Assembly (NCBI GenBank): GCA_902772905.1
Contig: CACYCL010000062.1
Span: forward strand, 1 to 43,859
Length of the DNA: 43,859 nucleotides
Reading direction: 5' to 3'
From: an uncultured bacterium
GTDB lineage: Bacteria > Verrucomicrobiota > Kiritimatiellia > RFP12 > UBA1067
The notes below the pieces were generated by a model. The model saw only the letters and a program-made list of their open reading frames with translations. It searched no databases and was not told the DNA's origin. Positions 1 through 43,859 of the stretch are shown in pieces. Position 1 is the stretch's first letter; the number at the start of each line of letters is the position of its first letter. The translations under genes were made by a program, and so were the position numbers.

Positions 1-432
1 CTCGCGCAGGCTCAAGTCCTCGAAGTAGCGAAGCACGATGATTTCGCGAAACGGTTCGGGCAGCTGGGCGGTCGCCTCGCGAACAATTTCCGCTTCCGCC
101 TGGAAGTCGAGGCATTCGGCTGGATTCGGCGCGGGATCCTCGCGTTCGGGAAATCCATCGCCGAAGACGAGGGCGTTGTACCCTTTTCGACGCATGTCCA
201 TCCGATGAAAGTTCGCAAGTATGCAGTACAGCCAGGAAAAGAACGAGCAGTGCTTGCCGTACTGCCCTATCTTGGCGATGGCATGGGAAAGGGTACGAAA
301 GACAAGATCCTCCGCGTCATTGTCATTGCCGCAAATGCGGACGGCGGCGCTGAACAACCGGTCGCCATACTCGACGACCAGACGTTTTGCCCCAGCCTCG
401 GCATTTGCCGCGATATCTTCCCAAATCTCCAT
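1..432 (-). CDS. ECF-family RNA polymerase sigma factor, C-terminus cut by window edge
   Basis: The reading frame is open from an ATG at 432 to the first base of the window (144 codons), so the end of the gene lies outside. The N-terminal half has sigma region 2 features: AEDLVFRTL followed by FFSWLYCILANFHRMDMRRK, as in ECF factors. The last residues seen, LPEPFREIIVLRYFEDLSL, are the start of region 4, which binds the -35 element. It would direct core polymerase to a small regulon. No anti-sigma gene is visible; one could lie beyond the edge. It follows hrpB by 69 bases on the same strand and no clear Shine-Dalgarno precedes it. The family is clear; the target genes are unknown. Confidence 0.9.
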   Translation of the reverse strand, partial: MEIWEDIAANAEAGAKRLVVEYGDRLFSAAVRICGNDNDAEDLVFRTLSHAIAKIGQYGKHCSFFSWLYCILANFHRMDMRRKGYNALVFGDGFPEREDPAPNPAECLDFQAEAEIVREATAQLPEPFREIIVLRYFEDLSLRE

Positions 433-501
433 TTTTAGGTTAGATGCGCCCAACCGCAAAAAGGATAGATGGAAATCGCAATTCCCGTGCAGCAGTGCCG
501 A

Positions 502-2958
502 CTATTGCGGACGCACACGGCGCGTAGCAACCGCCGTAAATGGGTCTTCCGGCCAATAATGCTTGGGATACCGCCCTCGCATATCTTTACGGACCAATTG
601 GTACGCGCCGCGCCAAAAGCCTGCAATATCCTTAGTTACCTGTATAGGCCGCTGCGCAGGGGAAAGAAGCGTCATGACCACTGGAACGCGTCCACCAGCG
701 AGCTTGGGCGTTTGCATCATGCCAAAACATTCCTGCAGCCTAGCTTCGACAGTTGGTTCAGTTCCGTCATAATGGATCACAAGATGCGAGCCAGACGGAA
801 CTTCCATCCGCACAGGCGCAAGCACATCAAGCTCGCGGCGGTCATGACCTGAACTTGAAAGGATGAAATCCATCACAGCTGCGATATCGAGTCGCTCAAG
901 GTCGCGCCACTTTGTCATGCCGGGCACAAACGCCGACAATGCCTCAAGAATGCTCTTGTCGGATATCTCCGGCCAAGCACTGTCCACGTCGTTTCCAAGT
1001 ACACGCGAAAGAAAGTTGATGCGCGCCCGCATCTGAAGCGTCTCCTTAGTCCAGCAAGGCAGGTTTTCAACCCCCTTTTGCCGAACGCCTTCGACAATGG
1101 CTGCGGCAATGGCAGAAGCGGTCCTCTCGTCATCCGTTGCCGAAAGCGCACGTTCGCCAATCGTCATTTCGCCGACTTTCCTGCGCACCACGCACTTCAC
1201 GCGCTCGTTTTGCCTGTCCCAGTCGCAATATGGCTCTTCGACAACCTGGCCTGAGAATACATCCTCAACCTCCGTCTCTGCAATCGGGCAGCCCAGAAAA
1301 AGCCTAGCGTCTCCCACTCGACCGTCTAGCACACAGCACACAAGGTATTCAGCCTTCGCAAGCGGATCGGCGGCATCGACTCGAACGCCTCTTCCGGAGA
1401 CCATGCGAAAGCCGCCGCCACCGCGCCATTTTGCAACACGATCTGGGTACGCATGAGCCAAAAGCATACCTTCACTTATGATCTGCCCCGGCAAGTCCGA
1501 CGCTTCAGCGCGTTTTGCTCTTCCGCCTTCAAAACGCTTCGCAAGCTGCATGATGCGACGCGAAGTCGGACGGTTCGGCGTTTCTCGCACAAGATCAAGC
1601 AGCTTTCGTATGTCCGTTTCGCGGCCTCTTGCGCCTTCCTCCACAATCGCCGCGAGAAGCGCGGCGTCAGACTGCGCCCTCGCTCCTGCCGCTTCACTTG
1701 CAATTACCATGTTTGCGAGGCGCGGATGCATCGGAAGCTTCGCCATGCGCACGCCTTTCGCGGTCAGCGCACCTTTCTCGTCAAGTGCGCCCAGAAGCCG
1801 CAGGAGACCAGACGCCTGCTCCCATGACGCCGAAGGCGGCGGCGTCATCCACGGAAGATCGGTACGCCTGAGCGCACCCCACGCCGCACTGGAAAGCACA
1901 AGTCCGCACAAATCGGCATCGAGAATCTCCGGCATGGCTCTTTTGGGACGTGCCGCCTCGTCTGCCTCTGTCCAGAGTCGATAGCATATTCCAGGGCGAA
2001 CGCGTCCGGCGCGTCCACGGCGCTGTTCTGCGCGGTCGAGCGAAAGCGGCAGCGTGACGAGTCCTGTCATGCCGGTAGACGGCGAGAAGCGCGGCACACG
2101 CATAAGCCCAGAGTCCACCACTGCCGTTACGCCCTCAACCGTAAGCGACGTTTCGGCTATCGATGTTGCAAGTATTACTTTGCGCCTGTCAGACGGCGCG
2201 AACACAAGATCTTGCTCGTCCTTGGGAAGACTTCCGTACAAAGGCAGAACTTGACAATCCGTCCGCGCCGACATCGCCTCAAGCGCACGACGTATCTCGC
2301 CTTCCCCTGGCAAAAAGCAGAGCACATCGCCATCGGTCTCGGCGAGCGCACGGGATGCTGCGGCCTGCACGGAAACATCACCTAGATAGCGAGTCTCGAC
2401 CGGAAACACGCGGCCTTCAGCCCTGACAATATCCGCGTCTTCAAGATGCCTCGAAACCTCTTCGGCCGCAAGCGTGGCAGACATGACGACTATTCTCAGA
2501 TCAGGTCTGAGCGCACGGCGCACCTCAAGCGCAAGCGCGAAAGCCAGATCGCAGGGAAGCGCGCGTTCATGGAACTCGTCAAACACGACAAGCCCGACAT
2601 CCGCCAGCTCTGGATCGGAGAGAAGCCTTTGAGCAAGCAGACCTTCCGTCACAATCTCAAGGCGCGTCCTGGACGATGTTCTGCGCTCCAGCCGCACTTG
2701 ATAGCCCACCGTCTCTCCGACCTCTTCGCCGCGTTGCCGCGCTATGTACGAAGCGCAGTTTCTCGCCGCAAGGCGACGCGGTTCAAGAACGACGATTTTC
2801 CTCCCAGCAAGCCACGGCTCGTCAAGGAGCGCAGGCGGAACGCACGTAGTCTTGCCGCTGCCAGGCGGAGCGGTCAGCACGACCGTGCGGTTCGCCGCCA
2901 GTGCGCGACGGATGTCGGGTATCTTCGCCTCGACGGGAAATCCGCGCGCACCAGCCAT
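502..2958 (-). CDS. hrpB: ATP-dependent helicase HrpB
   Basis: An 818-residue DEAH/RHA-type helicase of the usual length for HrpB. Walker A is APPGSGKTT near residues 30-38, motif II is DEFH at 127-130, motif III is SAT near 160-162, and motif VI is QRRGRAGR at 312-319. The C-terminus carries the HrpB-specific signature VRKDMRGRYPKHYWPEDP, which separates it from HrpA. It is a cytoplasmic NTP-driven nucleic acid helicase whose physiological substrate is poorly defined in the family. It starts 12 bases after the sialate esterase stop codon without an obvious Shine-Dalgarno, so it is probably read from the upstream transcript. Confidence 0.96.
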   Translation of the reverse strand: MAGARGFPVEAKIPDIRRALAANRTVVLTAPPGSGKTTCVPPALLDEPWLAGRKIVVLEPRRLAARNCASYIARQRGEEVGETVGYQVRLERRTSSRTRLEIVTEGLLAQRLLSDPELADVGLVVFDEFHERALPCDLAFALALEVRRALRPDLRIVVMSATLAAEEVSRHLEDADIVRAEGRVFPVETRYLGDVSVQAAASRALAETDGDVLCFLPGEGEIRRALEAMSARTDCQVLPLYGSLPKDEQDLVFAPSDRRKVILATSIAETSLTVEGVTAVVDSGLMRVPRFSPSTGMTGLVTLPLSLDRAEQRRGRAGRVRPGICYRLWTEADEAARPKRAMPEILDADLCGLVLSSAAWGALRRTDLPWMTPPPSASWEQASGLLRLLGALDEKGALTAKGVRMAKLPMHPRLANMVIASEAAGARAQSDAALLAAIVEEGARGRETDIRKLLDLVRETPNRPTSRRIMQLAKRFEGGRAKRAEASDLPGQIISEGMLLAHAYPDRVAKWRGGGGFRMVSGRGVRVDAADPLAKAEYLVCCVLDGRVGDARLFLGCPIAETEVEDVFSGQVVEEPYCDWDRQNERVKCVVRRKVGEMTIGERALSATDDERTASAIAAAIVEGVRQKGVENLPCWTKETLQMRARINFLSRVLGNDVDSAWPEISDKSILEALSAFVPGMTKWRDLERLDIAAVMDFILSSSGHDRRELDVLAPVRMEVPSGSHLVIHYDGTEPTVEARLQECFGMMQTPKLAGGRVPVVMTLLSPAQRPIQVTKDIAGFWRGAYQLVRKDMRGRYPKHYWPEDPFTAVATRRVRPQ

Positions 2959-2970
2959 TTATCTATGCAT

Positions 2971-4473
2971 TTAGCGCAGCCCCTGCTTGTCGGCCTCGAA
3001 CGGACCGAGCGGCAAAGACGCCTGGTTGAACACCGTACCCATCGTCTGCGGACGGCAGATGTAGCGCACCTTCTCAGGCACCGGCACTTCCGCCGACTTC
3101 ACCACAAGCTCGACGCCTTTGACTATGCCGCTCTTGTTCACTTCCTGCAGCTTGGCAGGCTTCCATTCGCCATCGGCACCGGCGACTTCGAATGCTGGCT
3201 CAATGGATCTGTCGGGCGAGTAGACGTACCAGCCCTTTGCGTACTTGAACTTCATGGTAACCGCGCCGTTTGCGAAAGTCGCCGATTCGAGAACTGGCGA
3301 ATTGTCCTCGTCAATGTCAAAACCATAGTCGCGCTTGAGCGCGTGCACGGCCAGGCGCTTCGCCACGATTTCCTTGCGGTTCGGGTGTATGTCGTAGAAG
3401 TTGCCAACGTCCGCCGTGACCGCAAGAGCCGCGTTCGGTTCGCTTTCGGCGTACTTCGTCTGCGCGGCCACAAGCCCCGGCCAGTTCTGATTGTATGGGG
3501 CGAGCTGCACGAAATAGATCTTAAGCGCGGGATTCTCAAAGCGCTTCGCCCAGCCGTCTCTCAATGCCTTCATCTTCGCAGCGTAGAGCTGGTACTCGCC
3601 GTTGTTGTGGCAGCCCTGATACCATATCATGCCGCGCATCGCCATCGGCGCCCAGCTGTCGACCATTCCATTGAAAAGCACGGTCGGCTGCTGATGCGCT
3701 TCGCCTATCGGGCCTTTCTTCATGGACTTGTCCCATTTCGCCGCAACTTTATACTCGGCAGTAGCCTTCAGCGACGCATCGCAGCCATCGTATCCGCAGC
3801 GCGGCGTCCATGCGTCGATGTTCGTTCCGCCCCAGCTGGAGTCTACTATGCCGACCGGAACTCCGCCAAGCGCAAGGTAAAGCTCACGGGCATAGTAGTA
3901 CGCCACAGCCGAGAGCGCACCGCTCTTGAACGACGCAGGCTCGAACTTCTTCCAGCCATTGTACTTCGCAGTCGTTGGCGCAACCGACCATGTCCTGGTG
4001 TTCTTCGCAAAGCGGATGTTGGGCAGATGATCCATGGAAGTCACAAGCGCGCCCGAACCATCGCGGTAGCGGGGGCTTACGCCCCAGATAGGGCACTCCA
4101 TGTTACTCTGCCCAGACGCGAACCACACTTCGCCGACAAGCACATCACCTATCTCGACGCGGTCGGTCTCGTCGTCAAAAATGACCCCCTTCTTGCTCTC
4201 CGTCACGGTCATCGTGCGGCTTTCTGCACTGGCCGACATGGCAGGCAGCTTGACAAGCCATGCTCCATCCGCGCCGACATCGACCGAAACCTCTGCATCG
4301 GCAAACGCAACCGTCACAAACAAACCAGGCTCAGCCTTGCCCCACACGGGAACTTCAACACCGCGCTGAAGCACCACGCCATCCGAGAACGGCGTACCCA
4401 TTTCTATCTTGGCCTGAGCTGTTGCCGCGACAACACCGGCCAACATTGTTACTGCATACAGTTTATTCTTCAT
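2971..4473 (-). CDS. Secreted sialate O-acetylesterase family protein (SASA)
   Basis: A 500-residue protein with a signal peptide (residues 1 to about 21, ending in AATAQA). The catalytic block GQSNMECPIW places the nucleophile at Ser123. A second block, MIWYQGCHNN, corresponds to the WYQGE region of the family, and DIHPNRKEIVAKRLA supplies the DxxH pair near the C-terminus. The family removes O-acetyl groups from sialic acids or from acetylated plant glycans in the periplasm or outside the cell. A good Shine-Dalgarno (AAAGGAG) precedes the ATG, and a promoter box lies at 4506-4514. The nearby SGNH esterase and the kelch-symporter suggest a carbohydrate-scavenging role. The exact substrate cannot be told from the sequence. 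Confidence 0.92.
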   Translation of the reverse strand: MKNKLYAVTMLAGVVAATAQAKIEMGTPFSDGVVLQRGVEVPVWGKAEPGLFVTVAFADAEVSVDVGADGAWLVKLPAMSASAESRTMTVTESKKGVIFDDETDRVEIGDVLVGEVWFASGQSNMECPIWGVSPRYRDGSGALVTSMDHLPNIRFAKNTRTWSVAPTTAKYNGWKKFEPASFKSGALSAVAYYYARELYLALGGVPVGIVDSSWGGTNIDAWTPRCGYDGCDASLKATAEYKVAAKWDKSMKKGPIGEAHQQPTVLFNGMVDSWAPMAMRGMIWYQGCHNNGEYQLYAAKMKALRDGWAKRFENPALKIYFVQLAPYNQNWPGLVAAQTKYAESEPNAALAVTADVGNFYDIHPNRKEIVAKRLAVHALKRDYGFDIDEDNSPVLESATFANGAVTMKFKYAKGWYVYSPDRSIEPAFEVAGADGEWKPAKLQEVNKSGIVKGVELVVKSAEVPVPEKVRYICRPQTMGTVFNQASLPLGPFEADKQGLR

Positions 4474-4505
4474 GTACTCCTTTCGCCATCTCTGGCATTT
4501 TTGAT

Positions 4506-4514
4506 ATTATAGCA
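4506..4514 (-). promoter_or_regulatory. Extended -10 promoter of the sialate esterase gene
   Basis: On the minus strand the sequence reads TGCTATAAT, a perfect extended -10 box, 32 bases before the start codon at 4473. TTGCCT at 4527-4532 is a weak -35 candidate with 15-base spacing. This promoter has a normal leader with a Shine-Dalgarno, unlike several others in the window. Confidence 0.7.
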
Positions 4515-4518
4515 TATT

Positions 4519-5151
4519 TCAGGTTAAGGCAATGTCCACAGCCTCAAGAAGCGTTGAGCCGGTGGGCGCCACGGACCTGAGTCGCCATCCGGCGTGGCTG
4601 CCCTGATCGCAGAGGACGCATCCAATGCCGAGCGCGTCGGCGACCTCCTTGTCATGCAGGGAATCACCGATCATCACGAATTCCAGCCCAGACCTCCCGG
4701 CAGAAACATCTGACAGCATTTCTCTCGCCCTGTCAAGCTTGCTTCGTCCGTCGAGGTTGTCCACTCCGCATATACGCTCCATGTACGGCGCTACGCCAAG
4801 TTCCGCAGTTATCGCATCCAGCAAATCCTGACGCAATGCCGAGGCTATCGACTGCGCGCACCCGGCGGACTTGACTCGCTCAAGCGCGGCGATGGTCTCG
4901 CAATTGAGCCTTTTCGGCTGGAGCGCGTATATGTCGTGGTATTCGCGGGCGAGCGCGTCCCAGTCCTCGTCGCCGAGCCGTACGCCTATGGCCTCGTAAA
5001 ACGGCTTTACCGGAAACGAAAAGTGGTCGCGATAGAAATCCATCGCAATCGACCGTCCGCCGCGTTTCGCAAGCATGGCGTTCAACGTGTCGAGCGCCGC
5101 CTGCGTGTCGTCGAGGAGCGTGCCGTTCCAGTCCCAGACTACGTACTTCAC
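4519..5151 (-). CDS. HAD-family hydrolase (phosphoglycolate phosphatase-like)
   Basis: A 210-residue HAD-superfamily protein. Motif I is DWNGTLLDD at residues 7-15, with Asn at the second Asp position, a variant seen in a known HAD subgroup. Motif IV is MIGDSLHDKEVADALG. A cap domain of subclass I type fits between them. I chose the GTG at 5151 because the frame upstream of it is not conserved-looking and because it gives a 4-base GTGA overlap with the stop codon of the SGNH esterase, a typical coupled start. The substrate is probably a small phosphate ester such as phosphoglycolate or a sugar phosphate. The family assignment is firm; the substrate is open. Confidence 0.9.
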   Translation of the reverse strand: MKYVVWDWNGTLLDDTQAALDTLNAMLAKRGGRSIAMDFYRDHFSFPVKPFYEAIGVRLGDEDWDALAREYHDIYALQPKRLNCETIAALERVKSAGCAQSIASALRQDLLDAITAELGVAPYMERICGVDNLDGRSKLDRAREMLSDVSAGRSGLEFVMIGDSLHDKEVADALGIGCVLCDQGSHAGWRLRSVAPTGSTLLEAVDIALT

Positions 5152-6302
5152 AGATGCAGCGCCTGACGAACGGCCTTGCCGAAAGCCTTGGACATGGACT
5201 CCATGCCGATATCGTTCGGGTGGCAGCCATCCACCGTGCCCTCGAAGTCGCCGGTGTACATCTCGTCCTTTGGCAGATACACAAGGTTCTTCCATCCCTC
5301 GGCAATGAGCTTATTGTACAGACCACGCATGAACTTGTCCTTGCCGTTGGGGCCGCCCATGTATACATCGCACTGTTCGGCCATCACAATCGGCACGTCC
5401 GGACGCTTCGCGCGCAGGTTGCGAATGAACCGCTCATAGTTGCCCTCAACCGAACGGTCACGATTCTGCTTCCGCGACTCGACCATGTTCCACAAGCAGT
5501 CCAGCACATAGCAACTCGCGTCAATCCGCGCAAGGTGCTCGCTCATTTCGAACTCCATCACGCCGGAGCCTGAGAAGCCAAGGCCTACGACCGGAACATC
5601 AAGGTCGCGTCCGACGCGGTTGACGAACGCAAGCCCAGGACGCGAACAGCATCCGCCGTGCGTAATTGACGTTCCGTAGAAAACCACTGGCTTGTTGACA
5701 CCGCTCGCACGAGGCGGAAGCGCCTCGACAACGGCATTCGTGTTGATGCCAAGCTCGAACGACTTGACGCCGTTGTAGAGAGGCAGATTCACGAGGCATG
5801 GCGTCCCAGGCGTCCACGGAACAGAGAGAGAACCGCCCTTCACGGCATCCGTAATCCTGCCAGTCTTCACATAAAGCCAACGATTCCTCTTCGCGTCCCA
5901 GCGGTATACGTCTATGCCACTCACGCCTGACGCCGGCATGTGGTCCATGGAAAGGTTTGCCCTGTATGGCTTCCACTTGAAATCGAGCCTTTTGGAATCA
6001 GTGGCAAAGCGAAAGAGCATGCCGGAAGTATGGTGCTTCATGCTCCTGACGCCTGCGTTTACGTTCGTTGTGACATTGGCGGGCAGACGGTCGTAAAAGT
6101 GTTCCACATCGTCGAACGCACGCCCCTCTATCGGCAGGAACCTGCCGTCTATCCACTTCACGCCATTCGTGACCACGGCGGACTTCACCGCCATGTTCGG
6201 ATCCCACTTTGCTATCTCGCTCTGCTGCGCGAAAGCATTTCCTGCGACAAATGCCGCAGCAACCATTAGAGTATTCATTTTCATGTTAATTCTCCGTTGC
6301 AT
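5148..6302 (-). CDS. Secreted SGNH/GDSL-type esterase
   Basis: A 384-residue protein with a signal peptide (hydrophobic LMVAAAFVAGNAFA). An N-terminal beta domain of the GxDLY kind is suggested by GIDVYRW. The SGNH core starts with VVFYGTSITHGG (nucleophile Ser) and ends with DGCHPNDIGM, giving the catalytic Asp and His. Proteins of this architecture are usually carbohydrate deacetylases or esterases outside the cytoplasm. Two starts are plausible: 6302, with AAGGAG seven bases upstream (chosen), and 6284, with GGAG seven bases upstream. The gene lies 44 bases after mlaD and overlaps the HAD gene by four bases. Confidence 0.88.
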   Translation of the reverse strand: MQRRINMKMNTLMVAAAFVAGNAFAQQSEIAKWDPNMAVKSAVVTNGVKWIDGRFLPIEGRAFDDVEHFYDRLPANVTTNVNAGVRSMKHHTSGMLFRFATDSKRLDFKWKPYRANLSMDHMPASGVSGIDVYRWDAKRNRWLYVKTGRITDAVKGGSLSVPWTPGTPCLVNLPLYNGVKSFELGINTNAVVEALPPRASGVNKPVVFYGTSITHGGCCSRPGLAFVNRVGRDLDVPVVGLGFSGSGVMEFEMSEHLARIDASCYVLDCLWNMVESRKQNRDRSVEGNYERFIRNLRAKRPDVPIVMAEQCDVYMGGPNGKDKFMRGLYNKLIAEGWKNLVYLPKDEMYTGDFEGTVDGCHPNDIGMESMSKAFGKAVRQALHL

Positions 6303-6346
6303 ACTTGTGCTCCTTAGATGACGACATGCAATCGCTGCGAGCCCCA

Positions 6347-7129
6347 TCAACGCGTCTCGTCCAACCGCTCTGCGCGGCGCTCGCGGATAAGCATCGACGG
6401 GTTGCGCTTCAGCTCGGACGCCAGGTCCTTGAGCGATTCGGCGGCGTCTGCCGCATTGTCAACAATGCGCCCAATTTCCGAGCGGTGCGCATCCAAGACA
6501 GTGCGCATGGAGCGCGTAGACTCCGCTATCTGCTCGACAGTAACGCTGACGTTGCTCCATACGCTGGCAAAGTCCATGTTGTTGATCTGGTTCACTACCC
6601 GCGTTACGGACGACGAGAAGTCCTCCAGAAGAGAGACCTTCGGCGGCACGTACACAAACTTCGGCGTCCAGGTGATCGGCGGCGGCGGCGGCGCGTCAGG
6701 ATAGATGTCGAACTCGACATGGGAAAGGCCGGTTATGCCGCTTGCCGTGACTGTGGCGCGCAAGCCCGAATCAATGAGCTTCTGCAACGCCGACTCCGGC
6801 GTCAAGCCCTGGAGCTCGACGCCGTGGAACGTCGTGCGCTTGATGGCCATCCTGATGTAGATGCGGGAGTTCTCGCGGTTTTCCTGCACGTCGTAATGGT
6901 TGCCGACGAAGTCGATCAGCGCCACCTTGCCAAGCGGCACGCCCCTGAAGTTGACGGTGCTGCCAGCAGAGAGTCCGGTGATGGACTTGTCGTAGTAAGT
7001 CTCGACGAACACCGGCTCCTCGTCGCCAGCCACTCCGCCAAGCCAGATGAGAACCGCAACTATCGCAGCTATGCCAAGCATCACCGCGAAGCCGATTTTT
7101 GAGTAATGTGCGTGATTGTCGCTAGCCAT
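6347..7129 (-). CDS. mlaD: MCE-domain lipid transport substrate-binding protein (MlaD-like)
   Basis: A 260-residue inner-membrane protein. One membrane helix lies near residues 12-31 (IGFAVMLGIAAIVAVLIWLG) and an MCE domain follows, with the typical GLSAGSTVNFRGVPLGKV. The C-terminal third is helical and runs to a charged end. MlaD hexamers bind lipid in the periplasm and dock on the MlaFE ABC transporter, moving phospholipid between membranes. It overlaps mlaF by eight bases. Neither mlaC nor mlaB is present, so the set is closer to a minimal or PqiB/YrbC-like arrangement. The proline run near residues 145-150 is unusual but should not break the fold. Confidence 0.92.
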   Translation of the reverse strand: MASDNHAHYSKIGFAVMLGIAAIVAVLIWLGGVAGDEEPVFVETYYDKSITGLSAGSTVNFRGVPLGKVALIDFVGNHYDVQENRENSRIYIRMAIKRTTFHGVELQGLTPESALQKLIDSGLRATVTASGITGLSHVEFDIYPDAPPPPPITWTPKFVYVPPKVSLLEDFSSSVTRVVNQINNMDFASVWSNVSVTVEQIAESTRSMRTVLDAHRSEIGRIVDNAADAAESLKDLASELKRNPSMLIRERRAERLDETR

Positions 7130-7874
7130 GTACCTCTCCCCTGTTGAAGAAACTCCTTACAAACGGATCGTCAGACCCTGCCTTAAGCGCCTTCGGAGAA
7201 CCGAGCGCAACCATTCCGCCGCGCGCCTTGTCGAACATGGCTGCGCGGTCGGCTATCTTGAAGATGCTCGGCAGCTCGTGCGTGACGACCACGAACGTCA
7301 TGCCGCGCTCTGCACGTAGACGCAGTATCAGTTCGTCCAGCGCATACGACGTCACCGGATCGAGACCGGCGCTCGGCTCGTCAAGAAACACGACCTCGGG
7401 ATCAAGAGCCATGGCGCGCGCAATCGCGACACGCTTGCGCATTCCGCCGGAAATCTCCGATGGCATCTTGTCGGCGGCATCGCCAAGCTCGACGGATTTA
7501 AGCAACCCCATCCCGCGCTCGACGCGTTCACGACGCTTCAGCTTCGAGAACTCCTCAAGAGGGAGCATCACGTTTTCAAGACACGTCATCGAGCCGAAAA
7601 GCGCCCCAGACTGGTACATCACGCCTATCCGTCGCGTGAGCTGCGCACGAGTCTTCGGCCCCCACTCCAATCCGTCAATGGCAAGCCTTCCCGAGAGAAC
7701 CGGGTTCAAGCCGATCATGTGCTTGAGTATAGTCGACTTGCCGCAGCCAGAGCCGCCGAGCAGTATGAATATTTCGCCGCGCATGATGTCAAAGCTGACA
7801 TCCCGCAGGATCACCGCGCCCGGATAGCCGGCATTCACGTGCGAGAGGGTTATTATCGCGTCGCTTCTTTCCAT
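7122..7874 (-). CDS. mlaF: ABC transporter ATPase, MlaF-like
   Basis: A 250-residue ATPase with Walker A GGSGCGKST, ABC signature ISGGMRKRVAIARAM and Walker B VVFLDEPSAGLDP. The GGMRKR form of the signature is typical of MlaF/Ttg2A proteins that power MCE lipid transporters. It lies between mlaE (three-base gap) and mlaD (eight-base overlap), which fixes its partner. It acts on the cytoplasmic face of the inner membrane. Confidence 0.95.
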   Translation of the reverse strand: MERSDAIITLSHVNAGYPGAVILRDVSFDIMRGEIFILLGGSGCGKSTILKHMIGLNPVLSGRLAIDGLEWGPKTRAQLTRRIGVMYQSGALFGSMTCLENVMLPLEEFSKLKRRERVERGMGLLKSVELGDAADKMPSEISGGMRKRVAIARAMALDPEVVFLDEPSAGLDPVTSYALDELILRLRAERGMTFVVVTHELPSIFKIADRAAMFDKARGGMVALGSPKALKAGSDDPFVRSFFNRGEVHG

Positions 7875-7877
7875 ACG

Positions 7878-8678
7878 TCAGATCCCCATCATGCCCCATA
7901 CGTAGAGTACGACTGCGATTATGCCGTCCCAGGATGCAATCGCCACAATCGAACCGACGACTGCTGCCGTCGCAGCGCTGCCTACGCCGTCTGCGGTGGA
8001 CTTCGTGCGCAGTCCGGCGGAGCAGCCGATTAGGCCGACAAGCAGCCCGAAGAACATCGACTTCGCAAGACCGAACGAAATCATTCCGGCGGTCGATATT
8101 TTCTCCACGTGCGCCCAGTACACCTCGGTTGGAACACGCATGGCGGAAAGGACTATCGCGCCGCCGACAAGGCCGGCCAGTTCGGCCAGTACCGTAAGTA
8201 TCGGCATCGCCAGAATCGCCGCCATTACGCGAGGCAGGACAAGAAAGCGCACAGGCGGCAATCCCATCGTTGTGAGCGCGTCAAGCTCCTCGTTGACCTT
8301 CATTGTCCCTATCTCGGCGGCAAACGCGCTTCCGGTGCGGCCGGCGAGTATGATAGCCGTGATGATCGGACCCAGTTCACGGAAGAGCGCGATGGCGAGC
8401 ATGTCGGCCACGTAGACCTCGACGGCAAACATCTCTAGCGCCGCCGCGCACTGGAACGCGAGTATGACACCAAGCAGGAAGCCAACGCCTACCGTGACCG
8501 GCAGACCGTCGAACGATGCTCGCTCAAATGCCAGCGCGCAGTCGCCAAGTCGAAACCGCCTCGGATGGAAAACGGTTGCGAGCGTCTCGCAAAGCGTCTC
8601 GCCGATGAAGGCCATACGCACGCCGAACTCGCCGAACTTGGCGGCAGAAAAGCGCCCAAGTCTCTCCAGAGGACCCAT
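7878..8678 (-). CDS. mlaE: MlaE-family ABC transporter permease
   Basis: A 266-residue permease with about five membrane segments. Family hallmarks are the ELGPIITAIILAGRTGSAFA block and EIGTMKVNEELDALTTMG. The protein forms the membrane dimer of the phospholipid transporter with MlaF and MlaD. It starts one base after the end of the upstream lipoprotein gene, so translation is probably coupled. Confidence 0.95.
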   Translation of the reverse strand: MGPLERLGRFSAAKFGEFGVRMAFIGETLCETLATVFHPRRFRLGDCALAFERASFDGLPVTVGVGFLLGVILAFQCAAALEMFAVEVYVADMLAIALFRELGPIITAIILAGRTGSAFAAEIGTMKVNEELDALTTMGLPPVRFLVLPRVMAAILAMPILTVLAELAGLVGGAIVLSAMRVPTEVYWAHVEKISTAGMISFGLAKSMFFGLLVGLIGCSAGLRTKSTADGVGSAATAAVVGSIVAIASWDGIIAVVLYVWGMMGI

Positions 8679-8679
8679 C

Positions 8680-9258
8680 CTACAGTTTCTTCATTGCGTT
8701 TGCAAATGCCGCCGTCACGGCATCGGACACGGACGATGCGAAGTTTGCGCCCGATGCATCCGCCGAGCCGAGGCCCTTCGCGTATCCGACAATGGCGTGG
8801 GCACGCACAAGACGCAGTGATATCTCCGCCACCGCCCGCCTCACGCCATCCTCTCGGCAGTCCAGCGCCAGTTTCGTCACGGCGACCTCGATCTCGACAT
8901 CGGAATCCGCCGACGACGAGGAACCGACAACGGCCTTGAAAAGTCCACTGCGTTCAAGCGCCGCAAACGACACGCTCTTGATGAGTTGAACAGGCGATGC
9001 GGCATACATGTTGAACTGGTCGAATGCCATCGATCCATCAGCACGAAGGACGGCGACCTCGCGCACCGAATACGGCGCGCGAACCTCGACGAGCGCAAGT
9101 TTCGCCACTCCAAACTTTGGCGTCTCCGCCAGACAAGCGGCGCGCTCTGAACACTCTATGTTCCAGTCCGACTGCGGCGGAGGAGTCGTTGTAAGACACC
9201 CTGCCAACAAGGCGAGAATGAACGCGGAGAAAGCAGAAGTTGATGTTTTCATGTTCAT
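8680..9258 (-). CDS. ABC-type transport auxiliary lipoprotein (PqiC/YmbA-like)
   Basis: A 192-residue protein with a lipoprotein signal: FILALLAGC gives a lipobox with Cys near residue 20, so it is probably anchored in the outer membrane. The body alternates strands and helices and ends with an Ala-rich helix, like auxiliary lipoproteins that work with MCE transporters (PF03886). I started at the ATG at 9258; 9252 is also possible, and frame upstream of these lacks a signal peptide. Its place directly before mlaEFD supports a role as the outer-membrane end of that pathway, perhaps in place of MlaA/MlaC. The family call is from the lipobox, fold pattern and context. Confidence 0.72.
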   Translation of the reverse strand: MNMKTSTSAFSAFILALLAGCLTTTPPPQSDWNIECSERAACLAETPKFGVAKLALVEVRAPYSVREVAVLRADGSMAFDQFNMYAASPVQLIKSVSFAALERSGLFKAVVGSSSSADSDVEIEVAVTKLALDCREDGVRRAVAEISLRLVRAHAIVGYAKGLGSADASGANFASSVSDAVTAAFANAMKKL

Positions 9259-9266
9259 TTGGTAAT

Positions 9267-11060
9267 CTACAAGACTATGTTGTCCAAATCCGGGAACCTG
9301 CCATACATCCATTTGCGGCAAGCGGAGAAGACCTCCTCGCCAGTTGCGTCGTCACCTGCAGTTTCAGCCACCTTGGCGTATTCGTCAAGGTCTGCACGGG
9401 AAAGACGATGCAGGAGTTTCGAAAGAACAGGTATATACGTCGCCGAGACAGACAGCATGTCCACACCCATCGCCGCCCACAGAATGCCTACAATCGGGTC
9501 AGCGGCCGAAACTCCACAGACAGACACCTGTATGCCACACGCCTTTGCCGCGTCAACCGTGAGCCTGACGAGCTTGAGCACGGCCGGATTGGTCGGCTGG
9601 TACAAATGCGCCACCGCATCATTGCCCCGATCGGCAGCCATTACGTACTGCACGAGGTCGTTCGTGCCTATCGAGAAGAAATCCACGAGCTTCGCGAACG
9701 CCGCGGCGTTGATAGCCGCAGACGGAACCTCGACCATCATGCCGACAGGCATCTTCCTGTCGTATTCCGTTCCTTCAGCGTCCAGTTCGCTTCTGACGCA
9801 ATCAAGAACCTTCGACGCCTCGCGCAGTTCCTCTACGCACGAGATCATGGGGTACATGAGCTTGATGCGCCCAAATGCCGAGGCGCGCAATATGGCTCGC
9901 AGCTGAGTGCGGAACACGTCTCGGTGCGAAAGCAGGAACCTGATCGATCTGTTGCCAAGGAACGGATTCGACTCACGGGCAGACACGCCACGCACCATCT
10001 TGTCGCCGCCGATGTCCAGCACGCGTATCGAGACCGAAGCGTCCTTGTCAAGTGCCGCGGCGAATTCCGCAGCCTCGCGGTAGGCCTTGAACTGCTCTTC
10101 CTCCGTCGGCTGAAGCTCACGGTTAAGCCACAGGTACTCGCTTCTGTAGAGACCTATGCCGCGCGCGCCGTGTGCACGCACATCGTCCATTGGAACACCC
10201 GCGTGGAAGTTCGCATAAAGCCTTATCTCTCCGCCGCCCTTCAGAGTGCCGGCGGGCGCGCCAATCGACGCTTCCTCGGTGATTTCCTTCTGGCGCTCCA
10301 CCAGATCGCGGAACTCAAGCGCCGTCGCGACGTCCGGGTTTATCACAACCGTTCCGTTAGTGCCGTCAAGGAGGACCGTGTCGCCGGCCTTCACGCGCTC
10401 GGTGACATCGCCTAGCCCGGAAACGGCGGGAACGCCCATGGATCTCGCTAGCAGCGCAACGTGGCTTGTGGTGGAGCCGCCGTTCATGGCGAAGCCGAGC
10501 ACGTACTCGCGCGGCAGGCGCACAGTCTCGGAAGGCGTGAGATCGTCTGCGACTATTACAGATGGAGTTTTCAGCTCAAGATGCGGCTCACTGCCGAATC
10601 CGGTGAGCGCGGACAGAATGCGACGCTCAAGATCGTCGAAATCGCGAACTCGCTCGCGAAAGTACGGGTCGTTCATTCGCTCGAACTGCGCCCTCGCAGA
10701 ATCGACCGTGCGACGAACCGCCGCCTCCGCGTTGAGGCGTTCGTCGCGTATGAGCCGCTCCGCCGCCCCGATGAGCGCAGGGTCCTCAAGCATCATCATG
10801 TGGCTCTCGAACAAGCGCACCCCGGAGCCTCCGCGATCCGAACGTTCGCGAAGCGCAGCGATCAGGCCCTCCAAGTCGCGACGCGTCTCCAGCACCGCCC
10901 GCCTCAGCCGCAGAAGCTCGTCTCCCTCGCGACCGGACTCGACTACATACTCTGGAACGGGGACGTCGCCATCCCCTCTGTATATGAAAGCCGGACCGGC
11001 GACAAACCCGCGGGCTGTCGCAAGACCAGCGATCGTTTGCATGGAAGAGCTACTGCTCAT
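9267..11060 (-). CDS. ptsI: PTS Enzyme I (phosphoenolpyruvate-protein phosphotransferase)
   Basis: A 597-residue Enzyme I. The phosphorylated His is His200 in NGGSTTSHVALLARSMG, followed by the PEP-binding barrel with IRVLDIGGDKMVRG and YPMISCVEEL. The C-terminal catalytic Cys is in VSVCGVSAADP. The residue after CG is Val, where the usual motif has Glu. There is no GAF domain, so it is PtsI-like rather than PtsP. It passes phosphate from PEP to HPr, whose gene overlaps it. A second in-frame ATG at 11042, seven bases after the HPr stop, is an equally good start. With no EII permease in the window, its role may be regulation. Confidence 0.94.
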   Translation of the reverse strand: MSSSSSMQTIAGLATARGFVAGPAFIYRGDGDVPVPEYVVESGREGDELLRLRRAVLETRRDLEGLIAALRERSDRGGSGVRLFESHMMMLEDPALIGAAERLIRDERLNAEAAVRRTVDSARAQFERMNDPYFRERVRDFDDLERRILSALTGFGSEPHLELKTPSVIVADDLTPSETVRLPREYVLGFAMNGGSTTSHVALLARSMGVPAVSGLGDVTERVKAGDTVLLDGTNGTVVINPDVATALEFRDLVERQKEITEEASIGAPAGTLKGGGEIRLYANFHAGVPMDDVRAHGARGIGLYRSEYLWLNRELQPTEEEQFKAYREAAEFAAALDKDASVSIRVLDIGGDKMVRGVSARESNPFLGNRSIRFLLSHRDVFRTQLRAILRASAFGRIKLMYPMISCVEELREASKVLDCVRSELDAEGTEYDRKMPVGMMVEVPSAAINAAAFAKLVDFFSIGTNDLVQYVMAADRGNDAVAHLYQPTNPAVLKLVRLTVDAAKACGIQVSVCGVSAADPIVGILWAAMGVDMLSVSATYIPVLSKLLHRLSRADLDEYAKVAETAGDDATGEEVFSACRKWMYGRFPDLDNIVL

Positions 11061-11334
11061 CCGGTATGTCGAACTTGCGTCCGACTAGCGCCTCCAACTC
11101 GTCCAGCACCTCATTGGCCTGCGGACCCGACGCCCTGACCGTGAGCACCGTTCCACTGACAGCCTCAAGCGTCATGAGCGCCATTATCGACTTACCGGAA
11201 ACGACATTGCCGTCCTTTTCGACCTCGACATCGGCATCGTAGCGGCTTGCCGTCTTGGCGAAGAGACCCGCAGGCCTCACGTGCATGCCGTACCTGTTCT
11301 GCAACGTCATCTTACGCGTTATCTTATCTGCCAT
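11050..11334 (-). CDS. ptsH: Phosphocarrier protein HPr
   Basis: A 94-residue HPr. The catalytic His is His18 in NRYGMHVRPAGLFAKTA and the regulatory serine is Ser49 in SGKSIMALMTLEA, equivalent to Ser46 of the Bacillus protein. Having both sites fits with the HPr kinase encoded just upstream. The start at 11334 follows a purine-rich Shine-Dalgarno (GGAAGG) that lies within the end of hprK; the genes overlap by 11 bases. It takes phosphate from Enzyme I. Confidence 0.96.
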   Translation of the reverse strand: MADKITRKMTLQNRYGMHVRPAGLFAKTASRYDADVEVEKDGNVVSGKSIMALMTLEAVSGTVLTVRASGPQANEVLDELEALVGRKFDIPDEQ

Positions 11335-12355
11335 TGACTTTCCTTCCCTTCCTTTTTCCATACTCCAACGTCCTGCCGGACTGCATCGCCGAGTCTGCAC
11401 GGCGCTTGAGGCGCTCCGACAAGTCGAAAACCGGGTCTCCCCCCGACATGAGCAGCTTCTGCTGCATAGCCGCAGTCTCTACAAGGTTGACGAGATCACG
11501 ACCCGCCGAGACGGGTATTATTATGTTCGGGACGTCCACACCCAGTATCGTGCGAACGCGCCGAGTCTGTCCTATGCGGTCGATCTCGCCCACTACGTCC
11601 TGCAGCCGCTTGAACGTGATCACGAGCTCAAGGCACTTCTCGCCGCGCACGGCGGACACGCCGAAGAGACTCGGTATGTGCATTATGCCAATGCCGCGAA
11701 TCTCCATGTAGCCCGCAGTCGACTCCGAAGCAGAACCGTACAGCGTATTGTTTCCAACTTCCTTGCGTATGCAGGTCAAGTCGTCGGCTATGAGCGCACA
11801 GCCCCGCTTGATGAGGCCTAGCGCCGTCTCGGACTTTCCCAGCCCTGGATCGCCCTCGATGAGCACACCCAGCCCGCAGACCTCGACCATGGTGCCGTAT
11901 ATCGACGTGGCCGGCGCACCAAGACGCTCCAGCACAAACGCGCTGCGGTGCATGAAATGCCTGGTCTTCATCGGCGAAGACATCAGCACCACGCCAGAAG
12001 TGGCCGCGAACTCCTTTTCTACATGCCCTGGACACTGCCCATTTGTGTAGATGAAGCAGAACGCATGATGGTCAACCAGCGCACGGAAGCGCTCGCGCCG
12101 GGTATCAGGCGAAAGCGAATCGAGATATGCGGTTTCGGCCTTGCCTATCACCTGCAGGCGCTTCCACGCGAAATGCTCGTAGAAACCGGTGAGCGCAAGC
12201 CCCGGCCTGTTCGCTATCGGCTCCTCTATGACCCTCTTCAGGTTCCGCCCGCCGGCCTCAAGCGACAGGCCTAGCTCCTCACGCCCGGCTTCATAGAAGT
12301 CGGACACCGTGAAGTAGCGTCCCTCGGCGCTCGATCCGGTGGGCAGAACCTTCAT
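11324..12355 (-). CDS. hprK: HPr kinase/phosphorylase
   Basis: A 343-residue protein with the HprK layout. An N-terminal regulatory domain (about 1-145) is followed by a P-loop kinase domain with GDPGLGKSE at 168-176 and the signature MEIRGIGIMHIPSLFG near 218-232. It phosphorylates HPr on serine in response to metabolic state and can reverse the reaction. It overlaps ptsH and lies one base after hpf. Confidence 0.96.
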   Translation of the reverse strand: MKVLPTGSSAEGRYFTVSDFYEAGREELGLSLEAGGRNLKRVIEEPIANRPGLALTGFYEHFAWKRLQVIGKAETAYLDSLSPDTRRERFRALVDHHAFCFIYTNGQCPGHVEKEFAATSGVVLMSSPMKTRHFMHRSAFVLERLGAPATSIYGTMVEVCGLGVLIEGDPGLGKSETALGLIKRGCALIADDLTCIRKEVGNNTLYGSASESTAGYMEIRGIGIMHIPSLFGVSAVRGEKCLELVITFKRLQDVVGEIDRIGQTRRVRTILGVDVPNIIIPVSAGRDLVNLVETAAMQQKLLMSGGDPVFDLSERLKRRADSAMQSGRTLEYGKRKGRKVNGR

Positions 12356-12356
12356 G

Positions 12357-12692
12357 TCAGTTCTTCACCGACGCCGCGCGCTGGGCGCGGACCGTGCCCT
12401 TGCGAGCCTTCACGCGCATACGCAGGAGCTGCCGCTCGGCGCGAGCCGCGGCCGCGTCGATTACGCTCTTGCCGCTCGCTGAGAACTCCTTCGCACCCAC
12501 AGCCGTCTCGCCGAGACGGTTCGCCACGACTTCGGCCATGTACATGTGCTTCTTCGCGTCGACGTCAATCACAATCGCGACCTTCGTCACCTTTGGAAAC
12601 TTCGCCTTCAGCTGCTCCATGCGCTGCTCGGCGTACGCCTTGAGCGCCTCTATGCGCACGTCGCTGTGCCGCAGTGTTACTTCAATGCTCAT
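12357..12692 (-). CDS. hpf: Ribosome hibernation-promoting factor, short form
   Basis: A 111-residue protein of the HPF/YfiA family: it starts MSIEVTLRHSDVRIEALKAY and has KVTKVAIVIDVDAKKHMYMA in the RNA-binding domain. The C-terminal dimerising domain of long HPF is missing; instead there is a basic tail (about residues 90-111). It binds the 30S decoding region when growth stops. It lies between lptB and hprK in the same relative place as in the proteobacterial lpt-hpf-npr cluster. The start has a Shine-Dalgarno (GGAAAGGAGAAGG). Confidence 0.93.
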   Translation of the reverse strand: MSIEVTLRHSDVRIEALKAYAEQRMEQLKAKFPKVTKVAIVIDVDAKKHMYMAEVVANRLGETAVGAKEFSASGKSVIDAAAARAERQLLRMRVKARKGTVRAQRAASVKN

Positions 12693-12710
12693 TTTACCCT
12701 TCTCCTTTCC

Positions 12711-13490
12711 TTACATCCGGAAGTTTTCCCCGAGGTACTTCTCTCGGACCTCCGGATCGTTAACCAGTTCGTCGCTCGTCCCCTCCCTTAGAAGACGACC
12801 GTCGTATACAAGATATGCACGGTTTACGACCGACAGCGTCTCACGAACGTTGTGGTCGGTTATGACAATGCCAAGGCCCTTCGCCGCCAGACGACGCACG
12901 ATGTCCTGGATTTCGTTGACGCTCAGCGGGTCAACGCCGGCGAACGGCTCGTCAAGCATCAACACGGCCGGATCGCGGACGAGCGCACGGGCGATTTCAA
13001 GTTTGCGGCGCTCGCCACCAGAAAGCGTGTATGCGGGCTGCTTCGCAACCTTCATCAAGTCAAACGGCTCCAGCAGCTCCTCGGCGCGTTCCGCCCGGCG
13101 CTTGCGCGAAAGCGGGAGCGTCTCAAGAATCGCCATCACGTTGTCCCAGACGGACAGCTTGCGGAAAACGCTCGGCTCCTGCGCAAGATAGCCAAGGCCC
13201 TTGCGAGCGCGCACGTAGACTGGCAGGCGCGTTATGTCCTCGCCACGGAACTCCACCTTGCCCTCCTCGGGCTTCACCAGGCCGACGACCATGTAGAACG
13301 TAGTCGTCTTTCCGGCGCCGTTCGGCCCTAGTATTCCGACAATCTCTCCGCATGTGCAGTGCAGGCTCATGCCGCCTACGACCGTCCTGTCGCCGTAGAC
13401 CTTGACTAGCTTTGTCGCCACAAGATCCGGCGTCTTGCCGAAACGCTCAGCGGCCATCGCGTTCATTGCATCCATTACAGGATCGCTCAT
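12711..13490 (-). CDS. lptB: LPS export ABC transporter ATPase LptB
   Basis: A 259-residue ATPase with Walker A GPNGAGKTT, signature YTLSGGERRKLEIARAL and Walker B AVLMLDEPFAGVDP. These match LptB, which powers extraction of lipopolysaccharide from the inner membrane with LptFG. The N-terminus is about 20 residues longer than usual. It overlaps lptA by four bases. LptF and LptG are not in the window. Confidence 0.96.
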   Translation of the reverse strand: MSDPVMDAMNAMAAERFGKTPDLVATKLVKVYGDRTVVGGMSLHCTCGEIVGILGPNGAGKTTTFYMVVGLVKPEEGKVEFRGEDITRLPVYVRARKGLGYLAQEPSVFRKLSVWDNVMAILETLPLSRKRRAERAEELLEPFDLMKVAKQPAYTLSGGERRKLEIARALVRDPAVLMLDEPFAGVDPLSVNEIQDIVRRLAAKGLGIVITDHNVRETLSVVNRAYLVYDGRLLREGTSDELVNDPEVREKYLGENFRM

Positions 13491-13957
13491 AGCGGCTCCA
13501 CGCCCCCCTTCTGCCCTGTCGTAAGGCTCACGTTGTCCACCTCGACCTGCTCGACGTCAAGCCAGAACCTGATGCGGTCGCCCTCCAGTTCGCCGGGATG
13601 CTCCCCGCCGTCGACAAGCCGTGCGCGCGCGCCGTCCCCGCCGAACATCTCTATCTCGCGCCTTGAACGCCGATACGTCGCCATCGCACACGTGCCAACG
13701 CGGGCGGCATTCGTAACCGTTACATTGCCCATTGCGACGACCTTTCCCAGCTCGTTGGATGCGGCCATGACCGCATACAGGCTGTCGGAGTTCATCGTGT
13801 ACTCGCCGGCGTGCGATATAGACACATGGCCCTCGAACACCGCGACGCCGGCCTTGCGGTCGTAGTCGGCCGAGTCGCTGCGGATGCGCGAGAACTCCGG
13901 CGACTTTGCGGCAGGAAGCGCTGCGGCGAAAACAACTACTGGAAGAAGCGCGATCAC
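13487..13957 (-). CDS. lptA: LptA/OstA-like periplasmic LPS transport protein
   Basis: A 156-residue exported protein with a short hydrophobic signal (ALLPVVVFAAALPAA). The OstA-type beta-jellyroll pattern is seen in RSDSADYDRKAGVAVFEGHV and MNSDSLYAVM, where short strands repeat as in LptA. LptA forms the bridge that carries LPS across the periplasm. The GTG at 13957 is chosen: it has AAGGAG at a good distance and forms a GTGA overlap with lptC. The C-terminus is short, which is common for the family. Confidence 0.85.
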   Translation of the reverse strand: MIALLPVVVFAAALPAAKSPEFSRIRSDSADYDRKAGVAVFEGHVSISHAGEYTMNSDSLYAVMAASNELGKVVAMGNVTVTNAARVGTCAMATYRRSRREIEMFGGDGARARLVDGGEHPGELEGDRIRFWLDVEQVEVDNVSLTTGQKGGVEPL

Positions 13958-14460
13958 AGCCCAACTCCTTCCATTTTTACGCCCTCGGTCTGAAGGTCAG
14001 CGCCATCGAACGCGCGAACATACGACTCCGGCGACGAGAAATAAATGTTTCTCCCGGCGAACGAGGTCTTGCCGTGCTGCACGCGCGCGGGGCCTTCCGC
14101 CCAGCCGCTTTTCGTGAACCGATCAATCACGCAGCTGCGAGCGTCGATGCGAATTTCCTGTCTACCGTCCGGCTCGAACTTGCGCACCACGACGTTTTCC
14201 GCCCAGACAAGCCCCGTGTCGAGGAATAACTGCGCGCGCTTGGCCTGCACAATGAGACGCACCGAACCGTCGGGATGCGTCTCAACAGGCACGCTCACGT
14301 CCTCTGCCGGATGATCCAGCCGCTGAAGGCAGTTCGAATACGCCTCGCGAAGACGCTCGGCCTCGCGCACATGGAGGTCGCGCTGCGCCCTCCACGCGGA
14401 AAGGTCGAACGCATGCGCGCCCAACGCCGCCATTGCAATGACTATCGACAGAAACCTCAC
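13954..14460 (-). CDS. lptC: LptC-like or OstA-like LPS transport protein
   Basis: A 168-residue protein with a short signal or anchor helix (FLSIVIAMAALGAHAF). A helical segment follows (about 20-50), then a strand-rich domain, including VRLIVQAKRAQLFLD and RNIYFSSPESYVRAFD, that resembles LptC/LptA jellyroll repeats. I start it at a GTG at 14460, which gives a four-base overlap with kdsA. Its place between kdsA and lptA supports a role in LPS export. Similarity is weak by eye, so it could also be a second OstA-domain protein. Confidence 0.65.
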   Translation of the reverse strand: MRFLSIVIAMAALGAHAFDLSAWRAQRDLHVREAERLREAYSNCLQRLDHPAEDVSVPVETHPDGSVRLIVQAKRAQLFLDTGLVWAENVVVRKFEPDGRQEIRIDARSCVIDRFTKSGWAEGPARVQHGKTSFAGRNIYFSSPESYVRAFDGADLQTEGVKMEGVGL

Positions 14461-15290
14461 TTCTTCCCTCTTGCCTCGCAAACACATTCATGAACCTTCA
14501 GCAGAGTCTTCCAGAGACTCTCCACCTCGGCAAGCCGTATGGCGTTCGCCGCGTCGCTCTTGGCCACCTTCGGGTTGACATGCGTCTCCATGAAGACCGC
14601 GTCAACGCCAGTGGCGACCGCCGCGCGAGCCAAGGCCGGAGCGTACTTGCCGTCTCCGCCAGAGCCAGTGCCAAGCCCTCCCGGACGCTGCACGGAGTGC
14701 GTGGCGTCCATGACCACTGGATACCCGAGCTCCCTCATGACGAGCAGAGAACGCATGTCAACGACGAGGTTGCGATAGCCGAACGAGCTGCCGCGCTCGC
14801 AAAGCGTGATGCGGCGGTTGCCGGTCGACTCTATCTTGCGCACGACCTGCGCCATGTCCTCCGGGGCCATGAACTGCCCCTTCTTCACATTGACCACCGC
14901 TCCTGTGCGGCCGGCCGCGAGAACGAGATCGGTCTGGCGCGCAAGGAATGCAGGTATCTGCAGCACGTCGCAGACCTCTGCGACAGGGGCGCATTGCCAC
15001 GGCTCGTGGACATCCGTAAGCACTGGCACATCGAACTTCGCGCGAATCTCTGCGAGTATCTCAAGGCCCTTGTCTATGCCAGGGCCGCGGAACGCATCGA
15101 CGCTGGTGCGGTTGGCCTTGTCGAAACTAGCCTTGAAAACATAACCGACGCCAAGCTTTCGCGCAAGCGACGAGAGACGACGCGCCAAGTCGAGCGCCAT
15201 CGCACGCGACTCTATGACGCACGGCCCCGCGATGAACACGAGCCCACCGTCGCCAAAAACAACGCCTTTGTCAACCAAGACCTTCTTCAT
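14457..15290 (-). CDS. kdsA: KDO-8-phosphate synthase
   Basis: A 277-residue TIM-barrel enzyme that joins PEP and arabinose 5-phosphate to make KDO 8-phosphate, the first committed step of the LPS inner core sugar. Typical blocks are FIAGPCVIES, FKASFDKANRTS, GKGLEIL-like GIDKGLEIL, VLTDVHEPWQ and MDATHSVQRPGG. It separates from DAHP synthases by these. It is probably the first gene of the long operon. An extended -10 box lies only seven bases before the ATG and there is no strong Shine-Dalgarno, so the mRNA may be leaderless. Confidence 0.97.
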   Translation of the reverse strand: MKKVLVDKGVVFGDGGLVFIAGPCVIESRAMALDLARRLSSLARKLGVGYVFKASFDKANRTSVDAFRGPGIDKGLEILAEIRAKFDVPVLTDVHEPWQCAPVAEVCDVLQIPAFLARQTDLVLAAGRTGAVVNVKKGQFMAPEDMAQVVRKIESTGNRRITLCERGSSFGYRNLVVDMRSLLVMRELGYPVVMDATHSVQRPGGLGTGSGGDGKYAPALARAAVATGVDAVFMETHVNPKVAKSDAANAIRLAEVESLWKTLLKVHECVCEARGKK

Positions 15291-15297
15291 GCCTCAC

Positions 15298-15306
15298 ATT
15301 ATATCA
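15298..15306 (-). promoter_or_regulatory. Extended -10 box directly before kdsA
   Basis: The minus strand reads TGATATAAT, with only seven bases (GTGAGGC) between the box and the kdsA ATG. A start site 6-8 bases after the box would coincide with the start codon, so the transcript should be leaderless or nearly so. Confidence 0.7.
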
Positions 15307-15359
15307 AAAAAACCTGCATCCCGCCATGCGAAAGCATATCCTGACGAACAAGCTTTGAT

Positions 15360-15381
15360 GCCCTCGCGGAGAGTCGAGGGC
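15360..15381. other. Inverted repeat after the symporter stop codon
   Basis: GCCCTCG at 15360-15366 and CGAGGGC at 15375-15381 form a perfect 7-bp stem with an 8-base loop just after the symporter gene. No T-run follows on the minus strand, so it is at best a weak terminator or an mRNA end-protecting hairpin. Confidence 0.45.
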
Positions 15382-15384
15382 GAA

Positions 15385-17952
15385 CTAGCGCTTGGCCAGC
15401 GTCTTCAGCGTGAGGCCAGAGAGATCCTTGCCCTTCTCGCGCAAAACAAGCGATGCCACATACGCCACCGCCACACACACGACAAGCCCGATTCCTCCGA
15501 GGAGGAACGGATGGAACTTCAACCCGAACACATCGCAGTGCAATATCTCGCAGCTGAAGCAAACGAAGTAGTTTGCCGCAAGCCCCAACACCGCCGCGAC
15601 GCCCTTTATGCGCGGCATGAACACGCCCATGAAGAACAGGCCCGTGAGCCCCGCCGTGAGCATCGCGATGTACTTGTTGAAGTTGTCGAAGAGCGCGCTC
15701 GACTCCATGCGGGCGAGCGTGAGCGCCGCAAGAACGCCTATGATGCCGACGACATACGTCGATATCTGCCCGCAGCGAATCTGAGCCTTGCCGGGGATGT
15801 CGGGCTTGAAGCGCCTGATGAAGTCGGTGACGATCGCCGTAGACGCGGAGCTGAGGTTTGCCGAGAGAGTCGATATGGTAGCTGCGAACACCGCCGCTAT
15901 GACAAGGCCGGCGAGCCACGGCGGCATCTCGGTCGCCATGAATATCGGCAGAACCGAGTCGCCCTTAGGCATAGTTACATCCATGGCCTCCGGGTGTGTG
16001 TGATAGAAAGCGAAGAGCGCCATGCCGATTCCGTAGAACACGACCTGCGCAAACACGCTCATGCAGCCGTTGAACCAGAGCGAGCGCTTGGTCGCGTTCT
16101 CGTCGGGCGTTGCGATGTAGCGCTGGATGACGCATTGGTCGCTCGTGTAGCTGGAGAGGTTCGAGATTAGGCCCTGAACCGCGACGACCCAGAACACCGG
16201 CTGCGTGAGGAGCGGACGGAAGTCCCACATCCTGTTCTTGCCGTATTCGTCCGCCACGCTCCAGAACGTCGAGAAGTGCGCACCGTCGCCGCCCGTCTTC
16301 ATTATGAGGAGAACAAGCACCGCGACCGCGCCGCCCATGAGCACTATTCCCTGCACGAAGTCGCTCCAGATGACTGCCTCCAGCCCGCCGAGCGAGCAGT
16401 AGATCATCGTGAGTATTCCGCATATCAGGATGCATGCGTCGATCGATATGCCCGTTACAGCATTGAGCGCGATTGCAGGGAGAAGCGTCACGACCGCCAC
16501 GCGGCATACCATGAACACGATGAACGCCGCGGAGCCGAAGAGCCTGACGCCGAGGTTGAAGCGCTTCTCAAGGTACTCGTATGCGCTCGTGATGCCAAGT
16601 CGGCAGAAGAACGGCAGATAGTAGTATATCGCAACGGGCGCCATGCCGATTATGAAGAACGCCATCACGAAGTAGCGCCAGTCCTGAAGGTACGCCTGCG
16701 TGGGGATCGCGATGAACGTGATCGAAGAGAGCATCGTCGCGAAGATCGACATTCCGGCAACGTACCACGGTATGCGGTTCCCGCCGCGGAAGTAGTCGTT
16801 CTCGTCCTTCTTCTTGCGGATGAAGTACACGGCCATCGCGACCATGAGAAGCGCGTACACGCCGACGACGGCCCAGGCCGTAGCGCCGAACTTGCCGGTC
16901 TTCCTGAACGTCGCGGCGCTCACGGCCGATGTGCGCACCTTCGGCGCGACCTCTCCGCCGGCAATCAGAACCACGTACTGCTCCGGCGTCTTGCCTTGGA
17001 TGATCCCGGCGGCCGCTCCGCAGCGCGGTCTGTCGTCTGCGGCGATTTCGCCATACTCGCACCACGCGTCGGTGACGCAGTTGTACGCGAGAACCTTCCG
17101 CTGCCAGCCGAGCTTTACCGGATCCGTTTCGCCCGAACCGTTGATGGCGCGGTCGATCCACCCCTTCGCGCCAAAGCCGCCGATCAGCAGAAGATGCTGG
17201 TGGCCGCTGCGCAGAAACGCCGAGCCTATGGTCGTCGCGCCCTCCGGCAGAGGCGCTAGGCTCTTCCATTCGCCCGTGGAAAGCACCAGCGCATGGCCGT
17301 CGCGAAGCGGCTCTTTCGTCTTCGCGTCGTATCCGCCGTAGACGACCAGCGCCTTCTCCTTCTGGTCGCCGTTCTGGATCGCCGCGACGTGCTGCTGCCG
17401 CGCGGGTCCGGGCAGCTCGCCGAGAAGGCTCCATCCGCCGTCTCTATCGGCAAGGTCCAGCACGTATACGTTCTTCGAGGCGACGACATATATCTTCGTG
17501 CCATAGGCGACCGACCCATACACGTCCGACACCGCGACGCCCATCGCCACCGGCTCCGGAAGCGGCGGCAGAGGCTGAGTCTGCAAACCGGTGCCGCTCT
17601 GCACGAGCACAAACGCGTCGCGGTAGACGTTAGTGCCGTCAGTGCCACCCGCGCAGAACAGCCCCGTCATCGTCTCGCACGACACACCCTCGGCGACGGG
17701 GCGCGGCAGTTCGCCGATTTTGCTCCAGGTTCCGTCCGGCGCACGAACGCTTATGTCGGCGCGATAGACCTTCTTCCCCCCCTCGAAGTCGCTGCCGCCC
17801 GCCACGACGAACGAGAGGTCGCTGAGGAATCCGGAGAAAGGCCGCGCCACTGAAGTCGGCATCTTCTCCTTGCCCCACTCCAGGGCGACCGGCGGAGCGG
17901 CAAGCGCCGACATCCCAAATGCCGCAATAATCATCCATGCGAATCGTCTCAT
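15385..17952 (-). CDS. Kelch/mutarotase propeller fused to sodium:solute symporter
   Basis: An 855-residue fusion. After a signal peptide (1-18) comes a kelch-type beta-propeller (about 20-345) with repeated GG plus strand units such as FVVAGGSDF, GLFCAGGTDGTN, LVVYGGYDA and LLLIGGFGAKG, like NanM-type N-acetylneuraminate epimerases. From about residue 363 there is a sodium:solute symporter of roughly 13 helices, with family blocks YFRGGNRIPWYVAGMS, IYCSLGGLEAVIWSDFVQG and ATISTLSANLSSASTAIVTD. The propeller would face the periplasm and could epimerise or capture a sugar acid before uptake. An SSS-family gene near a sialate O-acetylesterase suggests sialic acid or a related sugar, but nanA and nanE are not here. 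The start has a GGGAG Shine-Dalgarno and a promoter upstream. Confidence 0.92.
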   Translation of the reverse strand: MRRFAWMIIAAFGMSALAAPPVALEWGKEKMPTSVARPFSGFLSDLSFVVAGGSDFEGGKKVYRADISVRAPDGTWSKIGELPRPVAEGVSCETMTGLFCAGGTDGTNVYRDAFVLVQSGTGLQTQPLPPLPEPVAMGVAVSDVYGSVAYGTKIYVVASKNVYVLDLADRDGGWSLLGELPGPARQQHVAAIQNGDQKEKALVVYGGYDAKTKEPLRDGHALVLSTGEWKSLAPLPEGATTIGSAFLRSGHQHLLLIGGFGAKGWIDRAINGSGETDPVKLGWQRKVLAYNCVTDAWCEYGEIAADDRPRCGAAAGIIQGKTPEQYVVLIAGGEVAPKVRTSAVSAATFRKTGKFGATAWAVVGVYALLMVAMAVYFIRKKKDENDYFRGGNRIPWYVAGMSIFATMLSSITFIAIPTQAYLQDWRYFVMAFFIIGMAPVAIYYYLPFFCRLGITSAYEYLEKRFNLGVRLFGSAAFIVFMVCRVAVVTLLPAIALNAVTGISIDACILICGILTMIYCSLGGLEAVIWSDFVQGIVLMGGAVAVLVLLIMKTGGDGAHFSTFWSVADEYGKNRMWDFRPLLTQPVFWVVAVQGLISNLSSYTSDQCVIQRYIATPDENATKRSLWFNGCMSVFAQVVFYGIGMALFAFYHTHPEAMDVTMPKGDSVLPIFMATEMPPWLAGLVIAAVFAATISTLSANLSSASTAIVTDFIRRFKPDIPGKAQIRCGQISTYVVGIIGVLAALTLARMESSALFDNFNKYIAMLTAGLTGLFFMGVFMPRIKGVAAVLGLAANYFVCFSCEILHCDVFGLKFHPFLLGGIGLVVCVAVAYVASLVLREKGKDLSGLTLKTLAKR

Positions 17953-18011
17953 CTCAACTCCCGTAGTAGGTTCTTGCTGTATGCAGTTAATCTGCGCGGA
18001 TATTTTGCTGT

Positions 18012-18041
18012 ATTATACCATATCTATTGACGCCTCATCAA
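18012..18041 (-). promoter_or_regulatory. Promoter of the kelch-symporter gene
   Basis: On the minus strand TTGATG (18036-18041) and the extended -10 TGGTATAAT (18012-18020) are separated by 18 bases. The start site should lie about 50 bases before the ATG at 17952, which has a normal Shine-Dalgarno. Confidence 0.72.
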
Positions 18042-18054
18042 ACCGCCACGCTCA

Positions 18055-18085
18055 CGCAGTCTGCGCAGTCTGCACAGTCTGCGCA
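18055..18085. repeat. Tandem 9-bp palindromic repeats between divergent promoters
   Basis: Three direct 9-bp units (CGCAGTCTG, CGCAGTCTG, CACAGTCTG) followed by CGCA. Each junction makes the odd palindrome CGCAG-T-CTGCG. They lie between the divergent promoters of the symporter (minus) and the flippase (plus), just upstream of the -10 box of the latter, as an operator would. Confidence 0.6.
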
Positions 18086-18098
18086 TTATGAGAAATTT

Positions 18099-18107
18099 TG
18101 CTATAAT
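18099..18107 (+). promoter_or_regulatory. Extended -10 box directly before the flippase gene
   Basis: TGCTATAAT lies eight bases before the ATG at 18116 with no Shine-Dalgarno between, so the flippase mRNA is probably leaderless. Confidence 0.68.
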
Positions 18108-18115
18108 CTGCGTCA

Positions 18116-19492
18116 ATGGACAGCAAGAGACACTCCATGTTTGGACAACTCCACGCAAAGATAGGCGATTTCTGGTGGTATTCGCTTATGATCTTCTGCG
18201 CGGCGCGGGTCGCAGATTGTCTCAACATGTTTGTGGGTCTGTGGCTAGTGCCGAAGTACGTCCCGCCGGAAGAACTGGGAGCCGTGCAGCCTCTTACCAG
18301 TTTCGCAAGCATGCTGGCAATACCAGCCGGCGTCTTTGCCACGACATTCAGGCAGGAAATATCCAACCTGGCGGTCAGGCGCGACTTCGGGCGCATGAAA
18401 ACCCTAATGCGAGGCGTATTCATCGCAACGGCGATACTCTTCTTCGTGGCCATCGTTGTTGCGAAGTTCATCCTGCCGTCATTCCTATGGCGAATCCGCA
18501 TCGCGGAAGGTTCACTCGGGCTCGTTATCCTCGCAGCGTCGTTTGTCGGTTCTGTCTCTGCCATATACCAGAATCCGCTGCAAGCGCTCAAGAAGTTCAA
18601 GGCGACCTCGGCCATACACATCCTCGGCGCGCCGATCCGATTCATAGTGATGCTGGTGGCAATGCCATACCGTGCGCTTGTCGGCTATTTCGTAGGACAG
18701 GCGTCAACACCTGCATTCTCCATCCTCGCATCGGTCGTCGCCCTGCGCAAAGAACTGTCCGTGCGCGCCGAGCCATATTGGAACCAAGATGTCGTCCACC
18801 GATTCGGGAAGCTCTTCCTGCTGTTCGGAGTGAGCGCCCTCGCCGGCGGCGTCGCGTCGCTTGTGGAGTCAACAACCATCAGGCAACGCTTGCCGGGAGT
18901 AGAATCCGCGGCCTACTACGTCGTCACGCGCTTCTCTGACATTTCCTCGTTCCTGATGAGCGCCTTGGCATTCACCATTTTCCCGTTCACGGCGGAACTA
19001 GCCTCGCGCGGCAGAAGCACGCTTCCGCTCGTGATAAAGACGAGCGCGGCGATCATGCTCACCAATTCTCTTCTCGCCGTCTTCTTCTGGCTTTTCGGAC
19101 GGCATATCATATCTCTGCTGCCGAACGGCGAATTATACGCCGAGTTCTTCTGGGCGATTCCCTGCATGATCCTCGTGACCACGCTGAACGCCTGCTCAAG
19201 CTTGTACACAACGGCAGAGACTTCGGCCAACAGATTCGGATACATGTGGTTCACGATCCCGACAAGTCTTGCATACGCCGCTCTGCTCCTTTGCGTGACG
19301 GGCTGGGGATACTTCGAACCATACATGCCGCAGCAGGTCAACGAGTTCTTCGGCGTCCACAACATTCGAACACTCTCTACAATGATGCTGTGGATGATCA
19401 TTGCAGCCGCAATACGACTCGCATGTTGCATGGTGCATGCCGCGAAAGGCAAACTACCACATCTCCACCCATCCCACAATCCCAAACGATGA
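18116..19492 (+). CDS. Polysaccharide flippase (Wzx-like, MATE/MVF superfamily)
   Basis: A 458-residue integral membrane protein with about 12 hydrophobic segments, the usual size for O-antigen or exopolysaccharide flippases. The start has the typical ARVADCLNMFVGLWLVPKYV, in which a helix is followed by a turn and the conserved pattern for membership of the polysaccharide biosynthesis family. It would move lipid-linked oligosaccharide across the inner membrane. It is the first gene of a three-gene plus-strand operon; its TGA overlaps the ATG of the next gene. The call rests on topology and context more than on a sharp motif. Confidence 0.85.
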   Translation: MDSKRHSMFGQLHAKIGDFWWYSLMIFCAARVADCLNMFVGLWLVPKYVPPEELGAVQPLTSFASMLAIPAGVFATTFRQEISNLAVRRDFGRMKTLMRGVFIATAILFFVAIVVAKFILPSFLWRIRIAEGSLGLVILAASFVGSVSAIYQNPLQALKKFKATSAIHILGAPIRFIVMLVAMPYRALVGYFVGQASTPAFSILASVVALRKELSVRAEPYWNQDVVHRFGKLFLLFGVSALAGGVASLVESTTIRQRLPGVESAAYYVVTRFSDISSFLMSALAFTIFPFTAELASRGRSTLPLVIKTSAAIMLTNSLLAVFFWLFGRHIISLLPNGELYAEFFWAIPCMILVTTLNACSSLYTTAETSANRFGYMWFTIPTSLAYAALLLCVTGWGYFEPYMPQQVNEFFGVHNIRTLSTMMLWMIIAAAIRLACCMVHAAKGKLPHLHPSHNPKR

Positions 19493-20310
19493 AGAACAAA
19501 ATCTGTACAGTCATTATATGTTCCTGCGATAAATACGCCGATTTACTGCCGCTATTTGCCAAACTCTGGCGACGCTTCTGGTCAGACTGCCCGTTTGAGA
19601 CAGTCCTAATTACGGAAAACGATCCCGGCATAACAGGCTTTGACCGTGTCGTTGCATGCGGCGCCGGCGGAACATGGTGCTCGCGGCTAGTCCATGGGCT
19701 TGATGCAATCAAAACACCGTACGTGCTGATGCTCTGCGATGACTACTTCCTTTCGCAAAAGGTAGACACCTCGCGCTTCCTCTCGCGCCTATCGCAGATA
19801 CAGGAATTCGGAGCGGCAAATCTACGTCTCATCCCGAACCCAAAGCCGGGCGCGGCAAATGCATCACCGTTCGACCACGGCACAGACCTCTTCCGCTACA
19901 AACCGCTCACTGCATATTCGATTGCAACGCAGTCAGGGATATGGGAACGAGGCTTTCTGCGTTCGCTCGCCGACGGCAGGGCGTCGATATGGGAGTTCGA
20001 ACGATACGGCTCGTTCGACAACCGCACGATTGACTCGCCGATTCTTGTTACCCCGGCAAAGGAGTTCCCCTTCGTAGACGCCGTGCACAAGGGATATTGG
20101 GAAAAGTTCGGACTCGATGTCTGCTATAAAAACGGTATTGATCTGAGCGGAACATCGCGTACGCTCCCGCCGTTCAAGGTGCGTCTCGTCGAAGGTCTCA
20201 AAGGGCTCGTCTTTCGTGTCGTCCCCTGGAACTGGATCGTCCGCATCCAAAACGCACTGGATATCGGCGCCAAGGAATCGCCGCGAACTAAAGACAAGGG
20301 AGACAGATGA
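19489..20310 (+). CDS. Putative glycosyltransferase (GT-A-like)
   Basis: A 273-residue soluble protein. It starts KICTVIICSCDKYADLL, a beta-strand/helix opening as in GT-A enzymes, and has a DxD-like block YVLMLCDDYFLS near residues 80-90, where the acidic pair could bind the metal and sugar nucleotide. The ATG at 19489 overlaps the flippase stop (ATGA). It would add a sugar to the glycan exported by the flippase. I do not recognise the CAZy family; donor and acceptor are unknown. Confidence 0.68.
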   Translation: MKNKICTVIICSCDKYADLLPLFAKLWRRFWSDCPFETVLITENDPGITGFDRVVACGAGGTWCSRLVHGLDAIKTPYVLMLCDDYFLSQKVDTSRFLSRLSQIQEFGAANLRLIPNPKPGAANASPFDHGTDLFRYKPLTAYSIATQSGIWERGFLRSLADGRASIWEFERYGSFDNRTIDSPILVTPAKEFPFVDAVHKGYWEKFGLDVCYKNGIDLSGTSRTLPPFKVRLVEGLKGLVFRVVPWNWIVRIQNALDIGAKESPRTKDKGDR

Positions 20311-20582
20311 AACTTCTCAAGACTCTCAAGCGGGTGATGGCCGTAATCGTGCTTCTTCTCATCTGCTTCGCCGCGTTCTGGATGTGGCGAATGTCATACG
20401 CCGGCATTTCCAACAGGCAGATACTAGATGCTGTAAGAGAGGAAGGTGCGGAAACTCGCCGCACCGTCAACGAACGAAGCGACGCACTTTCCAGAAAACT
20501 CGATACCATCGAGGCAAAGCTCGACAAGCTTATAAACATGGCAACGCCGAGACTCCCCGACAACATGACGCCTGCGCAGTAG
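20307..20582 (+). CDS. Small membrane protein with coiled-coil tail
   Basis: A 91-residue protein with one membrane helix (VMAVIVLLLICFAAFWMWRM, about residues 10-29) and a charged, heptad-like segment (about 40-77) that should form a coiled coil. Its ATG overlaps the previous stop (ATGA), so it is co-translated with the glycosyltransferase. I do not recognise a family. It could be a small partner that keeps the glycosyltransferase or flippase at the membrane. Confidence 0.7.
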   Translation: MKLLKTLKRVMAVIVLLLICFAAFWMWRMSYAGISNRQILDAVREEGAETRRTVNERSDALSRKLDTIEAKLDKLINMATPRLPDNMTPAQ

Positions 20583-20592
20583 CAGAGAGGCG

Positions 20593-21600
20593 TCAATGAC
20601 TTTTGCGCGTCGTACTCGTGAGTAGCTTCATGCGAACCACATGAAGAAAACCATGAAGCCAGGATGGCATCACCAGTTCGCAGAAGCCTATCACCTTGCC
20701 CCGAATCGTATACAAGCGCCGCGCCGAACGATGGTCGGCCAGATAGTCGCCCGTAACGGGATATACAAGGTGTGCGTATCGCGCGGCATTCTTGCGAACG
20801 TATTCCGGGTAAGTTCCGTCCATCGGCTCTGCAAAGCAGCGCATCTCCCAAAAAGGCCCCCTCCCCGAACGAATCATCGCGTCAAGTTCCGCAACGTCGA
20901 CCTTGCCCTCTCCGGGGTTGTATTCCTGGTGCGCAAAGGACGCAATCTTCTTCGCTAGCGCCTCAGCGCCTCCAAGGCATGTAAAGTGCCACCCTCCATT
21001 CTTGACGACATGCTCGCCGCCGCGCGAACGCGGCAGGCGGCGGCAACGGATCTTCGACGCGGTAGTCCCTTCGTTCACAGACGGCGGCAGAAACTCGTCT
21101 TCATGCACCTTTACGCCGTCAAACGCATGGCAGAAGTCTTTGTACGAGACCATCCGCGTGCCATGCCACCATTGCTGACGAACATTGCGGTAGTTTAGAT
21201 AGAATGCATAGTACGTCTGGTCGAACACTGTCACACCAGGGGTTCCCACGTACTTGGCGATTTTCTCTGGTCTCGGTATCTCGTCAAGGTCAGAAATCAA
21301 GATGACATCGTCATCCTTTGCGCCCTTCAAGCCTTCGGCTATCGCGTTTCTCTGCCAATTCTCGCGCGCCCAGCTAGTAGTGCAGACTTCGGGAAATCGC
21401 TCTATCGCGACATAAATGATTCTATCCCTGAAAGCGGCGAATCTGGCCTCGTTCTCCTTGAAGTACAGCGGTTTAGGCTTGCCAGTGTGCGTCTCGCCGG
21501 CCTCGACAAGGACGAACTTGTCGACAACATCCTTCAGCACGTTAAGCCTGATCTCCAGAAGGTCAAGCTCGTTGAAAAAGCTAAAGCAGTCGTATATCAT
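20593..21600 (-). CDS. GT17-family glycosyltransferase, copy 1
   Basis: A 335-residue protein of the GT17 type (PF04724; eukaryotic member MGAT3). The N-terminus MIYDCFSFFNELDLLEIRLN is a hallmark, followed by THTGKPKPLYF, WARENWQRNAI and the DxD-like block ILISDLDEIPRPE, where the acidic residues would bind the nucleotide sugar. KNGGWHFTCLGG is also typical. In eukaryotes the family adds bisecting N-acetylglucosamine; bacterial members lie in surface-glycan clusters. A second copy lies at 25264-26262. It ends 10 bases from the convergent small membrane protein gene. Confidence 0.9.
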   Translation of the reverse strand: MIYDCFSFFNELDLLEIRLNVLKDVVDKFVLVEAGETHTGKPKPLYFKENEARFAAFRDRIIYVAIERFPEVCTTSWARENWQRNAIAEGLKGAKDDDVILISDLDEIPRPEKIAKYVGTPGVTVFDQTYYAFYLNYRNVRQQWWHGTRMVSYKDFCHAFDGVKVHEDEFLPPSVNEGTTASKIRCRRLPRSRGGEHVVKNGGWHFTCLGGAEALAKKIASFAHQEYNPGEGKVDVAELDAMIRSGRGPFWEMRCFAEPMDGTYPEYVRKNAARYAHLVYPVTGDYLADHRSARRLYTIRGKVIGFCELVMPSWLHGFLHVVRMKLLTSTTRKSH

Positions 21601-22010
21601 AGAAAAGCCCTTATGCCGCCGTTTGCGTCAGAATCACCTGGCATCACAACGTCTAACTCCCGTCGAGACGAAACGGCCTCCTGTTTTGTCCGCGAGTGCG
21701 ACGTTCTCGACGCGTATTGTCTCAAACTTAGTTGCCGGTGTCAAGTGGGCATGCCTGCGCAAGAATACTTTGGCAATGTCGCAAAGTCGGGGATGGCTAA
21801 AGGACTCTTGCGTAGCGACATATCCCGAAGTGAGGCGCGCAAGCGGTCGCTAGAGGGGTGCGCCCCCGCCGTCGAAAATGCTGCGTAACGTGGGACCGCC
21901 ACTCATTCGATCCACGACGGCGAGGGCACCGTCGCTACGCAAATCGACACGCCGTCGCTACGAACACTGAAAACCAAAGTCCCAGCCTTTTCCGAATGGG
22001 ACCGTCAAGC
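21601..22010. other. Gene-free stretch with inverted repeats, possible MITE-like or REP-like element
   Basis: A 410-base gap with no convincing gene. TTGCGTAGCGAC at 21808-21819 and GTCGCTACGCAA at 21931-21942 are perfect 12-bp inverted repeats that bound a 135-base stretch. A further GTCGCTACG lies at 21954-21962, and CGACGG/CCGTCG (21915-21920, 21929-21934) forms an internal hairpin. The layout recalls a small interspersed palindromic element. No transposase is seen. Confidence 0.5.
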
Positions 22011-22865
22011 TCAGGATGGGCGTCTTCTGCACTTCTGCTTAATCGTCCACAAGACAAAGTCCGCTGCGTATCTCGCATACTCCCACGGCGTCCTGTGCGT
22101 CAAGTACTTCTCCAGCGTGAACTGATGGTGGTACTTCATGCAACGAAGACAGTATATCTCGTCCTTCCTCAGAAGATGCTTGACGCCCAGCCAGCGTATG
22201 GGCGCATCGCCCCATCTGTGCCGCCAGATGCCGCGGGCGGCATCTATTGCGGCAAAGAAGTCCTGCCACTCCGTGCCACGGAAGAAATTCAAGTCGCATA
22301 TCTCGAAGTTTGTATAGTACAGCTTCACACTGCAAAGCCGCCTAACGCCCCTGACGACCTCCGAGTGACGGTCAAAATAATCCTCGACGGTCTTCAGCAG
22401 GCCAATCGCCCATTCCGGCTTCTCCTTCATTATCATTCGATAAGTGTACCTGATTCCTTCACGCTCCATTTTCTCAAACACATTGAACTTGACGGGAGCA
22501 AGGATGTACGAATCAACATCAAGACGCATCTGGTATGTATACCGCTGCAGCTCAGGGCGAAGGAAAATATCGTTGGCGAAGAAATGGCACATGTGTCGAT
22601 ACCCGCGCTGGCCCCTTGGCAGATCCTCCATCTCCTTGGGCACGGCCGAGAAATCGACCTCGGCATAGTGAATGTCGAGATTCGCCATTGACTGGTCAGA
22701 ATCCATCAAAGACCTGTCAAAATCGCTTTCATGGAACACCCATATGTCCGCAGGCGACCACGGCAGAAAGTTCTTCGCCAGGGAGTTGATGCTTTTTATC
22801 AACTGCCTTATCTGATCTTCGGAAGATCTCGTCAGATACACCACTGTACTTCTTGTCATCGCCAT
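22011..22865 (-). CDS. GT15-like (Ktr/Mnt-type alpha-mannosyltransferase family) protein
   Basis: A 284-residue protein whose blocks match the fungal KTR/KRE2 mannosyltransferase pattern (PF01793). These are YRHMCHFFANDIFLRPELQ, the Dx-containing YTYQMRLDVDSYI, then NFEICDLNFFRGTEWQDFF, RWGDAPIRWLGVKHLL and KDEIYC...YHH. Fungal members add alpha-1,2-mannose with GDP-mannose; the Glu in NFEI is the proposed catalytic residue there. Unlike fungal enzymes it has no membrane anchor. It lies in the surface-glycan region downstream of the AAA remnant gene. An ATG at 22859 is an alternative start. The match is by memory of the family pattern and should be confirmed. Confidence 0.78.
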   Translation of the reverse strand: MAMTRSTVVYLTRSSEDQIRQLIKSINSLAKNFLPWSPADIWVFHESDFDRSLMDSDQSMANLDIHYAEVDFSAVPKEMEDLPRGQRGYRHMCHFFANDIFLRPELQRYTYQMRLDVDSYILAPVKFNVFEKMEREGIRYTYRMIMKEKPEWAIGLLKTVEDYFDRHSEVVRGVRRLCSVKLYYTNFEICDLNFFRGTEWQDFFAAIDAARGIWRHRWGDAPIRWLGVKHLLRKDEIYCLRCMKYHHQFTLEKYLTHRTPWEYARYAADFVLWTIKQKCRRRPS

Positions 22866-22916
22866 CGCACCTTGCCTCGCTTATTGTTGTGGCCAGCGTA
22901 AATGTTGTCATTGGAC

Positions 22917-23375
22917 TCACATGACCTCGATGATCGGCTCGTCGATGTTGCGCTTCTTGGAGTTGAAGTTGATCCCGATCGATGTGACACGGCGCCTGCC
23001 GCCATTGTACGCGTCGGCGTACCCCTTCTCGCGTATCTGGCGGACAGCCGCCTTCGCGCTTTTGTTGAACTCGAACACGTACACCGCCTTGTCGAAGTCA
23101 GACATGTTTAGGTCGATCACCGGATAGGTCTGCGCCCAGTTCCATTTCTTCTTCGCGATCTTGAGCCCCCCCCTGAAGAGCTTCTTCTTGCCTTGAAACA
23201 GACACTTGAACGTCGAGAGCATCAGCGACTTGCCAAACCTGCGAGGACGCAAGATGAAATAAATCGCATCCTTTGCGGCAGCAAGTTTCCAGAGCATGTC
23301 CGTCTTGTCGACGTACACGCACCCATCGTTAATAAGCTTCTCAAAATCGTAGTTGGCCGTCGCAATAGGTTTCAT
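22917..23375 (-). pseudogene. Internally deleted AAA-ATPase-like / PD-(D/E)XK gene
   Basis: A 152-residue product that joins the two ends of a family normally about 500 residues long (AAA-ATPase_like, PF09820, with a PDDEXK_9 tail). Residues 1-95 hold the family N-terminus with NYDFEKLI, VYVDKTDML and the P-loop-like FILRPRRFGKSLML. From about residue 106, FEFNKSAKAAVRQIREKGY and the terminal GINFNSKKRNIDE are the nuclease-like C-terminus. Sensor, lid and most of the nuclease core are missing, yet the frame is kept. It may be a relic or a reduced protein still made from its own promoter. The start at 23375 follows a -10 box by seven bases. Confidence 0.8.
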
Positions 23376-23382
23376 GCCGCGT

Positions 23383-23391
23383 ATTATAGCA
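23383..23391 (-). promoter_or_regulatory. Extended -10 box before the reduced AAA gene
   Basis: TGCTATAAT on the minus strand, seven bases (ACGCGGC) before the ATG at 23375, with no Shine-Dalgarno; leaderless start expected. Confidence 0.65.
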
Positions 23392-23502
23392 AATTCCACC
23401 TCACACCGCCTTGCCGAAGTCCAGACAGCCGGTTCCCTCCCTCGCCATACAACTGGCCACGCATCAACCAACACGCCTCCACGCATGTGACATTACCCAA
23501 AA

Positions 23503-24363
23503 CTATCGCGCAAGGCGCGACCAGCAAAGCTGCACGCCGCACCATCGCTCAAGACATGATTGCACACCATAAACCAGGCGTTGCGCAACACGAACCAGAC
23601 ATACGCGGAGACCGAACCGATAGGACGTTCCATTGCGCTGTCGCGATGCCTCGACAGCAGGAACTGAAAACAAGTTGGGTCCCCAATGGAAATCCCAAAC
23701 CGCGGCTATTCGGTCGTGCGTCGAAACATTAGACAAGTATTTGTACAAAAGCAAAGTCAGAACTGATTGATCGTGTCTATTCTCCAAGAATGCGGGCAAT
23801 TGGTCAACACACCCCTTCGCATCAACATCCACAATCCTTTCAGGATGATCCAGCATAATCTCTAGCCACTTAGAGATAAATGCAGTTGTAAAGTCGCTTT
23901 TCTTGATAATGATAATGTTAGCTTCAAACTGAAAACACATATTACAAGATGTCTTTGAAATCTCCTCAGGGAAGAGTTCAAGTAGACTTTTGCAAGTCCA
24001 TCTATATGTGCAGCAAGGAATTTTCCTGACAAGGATATCCCTTGTACGCATCGCTCCGAACAACCGTTTCCACTGGTATGTCGCACAAAAGAGAGAACAT
24101 CCGGCGTCACAGTAAACAAGCACGTCACCGTCGCGCAACTGCGACAAAACCGAGAGAATTATATCGGGCTTCCAAACCCAATATCCACACCCACGCTTAT
24201 GTTCAAACAGTTTAGACTTTTTTGTTTTTGGCGATACATTTGACATGTCATAGCCAAGGATCTCGTCAAAGCAACCTGTTTTCCTTGCTTCGCTGACAAT
24301 CCTTTCGCGGGCGGCAATGAAGTTTACCCCACCATCACCAAAAGTAAGAAAGACTTTCTTCAT
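23503..24363 (-). CDS. Putative glycosyltransferase of capsule/O-antigen type
   Basis: A 286-residue soluble protein. The order KVFLTFGDGGVNFIAARERI, GYWVWKPDIILSVLSQL and DGDVLVYCDAGCSL is found in proteins of capsule and O-antigen clusters that are annotated as hypothetical or glycosyltransferase-like. The DAG after the hydrophobic strand may be the sugar-nucleotide site. It lies 50 bases after GT11 on the same strand, with GGAG nine bases before the ATG. The last 50 residues (after HWGPNLFS) are basic and less conserved-looking. I cannot give the linkage or sugar. Confidence 0.6.
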   Translation of the reverse strand: MKKVFLTFGDGGVNFIAARERIVSEARKTGCFDEILGYDMSNVSPKTKKSKLFEHKRGCGYWVWKPDIILSVLSQLRDGDVLVYCDAGCSLFCATYQWKRLFGAMRTRDILVRKIPCCTYRWTCKSLLELFPEEISKTSCNMCFQFEANIIIIKKSDFTTAFISKWLEIMLDHPERIVDVDAKGCVDQLPAFLENRHDQSVLTLLLYKYLSNVSTHDRIAAVWDFHWGPNLFSVPAVEASRQRNGTSYRFGLRVCLVRVAQRLVYGVQSCLERWCGVQLCWSRLAR

Positions 24364-24413
24364 TTACCATGACTCCGTTTTCTTGTGCAAAAGCGCACTT
24401 CGATTCCACAATA

Positions 24414-25253
24414 TCATTTGACTGGAGAGGAGCCAGAAAAAGAACCTTCTTTGATGAATTTTTCCACAACGACATGGTCATTTCGACTGCGAAGACTCAA
24501 GCGCGGCTTGTTGCCATAATACGCCGCCCACCATGAGAAAGTACTAGCCGGCCCCATTATATAATCGCAAAGCGACAGTGTAACGATATCCTCTTGCGGT
24601 GAACCAGAAGCATCCATCACATCCTGGCCATTCTCCCTGAAATACGCGACGTTTATCGGCTCGTTTGACACCATTGCAAACTTGACGCGTCGCCCGATGG
24701 ATGATTCAAACTCGCGCATCATGCGAAGGTATGTCGCATCGTCAAAATACCATTGAGGCATCATCTCTTTGTAGTCTCCGCGCCGCAAATGAACGCCTAC
24801 AACTATCGCGCCATCTTTCCGTAAGCTGTCTACAATTTTGTTGGGGCGAACACAATGCATATCCTTTGCGCGAAGGAAGGCCACAATCTTCTCGTGATGT
24901 CTTGCTATCGCCTCGCTGTTGCGAAAGTGCCAGTTCCACAGCAGAAGATTCTTGCGTCGCCCTGCTATCCACTTCTCGCACCGTGCGGCATTTCCGTCTA
25001 AATACCGCTGCCCAAAGCTAGGCAACCGCTGAAGCCACCCATGCAAAACGTCAACTGGTATGCATCGCCTCCAGTTGAAGCATCGCACCTTTATCTCCGG
25101 AATGACCTCTGGATGCAGATCGGAAAACGATCGTATCTCCCGTCCAAACGGATGGATGATGTCTGTTTCAAGATCCATGGCCGTCGCAAGCGTATGCACG
25201 AACCATAAGATCCGATTGCACATCTGCCCTGTACACTGGATGGAATATATCAT
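24414..25253 (-). CDS. GT11-family alpha-1,2-fucosyltransferase-like protein
   Basis: A 279-residue protein. The N-terminus MIYSIQCTGQMCNRILWFVH fits the GGLGNQ-type glycine-rich start in a diverged form. The GDP-fucose site VVGVHLRRGDYKEM is the classic HxRRGDY motif of GT11, and CDYIMGPASTFSWWAAYYG is the conserved C-terminal block. It would transfer fucose, or a related GDP-sugar, to galactose in the surface glycan. It follows the second GT17 gene by ten bases. Codon use appears more AT-rich than in the housekeeping genes. Confidence 0.85.
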   Translation of the reverse strand: MIYSIQCTGQMCNRILWFVHTLATAMDLETDIIHPFGREIRSFSDLHPEVIPEIKVRCFNWRRCIPVDVLHGWLQRLPSFGQRYLDGNAARCEKWIAGRRKNLLLWNWHFRNSEAIARHHEKIVAFLRAKDMHCVRPNKIVDSLRKDGAIVVGVHLRRGDYKEMMPQWYFDDATYLRMMREFESSIGRRVKFAMVSNEPINVAYFRENGQDVMDASGSPQEDIVTLSLCDYIMGPASTFSWWAAYYGNKPRLSLRSRNDHVVVEKFIKEGSFSGSSPVK

Positions 25254-25263
25254 ATCATCTAGC

Positions 25264-26262
25264 CTATATCTTTATTGGTTCACGGACTAGCTTGCAGTAG
25301 AGTTTGAAAAGAAGTGGCTTAAATACCTTCGGTATAACCCTTGCAACAGTTCTTCTAATCCATCCCATGCACCAATACTTCATTCGGGCAAAGTATGTTT
25401 TCCGAAAATACTCTCTAGAAGGTGTCAATATCAAATTCGCATATCGATCACGATTTCTTAGTATGTAATCAGGAAATCGTTTATCCAACGGCGTAATGAA
25501 GAATTTGTGTCCACAACCAGTAATATCATCGCCATTTAAAATATGATCTTTGATCCATGAAGTCGACGAGGTATTATCATTAGCATATTCAATGGCTATT
25601 GCATTAATCTTTTCCACAATCTTCTCCTCATTACCCAGATACGAAAAATGCCATCCTCCTTTTGATAGCGAAATCATCGGACGTAGACGACGCAATTTTG
25701 ACGCAGTTGGGCCTTTATTTATCACAGGATCAACATAGTCGCAAGGTTCAAATTTAGCATAAGTATCATCGTTACAAAACGTATCATAATGCACAGCTTT
25801 GGCAATATTCAGATATGGAATGGTATAACTCCAAAAATTAAGGAAAAAATTGAAAAACATTTGTTCAAAACCAACAACGCCACCGCGAAACGGGATTCGC
25901 CTAATCGCGCTAGGTGAAGGAATCTCGTCAAGATCAGAAATCAATATAATGTCATTAGGTCTCGCTTCCGTTAATCCTCTTGACACTGCATTACGCTGCC
26001 AATTTTCACGCATCCAACTAATCTGTTTTGCAGTATATCCCTCTGGCGGACTGGGGAAGTCATCAACCACGATGTGAATGATGCGATCGGCGAACTCTGA
26101 GAACCGCGATTTGTTCTCTTCGTAATAAAGTGGCTTGGGTTTGCCTGTGTGCGTTTGCGTCGCCTCGGCAAGCACAAACTTGTCGACGACGTTCTTGAGG
26201 ACGTTCAATCGTATCTCAAGCAAATCAAGCTCATTGTAAAAGCTAAAGCAATCGTATACCAT
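25264..26262 (-). CDS. GT17-family glycosyltransferase, copy 2
   Basis: A 332-residue paralogue of the protein at 20593-21600. The first 60 residues are nearly the same (YDCFSFYNELDLLEIRLN, THTGKPKPLYY), as are WMRENWQRNAV and ILISDLDEIPSPS, but the second half differs a lot. The gene is visibly AT-richer than copy 1, so a separate origin is more likely than a recent duplication. A GTG at 26265 is possible, but the ATG at 26262 aligns with copy 1. GGGAG lies ten bases upstream. It starts an operon with GT11. Confidence 0.9.
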   Translation of the reverse strand: MVYDCFSFYNELDLLEIRLNVLKNVVDKFVLAEATQTHTGKPKPLYYEENKSRFSEFADRIIHIVVDDFPSPPEGYTAKQISWMRENWQRNAVSRGLTEARPNDIILISDLDEIPSPSAIRRIPFRGGVVGFEQMFFNFFLNFWSYTIPYLNIAKAVHYDTFCNDDTYAKFEPCDYVDPVINKGPTASKLRRLRPMISLSKGGWHFSYLGNEEKIVEKINAIAIEYANDNTSSTSWIKDHILNGDDITGCGHKFFITPLDKRFPDYILRNRDRYANLILTPSREYFRKTYFARMKYWCMGWIRRTVARVIPKVFKPLLFKLYCKLVREPIKI

Positions 26263-26289
26263 CACAAGTCGTCTCCCATAAACGAGCTC

Positions 26290-26382
26290 TCATATCTTGG
26301 CGTTGAAGTCAATCCCTACACTCTCCCATAACAGTTTCAAGAGCAACACGCATCTCGCGATTTGTGACATGGTAATTTTCAT
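26290..26382 (-). other. Short frame coupled to the AAA ATPase, with a PD-(D/E)XK-like tail
   Basis: A 30-codon frame whose ATG overlaps the stop of the AAA ATPase (ATGA). Its end, ESVGIDFNAKI, resembles the C-terminal end GINFNSKKRNID of the reduced AAA/nuclease gene at 22917. It is either a leftover of a lost gene of that family or chance; the rest shows no motif. Confidence 0.35.
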
Positions 26383-27497
26383 TGCCTCATCCGAAGGTAC
26401 TCTGCAAGCAGACGGTCATACACGACATAGCCGTTGCCGCCACGATAGACAAGCTCCTTGTCGACAAGCATTTCGAGCGACGTCTTAACGCTGCTCGCCG
26501 CGCGGAGGCCATGCTTCGATATGAAGTCGGATGCCTGCGGTGACGCAACCACTCGCTCGGACGCAATGGCCCTCAAGAGCCGCCGTGCGCCGTCCGGAAG
26601 TATTTCCATCACTCTCTGCTGGTCATATTCGTTTGAAAGAACCCGCTGCAGCACAGCCTCGTCAAGCTGTCCAACAGACGTAATGTCTTCGCCGGATGCA
26701 TAAAAGTCCCATAGCAGGGCCTGGACATACCAGGTTATACCGTCGAAGCGGCGATACAATGCACCAAACACCTCTCTGGAAAGTTTCCGCCCCGACTTGC
26801 GGAAGAAGCCATTGGCGAAGTCATAATATGCATCTTCGGATATGACGTCAATCGGCATCATCAGCGACGACTGGTAGAATGGGCGCTTGGGCGATGTAAA
26901 CATGTCGCGCATGATATGCTGCCTGGATCCCGCGAATATAAAGCGAGCTGGAGAAAACTGTATATGGCTTCGCAGAACGGCCTCGATGCCCTTCTCGGGA
27001 TATTCGGCGATTTGCTGGAACTCGTCGATGGCGATGACAGTTCTCCTGTCATGCTCCTTCAAGTAGTCAAAAACATCGGCAAGCGTCCTTTCCGTCTGTG
27101 CAGGGGAGACGTTCAGCGTCAGCGACGGCTTGCCACTCGCATCATCATACGACAAAACCGGTCTTACGCCCTGAATGAGCCTACGGGCGGCCCCGCCGAC
27201 TTTCTCAAGCGGCGTGTCAAGACGACCGATGACAGCAGCCGACAGCACCTTCGTAAACTCCGCAAGGTTCTGAGTACCGAATATGTCCACATATATCGTT
27301 TCATATTCCGCATGCCGGGAAAGACGGTCGAAGGCGTTCATGACGAGCCCCGTCTTGCCGTAGCGCCTCGGCGAGAGAAGCGTGACGTTGCTCTCGTTGC
27401 GTATCGCGCTGCAAAGCCGTTTCGTCTCCGCAACCCTGTCGCAGAAATACTCCGGGCCATGGTATCCTGCGAGTACAAATGGATTTCTGAACTTCAT
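26379..27497 (-). CDS. AAA ATPase of the archaeal-type (ATPase_2) family
   Basis: A 372-residue ATPase. Walker A is LLSPRRYGKTGLVMNAF near residues 40-56 and Walker B is TVIAIDEFQQIAEYP near 153-167. SARFIFAGSRQHIM-like FIFAGSRQHI is sensor 1, and the C-terminus (about 300-372) is a winged-helix region. The family (PF01637) is common in archaea and in gut bacteria, often in many copies and linked to mobile or defence genes; its function is mostly unknown. The start follows an extended -10 box by six bases. It has no obvious functional tie to the glycosyltransferases on either side. Confidence 0.88.
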   Translation of the reverse strand: MKFRNPFVLAGYHGPEYFCDRVAETKRLCSAIRNESNVTLLSPRRYGKTGLVMNAFDRLSRHAEYETIYVDIFGTQNLAEFTKVLSAAVIGRLDTPLEKVGGAARRLIQGVRPVLSYDDASGKPSLTLNVSPAQTERTLADVFDYLKEHDRRTVIAIDEFQQIAEYPEKGIEAVLRSHIQFSPARFIFAGSRQHIMRDMFTSPKRPFYQSSLMMPIDVISEDAYYDFANGFFRKSGRKLSREVFGALYRRFDGITWYVQALLWDFYASGEDITSVGQLDEAVLQRVLSNEYDQQRVMEILPDGARRLLRAIASERVVASPQASDFISKHGLRAASSVKTSLEMLVDKELVYRGGNGYVVYDRLLAEYLRMRQ

Positions 27498-27503
27498 GCG
27501 CGT

Positions 27504-27512
27504 ATTATACCA
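27504..27512 (-). promoter_or_regulatory. Extended -10 box before the AAA ATPase
   Basis: TGGTATAAT on the minus strand, six bases (ACGCGC) before the ATG at 27497, no Shine-Dalgarno; leaderless start expected. Confidence 0.68.
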
Positions 27513-27611
27513 AACCCCACCTCATCACGCAATCACCGTCACGTAAATTACACGATGGAACGGCAGCAACCAGCAGACATACCTCGCATGGCTCGTCAAT
27601 CTTCCTGTATC

Positions 27612-27690
27612 CGATATCTTCATAAAAAACGACAAAACCGCCACAAAAACGAAACCCGTCCCGGGGCTTGTCCCCACAGACTCCATTATA
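27612..27690 (-). repeat. Diverged direct repeat, copy A
   Basis: On the minus strand this runs from GTGGGGACAAGCCCC through a T-rich part to GAAGATATCG. It resembles 27898-27967 over its whole length. GGGG-CTTGT-CCCC forms a small hairpin followed by T-runs, so it may also end transcripts. Confidence 0.5.
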
Positions 27691-27738
27691 CCCCACAGAT
27701 CTTTCCGCGCTAGTACCCGCGTTCACTTCCCAAGATGG

Positions 27739-27797
27739 AGTAACGCCGTTACTACCCACGAGTAACGCCGTTACTCCCACAGACTAACGACGTTACT
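27739..27797. repeat. Array of three 15-bp palindromes with 22-bp period
   Basis: AGTAACG-C-CGTTACT is perfect at 27739-27753 and at 27761-27775; a third copy, ACTAACGACGTTACT, lies at 27783-27797 with two changes. The starts are exactly 22 bases apart, about two helical turns, and the 7-base spacers (ACCCACG, CCCACAG) are also alike. This is what an operator or partition-site array for a dimeric DNA-binding protein looks like. It lies about 240 bases before the AAA ATPase start. Confidence 0.75.
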
Positions 27798-27897
27798 CTG
27801 GCTTGGGGTTAGGAGAGGGCTTGTTTAGGGTTCTATATCTTCACCGTCATCGCCAACCTGAAAGTCGACTTAAACTTCCCTGCACGAACACATCAGA

Positions 27898-27967
27898 CGT
27901 ATATCTTGCCTAATCGCGGCAAAAACACGCCAAAAACAAAGTTCCCCCTTGGGCCTGGCCCCACGGA
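27898..27967 (-). repeat. Diverged direct repeat, copy B
   Basis: Minus strand from GTGGGGCCAGGCCC through T-rich sequence to CAAGATATACG, parallel to copy A at 27612-27690. Together with the palindrome array it makes up the 610-base gene-free stretch 27498-28107. The rest of that stretch shows nothing I can identify. Confidence 0.45.
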
Positions 27968-28107
27968 TTTTTCTAGGTATTCCCTAACATACCGTTTTAC
28001 GACTTTCAAAACCATACGTCCGTGAAACAGAGGCTCGCCATTTCCCCCAATCTTGGCCTGTCTTGGCAATCAGACCTTAGAGGATTAAAGACATATCCAC
28101 TATATGA

Positions 28108-29292
28108 CTAATAATCAAGTTTTTTTAATTCAGTTTTCAACCACTCCAAGGAACTCTCTCTCTGCCGCTTCAAGTTCTTATCGGAAAAGGCAAGACTATC
28201 ACCTTGCGAAAATGACACAAATGCCTCGTCATAGCTATTGCACAAAACATTCGTCTCAATGTTCTCCTTTGCAAACTCCTCGAGCCTAGCGAACCCTGCC
28301 ACGCCTCTTCCGTTCCTTGGACGCAACACTCTCACATTCTTTTTGAATATCGTTGAAAACATCAACGCGTGGAATGAATCGGTAATAACCCAATCTGCCG
28401 TTGAAATCTCACGAACAAATTCATCTGGCGTAGCCATCGCATGGGTATGGACATGCGGAGATAGATACGCTCGCATGGGACCTGTGGAAATACGGACAAA
28501 TTCGCCCACGCTGGAAGGCAGCAACGTACACGGTGTGCCGAAGAAGATCTCCACGTCGCAATTCTGATTTTTTGCAAAGCATCGCAAATCATTCACAACA
28601 AAACCAAGCGGATCATGTATAAGGTAGCAAACAAGTTTGCGTCTGCCGTTAGAGCCACGCTGGCCAACAAACCGATTCCATACAGAAATGTCTGCCAACA
28701 ACGTTGGGTCAAGCACATGTGCCGCATGTCCGCCCAACGATTCCACGATTCGCGCACCCTGTTCTTCGCGCACACTTATGGCTGAAAACCGCTTAATGCC
28801 ATCTTGATAGCGCCCCCTCAGTTCGTCAGATATCGTCGGCACGCCAATACTTGCCGCATATGAGATTGCCGGCACATGGGGTGCGTTTTCAAGAAGATAT
28901 GGCAGCTCTGAACCTTGCAGTCCAGGATTCCATACTTGATCACTTCCGACGATTAATACATCTACACCAAGATCTCTCGGAGCGTCTTTCCAGTGACAAA
29001 AACTATACGGTGTCAGATTTAGCAACTTTGGCAGCATTCGCGCCGTTCTAATGTGTCTTATGTAATCCGCCCCATCGCCAAAACCAAGCAAAGCACGTCC
29101 AATGAACTTTATCCACGCAACAATAGATCGACTTGCAGTTATGCCGTGCAAGGTTGCATTACGTTCATCTATCCAGCGATCTACCACAACAGCATCATGC
29201 CCTAAGTCTTTTAAGACCTCTTGCAGTGCATACGTCTGCAGCACGCCGCCATAATTCACTTGTGAATGAAAAGTTAGAATGCCTATTTTCAT
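28108..29292 (-). CDS. Polysaccharide pyruvyl transferase family protein
   Basis: A 394-residue protein that starts MKIGILTFHSQVNYGGVLQT, the classic opening of the pyruvyl transferase family (PF04230). VDVLIVGSDQVWNP and VITDSFHALMFSTIF are the two other conserved blocks, the latter holding the SFH motif. Members add a pyruvate ketal to sugars or have a related job in exopolysaccharide assembly. Its ATG overlaps the stop of the FrhB-like gene (ATGA), a pairing often seen in exopolysaccharide clusters. Confidence 0.92.
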   Translation of the reverse strand: MKIGILTFHSQVNYGGVLQTYALQEVLKDLGHDAVVVDRWIDERNATLHGITASRSIVAWIKFIGRALLGFGDGADYIRHIRTARMLPKLLNLTPYSFCHWKDAPRDLGVDVLIVGSDQVWNPGLQGSELPYLLENAPHVPAISYAASIGVPTISDELRGRYQDGIKRFSAISVREEQGARIVESLGGHAAHVLDPTLLADISVWNRFVGQRGSNGRRKLVCYLIHDPLGFVVNDLRCFAKNQNCDVEIFFGTPCTLLPSSVGEFVRISTGPMRAYLSPHVHTHAMATPDEFVREISTADWVITDSFHALMFSTIFKKNVRVLRPRNGRGVAGFARLEEFAKENIETNVLCNSYDEAFVSFSQGDSLAFSDKNLKRQRESSLEWLKTELKKLDY

Positions 29293-30473
29293 ATATCTTC
29301 AGGCCTTCCGACCGTATGCCATTTTATCCACCGCAGGATTCGATACCAAAGCGGAGGCATCATCAACCGTTCAACCAATTCATCAAAATTAGCCGATGTT
29401 ACTTCAGCAAAAAAGCGATCTCGCTTTTTATTTGCCGTGTGATTATCGAACACCATTTTATTTATCTGCGCCACATCATGAATGTCTGACAACTTGCTCC
29501 AGACCGAATCAGCTACGGAAGAAGCCGATATTTTACCCTTTTCTGTATTGATGCAGACCGCCGAAATTCCAATGTCATCGCTAAATTCGGGCCATATACG
29601 CTCGATGCCCCAATAATCGCCGATTGTTATATCTGAGCCGCTTTTGAAGTATCGGAACACGCAACCATGACAACATTTACGATTAAACAATTCCGAGCAA
29701 AAAGCTCTTAGATATGTATCGTTGGAAGGATTGACCAAGTACGCGTTGTCGCTTGAATTAACAAACTCAAGAGACAATGCGTACTTTCTCCAGGCGCAGT
29801 TGCGTCTGGAGAAAGTTCGCACAATCTTGGCTCCCTCCTTGCACTCTTGACATGAAAGATATTTCTGCCATGCCATCGGAGAAGGCACTGCATGACAAAT
29901 AACATCAACCAACAAAAGATTTTCAGGTTGCCCGTCTAGGAATCTCCTGAGCCCTGCCACTTGACATGGACAGCCAGAGAACAGAACATGACGACCATGG
30001 TCTAAATCTCGCTTTACATTTCTAAAGGTGTCGCCCATATCAGACTGTACGTATTTGGAACCCCTCAGCCTGTCAAGACCTTCTTCGTCCTCCACGGCAA
30101 TGTGCACAACCTTGTGCGTTTCTGGCTCAAATGCCGCGCCATATACAACACCGCCCCTTTCTAGAACTCTACGAGCAAGCAACGAAAAGATGCCGCCCGA
30201 AGAACTGATGCGCCTAAGTTCATCGTCCTTTGCTTTCGCTGCATATACCGCCAGCGGCTTGCGCGGTTCACTAGGATTTAAAACGGGACACACGCGTGAA
30301 CATAGACCGCATTCAACGCATAGATTACCATTGACAACAGGCTGAAGAAAACCTTCGCCATCCGGCTTCATCTCAATTGCGCCATGCGGACACGCGGCAA
30401 AACACGCTGAGCATCCGCAGCACCGATCAGGTGACGGCAATTTTGGCAAGATATCTAACGGACAATCTTTCAT
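29289..30473 (-). CDS. FrhB-like iron-sulfur flavoprotein (F420 hydrogenase beta-subunit family)
   Basis: A 394-residue protein. Two 4Fe-4S ferredoxin motifs lie at the N-terminus (CCGCSACFAACP near residue 18 and CVECGLCSRVCP near 50). The FrhB-type N- and C-terminal domains follow, with RRISSSGGIFSLLARRVL, GSKYVQSDMGDTF, VLFSGCPCQVAGL and ITIGDYWGIERIW. In polysaccharide clusters such proteins are thought to do redox chemistry for the partner pyruvyl transferase. A TTG at 30479 is a less likely start. A TATATT box lies 11 bases before the ATG, so it may be nearly leaderless. Confidence 0.9.
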   Translation of the reverse strand: MKDCPLDILPKLPSPDRCCGCSACFAACPHGAIEMKPDGEGFLQPVVNGNLCVECGLCSRVCPVLNPSEPRKPLAVYAAKAKDDELRRISSSGGIFSLLARRVLERGGVVYGAAFEPETHKVVHIAVEDEEGLDRLRGSKYVQSDMGDTFRNVKRDLDHGRHVLFSGCPCQVAGLRRFLDGQPENLLLVDVICHAVPSPMAWQKYLSCQECKEGAKIVRTFSRRNCAWRKYALSLEFVNSSDNAYLVNPSNDTYLRAFCSELFNRKCCHGCVFRYFKSGSDITIGDYWGIERIWPEFSDDIGISAVCINTEKGKISASSVADSVWSKLSDIHDVAQINKMVFDNHTANKKRDRFFAEVTSANFDELVERLMMPPLWYRILRWIKWHTVGRPEDI

Positions 30474-30507
30474 GTGCAAAGCCTAATATACAGCAACGCA
30501 CATCATA

Positions 30508-30669
30508 CTACCCGAACAGCACACCATACCTCGCCCTTATGTAGTGTCCGTAAAATTCCAGTTGCAAATCGGAGATCAGCGGGACATTGGCAATGAAGGC
30601 GGATATCGCGTCGAAGTCTATTTTCGGTAAGATGCGAGCAGGCGACGGCGCAAGGTACACCGGCGGCAT
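30508..30669 (-). CDS. Small hypothetical protein, second part of a two-part unit
   Basis: A 53-residue frame, MPPVYLAPSPARILPKID followed by SAFIANVPLISDLQLEFYGHY. It has the even composition of a real protein. It is in the same frame as the gene before it (30697-30933), separated only by that gene's TGA and nine codons. So it is either the second cistron or the tail of one longer protein interrupted by TGA. No family is recognised. A competing frame on the same bases (30503-30700) is less protein-like. Confidence 0.55.
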   Translation of the reverse strand: MPPVYLAPSPARILPKIDFDAISAFIANVPLISDLQLEFYGHYIRARYGVLFG

Positions 30670-30696
30670 TGAGCCTGACGAAATCAACGGCTTCCG

Positions 30697-30933
30697 TCAT
30701 ACGTCCTTCCCCCAGAGGTACTTATCGCGCAGGTACTGCGCCTGGGTGGGTGTTATGAAGCCATCGTTTATTTCTGCAATGTTGATGGAACCATAGAGCT
30801 CGCCCCAGAGGCAGTCAAGGAGAGAGGACTTTTCGACAAGCCCCTTTTTGTACGCTTCGAGGTCGTGTGCGAGATACGGCGGCAGTGCCTTCTCAAACAT
30901 CTCCTCATTAATGATATTTGCACCTCCATGCAT
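30697..30933 (-). CDS. Small hypothetical protein, first part of a two-part unit
   Basis: A 78-residue acidic protein: an N-terminal helix (MFEKALPPYLAHDLEAYKKG) then LLDCLWGELYGSIN and QAQYLRDKYLWG. It looks like a short helical bundle. The start at 30933 follows the box TGATACAAT by eight bases, as in other leaderless genes here. A decayed copy lies just upstream at 31002-31106. Size, pairing and location near glycan genes recall toxin-antitoxin or small regulatory pairs, but no motif supports any function. Confidence 0.65.
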   Translation of the reverse strand: MHGGANIINEEMFEKALPPYLAHDLEAYKKGLVEKSSLLDCLWGELYGSINIAEINDGFITPTQAQYLRDKYLWGKDV

Positions 30934-30941
30934 CGAGGCAT

Positions 30942-30950
30942 ATTGTATCA
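30942..30950 (-). promoter_or_regulatory. Extended -10 box before the small hypothetical gene
   Basis: TGATACAAT on the minus strand, eight bases before the ATG at 30933; no Shine-Dalgarno. Confidence 0.55.
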
Positions 30951-31001
30951 TATAATGGCTCACGCTACAATAGCCACCGCGTTTCACCACTGCTCAAACC
31001 G

Positions 31002-31106
31002 TCAATTACCAAAATCGAGCCATATAGGTTTTGGCAATATGCGAACACGCGGCGGCAACGCCCTCTCGAACATGTCCTGATTCAAGATATCGGCATTTTA
31101 TTGCAT
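31002..31106 (-). pseudogene. Decayed copy of the small hypothetical gene
   Basis: Aligned codon by codon with the gene at 30933, this copy reads MQ-stop-NADILNQDMFERALPP against MHGGANIINEEMFEKALPP. A TAA at codon 3 breaks the frame. After ALPP the copy jumps to RVRILPKPI, which resembles ARILPKID in the downstream small frame, so the middle of the unit has been lost. It therefore supports the idea that both small frames belong to one unit. Confidence 0.7.
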
Positions 31107-31156
31107 CGAAAAAAAGCATATCCACAATCTTTTCACTGTCAAGTCAACCCGTTTCA

Positions 31157-32029
31157 TCATGAAATACAACTCCGATTCCGCACAAGATCAACAATCGACC
31201 CACAGAGAGCTGATGGTGAACGGATAAACGCAGCACATACAAAGCATGGAAGAGTGAAAGCCCTTCCCCAAAAGCCGAAGTTCTTCCAAAATGAATAGAT
31301 GATGTTTCTGAAATACCTCCGCCAAACTAAATGATCGTCAAACAGTCGGGATGTCGCACCACACAAATGATCGATCGGGAGAGTCGGCACAAACCATGTC
31401 TCCCACCCAACTTTGCGCGCCCTATGGCAGAAGTCTGTTTCTTCATAATACGACCAAAAATGGTCGTAAAAGAGAAAGCCAAGATCATCAAGCACCTTTC
31501 GCTTGAACATGAGCATCGCACCCTTGGCTGCAAAAACCTTTCTCGGTACAAGCACTGTCGTTGCTGTCGATTCGCCCCTATGCAAATGTCGCTGTATGCC
31601 AAAAGGGGTCATCAACACTCCACAGTCGTCCAATCCGTTCCCTAGCGACGGCACATTCATCGTACCCTGAACGATGCCGACGCGCTCATGCAATTGAAGG
31701 AATTCTACAAGTGGAGAGAACGAATCACCGTAAATAACTGTATCGTTGTTCAACAGTAGGATATAAGGTCTAGTTGCCATGCGCACCCCAATGTTGTTTC
31801 CCCCTGCAAACCCAGGATTTCCGGGCACCGCTACATATACAACACCAGGAAATTTTCTGATCAGTGCTATGACCGACTGTGAATCGGCATTGTCAACTAC
31901 TATGATCTCAGGAATTTCGCCATAGACTCTGAACAGCGACGAGAGGCAGTTGCGAAGCAGTTCATCGCCGTTCCATGTGACAATGACTATAGAAAGCTCC
32001 CTAATTAGGGGTAACGTTTCACCACGCAT
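31157..32029 (-). CDS. GT2-family glycosyltransferase (WbbL/rhamnosyltransferase-like)
   Basis: A 290-residue GT-A enzyme. It has the opening LSIVIVTWNGDELLRNCLSS, VDNADSQSV, the glycine-rich GNPGFAGGNNIGVR and the metal site LLLNNDTVI, then the acceptor-side block YYEETDFCHRARKVGW. This pattern is that of rhamnosyltransferases and related GT2 proteins of surface-glycan clusters. TGCTATTAT lies 13 bases before the ATG, so its leader is very short. Confidence 0.93.
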   Translation of the reverse strand: MRGETLPLIRELSIVIVTWNGDELLRNCLSSLFRVYGEIPEIIVVDNADSQSVIALIRKFPGVVYVAVPGNPGFAGGNNIGVRMATRPYILLLNNDTVIYGDSFSPLVEFLQLHERVGIVQGTMNVPSLGNGLDDCGVLMTPFGIQRHLHRGESTATTVLVPRKVFAAKGAMLMFKRKVLDDLGFLFYDHFWSYYEETDFCHRARKVGWETWFVPTLPIDHLCGATSRLFDDHLVWRRYFRNIIYSFWKNFGFWGRAFTLPCFVCAAFIRSPSALCGSIVDLVRNRSCIS

Positions 32030-32042
32030 ATCTTGGTTCAGA

Positions 32043-32051
32043 ATAATAGCA
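32043..32051 (-). promoter_or_regulatory. Extended -10 box before the GT2 gene
   Basis: TGCTATTAT on the minus strand, 13 bases before the ATG at 32029; a leader of about six bases is expected. Confidence 0.5.
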
Positions 32052-32083
32052 AATTCACCTCTTTTATGCCCACAAAGAACATG

Positions 32084-33319
32084 TCAGCCACATATCTTGC
32101 GCCCGAATGTTCTGCACCGGGCAAACGCTATCACCGCTGCACCGACCAAATAGAACGCCGCAAGAGAAGCAATCCCAGCAGACGACGAGAAGCCCTGCTT
32201 CAGAAAACCGAGCACGACCGGCGATGTGGAGCCAAACACAAATCCACACGACAACATTATCCCAGCGCCAGATGCATGATACCGCTGGGGAATTATGTCG
32301 AAAAGCGATGCCATGAGATTAGAGTCATACACACCTCTGAATATACCGAAAAGCGCCATTGCCGCTCCACACGAAACAAGCGACTGCGCATACGCCATCC
32401 ACGCAATGAACGGCACCGCCAACGCGAGACCGGCAATGTTGGTTTCCATTCTGACGGACGGACGGCGCTTTACAAACCTGTCCGAGATGCGCGCGCCCAA
32501 CGTAACGCCGACAAAGGCTCCAATGTAGTGCCACAACACCGCATTCAGCGCCGCAGATCCCTTTGCCAATCCAAACGACTCTGCAAGATGGCTCGGCATC
32601 CATGTCTTGAAACCTACATCGACATATATCATCATGCCAAGACCAACCGCAAGCAACAAAGCGGATGGATTGCTGATAAAGACGAGGAAGGCTTCCCTGA
32701 GAGACGGCTTCTTGCTTTCCGATTGACGTTCATTGCGTTCCTCATGCGCAGAGTCTCTTGCGCTCTTGTTGAGTCCAAGCGCCAGCACAAGTGCCCAGGC
32801 AACGCCAATGCCACCAAACGCCCAGAATGGAACGCGCCAGCCATCTGTGCCGCTTTCTGCCAGTGCGCCAGAGGCGACGCTGCAACCGATGATACCAGCG
32901 TATAGCCCCATCTGCAAGATTGAAAGCGCTGTCGCCCGCGTGTCTTTATGCAGCTCTCCTATTATCGATGTCGCGGAAGGATAGTAGAACGACTGTCCAA
33001 AGCCGTTGAGTATGCCGTATGTGACAAGTATCAACGCCAAAGACGATGCGAAGCCCGAAGCGAATATTCCAAGGCAGAATACGAACACGCCAGAAACCAC
33101 CATCCATTTGCGGTTGAGAAGATCCGCCGCTACGCCGGCAAACGGCACGGAAAGCCCGTACACAAACGTAAAGACAGTGGCAACCATGCCTATCTCGGCT
33201 GCGCCAGCACCAAGTGAACCCTGTATCGATGTCAGCGTTGCACCGAATATCTGCCTCGTGCCCTGCTGGAGGAAGAATGCAACCCAGAGGAGTGCCAATG
33301 CTCGCCATTTATAGTGCAT
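32084..33319 (-). CDS. MFS transporter
   Basis: A 411-residue protein with 12 predicted membrane segments in two halves and a charged central loop (KSARDSAHEERNERQSESKK). The motif A-like loop after helix 2 is AGVAADLLNRKWM, typical of the major facilitator family. It lies 24 bases after an SDR dehydrogenase gene on the same strand, a pairing common for uptake and oxidation of a sugar acid. I prefer the ATG at 33319; a TTG at 33328 is nearer the Shine-Dalgarno (GAGGGAG). Substrate not known. Confidence 0.9.
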   Translation of the reverse strand: MHYKWRALALLWVAFFLQQGTRQIFGATLTSIQGSLGAGAAEIGMVATVFTFVYGLSVPFAGVAADLLNRKWMVVSGVFVFCLGIFASGFASSLALILVTYGILNGFGQSFYYPSATSIIGELHKDTRATALSILQMGLYAGIIGCSVASGALAESGTDGWRVPFWAFGGIGVAWALVLALGLNKSARDSAHEERNERQSESKKPSLREAFLVFISNPSALLLAVGLGMMIYVDVGFKTWMPSHLAESFGLAKGSAALNAVLWHYIGAFVGVTLGARISDRFVKRRPSVRMETNIAGLALAVPFIAWMAYAQSLVSCGAAMALFGIFRGVYDSNLMASLFDIIPQRYHASGAGIMLSCGFVFGSTSPVVLGFLKQGFSSSAGIASLAAFYLVGAAVIAFARCRTFGRKICG

Positions 33320-33343
33320 ATAGGTCAAAACTCCCTCTCATTC

Positions 33344-34048
33344 TCACCCAGGCAGGCTCAGCCCGCCGTCAACCATTATCGTTGCGCCTGTTATATAACG
33401 CCCAGCATCGGATGCAAGAAGCAACGCCGCGCCAGCAGCGTCCTCTGGAACAGCATAGTCGTGCATGGGAATTGCCGCCGTAACCTTCGGCCCATATACA
33501 GGATCGGCCAGACATTCGCGGTTTCTGTCGGTGTTGAACACGCCAGGACAGAGATTGTTTACTGTTATGCCCTCTTTGGCAACCTGCCGAGCGATACCGC
33601 GCACCAGATTCTCCTGTGCCGACTTTGTCGCCGCGTAGACGCACATGTCTGGATGAGGCCGCCGCTCGTTGACCGAACCAACGGTTATGAGTCGTCCCCA
33701 CCCCTGCGACTTCATCTTCGGATACACACGCTGGAACATCCTTAGCGTTGCAAGAAAGTTCACCTGAATCTCGCGACACGCCTCGTCGAGAGGAAATTCA
33801 GTCCACGGAATCTTCGCCTGAACGGATGCGTTGGCAACGAGTATATCGGGCAACGCCCCTTCCGCCTCAAGCCGGTCGAAGAACGCATCGACTGCCGCTG
33901 CATCCGCTAGATCGCATACCTTGGTGTTGTGCCGGATGACCGTCGCTCCGTACTCTTCAAATGCATCGCCTATCGCCTTGCCTATGCCACGCGTCGAGCC
34001 AGTGACTAGTGCCACCCTTCCTGTGAGATCAAACTTTTCCTTTGTCAT
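33344..34048 (-). CDS. SDR-family oxidoreductase
   Basis: A 234-residue short-chain dehydrogenase. The nucleotide site is VTGSTRGIGKAIG (TGxxxGIG), NAS in VANASVQAK is the NAG-type motif, the catalytic Ser is in ITVGSVNERR, and YAATK is the YxxxK pair. The VDGGLSLPG end is also typical. It probably acts on a sugar acid or polyol with NAD(P), like gluconate 5-dehydrogenase, judging by the linked MFS gene. The start has GAGG upstream. Confidence 0.92.
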   Translation of the reverse strand: MTKEKFDLTGRVALVTGSTRGIGKAIGDAFEEYGATVIRHNTKVCDLADAAAVDAFFDRLEAEGALPDILVANASVQAKIPWTEFPLDEACREIQVNFLATLRMFQRVYPKMKSQGWGRLITVGSVNERRPHPDMCVYAATKSAQENLVRGIARQVAKEGITVNNLCPGVFNTDRNRECLADPVYGPKVTAAIPMHDYAVPEDAAGAALLLASDAGRYITGATIMVDGGLSLPG

Positions 34049-34076
34049 GACTTACCTCTTTTATGATTTACATTCC

Positions 34077-34763
34077 TCAGTCCGCGTTCCAGTCAATCGG
34101 ACCAAGGCCGTGTGCAGCAAGATAGGCGTTTGCGCGGGAGAACGGACGAGAACCGAAGAACCCCCTATGCGCAGAAAGCGGAGAAGGATGCGGCGACTCG
34201 ATCACACAGTGCCGTGAACGGTCGATGAACGCGCCTTTGCGCTGCGCGTATGAACCCCATAAAATGAATACAAGATGCTCGCGTTTTTCCGCCAGCAACT
34301 TTACGACAGCATCAGTGAACGTCTCCCATCCACGCCCCTGATGCGACGCAGCACGGTGCGCAGCGACCGTGAGCGTCGCGTTCAAAAGCAGAACGCCCTG
34401 ACTCGCCCATGAAATGAGATTCGGCACGTGCGGCTGGGTTGACTTCGCCCCCGACGACTGAATGTCGTCAGAAAGTTCCTTCGCTATGTTGAGCAACGAA
34501 GGAGGTGTTCGAATCTCCGGCGGAACGTAAAACGCCAGCCCCTGCGCCTGCCCTGGTTCATGGTACGGATCCTGCCCAAGTATGACCACCTTGACTCGGT
34601 CAAACGGCGTGCGGTCAAAAGCGTTGAATATGAGCTTCGCCGGCGGATAGCACTTTTCCTTGGCGTATGCGCCGCGTACGAACGCCGCAAGCTCCGCGAA
34701 ATATCCTTTCGCAAACTCTTCTGACAGCATTCGCTTCCAACCTTCCTCTATGCGTACTTCCAT
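34077..34763 (-). CDS. ung: Uracil-DNA glycosylase
   Basis: A 228-residue family 1 enzyme. The water-activating block is VVILGQDPYHEPGQAQGLAF, the uracil pocket includes LLLNATLTV, and the DNA intercalation block is ESPHPSPLSAHRGF (HPSPLS). It removes uracil from DNA to start base excision repair. An extended -10 box lies 11 bases before its ATG and no Shine-Dalgarno is seen. Confidence 0.97.
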   Translation of the reverse strand: MEVRIEEGWKRMLSEEFAKGYFAELAAFVRGAYAKEKCYPPAKLIFNAFDRTPFDRVKVVILGQDPYHEPGQAQGLAFYVPPEIRTPPSLLNIAKELSDDIQSSGAKSTQPHVPNLISWASQGVLLLNATLTVAAHRAASHQGRGWETFTDAVVKLLAEKREHLVFILWGSYAQRKGAFIDRSRHCVIESPHPSPLSAHRGFFGSRPFSRANAYLAAHGLGPIDWNAD

Positions 34764-34774
34764 AAGTTGCTACT

Positions 34775-34783
34775 AGTATACCA
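34775..34783 (-). promoter_or_regulatory. Extended -10 box before ung
   Basis: TGGTATACT on the minus strand, 11 bases before the ung ATG; very short or absent leader. Confidence 0.6.
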
Positions 34784-34800
34784 AAAAACGTCGCACATGG

Positions 34801-34830
34801 TTGACGCACAGCACTTGGTTTTAGTATACT
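34801..34830 (+). promoter_or_regulatory. Promoter of the thiSFGH operon
   Basis: TTGACG at 34801-34806 and TATACT at 34825-34830 with 18-base spacing. The start site should be near 34837. It is divergent from the ung promoter and lies about 20 bases away from it. Confidence 0.75.
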
Positions 34831-34836
34831 ACGCAC

Positions 34837-34953
34837 CGTCAAACGACTGAAAAGCCATGCGATGGGGGGCACCACCACGGGTACCGCTAGCGCAGGCTTT
34901 TTTGTTTTTCGGGAAACCTTCCCATCGACGCGGGAGACAGGAGGCAGAAGAAA
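34837..34953 (+). promoter_or_regulatory. Structured leader with attenuator-like terminator upstream of thiS
   Basis: AAAAGCC (34850-34856) pairs with GGCTTTT (34895-34901), and TGCG (34858-34861) with CGCA (34891-34894), an 11-bp stem followed by TTTTTTGTTTTT: an intrinsic terminator. CGATGGG (34860-34866), whose first two bases also belong to that stem, pairs perfectly with CCCATCG (34921-34927), an antiterminator. CCC (34921-34923) can also join GGGAA (34911-34915). A strong Shine-Dalgarno (AGGAGG) follows. The TPP riboswitch core (CTGAGA, GATCTGG) is absent. Confidence 0.65.
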
Positions 34954-35148
34954 ATGATAAAGATAAACGGCGAGGACTCAGACGCCGCGGGGCAGACGGT
35001 TGCCAGCTATCTGGCAATGGCCGGCTTCGATGCATCGCGCGTCGTCGTGGAACTTAACGAGGCAATTGTGCCAAAGGGTCGCTATGCCGAAACCACGCTG
35101 CGCGACGGCGATCAAGTCGAAATAGTCTGCTTCATGGGAGGCGGCTGA
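34954..35148 (+). CDS. thiS: Sulfur carrier protein ThiS
   Basis: A 64-residue ubiquitin-like protein with VVVELNEAIVPKGRYAETTL and the terminal MGGG, whose last Gly is adenylated and thiocarboxylated. It gives sulfur to the thiazole ring of thiamin. It is the first gene of thiS-thiF-thiG-thiH, with AGGAGG nine bases upstream. Confidence 0.95.
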   Translation: MIKINGEDSDAAGQTVASYLAMAGFDASRVVVELNEAIVPKGRYAETTLRDGDQVEIVCFMGGG

Positions 35149-35150
35149 AC

Positions 35151-35786
35151 ATGATACCCGACCGCGAAACTTTTCATGCGGCGCTTGTCGCACGTCACGG
35201 CGCGGAACGTCAGGCAAAGTTCGATTCCGCGCATGTGGCTGTATGCGGTCTCGGCGGACTTGGCTCCAACATCGCAATAGCTCTGGCGCGCGCTGGCGTT
35301 GGCCACCTGCACCTCATCGACTTTGATCACGTTGAACCCTCCAATCTGAACCGCCAGCAATATGCAGCCGCACAAGTAGGACTTGCCAAAGCGGAAGCTC
35401 TTCGCAACAACATCGCGGCAATCAACCCATATTGCGAAGTCATCGCCGAGACTCTGCGCATAACACCGGAGAGAGTCACATCGCTATTCGATTCGGACGA
35501 CATCGTCTGCGAGGCATTCGACCGCGCAGACCAGAAGGCAATGCTTGTATCTTGCGTGATGGAGGCGTTTCCACAAAAGCCAATCGTGGCTGCATCGGGC
35601 ATGGCCGGACTCGCATCCGCAAATGACATATCTACAGTTCGCGTCTCGAAGCATCTCTACGTATGCGGCGACCGTGTGGCAGACGCAGCCGACGGGCTTG
35701 GACTGTACGGTGCGCGCGTACTTGTATGCGCCGCACATCAGGCGACAATGATACTGCGCCTCATCGACGGGACCGAAGAACCTTGA
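35151..35786 (+). CDS. thiF: ThiS adenylyltransferase ThiF
   Basis: A 211-residue E1-like protein. The nucleotide site is [12 protein letters not shown], followed by [17 protein letters not shown], both classic for the ThiF/MoeB family. The short form without a rhodanese domain is the type found beside thiS and thiG. It adenylates the ThiS C-terminus. It starts two bases after the thiS stop. Confidence 0.94.
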
Positions 35787-35800
35787 AAAAAACAACAGCT

Positions 35801-36574
35801 ATGATGAAACAGAACGATACCTTCACACTCGGCGGGCACACATTCTCATCCCGCTTCATCCTTGGCTCTGGAAAATATTCGCTCAGGCTGGTGCAGGCGG
35901 CGGTAGAACATGCGGGGGCGCAGATAATAACACTCTCCGTGAGACGCGCCAACACAAAAGAGCAGGAGAACATACTCGACTACATACCGAAAGGCGTGAC
36001 GCTCCTACCAAACACGTCTGGCGCACGCGACGCCAAGGAAGCCGTGCGCATAGCACGCCTTGCCCGCGAACTTGGATGCGGCAGCTTCGTGAAAATCGAG
36101 ATCATGCGTGACACTAAGTACCTTCTCCCCGACAACCAGGAAACCATAAAGGCCACTGAACAGCTAGCTGCAGAAGGCTTCACCGTGCTACCGTACATGT
36201 ATCCAGACCTAAACGTGGCACGCGACCTCGTGAAGGCCGGCGCGTCTGCGGTCATGCCGCTGGGCGCGCCAATAGGCTCAAACAAGGGACTCGCCACAGC
36301 CGACTTCATCCAGATACTCATAGATGAAATCGAGCTTCCCATAATAGTAGACGCAGGGATAGGCGCACCAAGTCAGGCCTGCCGCGCAATGGAAATGGGT
36401 GCCGCCGCAATCATGGCAAACACTGCACTCGCAACCTCCGGAGACGTGCCGCGCATGGCGCGCGCATTCCGGCTTGCCATCGAGGCGGGACGCGAGGCTT
36501 ACATCGCCGGTCTCGGACGCGTATTGACGCGCGGAGCAGCCGCATCAGATCCGCTCACCGGGTTTCTGCGCTGA
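35801..36574 (+). CDS. thiG: Thiazole synthase ThiG
   Basis: A 257-residue TIM-barrel enzyme. [15 protein letters not shown] is the family start, the Schiff-base Lys is Lys98 in [10 protein letters not shown], and [13 protein letters not shown] and [11 protein letters not shown] are phosphate-binding blocks. It joins DXP, ThiS-thiocarboxylate and dehydroglycine into the thiazole phosphate. ATG 35801 and 35804 are both possible; frame further upstream is not ThiG-like. No Shine-Dalgarno is evident, so coupling with thiF is likely. Confidence 0.96.
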
Positions 36575-36589
36575 CGGGAGGCAGCTGGC

Positions 36590-37861
36590 ATGGGCGAAGG
36601 CGAAGCAAAGAGAAGCGACCTCATATTCGACGCGAAGGGGCTGTCCCCTGCCGCGCTGGAACGCAAACACAAGCTTGAGCGCGATCCATCGTGCCGCGCC
36701 GATCCGATGGCCTATCTGCCGGGCATGGAAGTCATCGAGTCCGACATAAAAGATCGCGTCCGCTCCGCAATGGCGGAATACGATCCATCGCGCTACACCG
36801 CTGCAGACGTGCGCCGCGCGCTTGAGCACGACCGCTGCGGCGAAGACGAACTGCGCGCGCTGCTATCGCCTGCCGCCGCGCCATTCCTTGAAAACATGGC
36901 CGAACGTGCGCAAGCCGAAACGGTGAAGCACTTCGGCAACACCGTCTACATATTCACTCCGCTGTACATCGCAAACCACTGCGAGAACTATTGCGTATAC
37001 TGCGGATTCAACTGCTACAACCCCATTCGCCGCATGAAGCTCGACAAATCCCAGATCGAGCGCGAGATGGAAGTGATCGCGAAGTCAGGAATGGAGGAGA
37101 TCCTAATCCTCACTGGCGAAAGCCGCAGCGCGAGTGGCGTTGAGTACATTGGCGACGCATGCGAACTTGCCCGCAAATACTTCCGTCTCGTTGGGCTTGA
37201 AGTCTACCCAGTGAACACCGACGAATATCGCTACTTGCGGGAGCGCGGCGCAGACTATGTAACGGTTTTCCAGGAGACATACGACGTTTCGGAGTATGAA
37301 AAGCTACACCTGATGGGACACAAGCGCGTGTGGCCCTATCGCTTCGACGCTCAAGAGCGAGCACTGCGCGGGGGAATGCGCGGCGTGGCGTTCTCCGCAC
37401 TTCTCGGACTCTCTGACTTCCGCAAAGACGCTCTAGCGACGGCGCTTCACGCCTGCTGGCTCCAGCGCAAACACCCTGAAGCCGAGATCAGCCTTTCGTG
37501 CCCGCGCCTGCGTCCAATAACGAACCATGCCAACGTTAGACCCGGAGAGATTGGCGAACGGGAACTGTGCCAAGTGCTATGCGCATATCGACTCTTTCTT
37601 CCATTCGCGGGCATAACCGTGTCTTCACGCGAAAGCGCATCGTTCAGAAACGGCATAACGAAAATCGCCGCTACAAAGGTCTCTGCCGGAGTCTCAACTG
37701 GCATTGGTGACCACGCATCGAAATACGGTGAAGAAACCTCATCAGGCAAGGAAGGCGACGAACAGTTCGAGATAAGCGATGCGCGAAGCCTTGCAAAGAT
37801 GTACTCCGATCTCGCCGGCGAAGGTCTGCAGCCGGTACTAAACGACTACGTGTACGTCTGA
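36590..37861 (+). CDS. thiH: 2-iminoacetate synthase ThiH (tyrosine lyase)
   Basis: A 423-residue radical SAM enzyme. The iron-sulfur motif is CENYCVYCGF (Cys131, Cys135, Cys138, CxxxCxxC). LTGESRSASGVEYI and YVTVFQETYD are ThiH blocks. It splits tyrosine to dehydroglycine for ThiG under anaerobic conditions; finding ThiH rather than ThiO fits an anaerobe. The N-terminus is about 40 residues longer than in E. coli. GGGAGG lies ahead of the ATG. Confidence 0.95.
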   Translation: MGEGEAKRSDLIFDAKGLSPAALERKHKLERDPSCRADPMAYLPGMEVIESDIKDRVRSAMAEYDPSRYTAADVRRALEHDRCGEDELRALLSPAAAPFLENMAERAQAETVKHFGNTVYIFTPLYIANHCENYCVYCGFNCYNPIRRMKLDKSQIEREMEVIAKSGMEEILILTGESRSASGVEYIGDACELARKYFRLVGLEVYPVNTDEYRYLRERGADYVTVFQETYDVSEYEKLHLMGHKRVWPYRFDAQERALRGGMRGVAFSALLGLSDFRKDALATALHACWLQRKHPEAEISLSCPRLRPITNHANVRPGEIGERELCQVLCAYRLFLPFAGITVSSRESASFRNGITKIAATKVSAGVSTGIGDHASKYGEETSSGKEGDEQFEISDARSLAKMYSDLAGEGLQPVLNDYVYV

Positions 37862-37863
37862 GA

Positions 37864-38703
37864 TCAACGCCAAATCCGTTTTATATATTCAAGTCCTGAA
37901 CGCAACTGCTCCGCAGTCACTTCGGAATGCGGCTCAAACACGAGATGACTGGCTCTCTCGGCAATTGGCTTCAGCGCAGCGAAATCAACCTTGCCCTCGC
38001 CAGGCGGCAAATGATCGTCGCCGCCGACGGAGTCGTTTATATGCAATCCGACAGGTTGTGGAGCGCCGGTTTGCGGCTGACTGCCACTGACAATCCCATC
38101 CTTCCACCCGTTTGTCTGCCGAACAAAATCATGTCCGGTATCGAGCCACGGCCTTACCCATTCCCCACAGACCTCGGCAATTTCCCACTCTGCGGGAAAG
38201 CCCTCCAGATATGGTAAGTTCTCAAGTCCAAGAACTACCTTTTCCCCTTCCAGTTCAGGGATAAGCCCCTCTAATTCATTCTTGAAAACATCCAAAAGCT
38301 TCCGTCCTCGCTGCACACGGCGCGTCATGTCACGGCGTTTCAGAAAGCCACGGCACATGACGCGCCCCGAATGCAGCACCACGGCATTTGCGCCCATATC
38401 CGCTGCAAAAGCGATATTCCTCTTTACATGCACACGCGCAATGGCTCGCGCCGACTCGTCCAAACTTGCAAGCTGGTACAGTTCAGGGTAGCCTTGTGGC
38501 GCAGATATCGGCACCGGGCAGAACGCGTGTATGGATCCGACGGGCATTCTATCAAGCCTCGCCTTGAAACCCCTTACCTGCTCCAACGTCGTATGAAAGC
38601 CAAGCTCCAGTTCATCGAAACCCAGTTCGCCTGCGGCGTCGGCAATGGCCTCGCCTGCCTCAAGCCTTCTGTTGCACCAGTTCGTAGAGAGCGCGAATCT
38701 CAT
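37864..38703 (-). CDS. TIM-barrel sugar isomerase/epimerase (AP-endonuclease-2 family)
   Basis: A 279-residue protein of the xylose-isomerase-like TIM-barrel family. Strand ends carry metal-binding residues: the His of VGSIHAF, AVVLHSGRV, the Glu of LGLENLP, LDTGHDF, GLHINDSVGGDDH and VFEPHSE. It is probably a metal-dependent sugar isomerase, epimerase or a relative. It is tail to tail with thiH only two bases apart and lies three bases after the YdcF gene. Substrate unknown. Confidence 0.86.
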   Translation of the reverse strand: MRFALSTNWCNRRLEAGEAIADAAGELGFDELELGFHTTLEQVRGFKARLDRMPVGSIHAFCPVPISAPQGYPELYQLASLDESARAIARVHVKRNIAFAADMGANAVVLHSGRVMCRGFLKRRDMTRRVQRGRKLLDVFKNELEGLIPELEGEKVVLGLENLPYLEGFPAEWEIAEVCGEWVRPWLDTGHDFVRQTNGWKDGIVSGSQPQTGAPQPVGLHINDSVGGDDHLPPGEGKVDFAALKPIAERASHLVFEPHSEVTAEQLRSGLEYIKRIWR

Positions 38704-38706
38704 TGC

Positions 38707-39447
38707 TCATCGTCTCGCGAACCGTCCAAGCCATTCCTTGAACAGATAACTGGTGCGCATCATGGAATCAGCGCTCGGCGCTATCCAGTCCCACCAATGC
38801 GCAACACCAAGATACGCATTGTACGCGCTGAAATCACATGCCGCAGGCACAACCTCCAACGACGTCTTCGCAAAGTTTCCACACGCCCTAGGCATGTGCC
38901 ATGCGCTCGTAACGAGGAGTATCTTGCGACCCGCGCCGCGCTCCCGCAAAAGCCTTTCTGTAAACCGGGAGTTCTCGTAGGTATTGCGTGAATCATTGTC
39001 AACCGCAATCGCATCGCGCGACACCCCGAGATCCACGAGAAGCGGAACTGCCGTGTTAAGGTCGTTCCTTCCCGACACTACCACAATAGGCGCCTTCCCC
39101 GCCTTCCACAGCCTTGCCGCATGCCACACGCGATCAGCACCCTCGTACATGTCGGGGTACTCCATCGACACATTCTTGCCTATGCCTCCGCCAAGCAGCA
39201 CTATGGCGTCCGCCTTTGGCTGCGAATCAGCCGACTGCGTCGCAAGATACTGTCGCTCCAGCGGTAGGCCAAGCAAACAGACACAAGGCATGGTGGACTC
39301 AAACCAAAGCAGCGCAAGCGACACCGCAAGCACTGCACCTCCGAACCTCTTGCGCCGCTCAAGAAGAACAGCCCCGACAATCGCACCGACAAGCGGAACA
39401 AACACCGGATTCAAGAAAAACCAGACGACCTTGTTTAGAACGTACAT
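38707..39447 (-). CDS. YdcF/ElyC family (DUF218) membrane protein
   Basis: A 246-residue protein with two N-terminal hydrophobic segments (about 5-50) and a DUF218 domain: ADAIVLLGGGIG, VVVSGRND, DSRNTYENSRF and LLVTSAWHMPRA. Members such as ElyC and SanA affect envelope and peptidoglycan precursor metabolism. It overlaps the pyrF stop by one base (TGATG). Confidence 0.88.
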   Translation of the reverse strand: MYVLNKVVWFFLNPVFVPLVGAIVGAVLLERRKRFGGAVLAVSLALLWFESTMPCVCLLGLPLERQYLATQSADSQPKADAIVLLGGGIGKNVSMEYPDMYEGADRVWHAARLWKAGKAPIVVVSGRNDLNTAVPLLVDLGVSRDAIAVDNDSRNTYENSRFTERLLRERGAGRKILLVTSAWHMPRACGNFAKTSLEVVPAACDFSAYNAYLGVAHWWDWIAPSADSMMRTSYLFKEWLGRFARR

Positions 39448-40139
39448 CAGCCCATCTCCGCTCGAATCGCGATTGCAGCGGCGACAGGATCCTCAGCAGC
39501 CAGAATTGGGCGACCGACAACAAGATGCGTCGCTCCGTCACGAACCGCTTCAGCAGGTGTCGCAACACGCTTCTGATCGCCAATCGCCGCGCCTGCAGGT
39601 CTAACGCCTGGAGTGACGAAGAGCGTACCCACCTTCAGGGACTTCGACAGCGAGCCAACTTCCATTGGGGAGCAAACCAACCCGTGCGCACCATTCTCCG
39701 TGGCAAAGCGAGCCATCGCCGCGACCTGTTCTGCCGGTGTACGCCCGGCGATCCCCACATCTGCCAGATCGGACTGATCGAGGGAAGTGAGCACCGTAAC
39801 GGCCAAGATCTTCGGTCCATTCACGCCGAATTCGGCCGCCGCATCAGCTGCCGCACGAATCATCGCCTTGCCGCCTGTCGAATGAATCGTCATGAGGTCC
39901 ACGCCGAGCTTTCCACCAGAGCGAACAGCGCGTTCGACAGTGCGCGGAATATCGTGGAACTTGAGGTCAAGGAATATCTTCTTGCCGAGGTCCTTGATCG
40001 CCTTGACTACGTCCGGACCTTCCGATGTGAAAAGCTCAAGACCTATCTTGTAGAATCCAACGGAGCCACCAATCGACTTCACCTTGTCAACGGCCTCCTG
40101 CCTGCTGTTCACATCCAACGCAACAATCAGTTCTGCCAT
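39447..40139 (-). CDS. pyrF: Orotidine 5'-phosphate decarboxylase
   Basis: A 230-residue TIM-barrel enzyme that makes UMP from OMP. VALDVNSRQEA, YKIGLELF, the catalytic IFLDLKFHDIPRTV (DxKxxD), and FVTPGVRP with the end VVGRPI are all typical. The ATG at 40139 has AAAGGAT upstream; upstream codons look unlike protein. It is followed by the YdcF gene with a one-base overlap. Confidence 0.96.
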   Translation of the reverse strand: MAELIVALDVNSRQEAVDKVKSIGGSVGFYKIGLELFTSEGPDVVKAIKDLGKKIFLDLKFHDIPRTVERAVRSGGKLGVDLMTIHSTGGKAMIRAAADAAAEFGVNGPKILAVTVLTSLDQSDLADVGIAGRTPAEQVAAMARFATENGAHGLVCSPMEVGSLSKSLKVGTLFVTPGVRPAGAAIGDQKRVATPAEAVRDGATHLVVGRPILAAEDPVAAAIAIRAEMG

Positions 40140-40155
40140 GTTAGTATCCTTTCGT

Positions 40156-40407
40156 CTAATACATCTTCTCGTACTCGCCCTTCTGCACACGCTTGAGCGT
40201 GTGGAAGCCCGCACGCTTCGCCCGGTAGTGCAGATCGGTTTTTGAATGGGTCAAGCCTGGCGCCTGTATGACACGGCTCACGCGCGCTCCGCATTCAGGG
40301 CATCGCTCCAGTCTCGCGTCTTTTAGCGACTGCATCACTTCAAAGCCGCCGCAGCACTTGCGACAGCCCTTCTCGGTTTCATCCACCTCGTATACGTATA
40401 TTGGCAT
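40156..40407 (-). CDS. FmdB-like zinc ribbon protein
   Basis: An 83-residue protein of the FmdB/CxxC_CXXC family: MPIYVYEVDE, a Cys pair at CRKC, and CPEC further on, forming a zinc ribbon. The Gly and basic tail matches the usual size. It may be a regulatory or RNA-binding ribbon; no function is settled. It sits 16 bases before pyrF and may share its mRNA. The start has an extended -10 box ten bases ahead. Confidence 0.88.
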   Translation of the reverse strand: MPIYVYEVDETEKGCRKCCGGFEVMQSLKDARLERCPECGARVSRVIQAPGLTHSKTDLHYRAKRAGFHTLKRVQKGEYEKMY

Positions 40408-40417
40408 GTCGCTGTGT

Positions 40418-40426
40418 ATTATACCA
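40418..40426 (-). promoter_or_regulatory. Extended -10 box before the fmdB-like gene
   Basis: TGGTATAAT on the minus strand, ten bases before the ATG at 40407, no Shine-Dalgarno; nearly leaderless. Confidence 0.65.
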
Positions 40427-40438
40427 CAACGAGAGAGA

Positions 40439-42280
40439 TTATGCGTCGAGCAACTTCATGTCGTACTTCTTCGCCCGTTCATCCATGATCCTGTCGTACT
40501 CGTCGTCATCGTTGAATTCCTCCAGCTCGTCAGGACGGTCCGGAGGGATCATGAGATAGCGCAACGCAGCAGTCGCGATGCGACGGAAGACAGGACCTGC
40601 CGAGTTGCCGCCCTGGTGATAGAGTGTCTTCTTGTCGAAATCGAGAGTGACCAGCACGACAAGTCTTGGATCGCTCGCCGGCACAATCCCGCAGAAAGAC
40701 GCACGGTAGAGGCCTGCATAATAGCCTCGCCCACCAGGAATCTGCTTCTGAGCCGTGCCAGTCTTGCCAGCGACGGAGTAGCCGCGTATCGCCGCCCTTC
40801 GCGCCGTGCCCTTCGGCGATGCAACGTCCAGCATCATGTTGCGCACGTCGTGCGCCGCCTTCGCCGATATTGCGCGCCCCAGCGGCTGCGACACATGTCG
40901 GTAGACCTCCGCGCCATTGGAAGCCACTATCTTGTCGACGATATGCGGGCGCATCCTGACGCCATCGTTCGCAATCGCCTGGTAAGCTCCGCATAGCTGT
41001 ATCGCCGTGACCGCCACGAACTGTCCAATCCCGGCACGGGACTGCGAAGCCTTGTCCCACATGCGTTTGTTTGGATTTGGAAGTATGCCGAACTGCTCCC
41101 CAGGAAGCTCGATGCCCGTCTTTGCTCCAAATCCGAACTTTTTCATGTATTCAAAGAGACGTTTCGGTCCAAAATCGTATGCAAGCTTCCCGATGACGAT
41201 GTTCGACGAATGCACAATTGCATCCTTCAGCGTCATCGTAGGCTCCCATTTGTGCGAGCCATCGCCAGGCAGTCTGTAGTAGTTGGGATCGTCGCGGTTT
41301 GTGCGGTAGACGCTTTGCGGCGAGACAAAGCCAGCGTCAATCGCCGCAGCCGCCGTGACAACTTTCATGACCGAGCCTGGTTCATAGTTGAACGCCACAG
41401 CTCGATTGATCTTCGCATCGTCGGGAGTATGGCCGTAGTTGAGCGGCTCAAAATCCGGCATCGATGCCATCGCGAGAACTGCGCCCGTGCGAGCATCCAT
41501 GACTATGCACCATCCAGAGCCTGCTCCATATTCGCCAATGCCCCACTTGAGCTGCTCCTCCACCTCAAACTGGATATTGTGGTCAATCGTGAGATAGATG
41601 TCCGCACCTGGTATGGGGTCTATGGAAACTTTCCTCTTGTCGTACAGCTCGCGGCCATGCGCGTCTCGCATACCCTGCACCGTGCCAGGCGTGCCGGTGA
41701 GGTCGCGGTCATAGCGCTGCTCTATTCCCGCAGAGCCAACGCCTTCTGCATTTACGCTTCCAAGGACATGCGACAGGTGGCGACCGTGTAAATACTGGCG
41801 CACCTGCTTGTCGCTTATGGCAACGCCGGCAACAAGGCGAGAGTCGGCAAGCGTTCGGTATGCGTCTGGATCGGAGGAAAGCGCAAGGAACTGGCTGCGG
41901 TATCCACGGCGCGGCGGCGTATTCGCCATAGTCAGCACACGACGGTATTCAAGGCCAAGCGCATCGGCTATAGTCTTTACAATCGCCTCTCGAACACGCG
42001 GACGCTTCTCCCCCCTTGGACGGACAATTGCATTCGTCAGCGCAACAGGGTCAAGGCTGTACTCCCAGTACGGAACGGACTTGACGAATGGATAGTTCTT
42101 TCCGTAGGCTGAATATATCGAACCTCGCCTAGCCAGAATCTGACGAGTGAATCCATAGTTGGGGGCATCCACCTCTGGGTCAACGTGGGCTCTTATCAGC
42201 TTCTGCCCCGAATAGACAGCAAGCCCAGCCAAGCACATGACCGGCAGCCAGAACCGCCAGTTCTCGCCGCGCATCGGCAT
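40439..42280 (-). CDS. ftsI: Penicillin-binding protein 3 (division transpeptidase)
   Basis: A 613-residue class B PBP. One membrane helix lies near residues 11-29, a pedestal domain near 45-225, and the transpeptidase follows with SxxK at Ser303-Lys306 (GSVMK), SxN at 358-360 (SSN) and KTG at 506-508 (AGKTGTA). It cross-links septal peptidoglycan. There is no PASTA domain. It starts three bases after ftsL, in the usual mraZ-rsmH-ftsL-ftsI order. Confidence 0.95.
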   Translation of the reverse strand: MPMRGENWRFWLPVMCLAGLAVYSGQKLIRAHVDPEVDAPNYGFTRQILARRGSIYSAYGKNYPFVKSVPYWEYSLDPVALTNAIVRPRGEKRPRVREAIVKTIADALGLEYRRVLTMANTPPRRGYRSQFLALSSDPDAYRTLADSRLVAGVAISDKQVRQYLHGRHLSHVLGSVNAEGVGSAGIEQRYDRDLTGTPGTVQGMRDAHGRELYDKRKVSIDPIPGADIYLTIDHNIQFEVEEQLKWGIGEYGAGSGWCIVMDARTGAVLAMASMPDFEPLNYGHTPDDAKINRAVAFNYEPGSVMKVVTAAAAIDAGFVSPQSVYRTNRDDPNYYRLPGDGSHKWEPTMTLKDAIVHSSNIVIGKLAYDFGPKRLFEYMKKFGFGAKTGIELPGEQFGILPNPNKRMWDKASQSRAGIGQFVAVTAIQLCGAYQAIANDGVRMRPHIVDKIVASNGAEVYRHVSQPLGRAISAKAAHDVRNMMLDVASPKGTARRAAIRGYSVAGKTGTAQKQIPGGRGYYAGLYRASFCGIVPASDPRLVVLVTLDFDKKTLYHQGGNSAGPVFRRIATAALRYLMIPPDRPDELEEFNDDDEYDRIMDERAKKYDMKLLDA

Positions 42281-42283
42281 CCG

Positions 42284-42745
42284 TCAATTAGCCTTGCGAC
42301 GGCGATGACGCGCCGTCTTTATCGAAGACACGGAAACGGTCGAACGATGCGGACGATATGACGCCGGTTGTGGAGCGCCAAACGCCGTCTGGCGAGCGCG
42401 CTTAAGGGAAAGCTGATTAGGGTACGGCGTTCCATCGGCACGCATTCGCACGCACTGGTCTGGACGAGGCAGCTTCATCGAAAGGCCATGACGCAGAAGC
42501 GCAACTTCTATCTTCTCGGTGGTCTTCATCTCTTCCCAGCGCGTCGCCTCCTGCGTGCGGGATTCCTCAAGCTTCGCAAGCTCGCGCTCCTTCGCGCCTT
42601 TCTCCTTGAGTAGCATTGTGCAACTCGATGAAGAAAGCAGATTGAGAATGACCATGACAAAGAAGAACACGATTATCGCTCCAAAGCGCATCGTATTCGC
42701 GGCAACGACGGACATCTTCTTCGGGACCTTGCGGTTCTTTCTCAT
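42284..42745 (-). CDS. ftsL: FtsL-like cell division protein
   Basis: A 153-residue protein with a short basic cytoplasmic N-terminus, one membrane helix (FGAIIVFFFVMVILNLLS, about 21-38) and a charged coiled coil (about 45-80). The C-terminal 50 residues are basic and Pro/Ser-rich, longer than usual. FtsL sequences are poorly conserved; the call rests on topology and the slot between rsmH and ftsI. It links FtsB and the transpeptidase in the divisome. Confidence 0.75.
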   Translation of the reverse strand: MRKNRKVPKKMSVVAANTMRFGAIIVFFFVMVILNLLSSSSCTMLLKEKGAKERELAKLEESRTQEATRWEEMKTTEKIEVALLRHGLSMKLPRPDQCVRMRADGTPYPNQLSLKRARQTAFGAPQPASYRPHRSTVSVSSIKTARHRRRKAN

Positions 42746-42752
42746 CTTGCGC

Positions 42753-43670
42753 TTACTCCTTTTCGATTACGCGAAGCTTTGCGCTCCGCGCCCTTGGGTT
42801 AAACTCCACCTCACGCACACCTGCGACAACGGCGCGTTTTTTCACGGCGCGGGCGCGTGGCTCAACACCCTCCCACATTTCTCCACCCTGCTGAAGCGAA
42901 CGCATCCTGCCAACGTGCGAAGCGAAGAACCGCTTCACTATGCGGTCACTAAGGCTCTCGAACGTGATGACTGCAAAACGCCCACCATGCGCAAGCAGCT
43001 CCATCCCACCTTCAAGAGCACGCTCAAGTTCGCCAAGCTCGTCGTTCACTGCCATTCTCAGCGCCTGGAACACACGAGTGGCTGGATGGTGCGCGCCACG
43101 CCTTCCGATCAGCCTCTCGACGAAGGCCGCTAGGTCAACCGTCGTCTCGAATCGCCGACCGTCAGCGCGTGCAACGGCAATCGCCTGAGCGATCCGACGC
43201 GCCAGCGGCTCTTCTCCAAACGTCCTGAACACCCACTCAAGACGCTGCGAGCTCTCGCCATTCACAAGGTCAGCGGCCGTTACGCCGCAAGACCGGTCCA
43301 TGCGCATGTCAAGGGGTCCCTCGCGCTGAAAGCTGAAGCCACGTCCGGCGTCATCCAGCTGAGGACTCGACACACCCAAGTCCAGCAGTATCCCGTCGAC
43401 CTCGTTCCATCCTTCTTCATTTGCAATTCTCCTGATATCCCCATGTCTTCCCTTGATCACACGGAATCCATCGGCAGACATGCTTCGAGCAGCATCTATT
43501 GCGGCATCGTCTCGGTCGATGCCAAGCACTCGGCCACCTCGCCGGACGATCTCTCGCGTGTGGCCGCCACGACCAAAGGTGCCGTCAACATACCGCCTGT
43601 CAGGCATCACGCCGAGAGCCTCCATCGACTCCTCCAGAAGAACCGGAACGTGACACTCCATATCCCGCAT
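42753..43670 (-). CDS. rsmH: 16S rRNA (cytosine1402-N4)-methyltransferase
   Basis: A 305-residue methyltransferase. HVPVLLEESMEALG is the family start, GTFGRGGHTREIV is the SAM site, VDGILLDLGVSSPQLDD and FSFQREGPLDMRMD are RsmH signatures, and the C-terminus has AVITFESLSDRIVKRFF. It methylates C1402 in the decoding centre. It lies seven bases before ftsL and follows mraZ. Confidence 0.97.
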   Translation of the reverse strand: MRDMECHVPVLLEESMEALGVMPDRRYVDGTFGRGGHTREIVRRGGRVLGIDRDDAAIDAARSMSADGFRVIKGRHGDIRRIANEEGWNEVDGILLDLGVSSPQLDDAGRGFSFQREGPLDMRMDRSCGVTAADLVNGESSQRLEWVFRTFGEEPLARRIAQAIAVARADGRRFETTVDLAAFVERLIGRRGAHHPATRVFQALRMAVNDELGELERALEGGMELLAHGGRFAVITFESLSDRIVKRFFASHVGRMRSLQQGGEMWEGVEPRARAVKKRAVVAGVREVEFNPRARSAKLRVIEKE

Positions 43671-43676
43671 CTCCCT

Positions 43677-43859
43677 TTAGAACCCTGCGACGGCCAGCGC
43701 CTCGCGCAGACCCGCCTGGTCGACCTCGTCAGCCGGCGGAAGCGCCGCCGGATCCCACAGCTGAATGGTGCGAACCGCACCCAGCATAGCGACAGTCGTC
43801 GTCAAGTTCGCAAACTGAAGGAGCTTGTCGCTTATGCGGATACGGCCTTGAACGTCAAG
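43677..43859 (-). CDS. mraZ: MraZ, C-terminal part (gene starts outside window)
   Basis: Sixty codons are visible before a TAA at 43677-43679. They start LDVQGRIRISDKLLQFANL, the second MraZ repeat (consensus LDxQGRI.IP..L..YA.L), and go on to GAVRTIQLWDPA. MraZ is the DNA-binding regulator of the division-cell wall cluster. The first repeat and the start codon lie past the window edge. Confidence 0.92.
   Translation of the reverse strand, partial: LDVQGRIRISDKLLQFANLTTTVAMLGAVRTIQLWDPAALPPADEVDQAGLREALAVAGF

Follow-up and report, generated by a model that had tools for sequence, protein, structure and literature searches.

Glycosyltransferase family GT15, whose Pfam profile PF01793 has been described as restricted to fungi (PMC5225481), is carried by phages as a large reservoir and by a few bacteria. 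One bacterial member is encoded in a contig of 43,859 nucleotides (the window) from an uncultured bacterium of the class Kiritimatiellia, whose metagenome-assembled genome (MAG) is fragmented into 205 contigs. The surrounding region is probably a variable surface-glycan island, in which a GDP-sugar-using GT15 enzyme shared with phages lies beside Kdo and LPS-export genes. A preliminary description of this DNA had seen here a eukaryote-like glycosyltransferase set that could imitate N-glycan-like structures of a host or of fungi. The reading frames it took up are all open, on the minus strand. The features of the locus and its surroundings are:

12711..13490, minus strand: lptB, LPS export ATPase (TIGR04406, 5.2e-103)
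13487-13957: LptA-like gene (PF03968, 7.5e-9)
14457..15290, minus strand: kdsA, Kdo-8-phosphate synthase (TIGR01362, 3.1e-117)
18116..19492, plus strand: probable polysaccharide flippase (Wzx-like)
19489..20310, plus strand: probable glycosyltransferase-like protein (MKNKICTVIICSCDKY...), no Pfam match
20593..21600, minus strand: GT17-family glycosyltransferase, first copy (PF04724, 1.9e-27, residues 2-115)
22011..22865, minus strand: GT15 (KRE2/KTR-type) glycosyltransferase, 284 aa (PF01793, 2.5e-25)
23503..24363, minus strand: P0004, probably a GT-A fold glycosyltransferase (no Pfam family; AF2 model)
24414..25253, minus strand: GT11-family (alpha-fucosyltransferase-like) protein with HLRRGDY (PF01531, 2.4e-12)
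25264..26265, minus strand: GT17-family glycosyltransferase, second copy, possible ATG start at 26262 (PF04724, 1.3e-24)
28108..29292, minus strand: polysaccharide pyruvyl transferase (PF04230, 2.8e-30)
29289..30479, minus strand: FrhB/FdhB-like Fe-S protein (PF04432, 1.8e-17)
31157..32029, minus strand: GT2 glycosyltransferase (PF00535, 1.8e-19)

A bacterial GT15 enzyme

The protein encoded at 22011-22865 is a real GT15 member by profile, fold and active-site residues. Its PF01793 match scores 90 bits (cut-off 25), with an aligned part limited to profile positions 153-324 (55-324 in phage relatives). The structures of Kre2 and Ktr4 in the PDB match it at 1.3e-15 and 9.4e-16, and a profile of the prokaryotic members retrieves from the PDB only 1s4n, 5a07 and 7boo, all fungal Kre2/Ktr4 (1.5e-43 to 9.5e-40). 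With its AF2 model (pLDDT 86.8), the best 11 Foldseek matches are all GT15 (1e-18 to 4e-17), while the first family outside GT15 appears at 2e-8, ten orders of magnitude weaker. The blocks NFEICDLNFF and RWGDAP, from which the preliminary description had made the assignment, are present exactly. That description had made a significant profile match and aligned catalytic residues decisive; the match is significant and the residues align.

The active site can be read against Ktr4, for which the residues binding Mn or GDP are known, including the Mn ligands E262 and H411 (PMC4546622). By residue mapping both ligands are kept: E262 corresponds to D116 (Asp for Glu), which together with D118 forms a DVD motif, and H411 to H247. 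The NFEI glutamate is E188 and RWGDAP occupies residues 217-222. Y89 (Ktr4 Y235) is invariant, and R142, D173 and M238 of Ktr4 correspond to R13, E46 and M92; the Ktr4 residues Ser234, Asn172 and Trp204 are not conserved. The presence of R13 and E46 at guanine-contact positions favours a GDP-sugar as donor. In contrast to the guanine-stacking Arg of bacterial and fungal copies, most phage copies have Asn at the R142 position, so the sugar donor need not match throughout prokaryotic GT15.

The characterized relatives are Kre2p/Mnt1p and Ktr4p of Saccharomyces and CmsA/Ktr4 of Aspergillus, which share with the window protein the Pfam family, the GT-A fold (TM-score 0.76 over the query), NFEI, RWGDAP, the metal-binding His and the GDP-contact Arg and Met. 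However, they are only 19-21% identical to it in the Foldseek alignments, and where the prokaryotic branch has DxD the fungal enzymes have EPx (EPD, EPN or EPK). They also possess a type II membrane anchor and stalk, whereas the window protein, of about 285 residues and in a bacterial surface-glycan context, has neither: no N-terminal hydrophobic segment or membrane anchor was found, and residues 6-12, right at its start, already form the first beta-strand. Anchor and stalk belong to the fungal enzymes and do not define the catalytic family. With the bacterial branch and the phage reservoir, a family studied as an antifungal target gains small soluble prokaryotic relatives suited to structural and mechanistic work.

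In bacteria GT15 is rare within the genomes examined, as the preliminary description had supposed. Three genomes carry it among 346 from the class, and these three belong to a single order; a PF01793 search in a second class of the phylum gave none in 198. The two orthologues, from other MAG assemblies, are 54 and 45% identical to the window protein. As a single query against genome contigs this protein found no match, and a profile of the three members, searched with narrow patterns, recovered the two known orthologues and nothing further. A plasmid search with the window protein and one phage GT15 was also empty. Could the contig or gene be eukaryotic or misbinned? The family has been treated as fungal or eukaryotic (PMC5225481, PMC11237643) and the genome is a MAG in many pieces, but contamination is barely credible and was rejected: bacterial genes flank GT15 on both sides and extend across the whole contig (rsmH, lptB, kdsA, hprK, ptsI), the gene has no intron, and its orthologues lie on bacterial contigs of two independently assembled MAGs.

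Phage relatives and ancestry

Among uncultured virus contigs (IMG/VR), 102 stretches match GT15, comprising 74 distinct sequences in 59 clusters at 95%. Several of these contigs are clearly tailed phages: TerL is encoded on 10 of the 22 long ones, and UvsX, a T4-type polymerase and a head protein also occur. The phage proteins (for example L006, L009 and L022) share DxD, the His and RWGD with the window protein at 30-37% identity, and their genes stand in arrays that, like the window, have GT11 and P0004-type genes alongside. In 56 non-redundant viral loci the raw counts beside GT15, taken with no background rate, are 31 for GMD-type genes (including related NDP-sugar epimerases), 18 for GT11 and 15 for P0004-type genes. 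The best explanation is that prokaryotic GT15 genes are mainly members of phage glycosyltransferase arrays. Four GT15 queries against 50,697 INPHARED phage records found no annotated relative, two tested phage GT15 proteins had no PHROG match, and neither PHROGs nor NCBIfam holds a family for GT15, GT17 or P0004. PF01793 has been used in soil metagenomes to indicate eukaryotes (PMC11237643); with the phage reservoir and the bacterial branch, part of that signal may come from viruses.

In the GT15 tree, fungi are split from viral and bacterial sequences with 100/100 support (three fungal sequences; arbitrary root), and the bacterial copies fall inside the viral clade (100/95). Thus the eukaryotic kinship that the preliminary description had proposed to examine by phylogeny was not borne out; the nearest non-bacterial relatives are phage-borne, not fungal. 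A clade of bacteria and fungi is rejected at p-AU 0.012 with three fungal sequences, although with a smaller sequence set it is not (p-AU 0.057). Recent transfer from fungi finds no support, given also the place of the bacterial copies within the viral branch. Shared ancestry of bacterial and phage GT15, not recent capture from fungi, is the best explanation. A further, rather unlikely proposal is that the family is prokaryotic or phage in origin, with DxD as its canonical motif: phages would modify the surface glycans of their hosts with it, copies would be retained by a few bacteria for their LPS, and fungal KRE2/KTR would be a derived EPx branch acquired by an ancestor of fungi. With the bacterial branch and the phage reservoir, where the fungal mannan enzymes came from can now be put to the test.

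The bacterial gene might instead be a phage-derived serotype-conversion or superinfection-exclusion gene, left by array-carrying phages and altering LPS against phage binding. The GT15, GT11 and P0004-type genes common to phage arrays and the window would fit, as would the fall of GC to 0.40-0.54 within the island (0.56 for the window, composition being compared inside it only) and a candidate viral contig, L125, with GT17, GT11, GT10 and GT15 within 5 kb. However, L125 lacks TerL, and the surroundings of the island show no recognisable integrase or phage structural gene. The bacterial copies, three in number and 45-54% identical, form a clade of their own (100/100), which indicates that their residence is not recent. 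We regard a phage remnant as unlikely.

A probable surface-glycan island and the predicted role of GT15

The other members of the supposed eukaryote-like set belong to families that are ordinary bacterial ones here. Both GT17 genes are confirmed (96.7 and 87.3 bits; cut-off 26), their PF04724 matches being confined to the N-terminal 120 or so residues, about 120 of 348 profile positions, the same region as in other bacterial GT17-like proteins. GT17 occurs in 18 of 58 genomes of the order and also in Azospirillum, Pantoea and others. The GT11 gene next to the second copy, with the expected HxRRGDY motif, reaches 47 bits (cut-off 23.9); GT11 is found in five of 40 relatives, with three copies in the window genome. 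On this distribution, a eukaryote-like character was rejected for both families. The pyruvyl transferase and FrhB-like genes also hold up. The flippase has about 15 overlapping hydrophobic segments in its favour but no Pfam match. P0004 shows a weak GT-A match (best 6bsu, 5.2e-6; model pLDDT 75.9), and its family recurs in phage arrays (46 viral loci).

The location of the island points to LPS. Within the window, a distance of 6.7 kb separates GT15 from kdsA, which is accompanied by lptB and the LptA-like gene; in one relative, G050, 34 bp lie between the end of kdsA and the start of GT15, and the next gene encodes a GT1-type (Glycos_transf_1) transferase. Direct adjacency to kdsA is limited to this one of the three genomes. 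The window genome encodes GMD (1.4e-161), a ManC-like protein and four Wzy_C (O-antigen-ligase-type) proteins. With its flippase-like, pyruvyl transferase, GT2 and GT11 genes, low GC and nearby kdsA and lpt genes, the region resembles LPS core and O-antigen islands, although a GT15 member is not reported for such islands in the papers found.

The GT15 protein would be a cytoplasmic, metal-dependent GT-A enzyme. It is predicted to be a retaining transferase, most likely with GDP-mannose as donor, and would add the sugar, then mannose, to what may be a lipid-linked oligosaccharide of the surface that is part of an LPS core or resembles O-antigen; this step would precede flipping and export of the glycan. 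Because its nearest relatives stand in phage sugar-gene arrays and are not fungal, the bacterium's own outer surface is a likelier target than imitation of fungi or a host. Mimicry, in which enzymes of eukaryotic origin would build an N-glycan- or mannan-like structure, could draw on the N-glycan and mannan substrates of fungal and animal GT15 and GT17 and on the rare, patchy distribution of GT15. It is nevertheless very improbable: the bacterial GT15 groups apart from fungi and carries DxD where theirs is EPx, both GT17 and GT11 are common among the bacteria here, and the neighbouring genes are those of Kdo and LPS. Bacterial GT17 proteins are uncharacterised, and MGAT3 activity has been demonstrated for none (PMC4202792). 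No STT3-type N-oligosaccharyltransferase was detected in the window genome, which at 90% MAG completeness is no proof of absence.

The same GDP-sugar chemistry might also serve a target other than LPS, for instance exopolysaccharide, a glycoprotein with O-linked sugars or a glycolipid. With its genes for a pyruvyl transferase, an FrhB-like protein and a flippase, the island could make a Wzx-type polysaccharide, and in the remaining relative, G005, the neighbours of GT15 are not LPS genes but one for a PlsC-like acyltransferase and one resembling an RNA methyltransferase. The kdsA operon of G050 and the kdsA and lptB genes near the window island speak against such a target, which is possible but doubtful.

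The two GT17 copies are 40% identical to each other, and the second has a GC of 0.40 against 0.56 for the window. A phage protein that at first look resembled GT17 (L012:7834-8631) proved unrelated. In related genomes, relatives of the flippase (34-59% identity) lie near GT17 in six of 16 GT17-bearing regions, and those of the adjacent 19489..20310 protein accompany GT17 in four.

Family membership and active site of the GT15 protein

The contig belongs to a metagenome-assembled genome of 205 contigs and 2.36 Mb that is 90% complete. A preliminary description of its glycosyltransferase gene region (the island) listed open reading frames at the coordinates where they are found, and its family assignments (GT17 twice, GT15 and GT11 once each) are all confirmed with Pfam. 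The genes discussed here include:

20593-21600, GT17 glycosyltransferase
22011-22865 (-), GT15 glycosyltransferase, 284 aa
22917-23486 (-), shortened AAA-ATPase_like/PDDEXK_9 protein, 189 aa, between the GT15 and P0004 genes
23503-24363 (-), P0004, probably a glycosyltransferase of GT-A fold
24414-25253, GT11 glycosyltransferase
25264-26265, GT17 glycosyltransferase
26379-27497 (-), ATPase_2 (archaeal-type ATPase), inside the island

The 284-aa protein is a genuine member of GT15, the fungal KRE2/KTR-type mannosyltransferase family. It matches PF01793 (2.5e-25) with the catalytic residues aligned as the preliminary description had proposed, the NFEI glutamate being E188 and the RWGDAP block intact, and it matches the solved Kre2 and Ktr4 chains in the PDB at ~1e-15. 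At an E-value limit of 1, a profile of ten prokaryotic GT15 sequences, bacterial and phage, retrieves three distinct PDB sequences and no others; each of them is a GT15 protein matched across the whole domain (1.5e-43 to 9.5e-40). With the AlphaFold2 model (mean pLDDT 86.8), the top eleven Foldseek matches are GT15 chains (3e-18 to 4e-17), followed by the next family at 2e-8.

The Mn- and GDP-binding residues of Ktr4p are known from its complex (PMC4546622) and were transferred by alignment; the numbering is valid because all nine residues named in that paper fall on the correct letters. The metal ligands E262 and H411 align with D116 and H247, and the guanine contacts R142, D173 and M238 with R13, E46 and M92, while Trp204 and Ser234 find no conserved counterpart in the alignment with prokaryotic GT15. 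All prokaryotic members carry DxD, where the fungal sequences, three in number, read EPD, EPN and EPK.

Distribution in bacteria and virus contigs

PF01793 has been described as limited to fungi among 153 genomes (PMC5225481) and employed as a eukaryotic gene (PMC11237643). No report of GT15 in bacteria or phages was found in the open-licence papers searched. Within the phylum Verrucomicrobiota, to which the claim of rarity is limited, PF01793 occurs in 3/346 genomes of the class: the present genome, G005 (same genus) and G050 (same order). A phylum-wide even sample of 388 genomes contains two of those three and no others, and a second class has none (0/198). The relatives sharing this GT15 gene are named as 'Verrucomicrobia' metagenome-assembled genomes. 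GT15 queries find no match in a plasmid collection, and a set of four finds none among 50,697 deposited phages.

In the IMG/VR collection of uncultured viruses, GT15 relatives appear at 17 loci with a bacterial profile and 21 with a mixed one. A viral-led profile retrieves 102 stretches, reducing to 74 distinct proteins and 59 clusters at 95% identity, and Pfam places all 13 of the viral relatives that were tested in GT15 (2.3e-20 to 1.9e-37). The gene content of several GT15-bearing contigs, with UvsX, a T4-type DNA polymerase, DnaB and a head protein, identifies them as tailed phages, and the terminase large subunit is present on 10 of 22 long contigs; the viral status of the remainder, L125 included, is taken from the IMG/VR listing alone. 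The best BFVD match of the bacterial protein is a predicted giant-virus protein (1.6e-14).

Viral GT15 genes lie within glycosyltransferase arrays. Partners in 56 non-redundant loci, counted without a background rate, are GMD-type genes (31, a profile count for NDP-sugar genes that also takes in related epimerases), GT11 (18) and the P0004 family (15). In locus L006, genes of the GT11, P0004, GT15 and GMD types lie together within 7 kb, and L125 holds GT17, GT11, GT10 and GT15 within 5 kb, the GT10-type fucosyltransferase gene (3227-4126) adjoining GT11 and GT17. Two GT15 genes, often in tandem, are found on phage contigs L156, L136, L133, L146, L135 and L126, and L182 encodes a 591-aa protein containing GT15.

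In a 77-row tree, fungal rows split from all others (100/100), and the three bacterial rows form one clade (100/100) inside a mainly viral clade (100/95). Once the longest branches are removed, the AU test rejects a clade uniting bacteria and fungi (p-AU 0.012); in a first small tree such a clade was narrowly not rejected (p-AU 0.057). Which viral sequence is sister to the bacterial clade is not stable: L006 holds that place at 95/92 in the small tree and more weakly in the larger one. Because these trees hold only three fungal sequences and an arbitrary root, they speak against a recent capture from fungi and are silent on the direction of gene movement.

Neighbouring genes and a probable role

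The eukaryote-like character first attributed to GT17 and GT11 does not hold, as both are ordinary bacterial families. PF04724 (GT17) occurs in 18/58 relatives and is plasmid-borne in Azospirillum, Pantoea, Sinorhizobium and Bdellovibrio, and bacterial members have been noted without a function (PMC4202792); GT11 occurs in 5/40 relatives, with three copies in the present genome. Flippase and GT17 look like a recurring module, since relatives of the island's flippase-like gene lie near GT17 in 6/16 GT17-bearing regions of related genomes.

To the left of the island lie kdsA, lptB and an LptA-like gene. In G050, GT15 lies 34 bp downstream of kdsA, both being on one strand, and a Glycos_transf_1 gene comes after it. 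The G005 copy, carried on a short contig, adjoins a PlsC-like gene. The present genome encodes GMD, a ManC-like protein and four Wzy_C proteins; STT3 was not detected in this 90% complete assembly. GC falls from ~0.6 to 0.40-0.54 inside the island. Gene context, GDP-sugar genes and low GC together make a cytoplasmic surface-glycan role most likely, in which GT15 would transfer mannose, or another GDP-activated sugar, to an LPS core or O-antigen-like glycan on the cytoplasmic side, with donor, linkage and acceptor predicted from the family.

P0004 has relatives at 46 viral loci (L053-L098) that share the motifs GxGYWxWKP, D-x-D and HDQS and are widespread in phages. The members tested match no family in Pfam, NCBIfam or PHROG, and an AlphaFold2 model suggests a GT-A-like fold. 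The 189-aa protein (PF09820, 1.2e-27; PF08011, 1.2e-8) appears to be what remains of a member of a repeated family after an internal deletion. A relative of the ATPase_2 protein (28% identity) likewise adjoins a flippase-like gene in locus L185. Elsewhere on the contig, a NanM-type Kelch domain is fused to a sodium:solute symporter (15385-17952, -), next to sialate-O-acetylesterase-type and GDSL genes (2971-6350), a combination that may point to sialic acid use.
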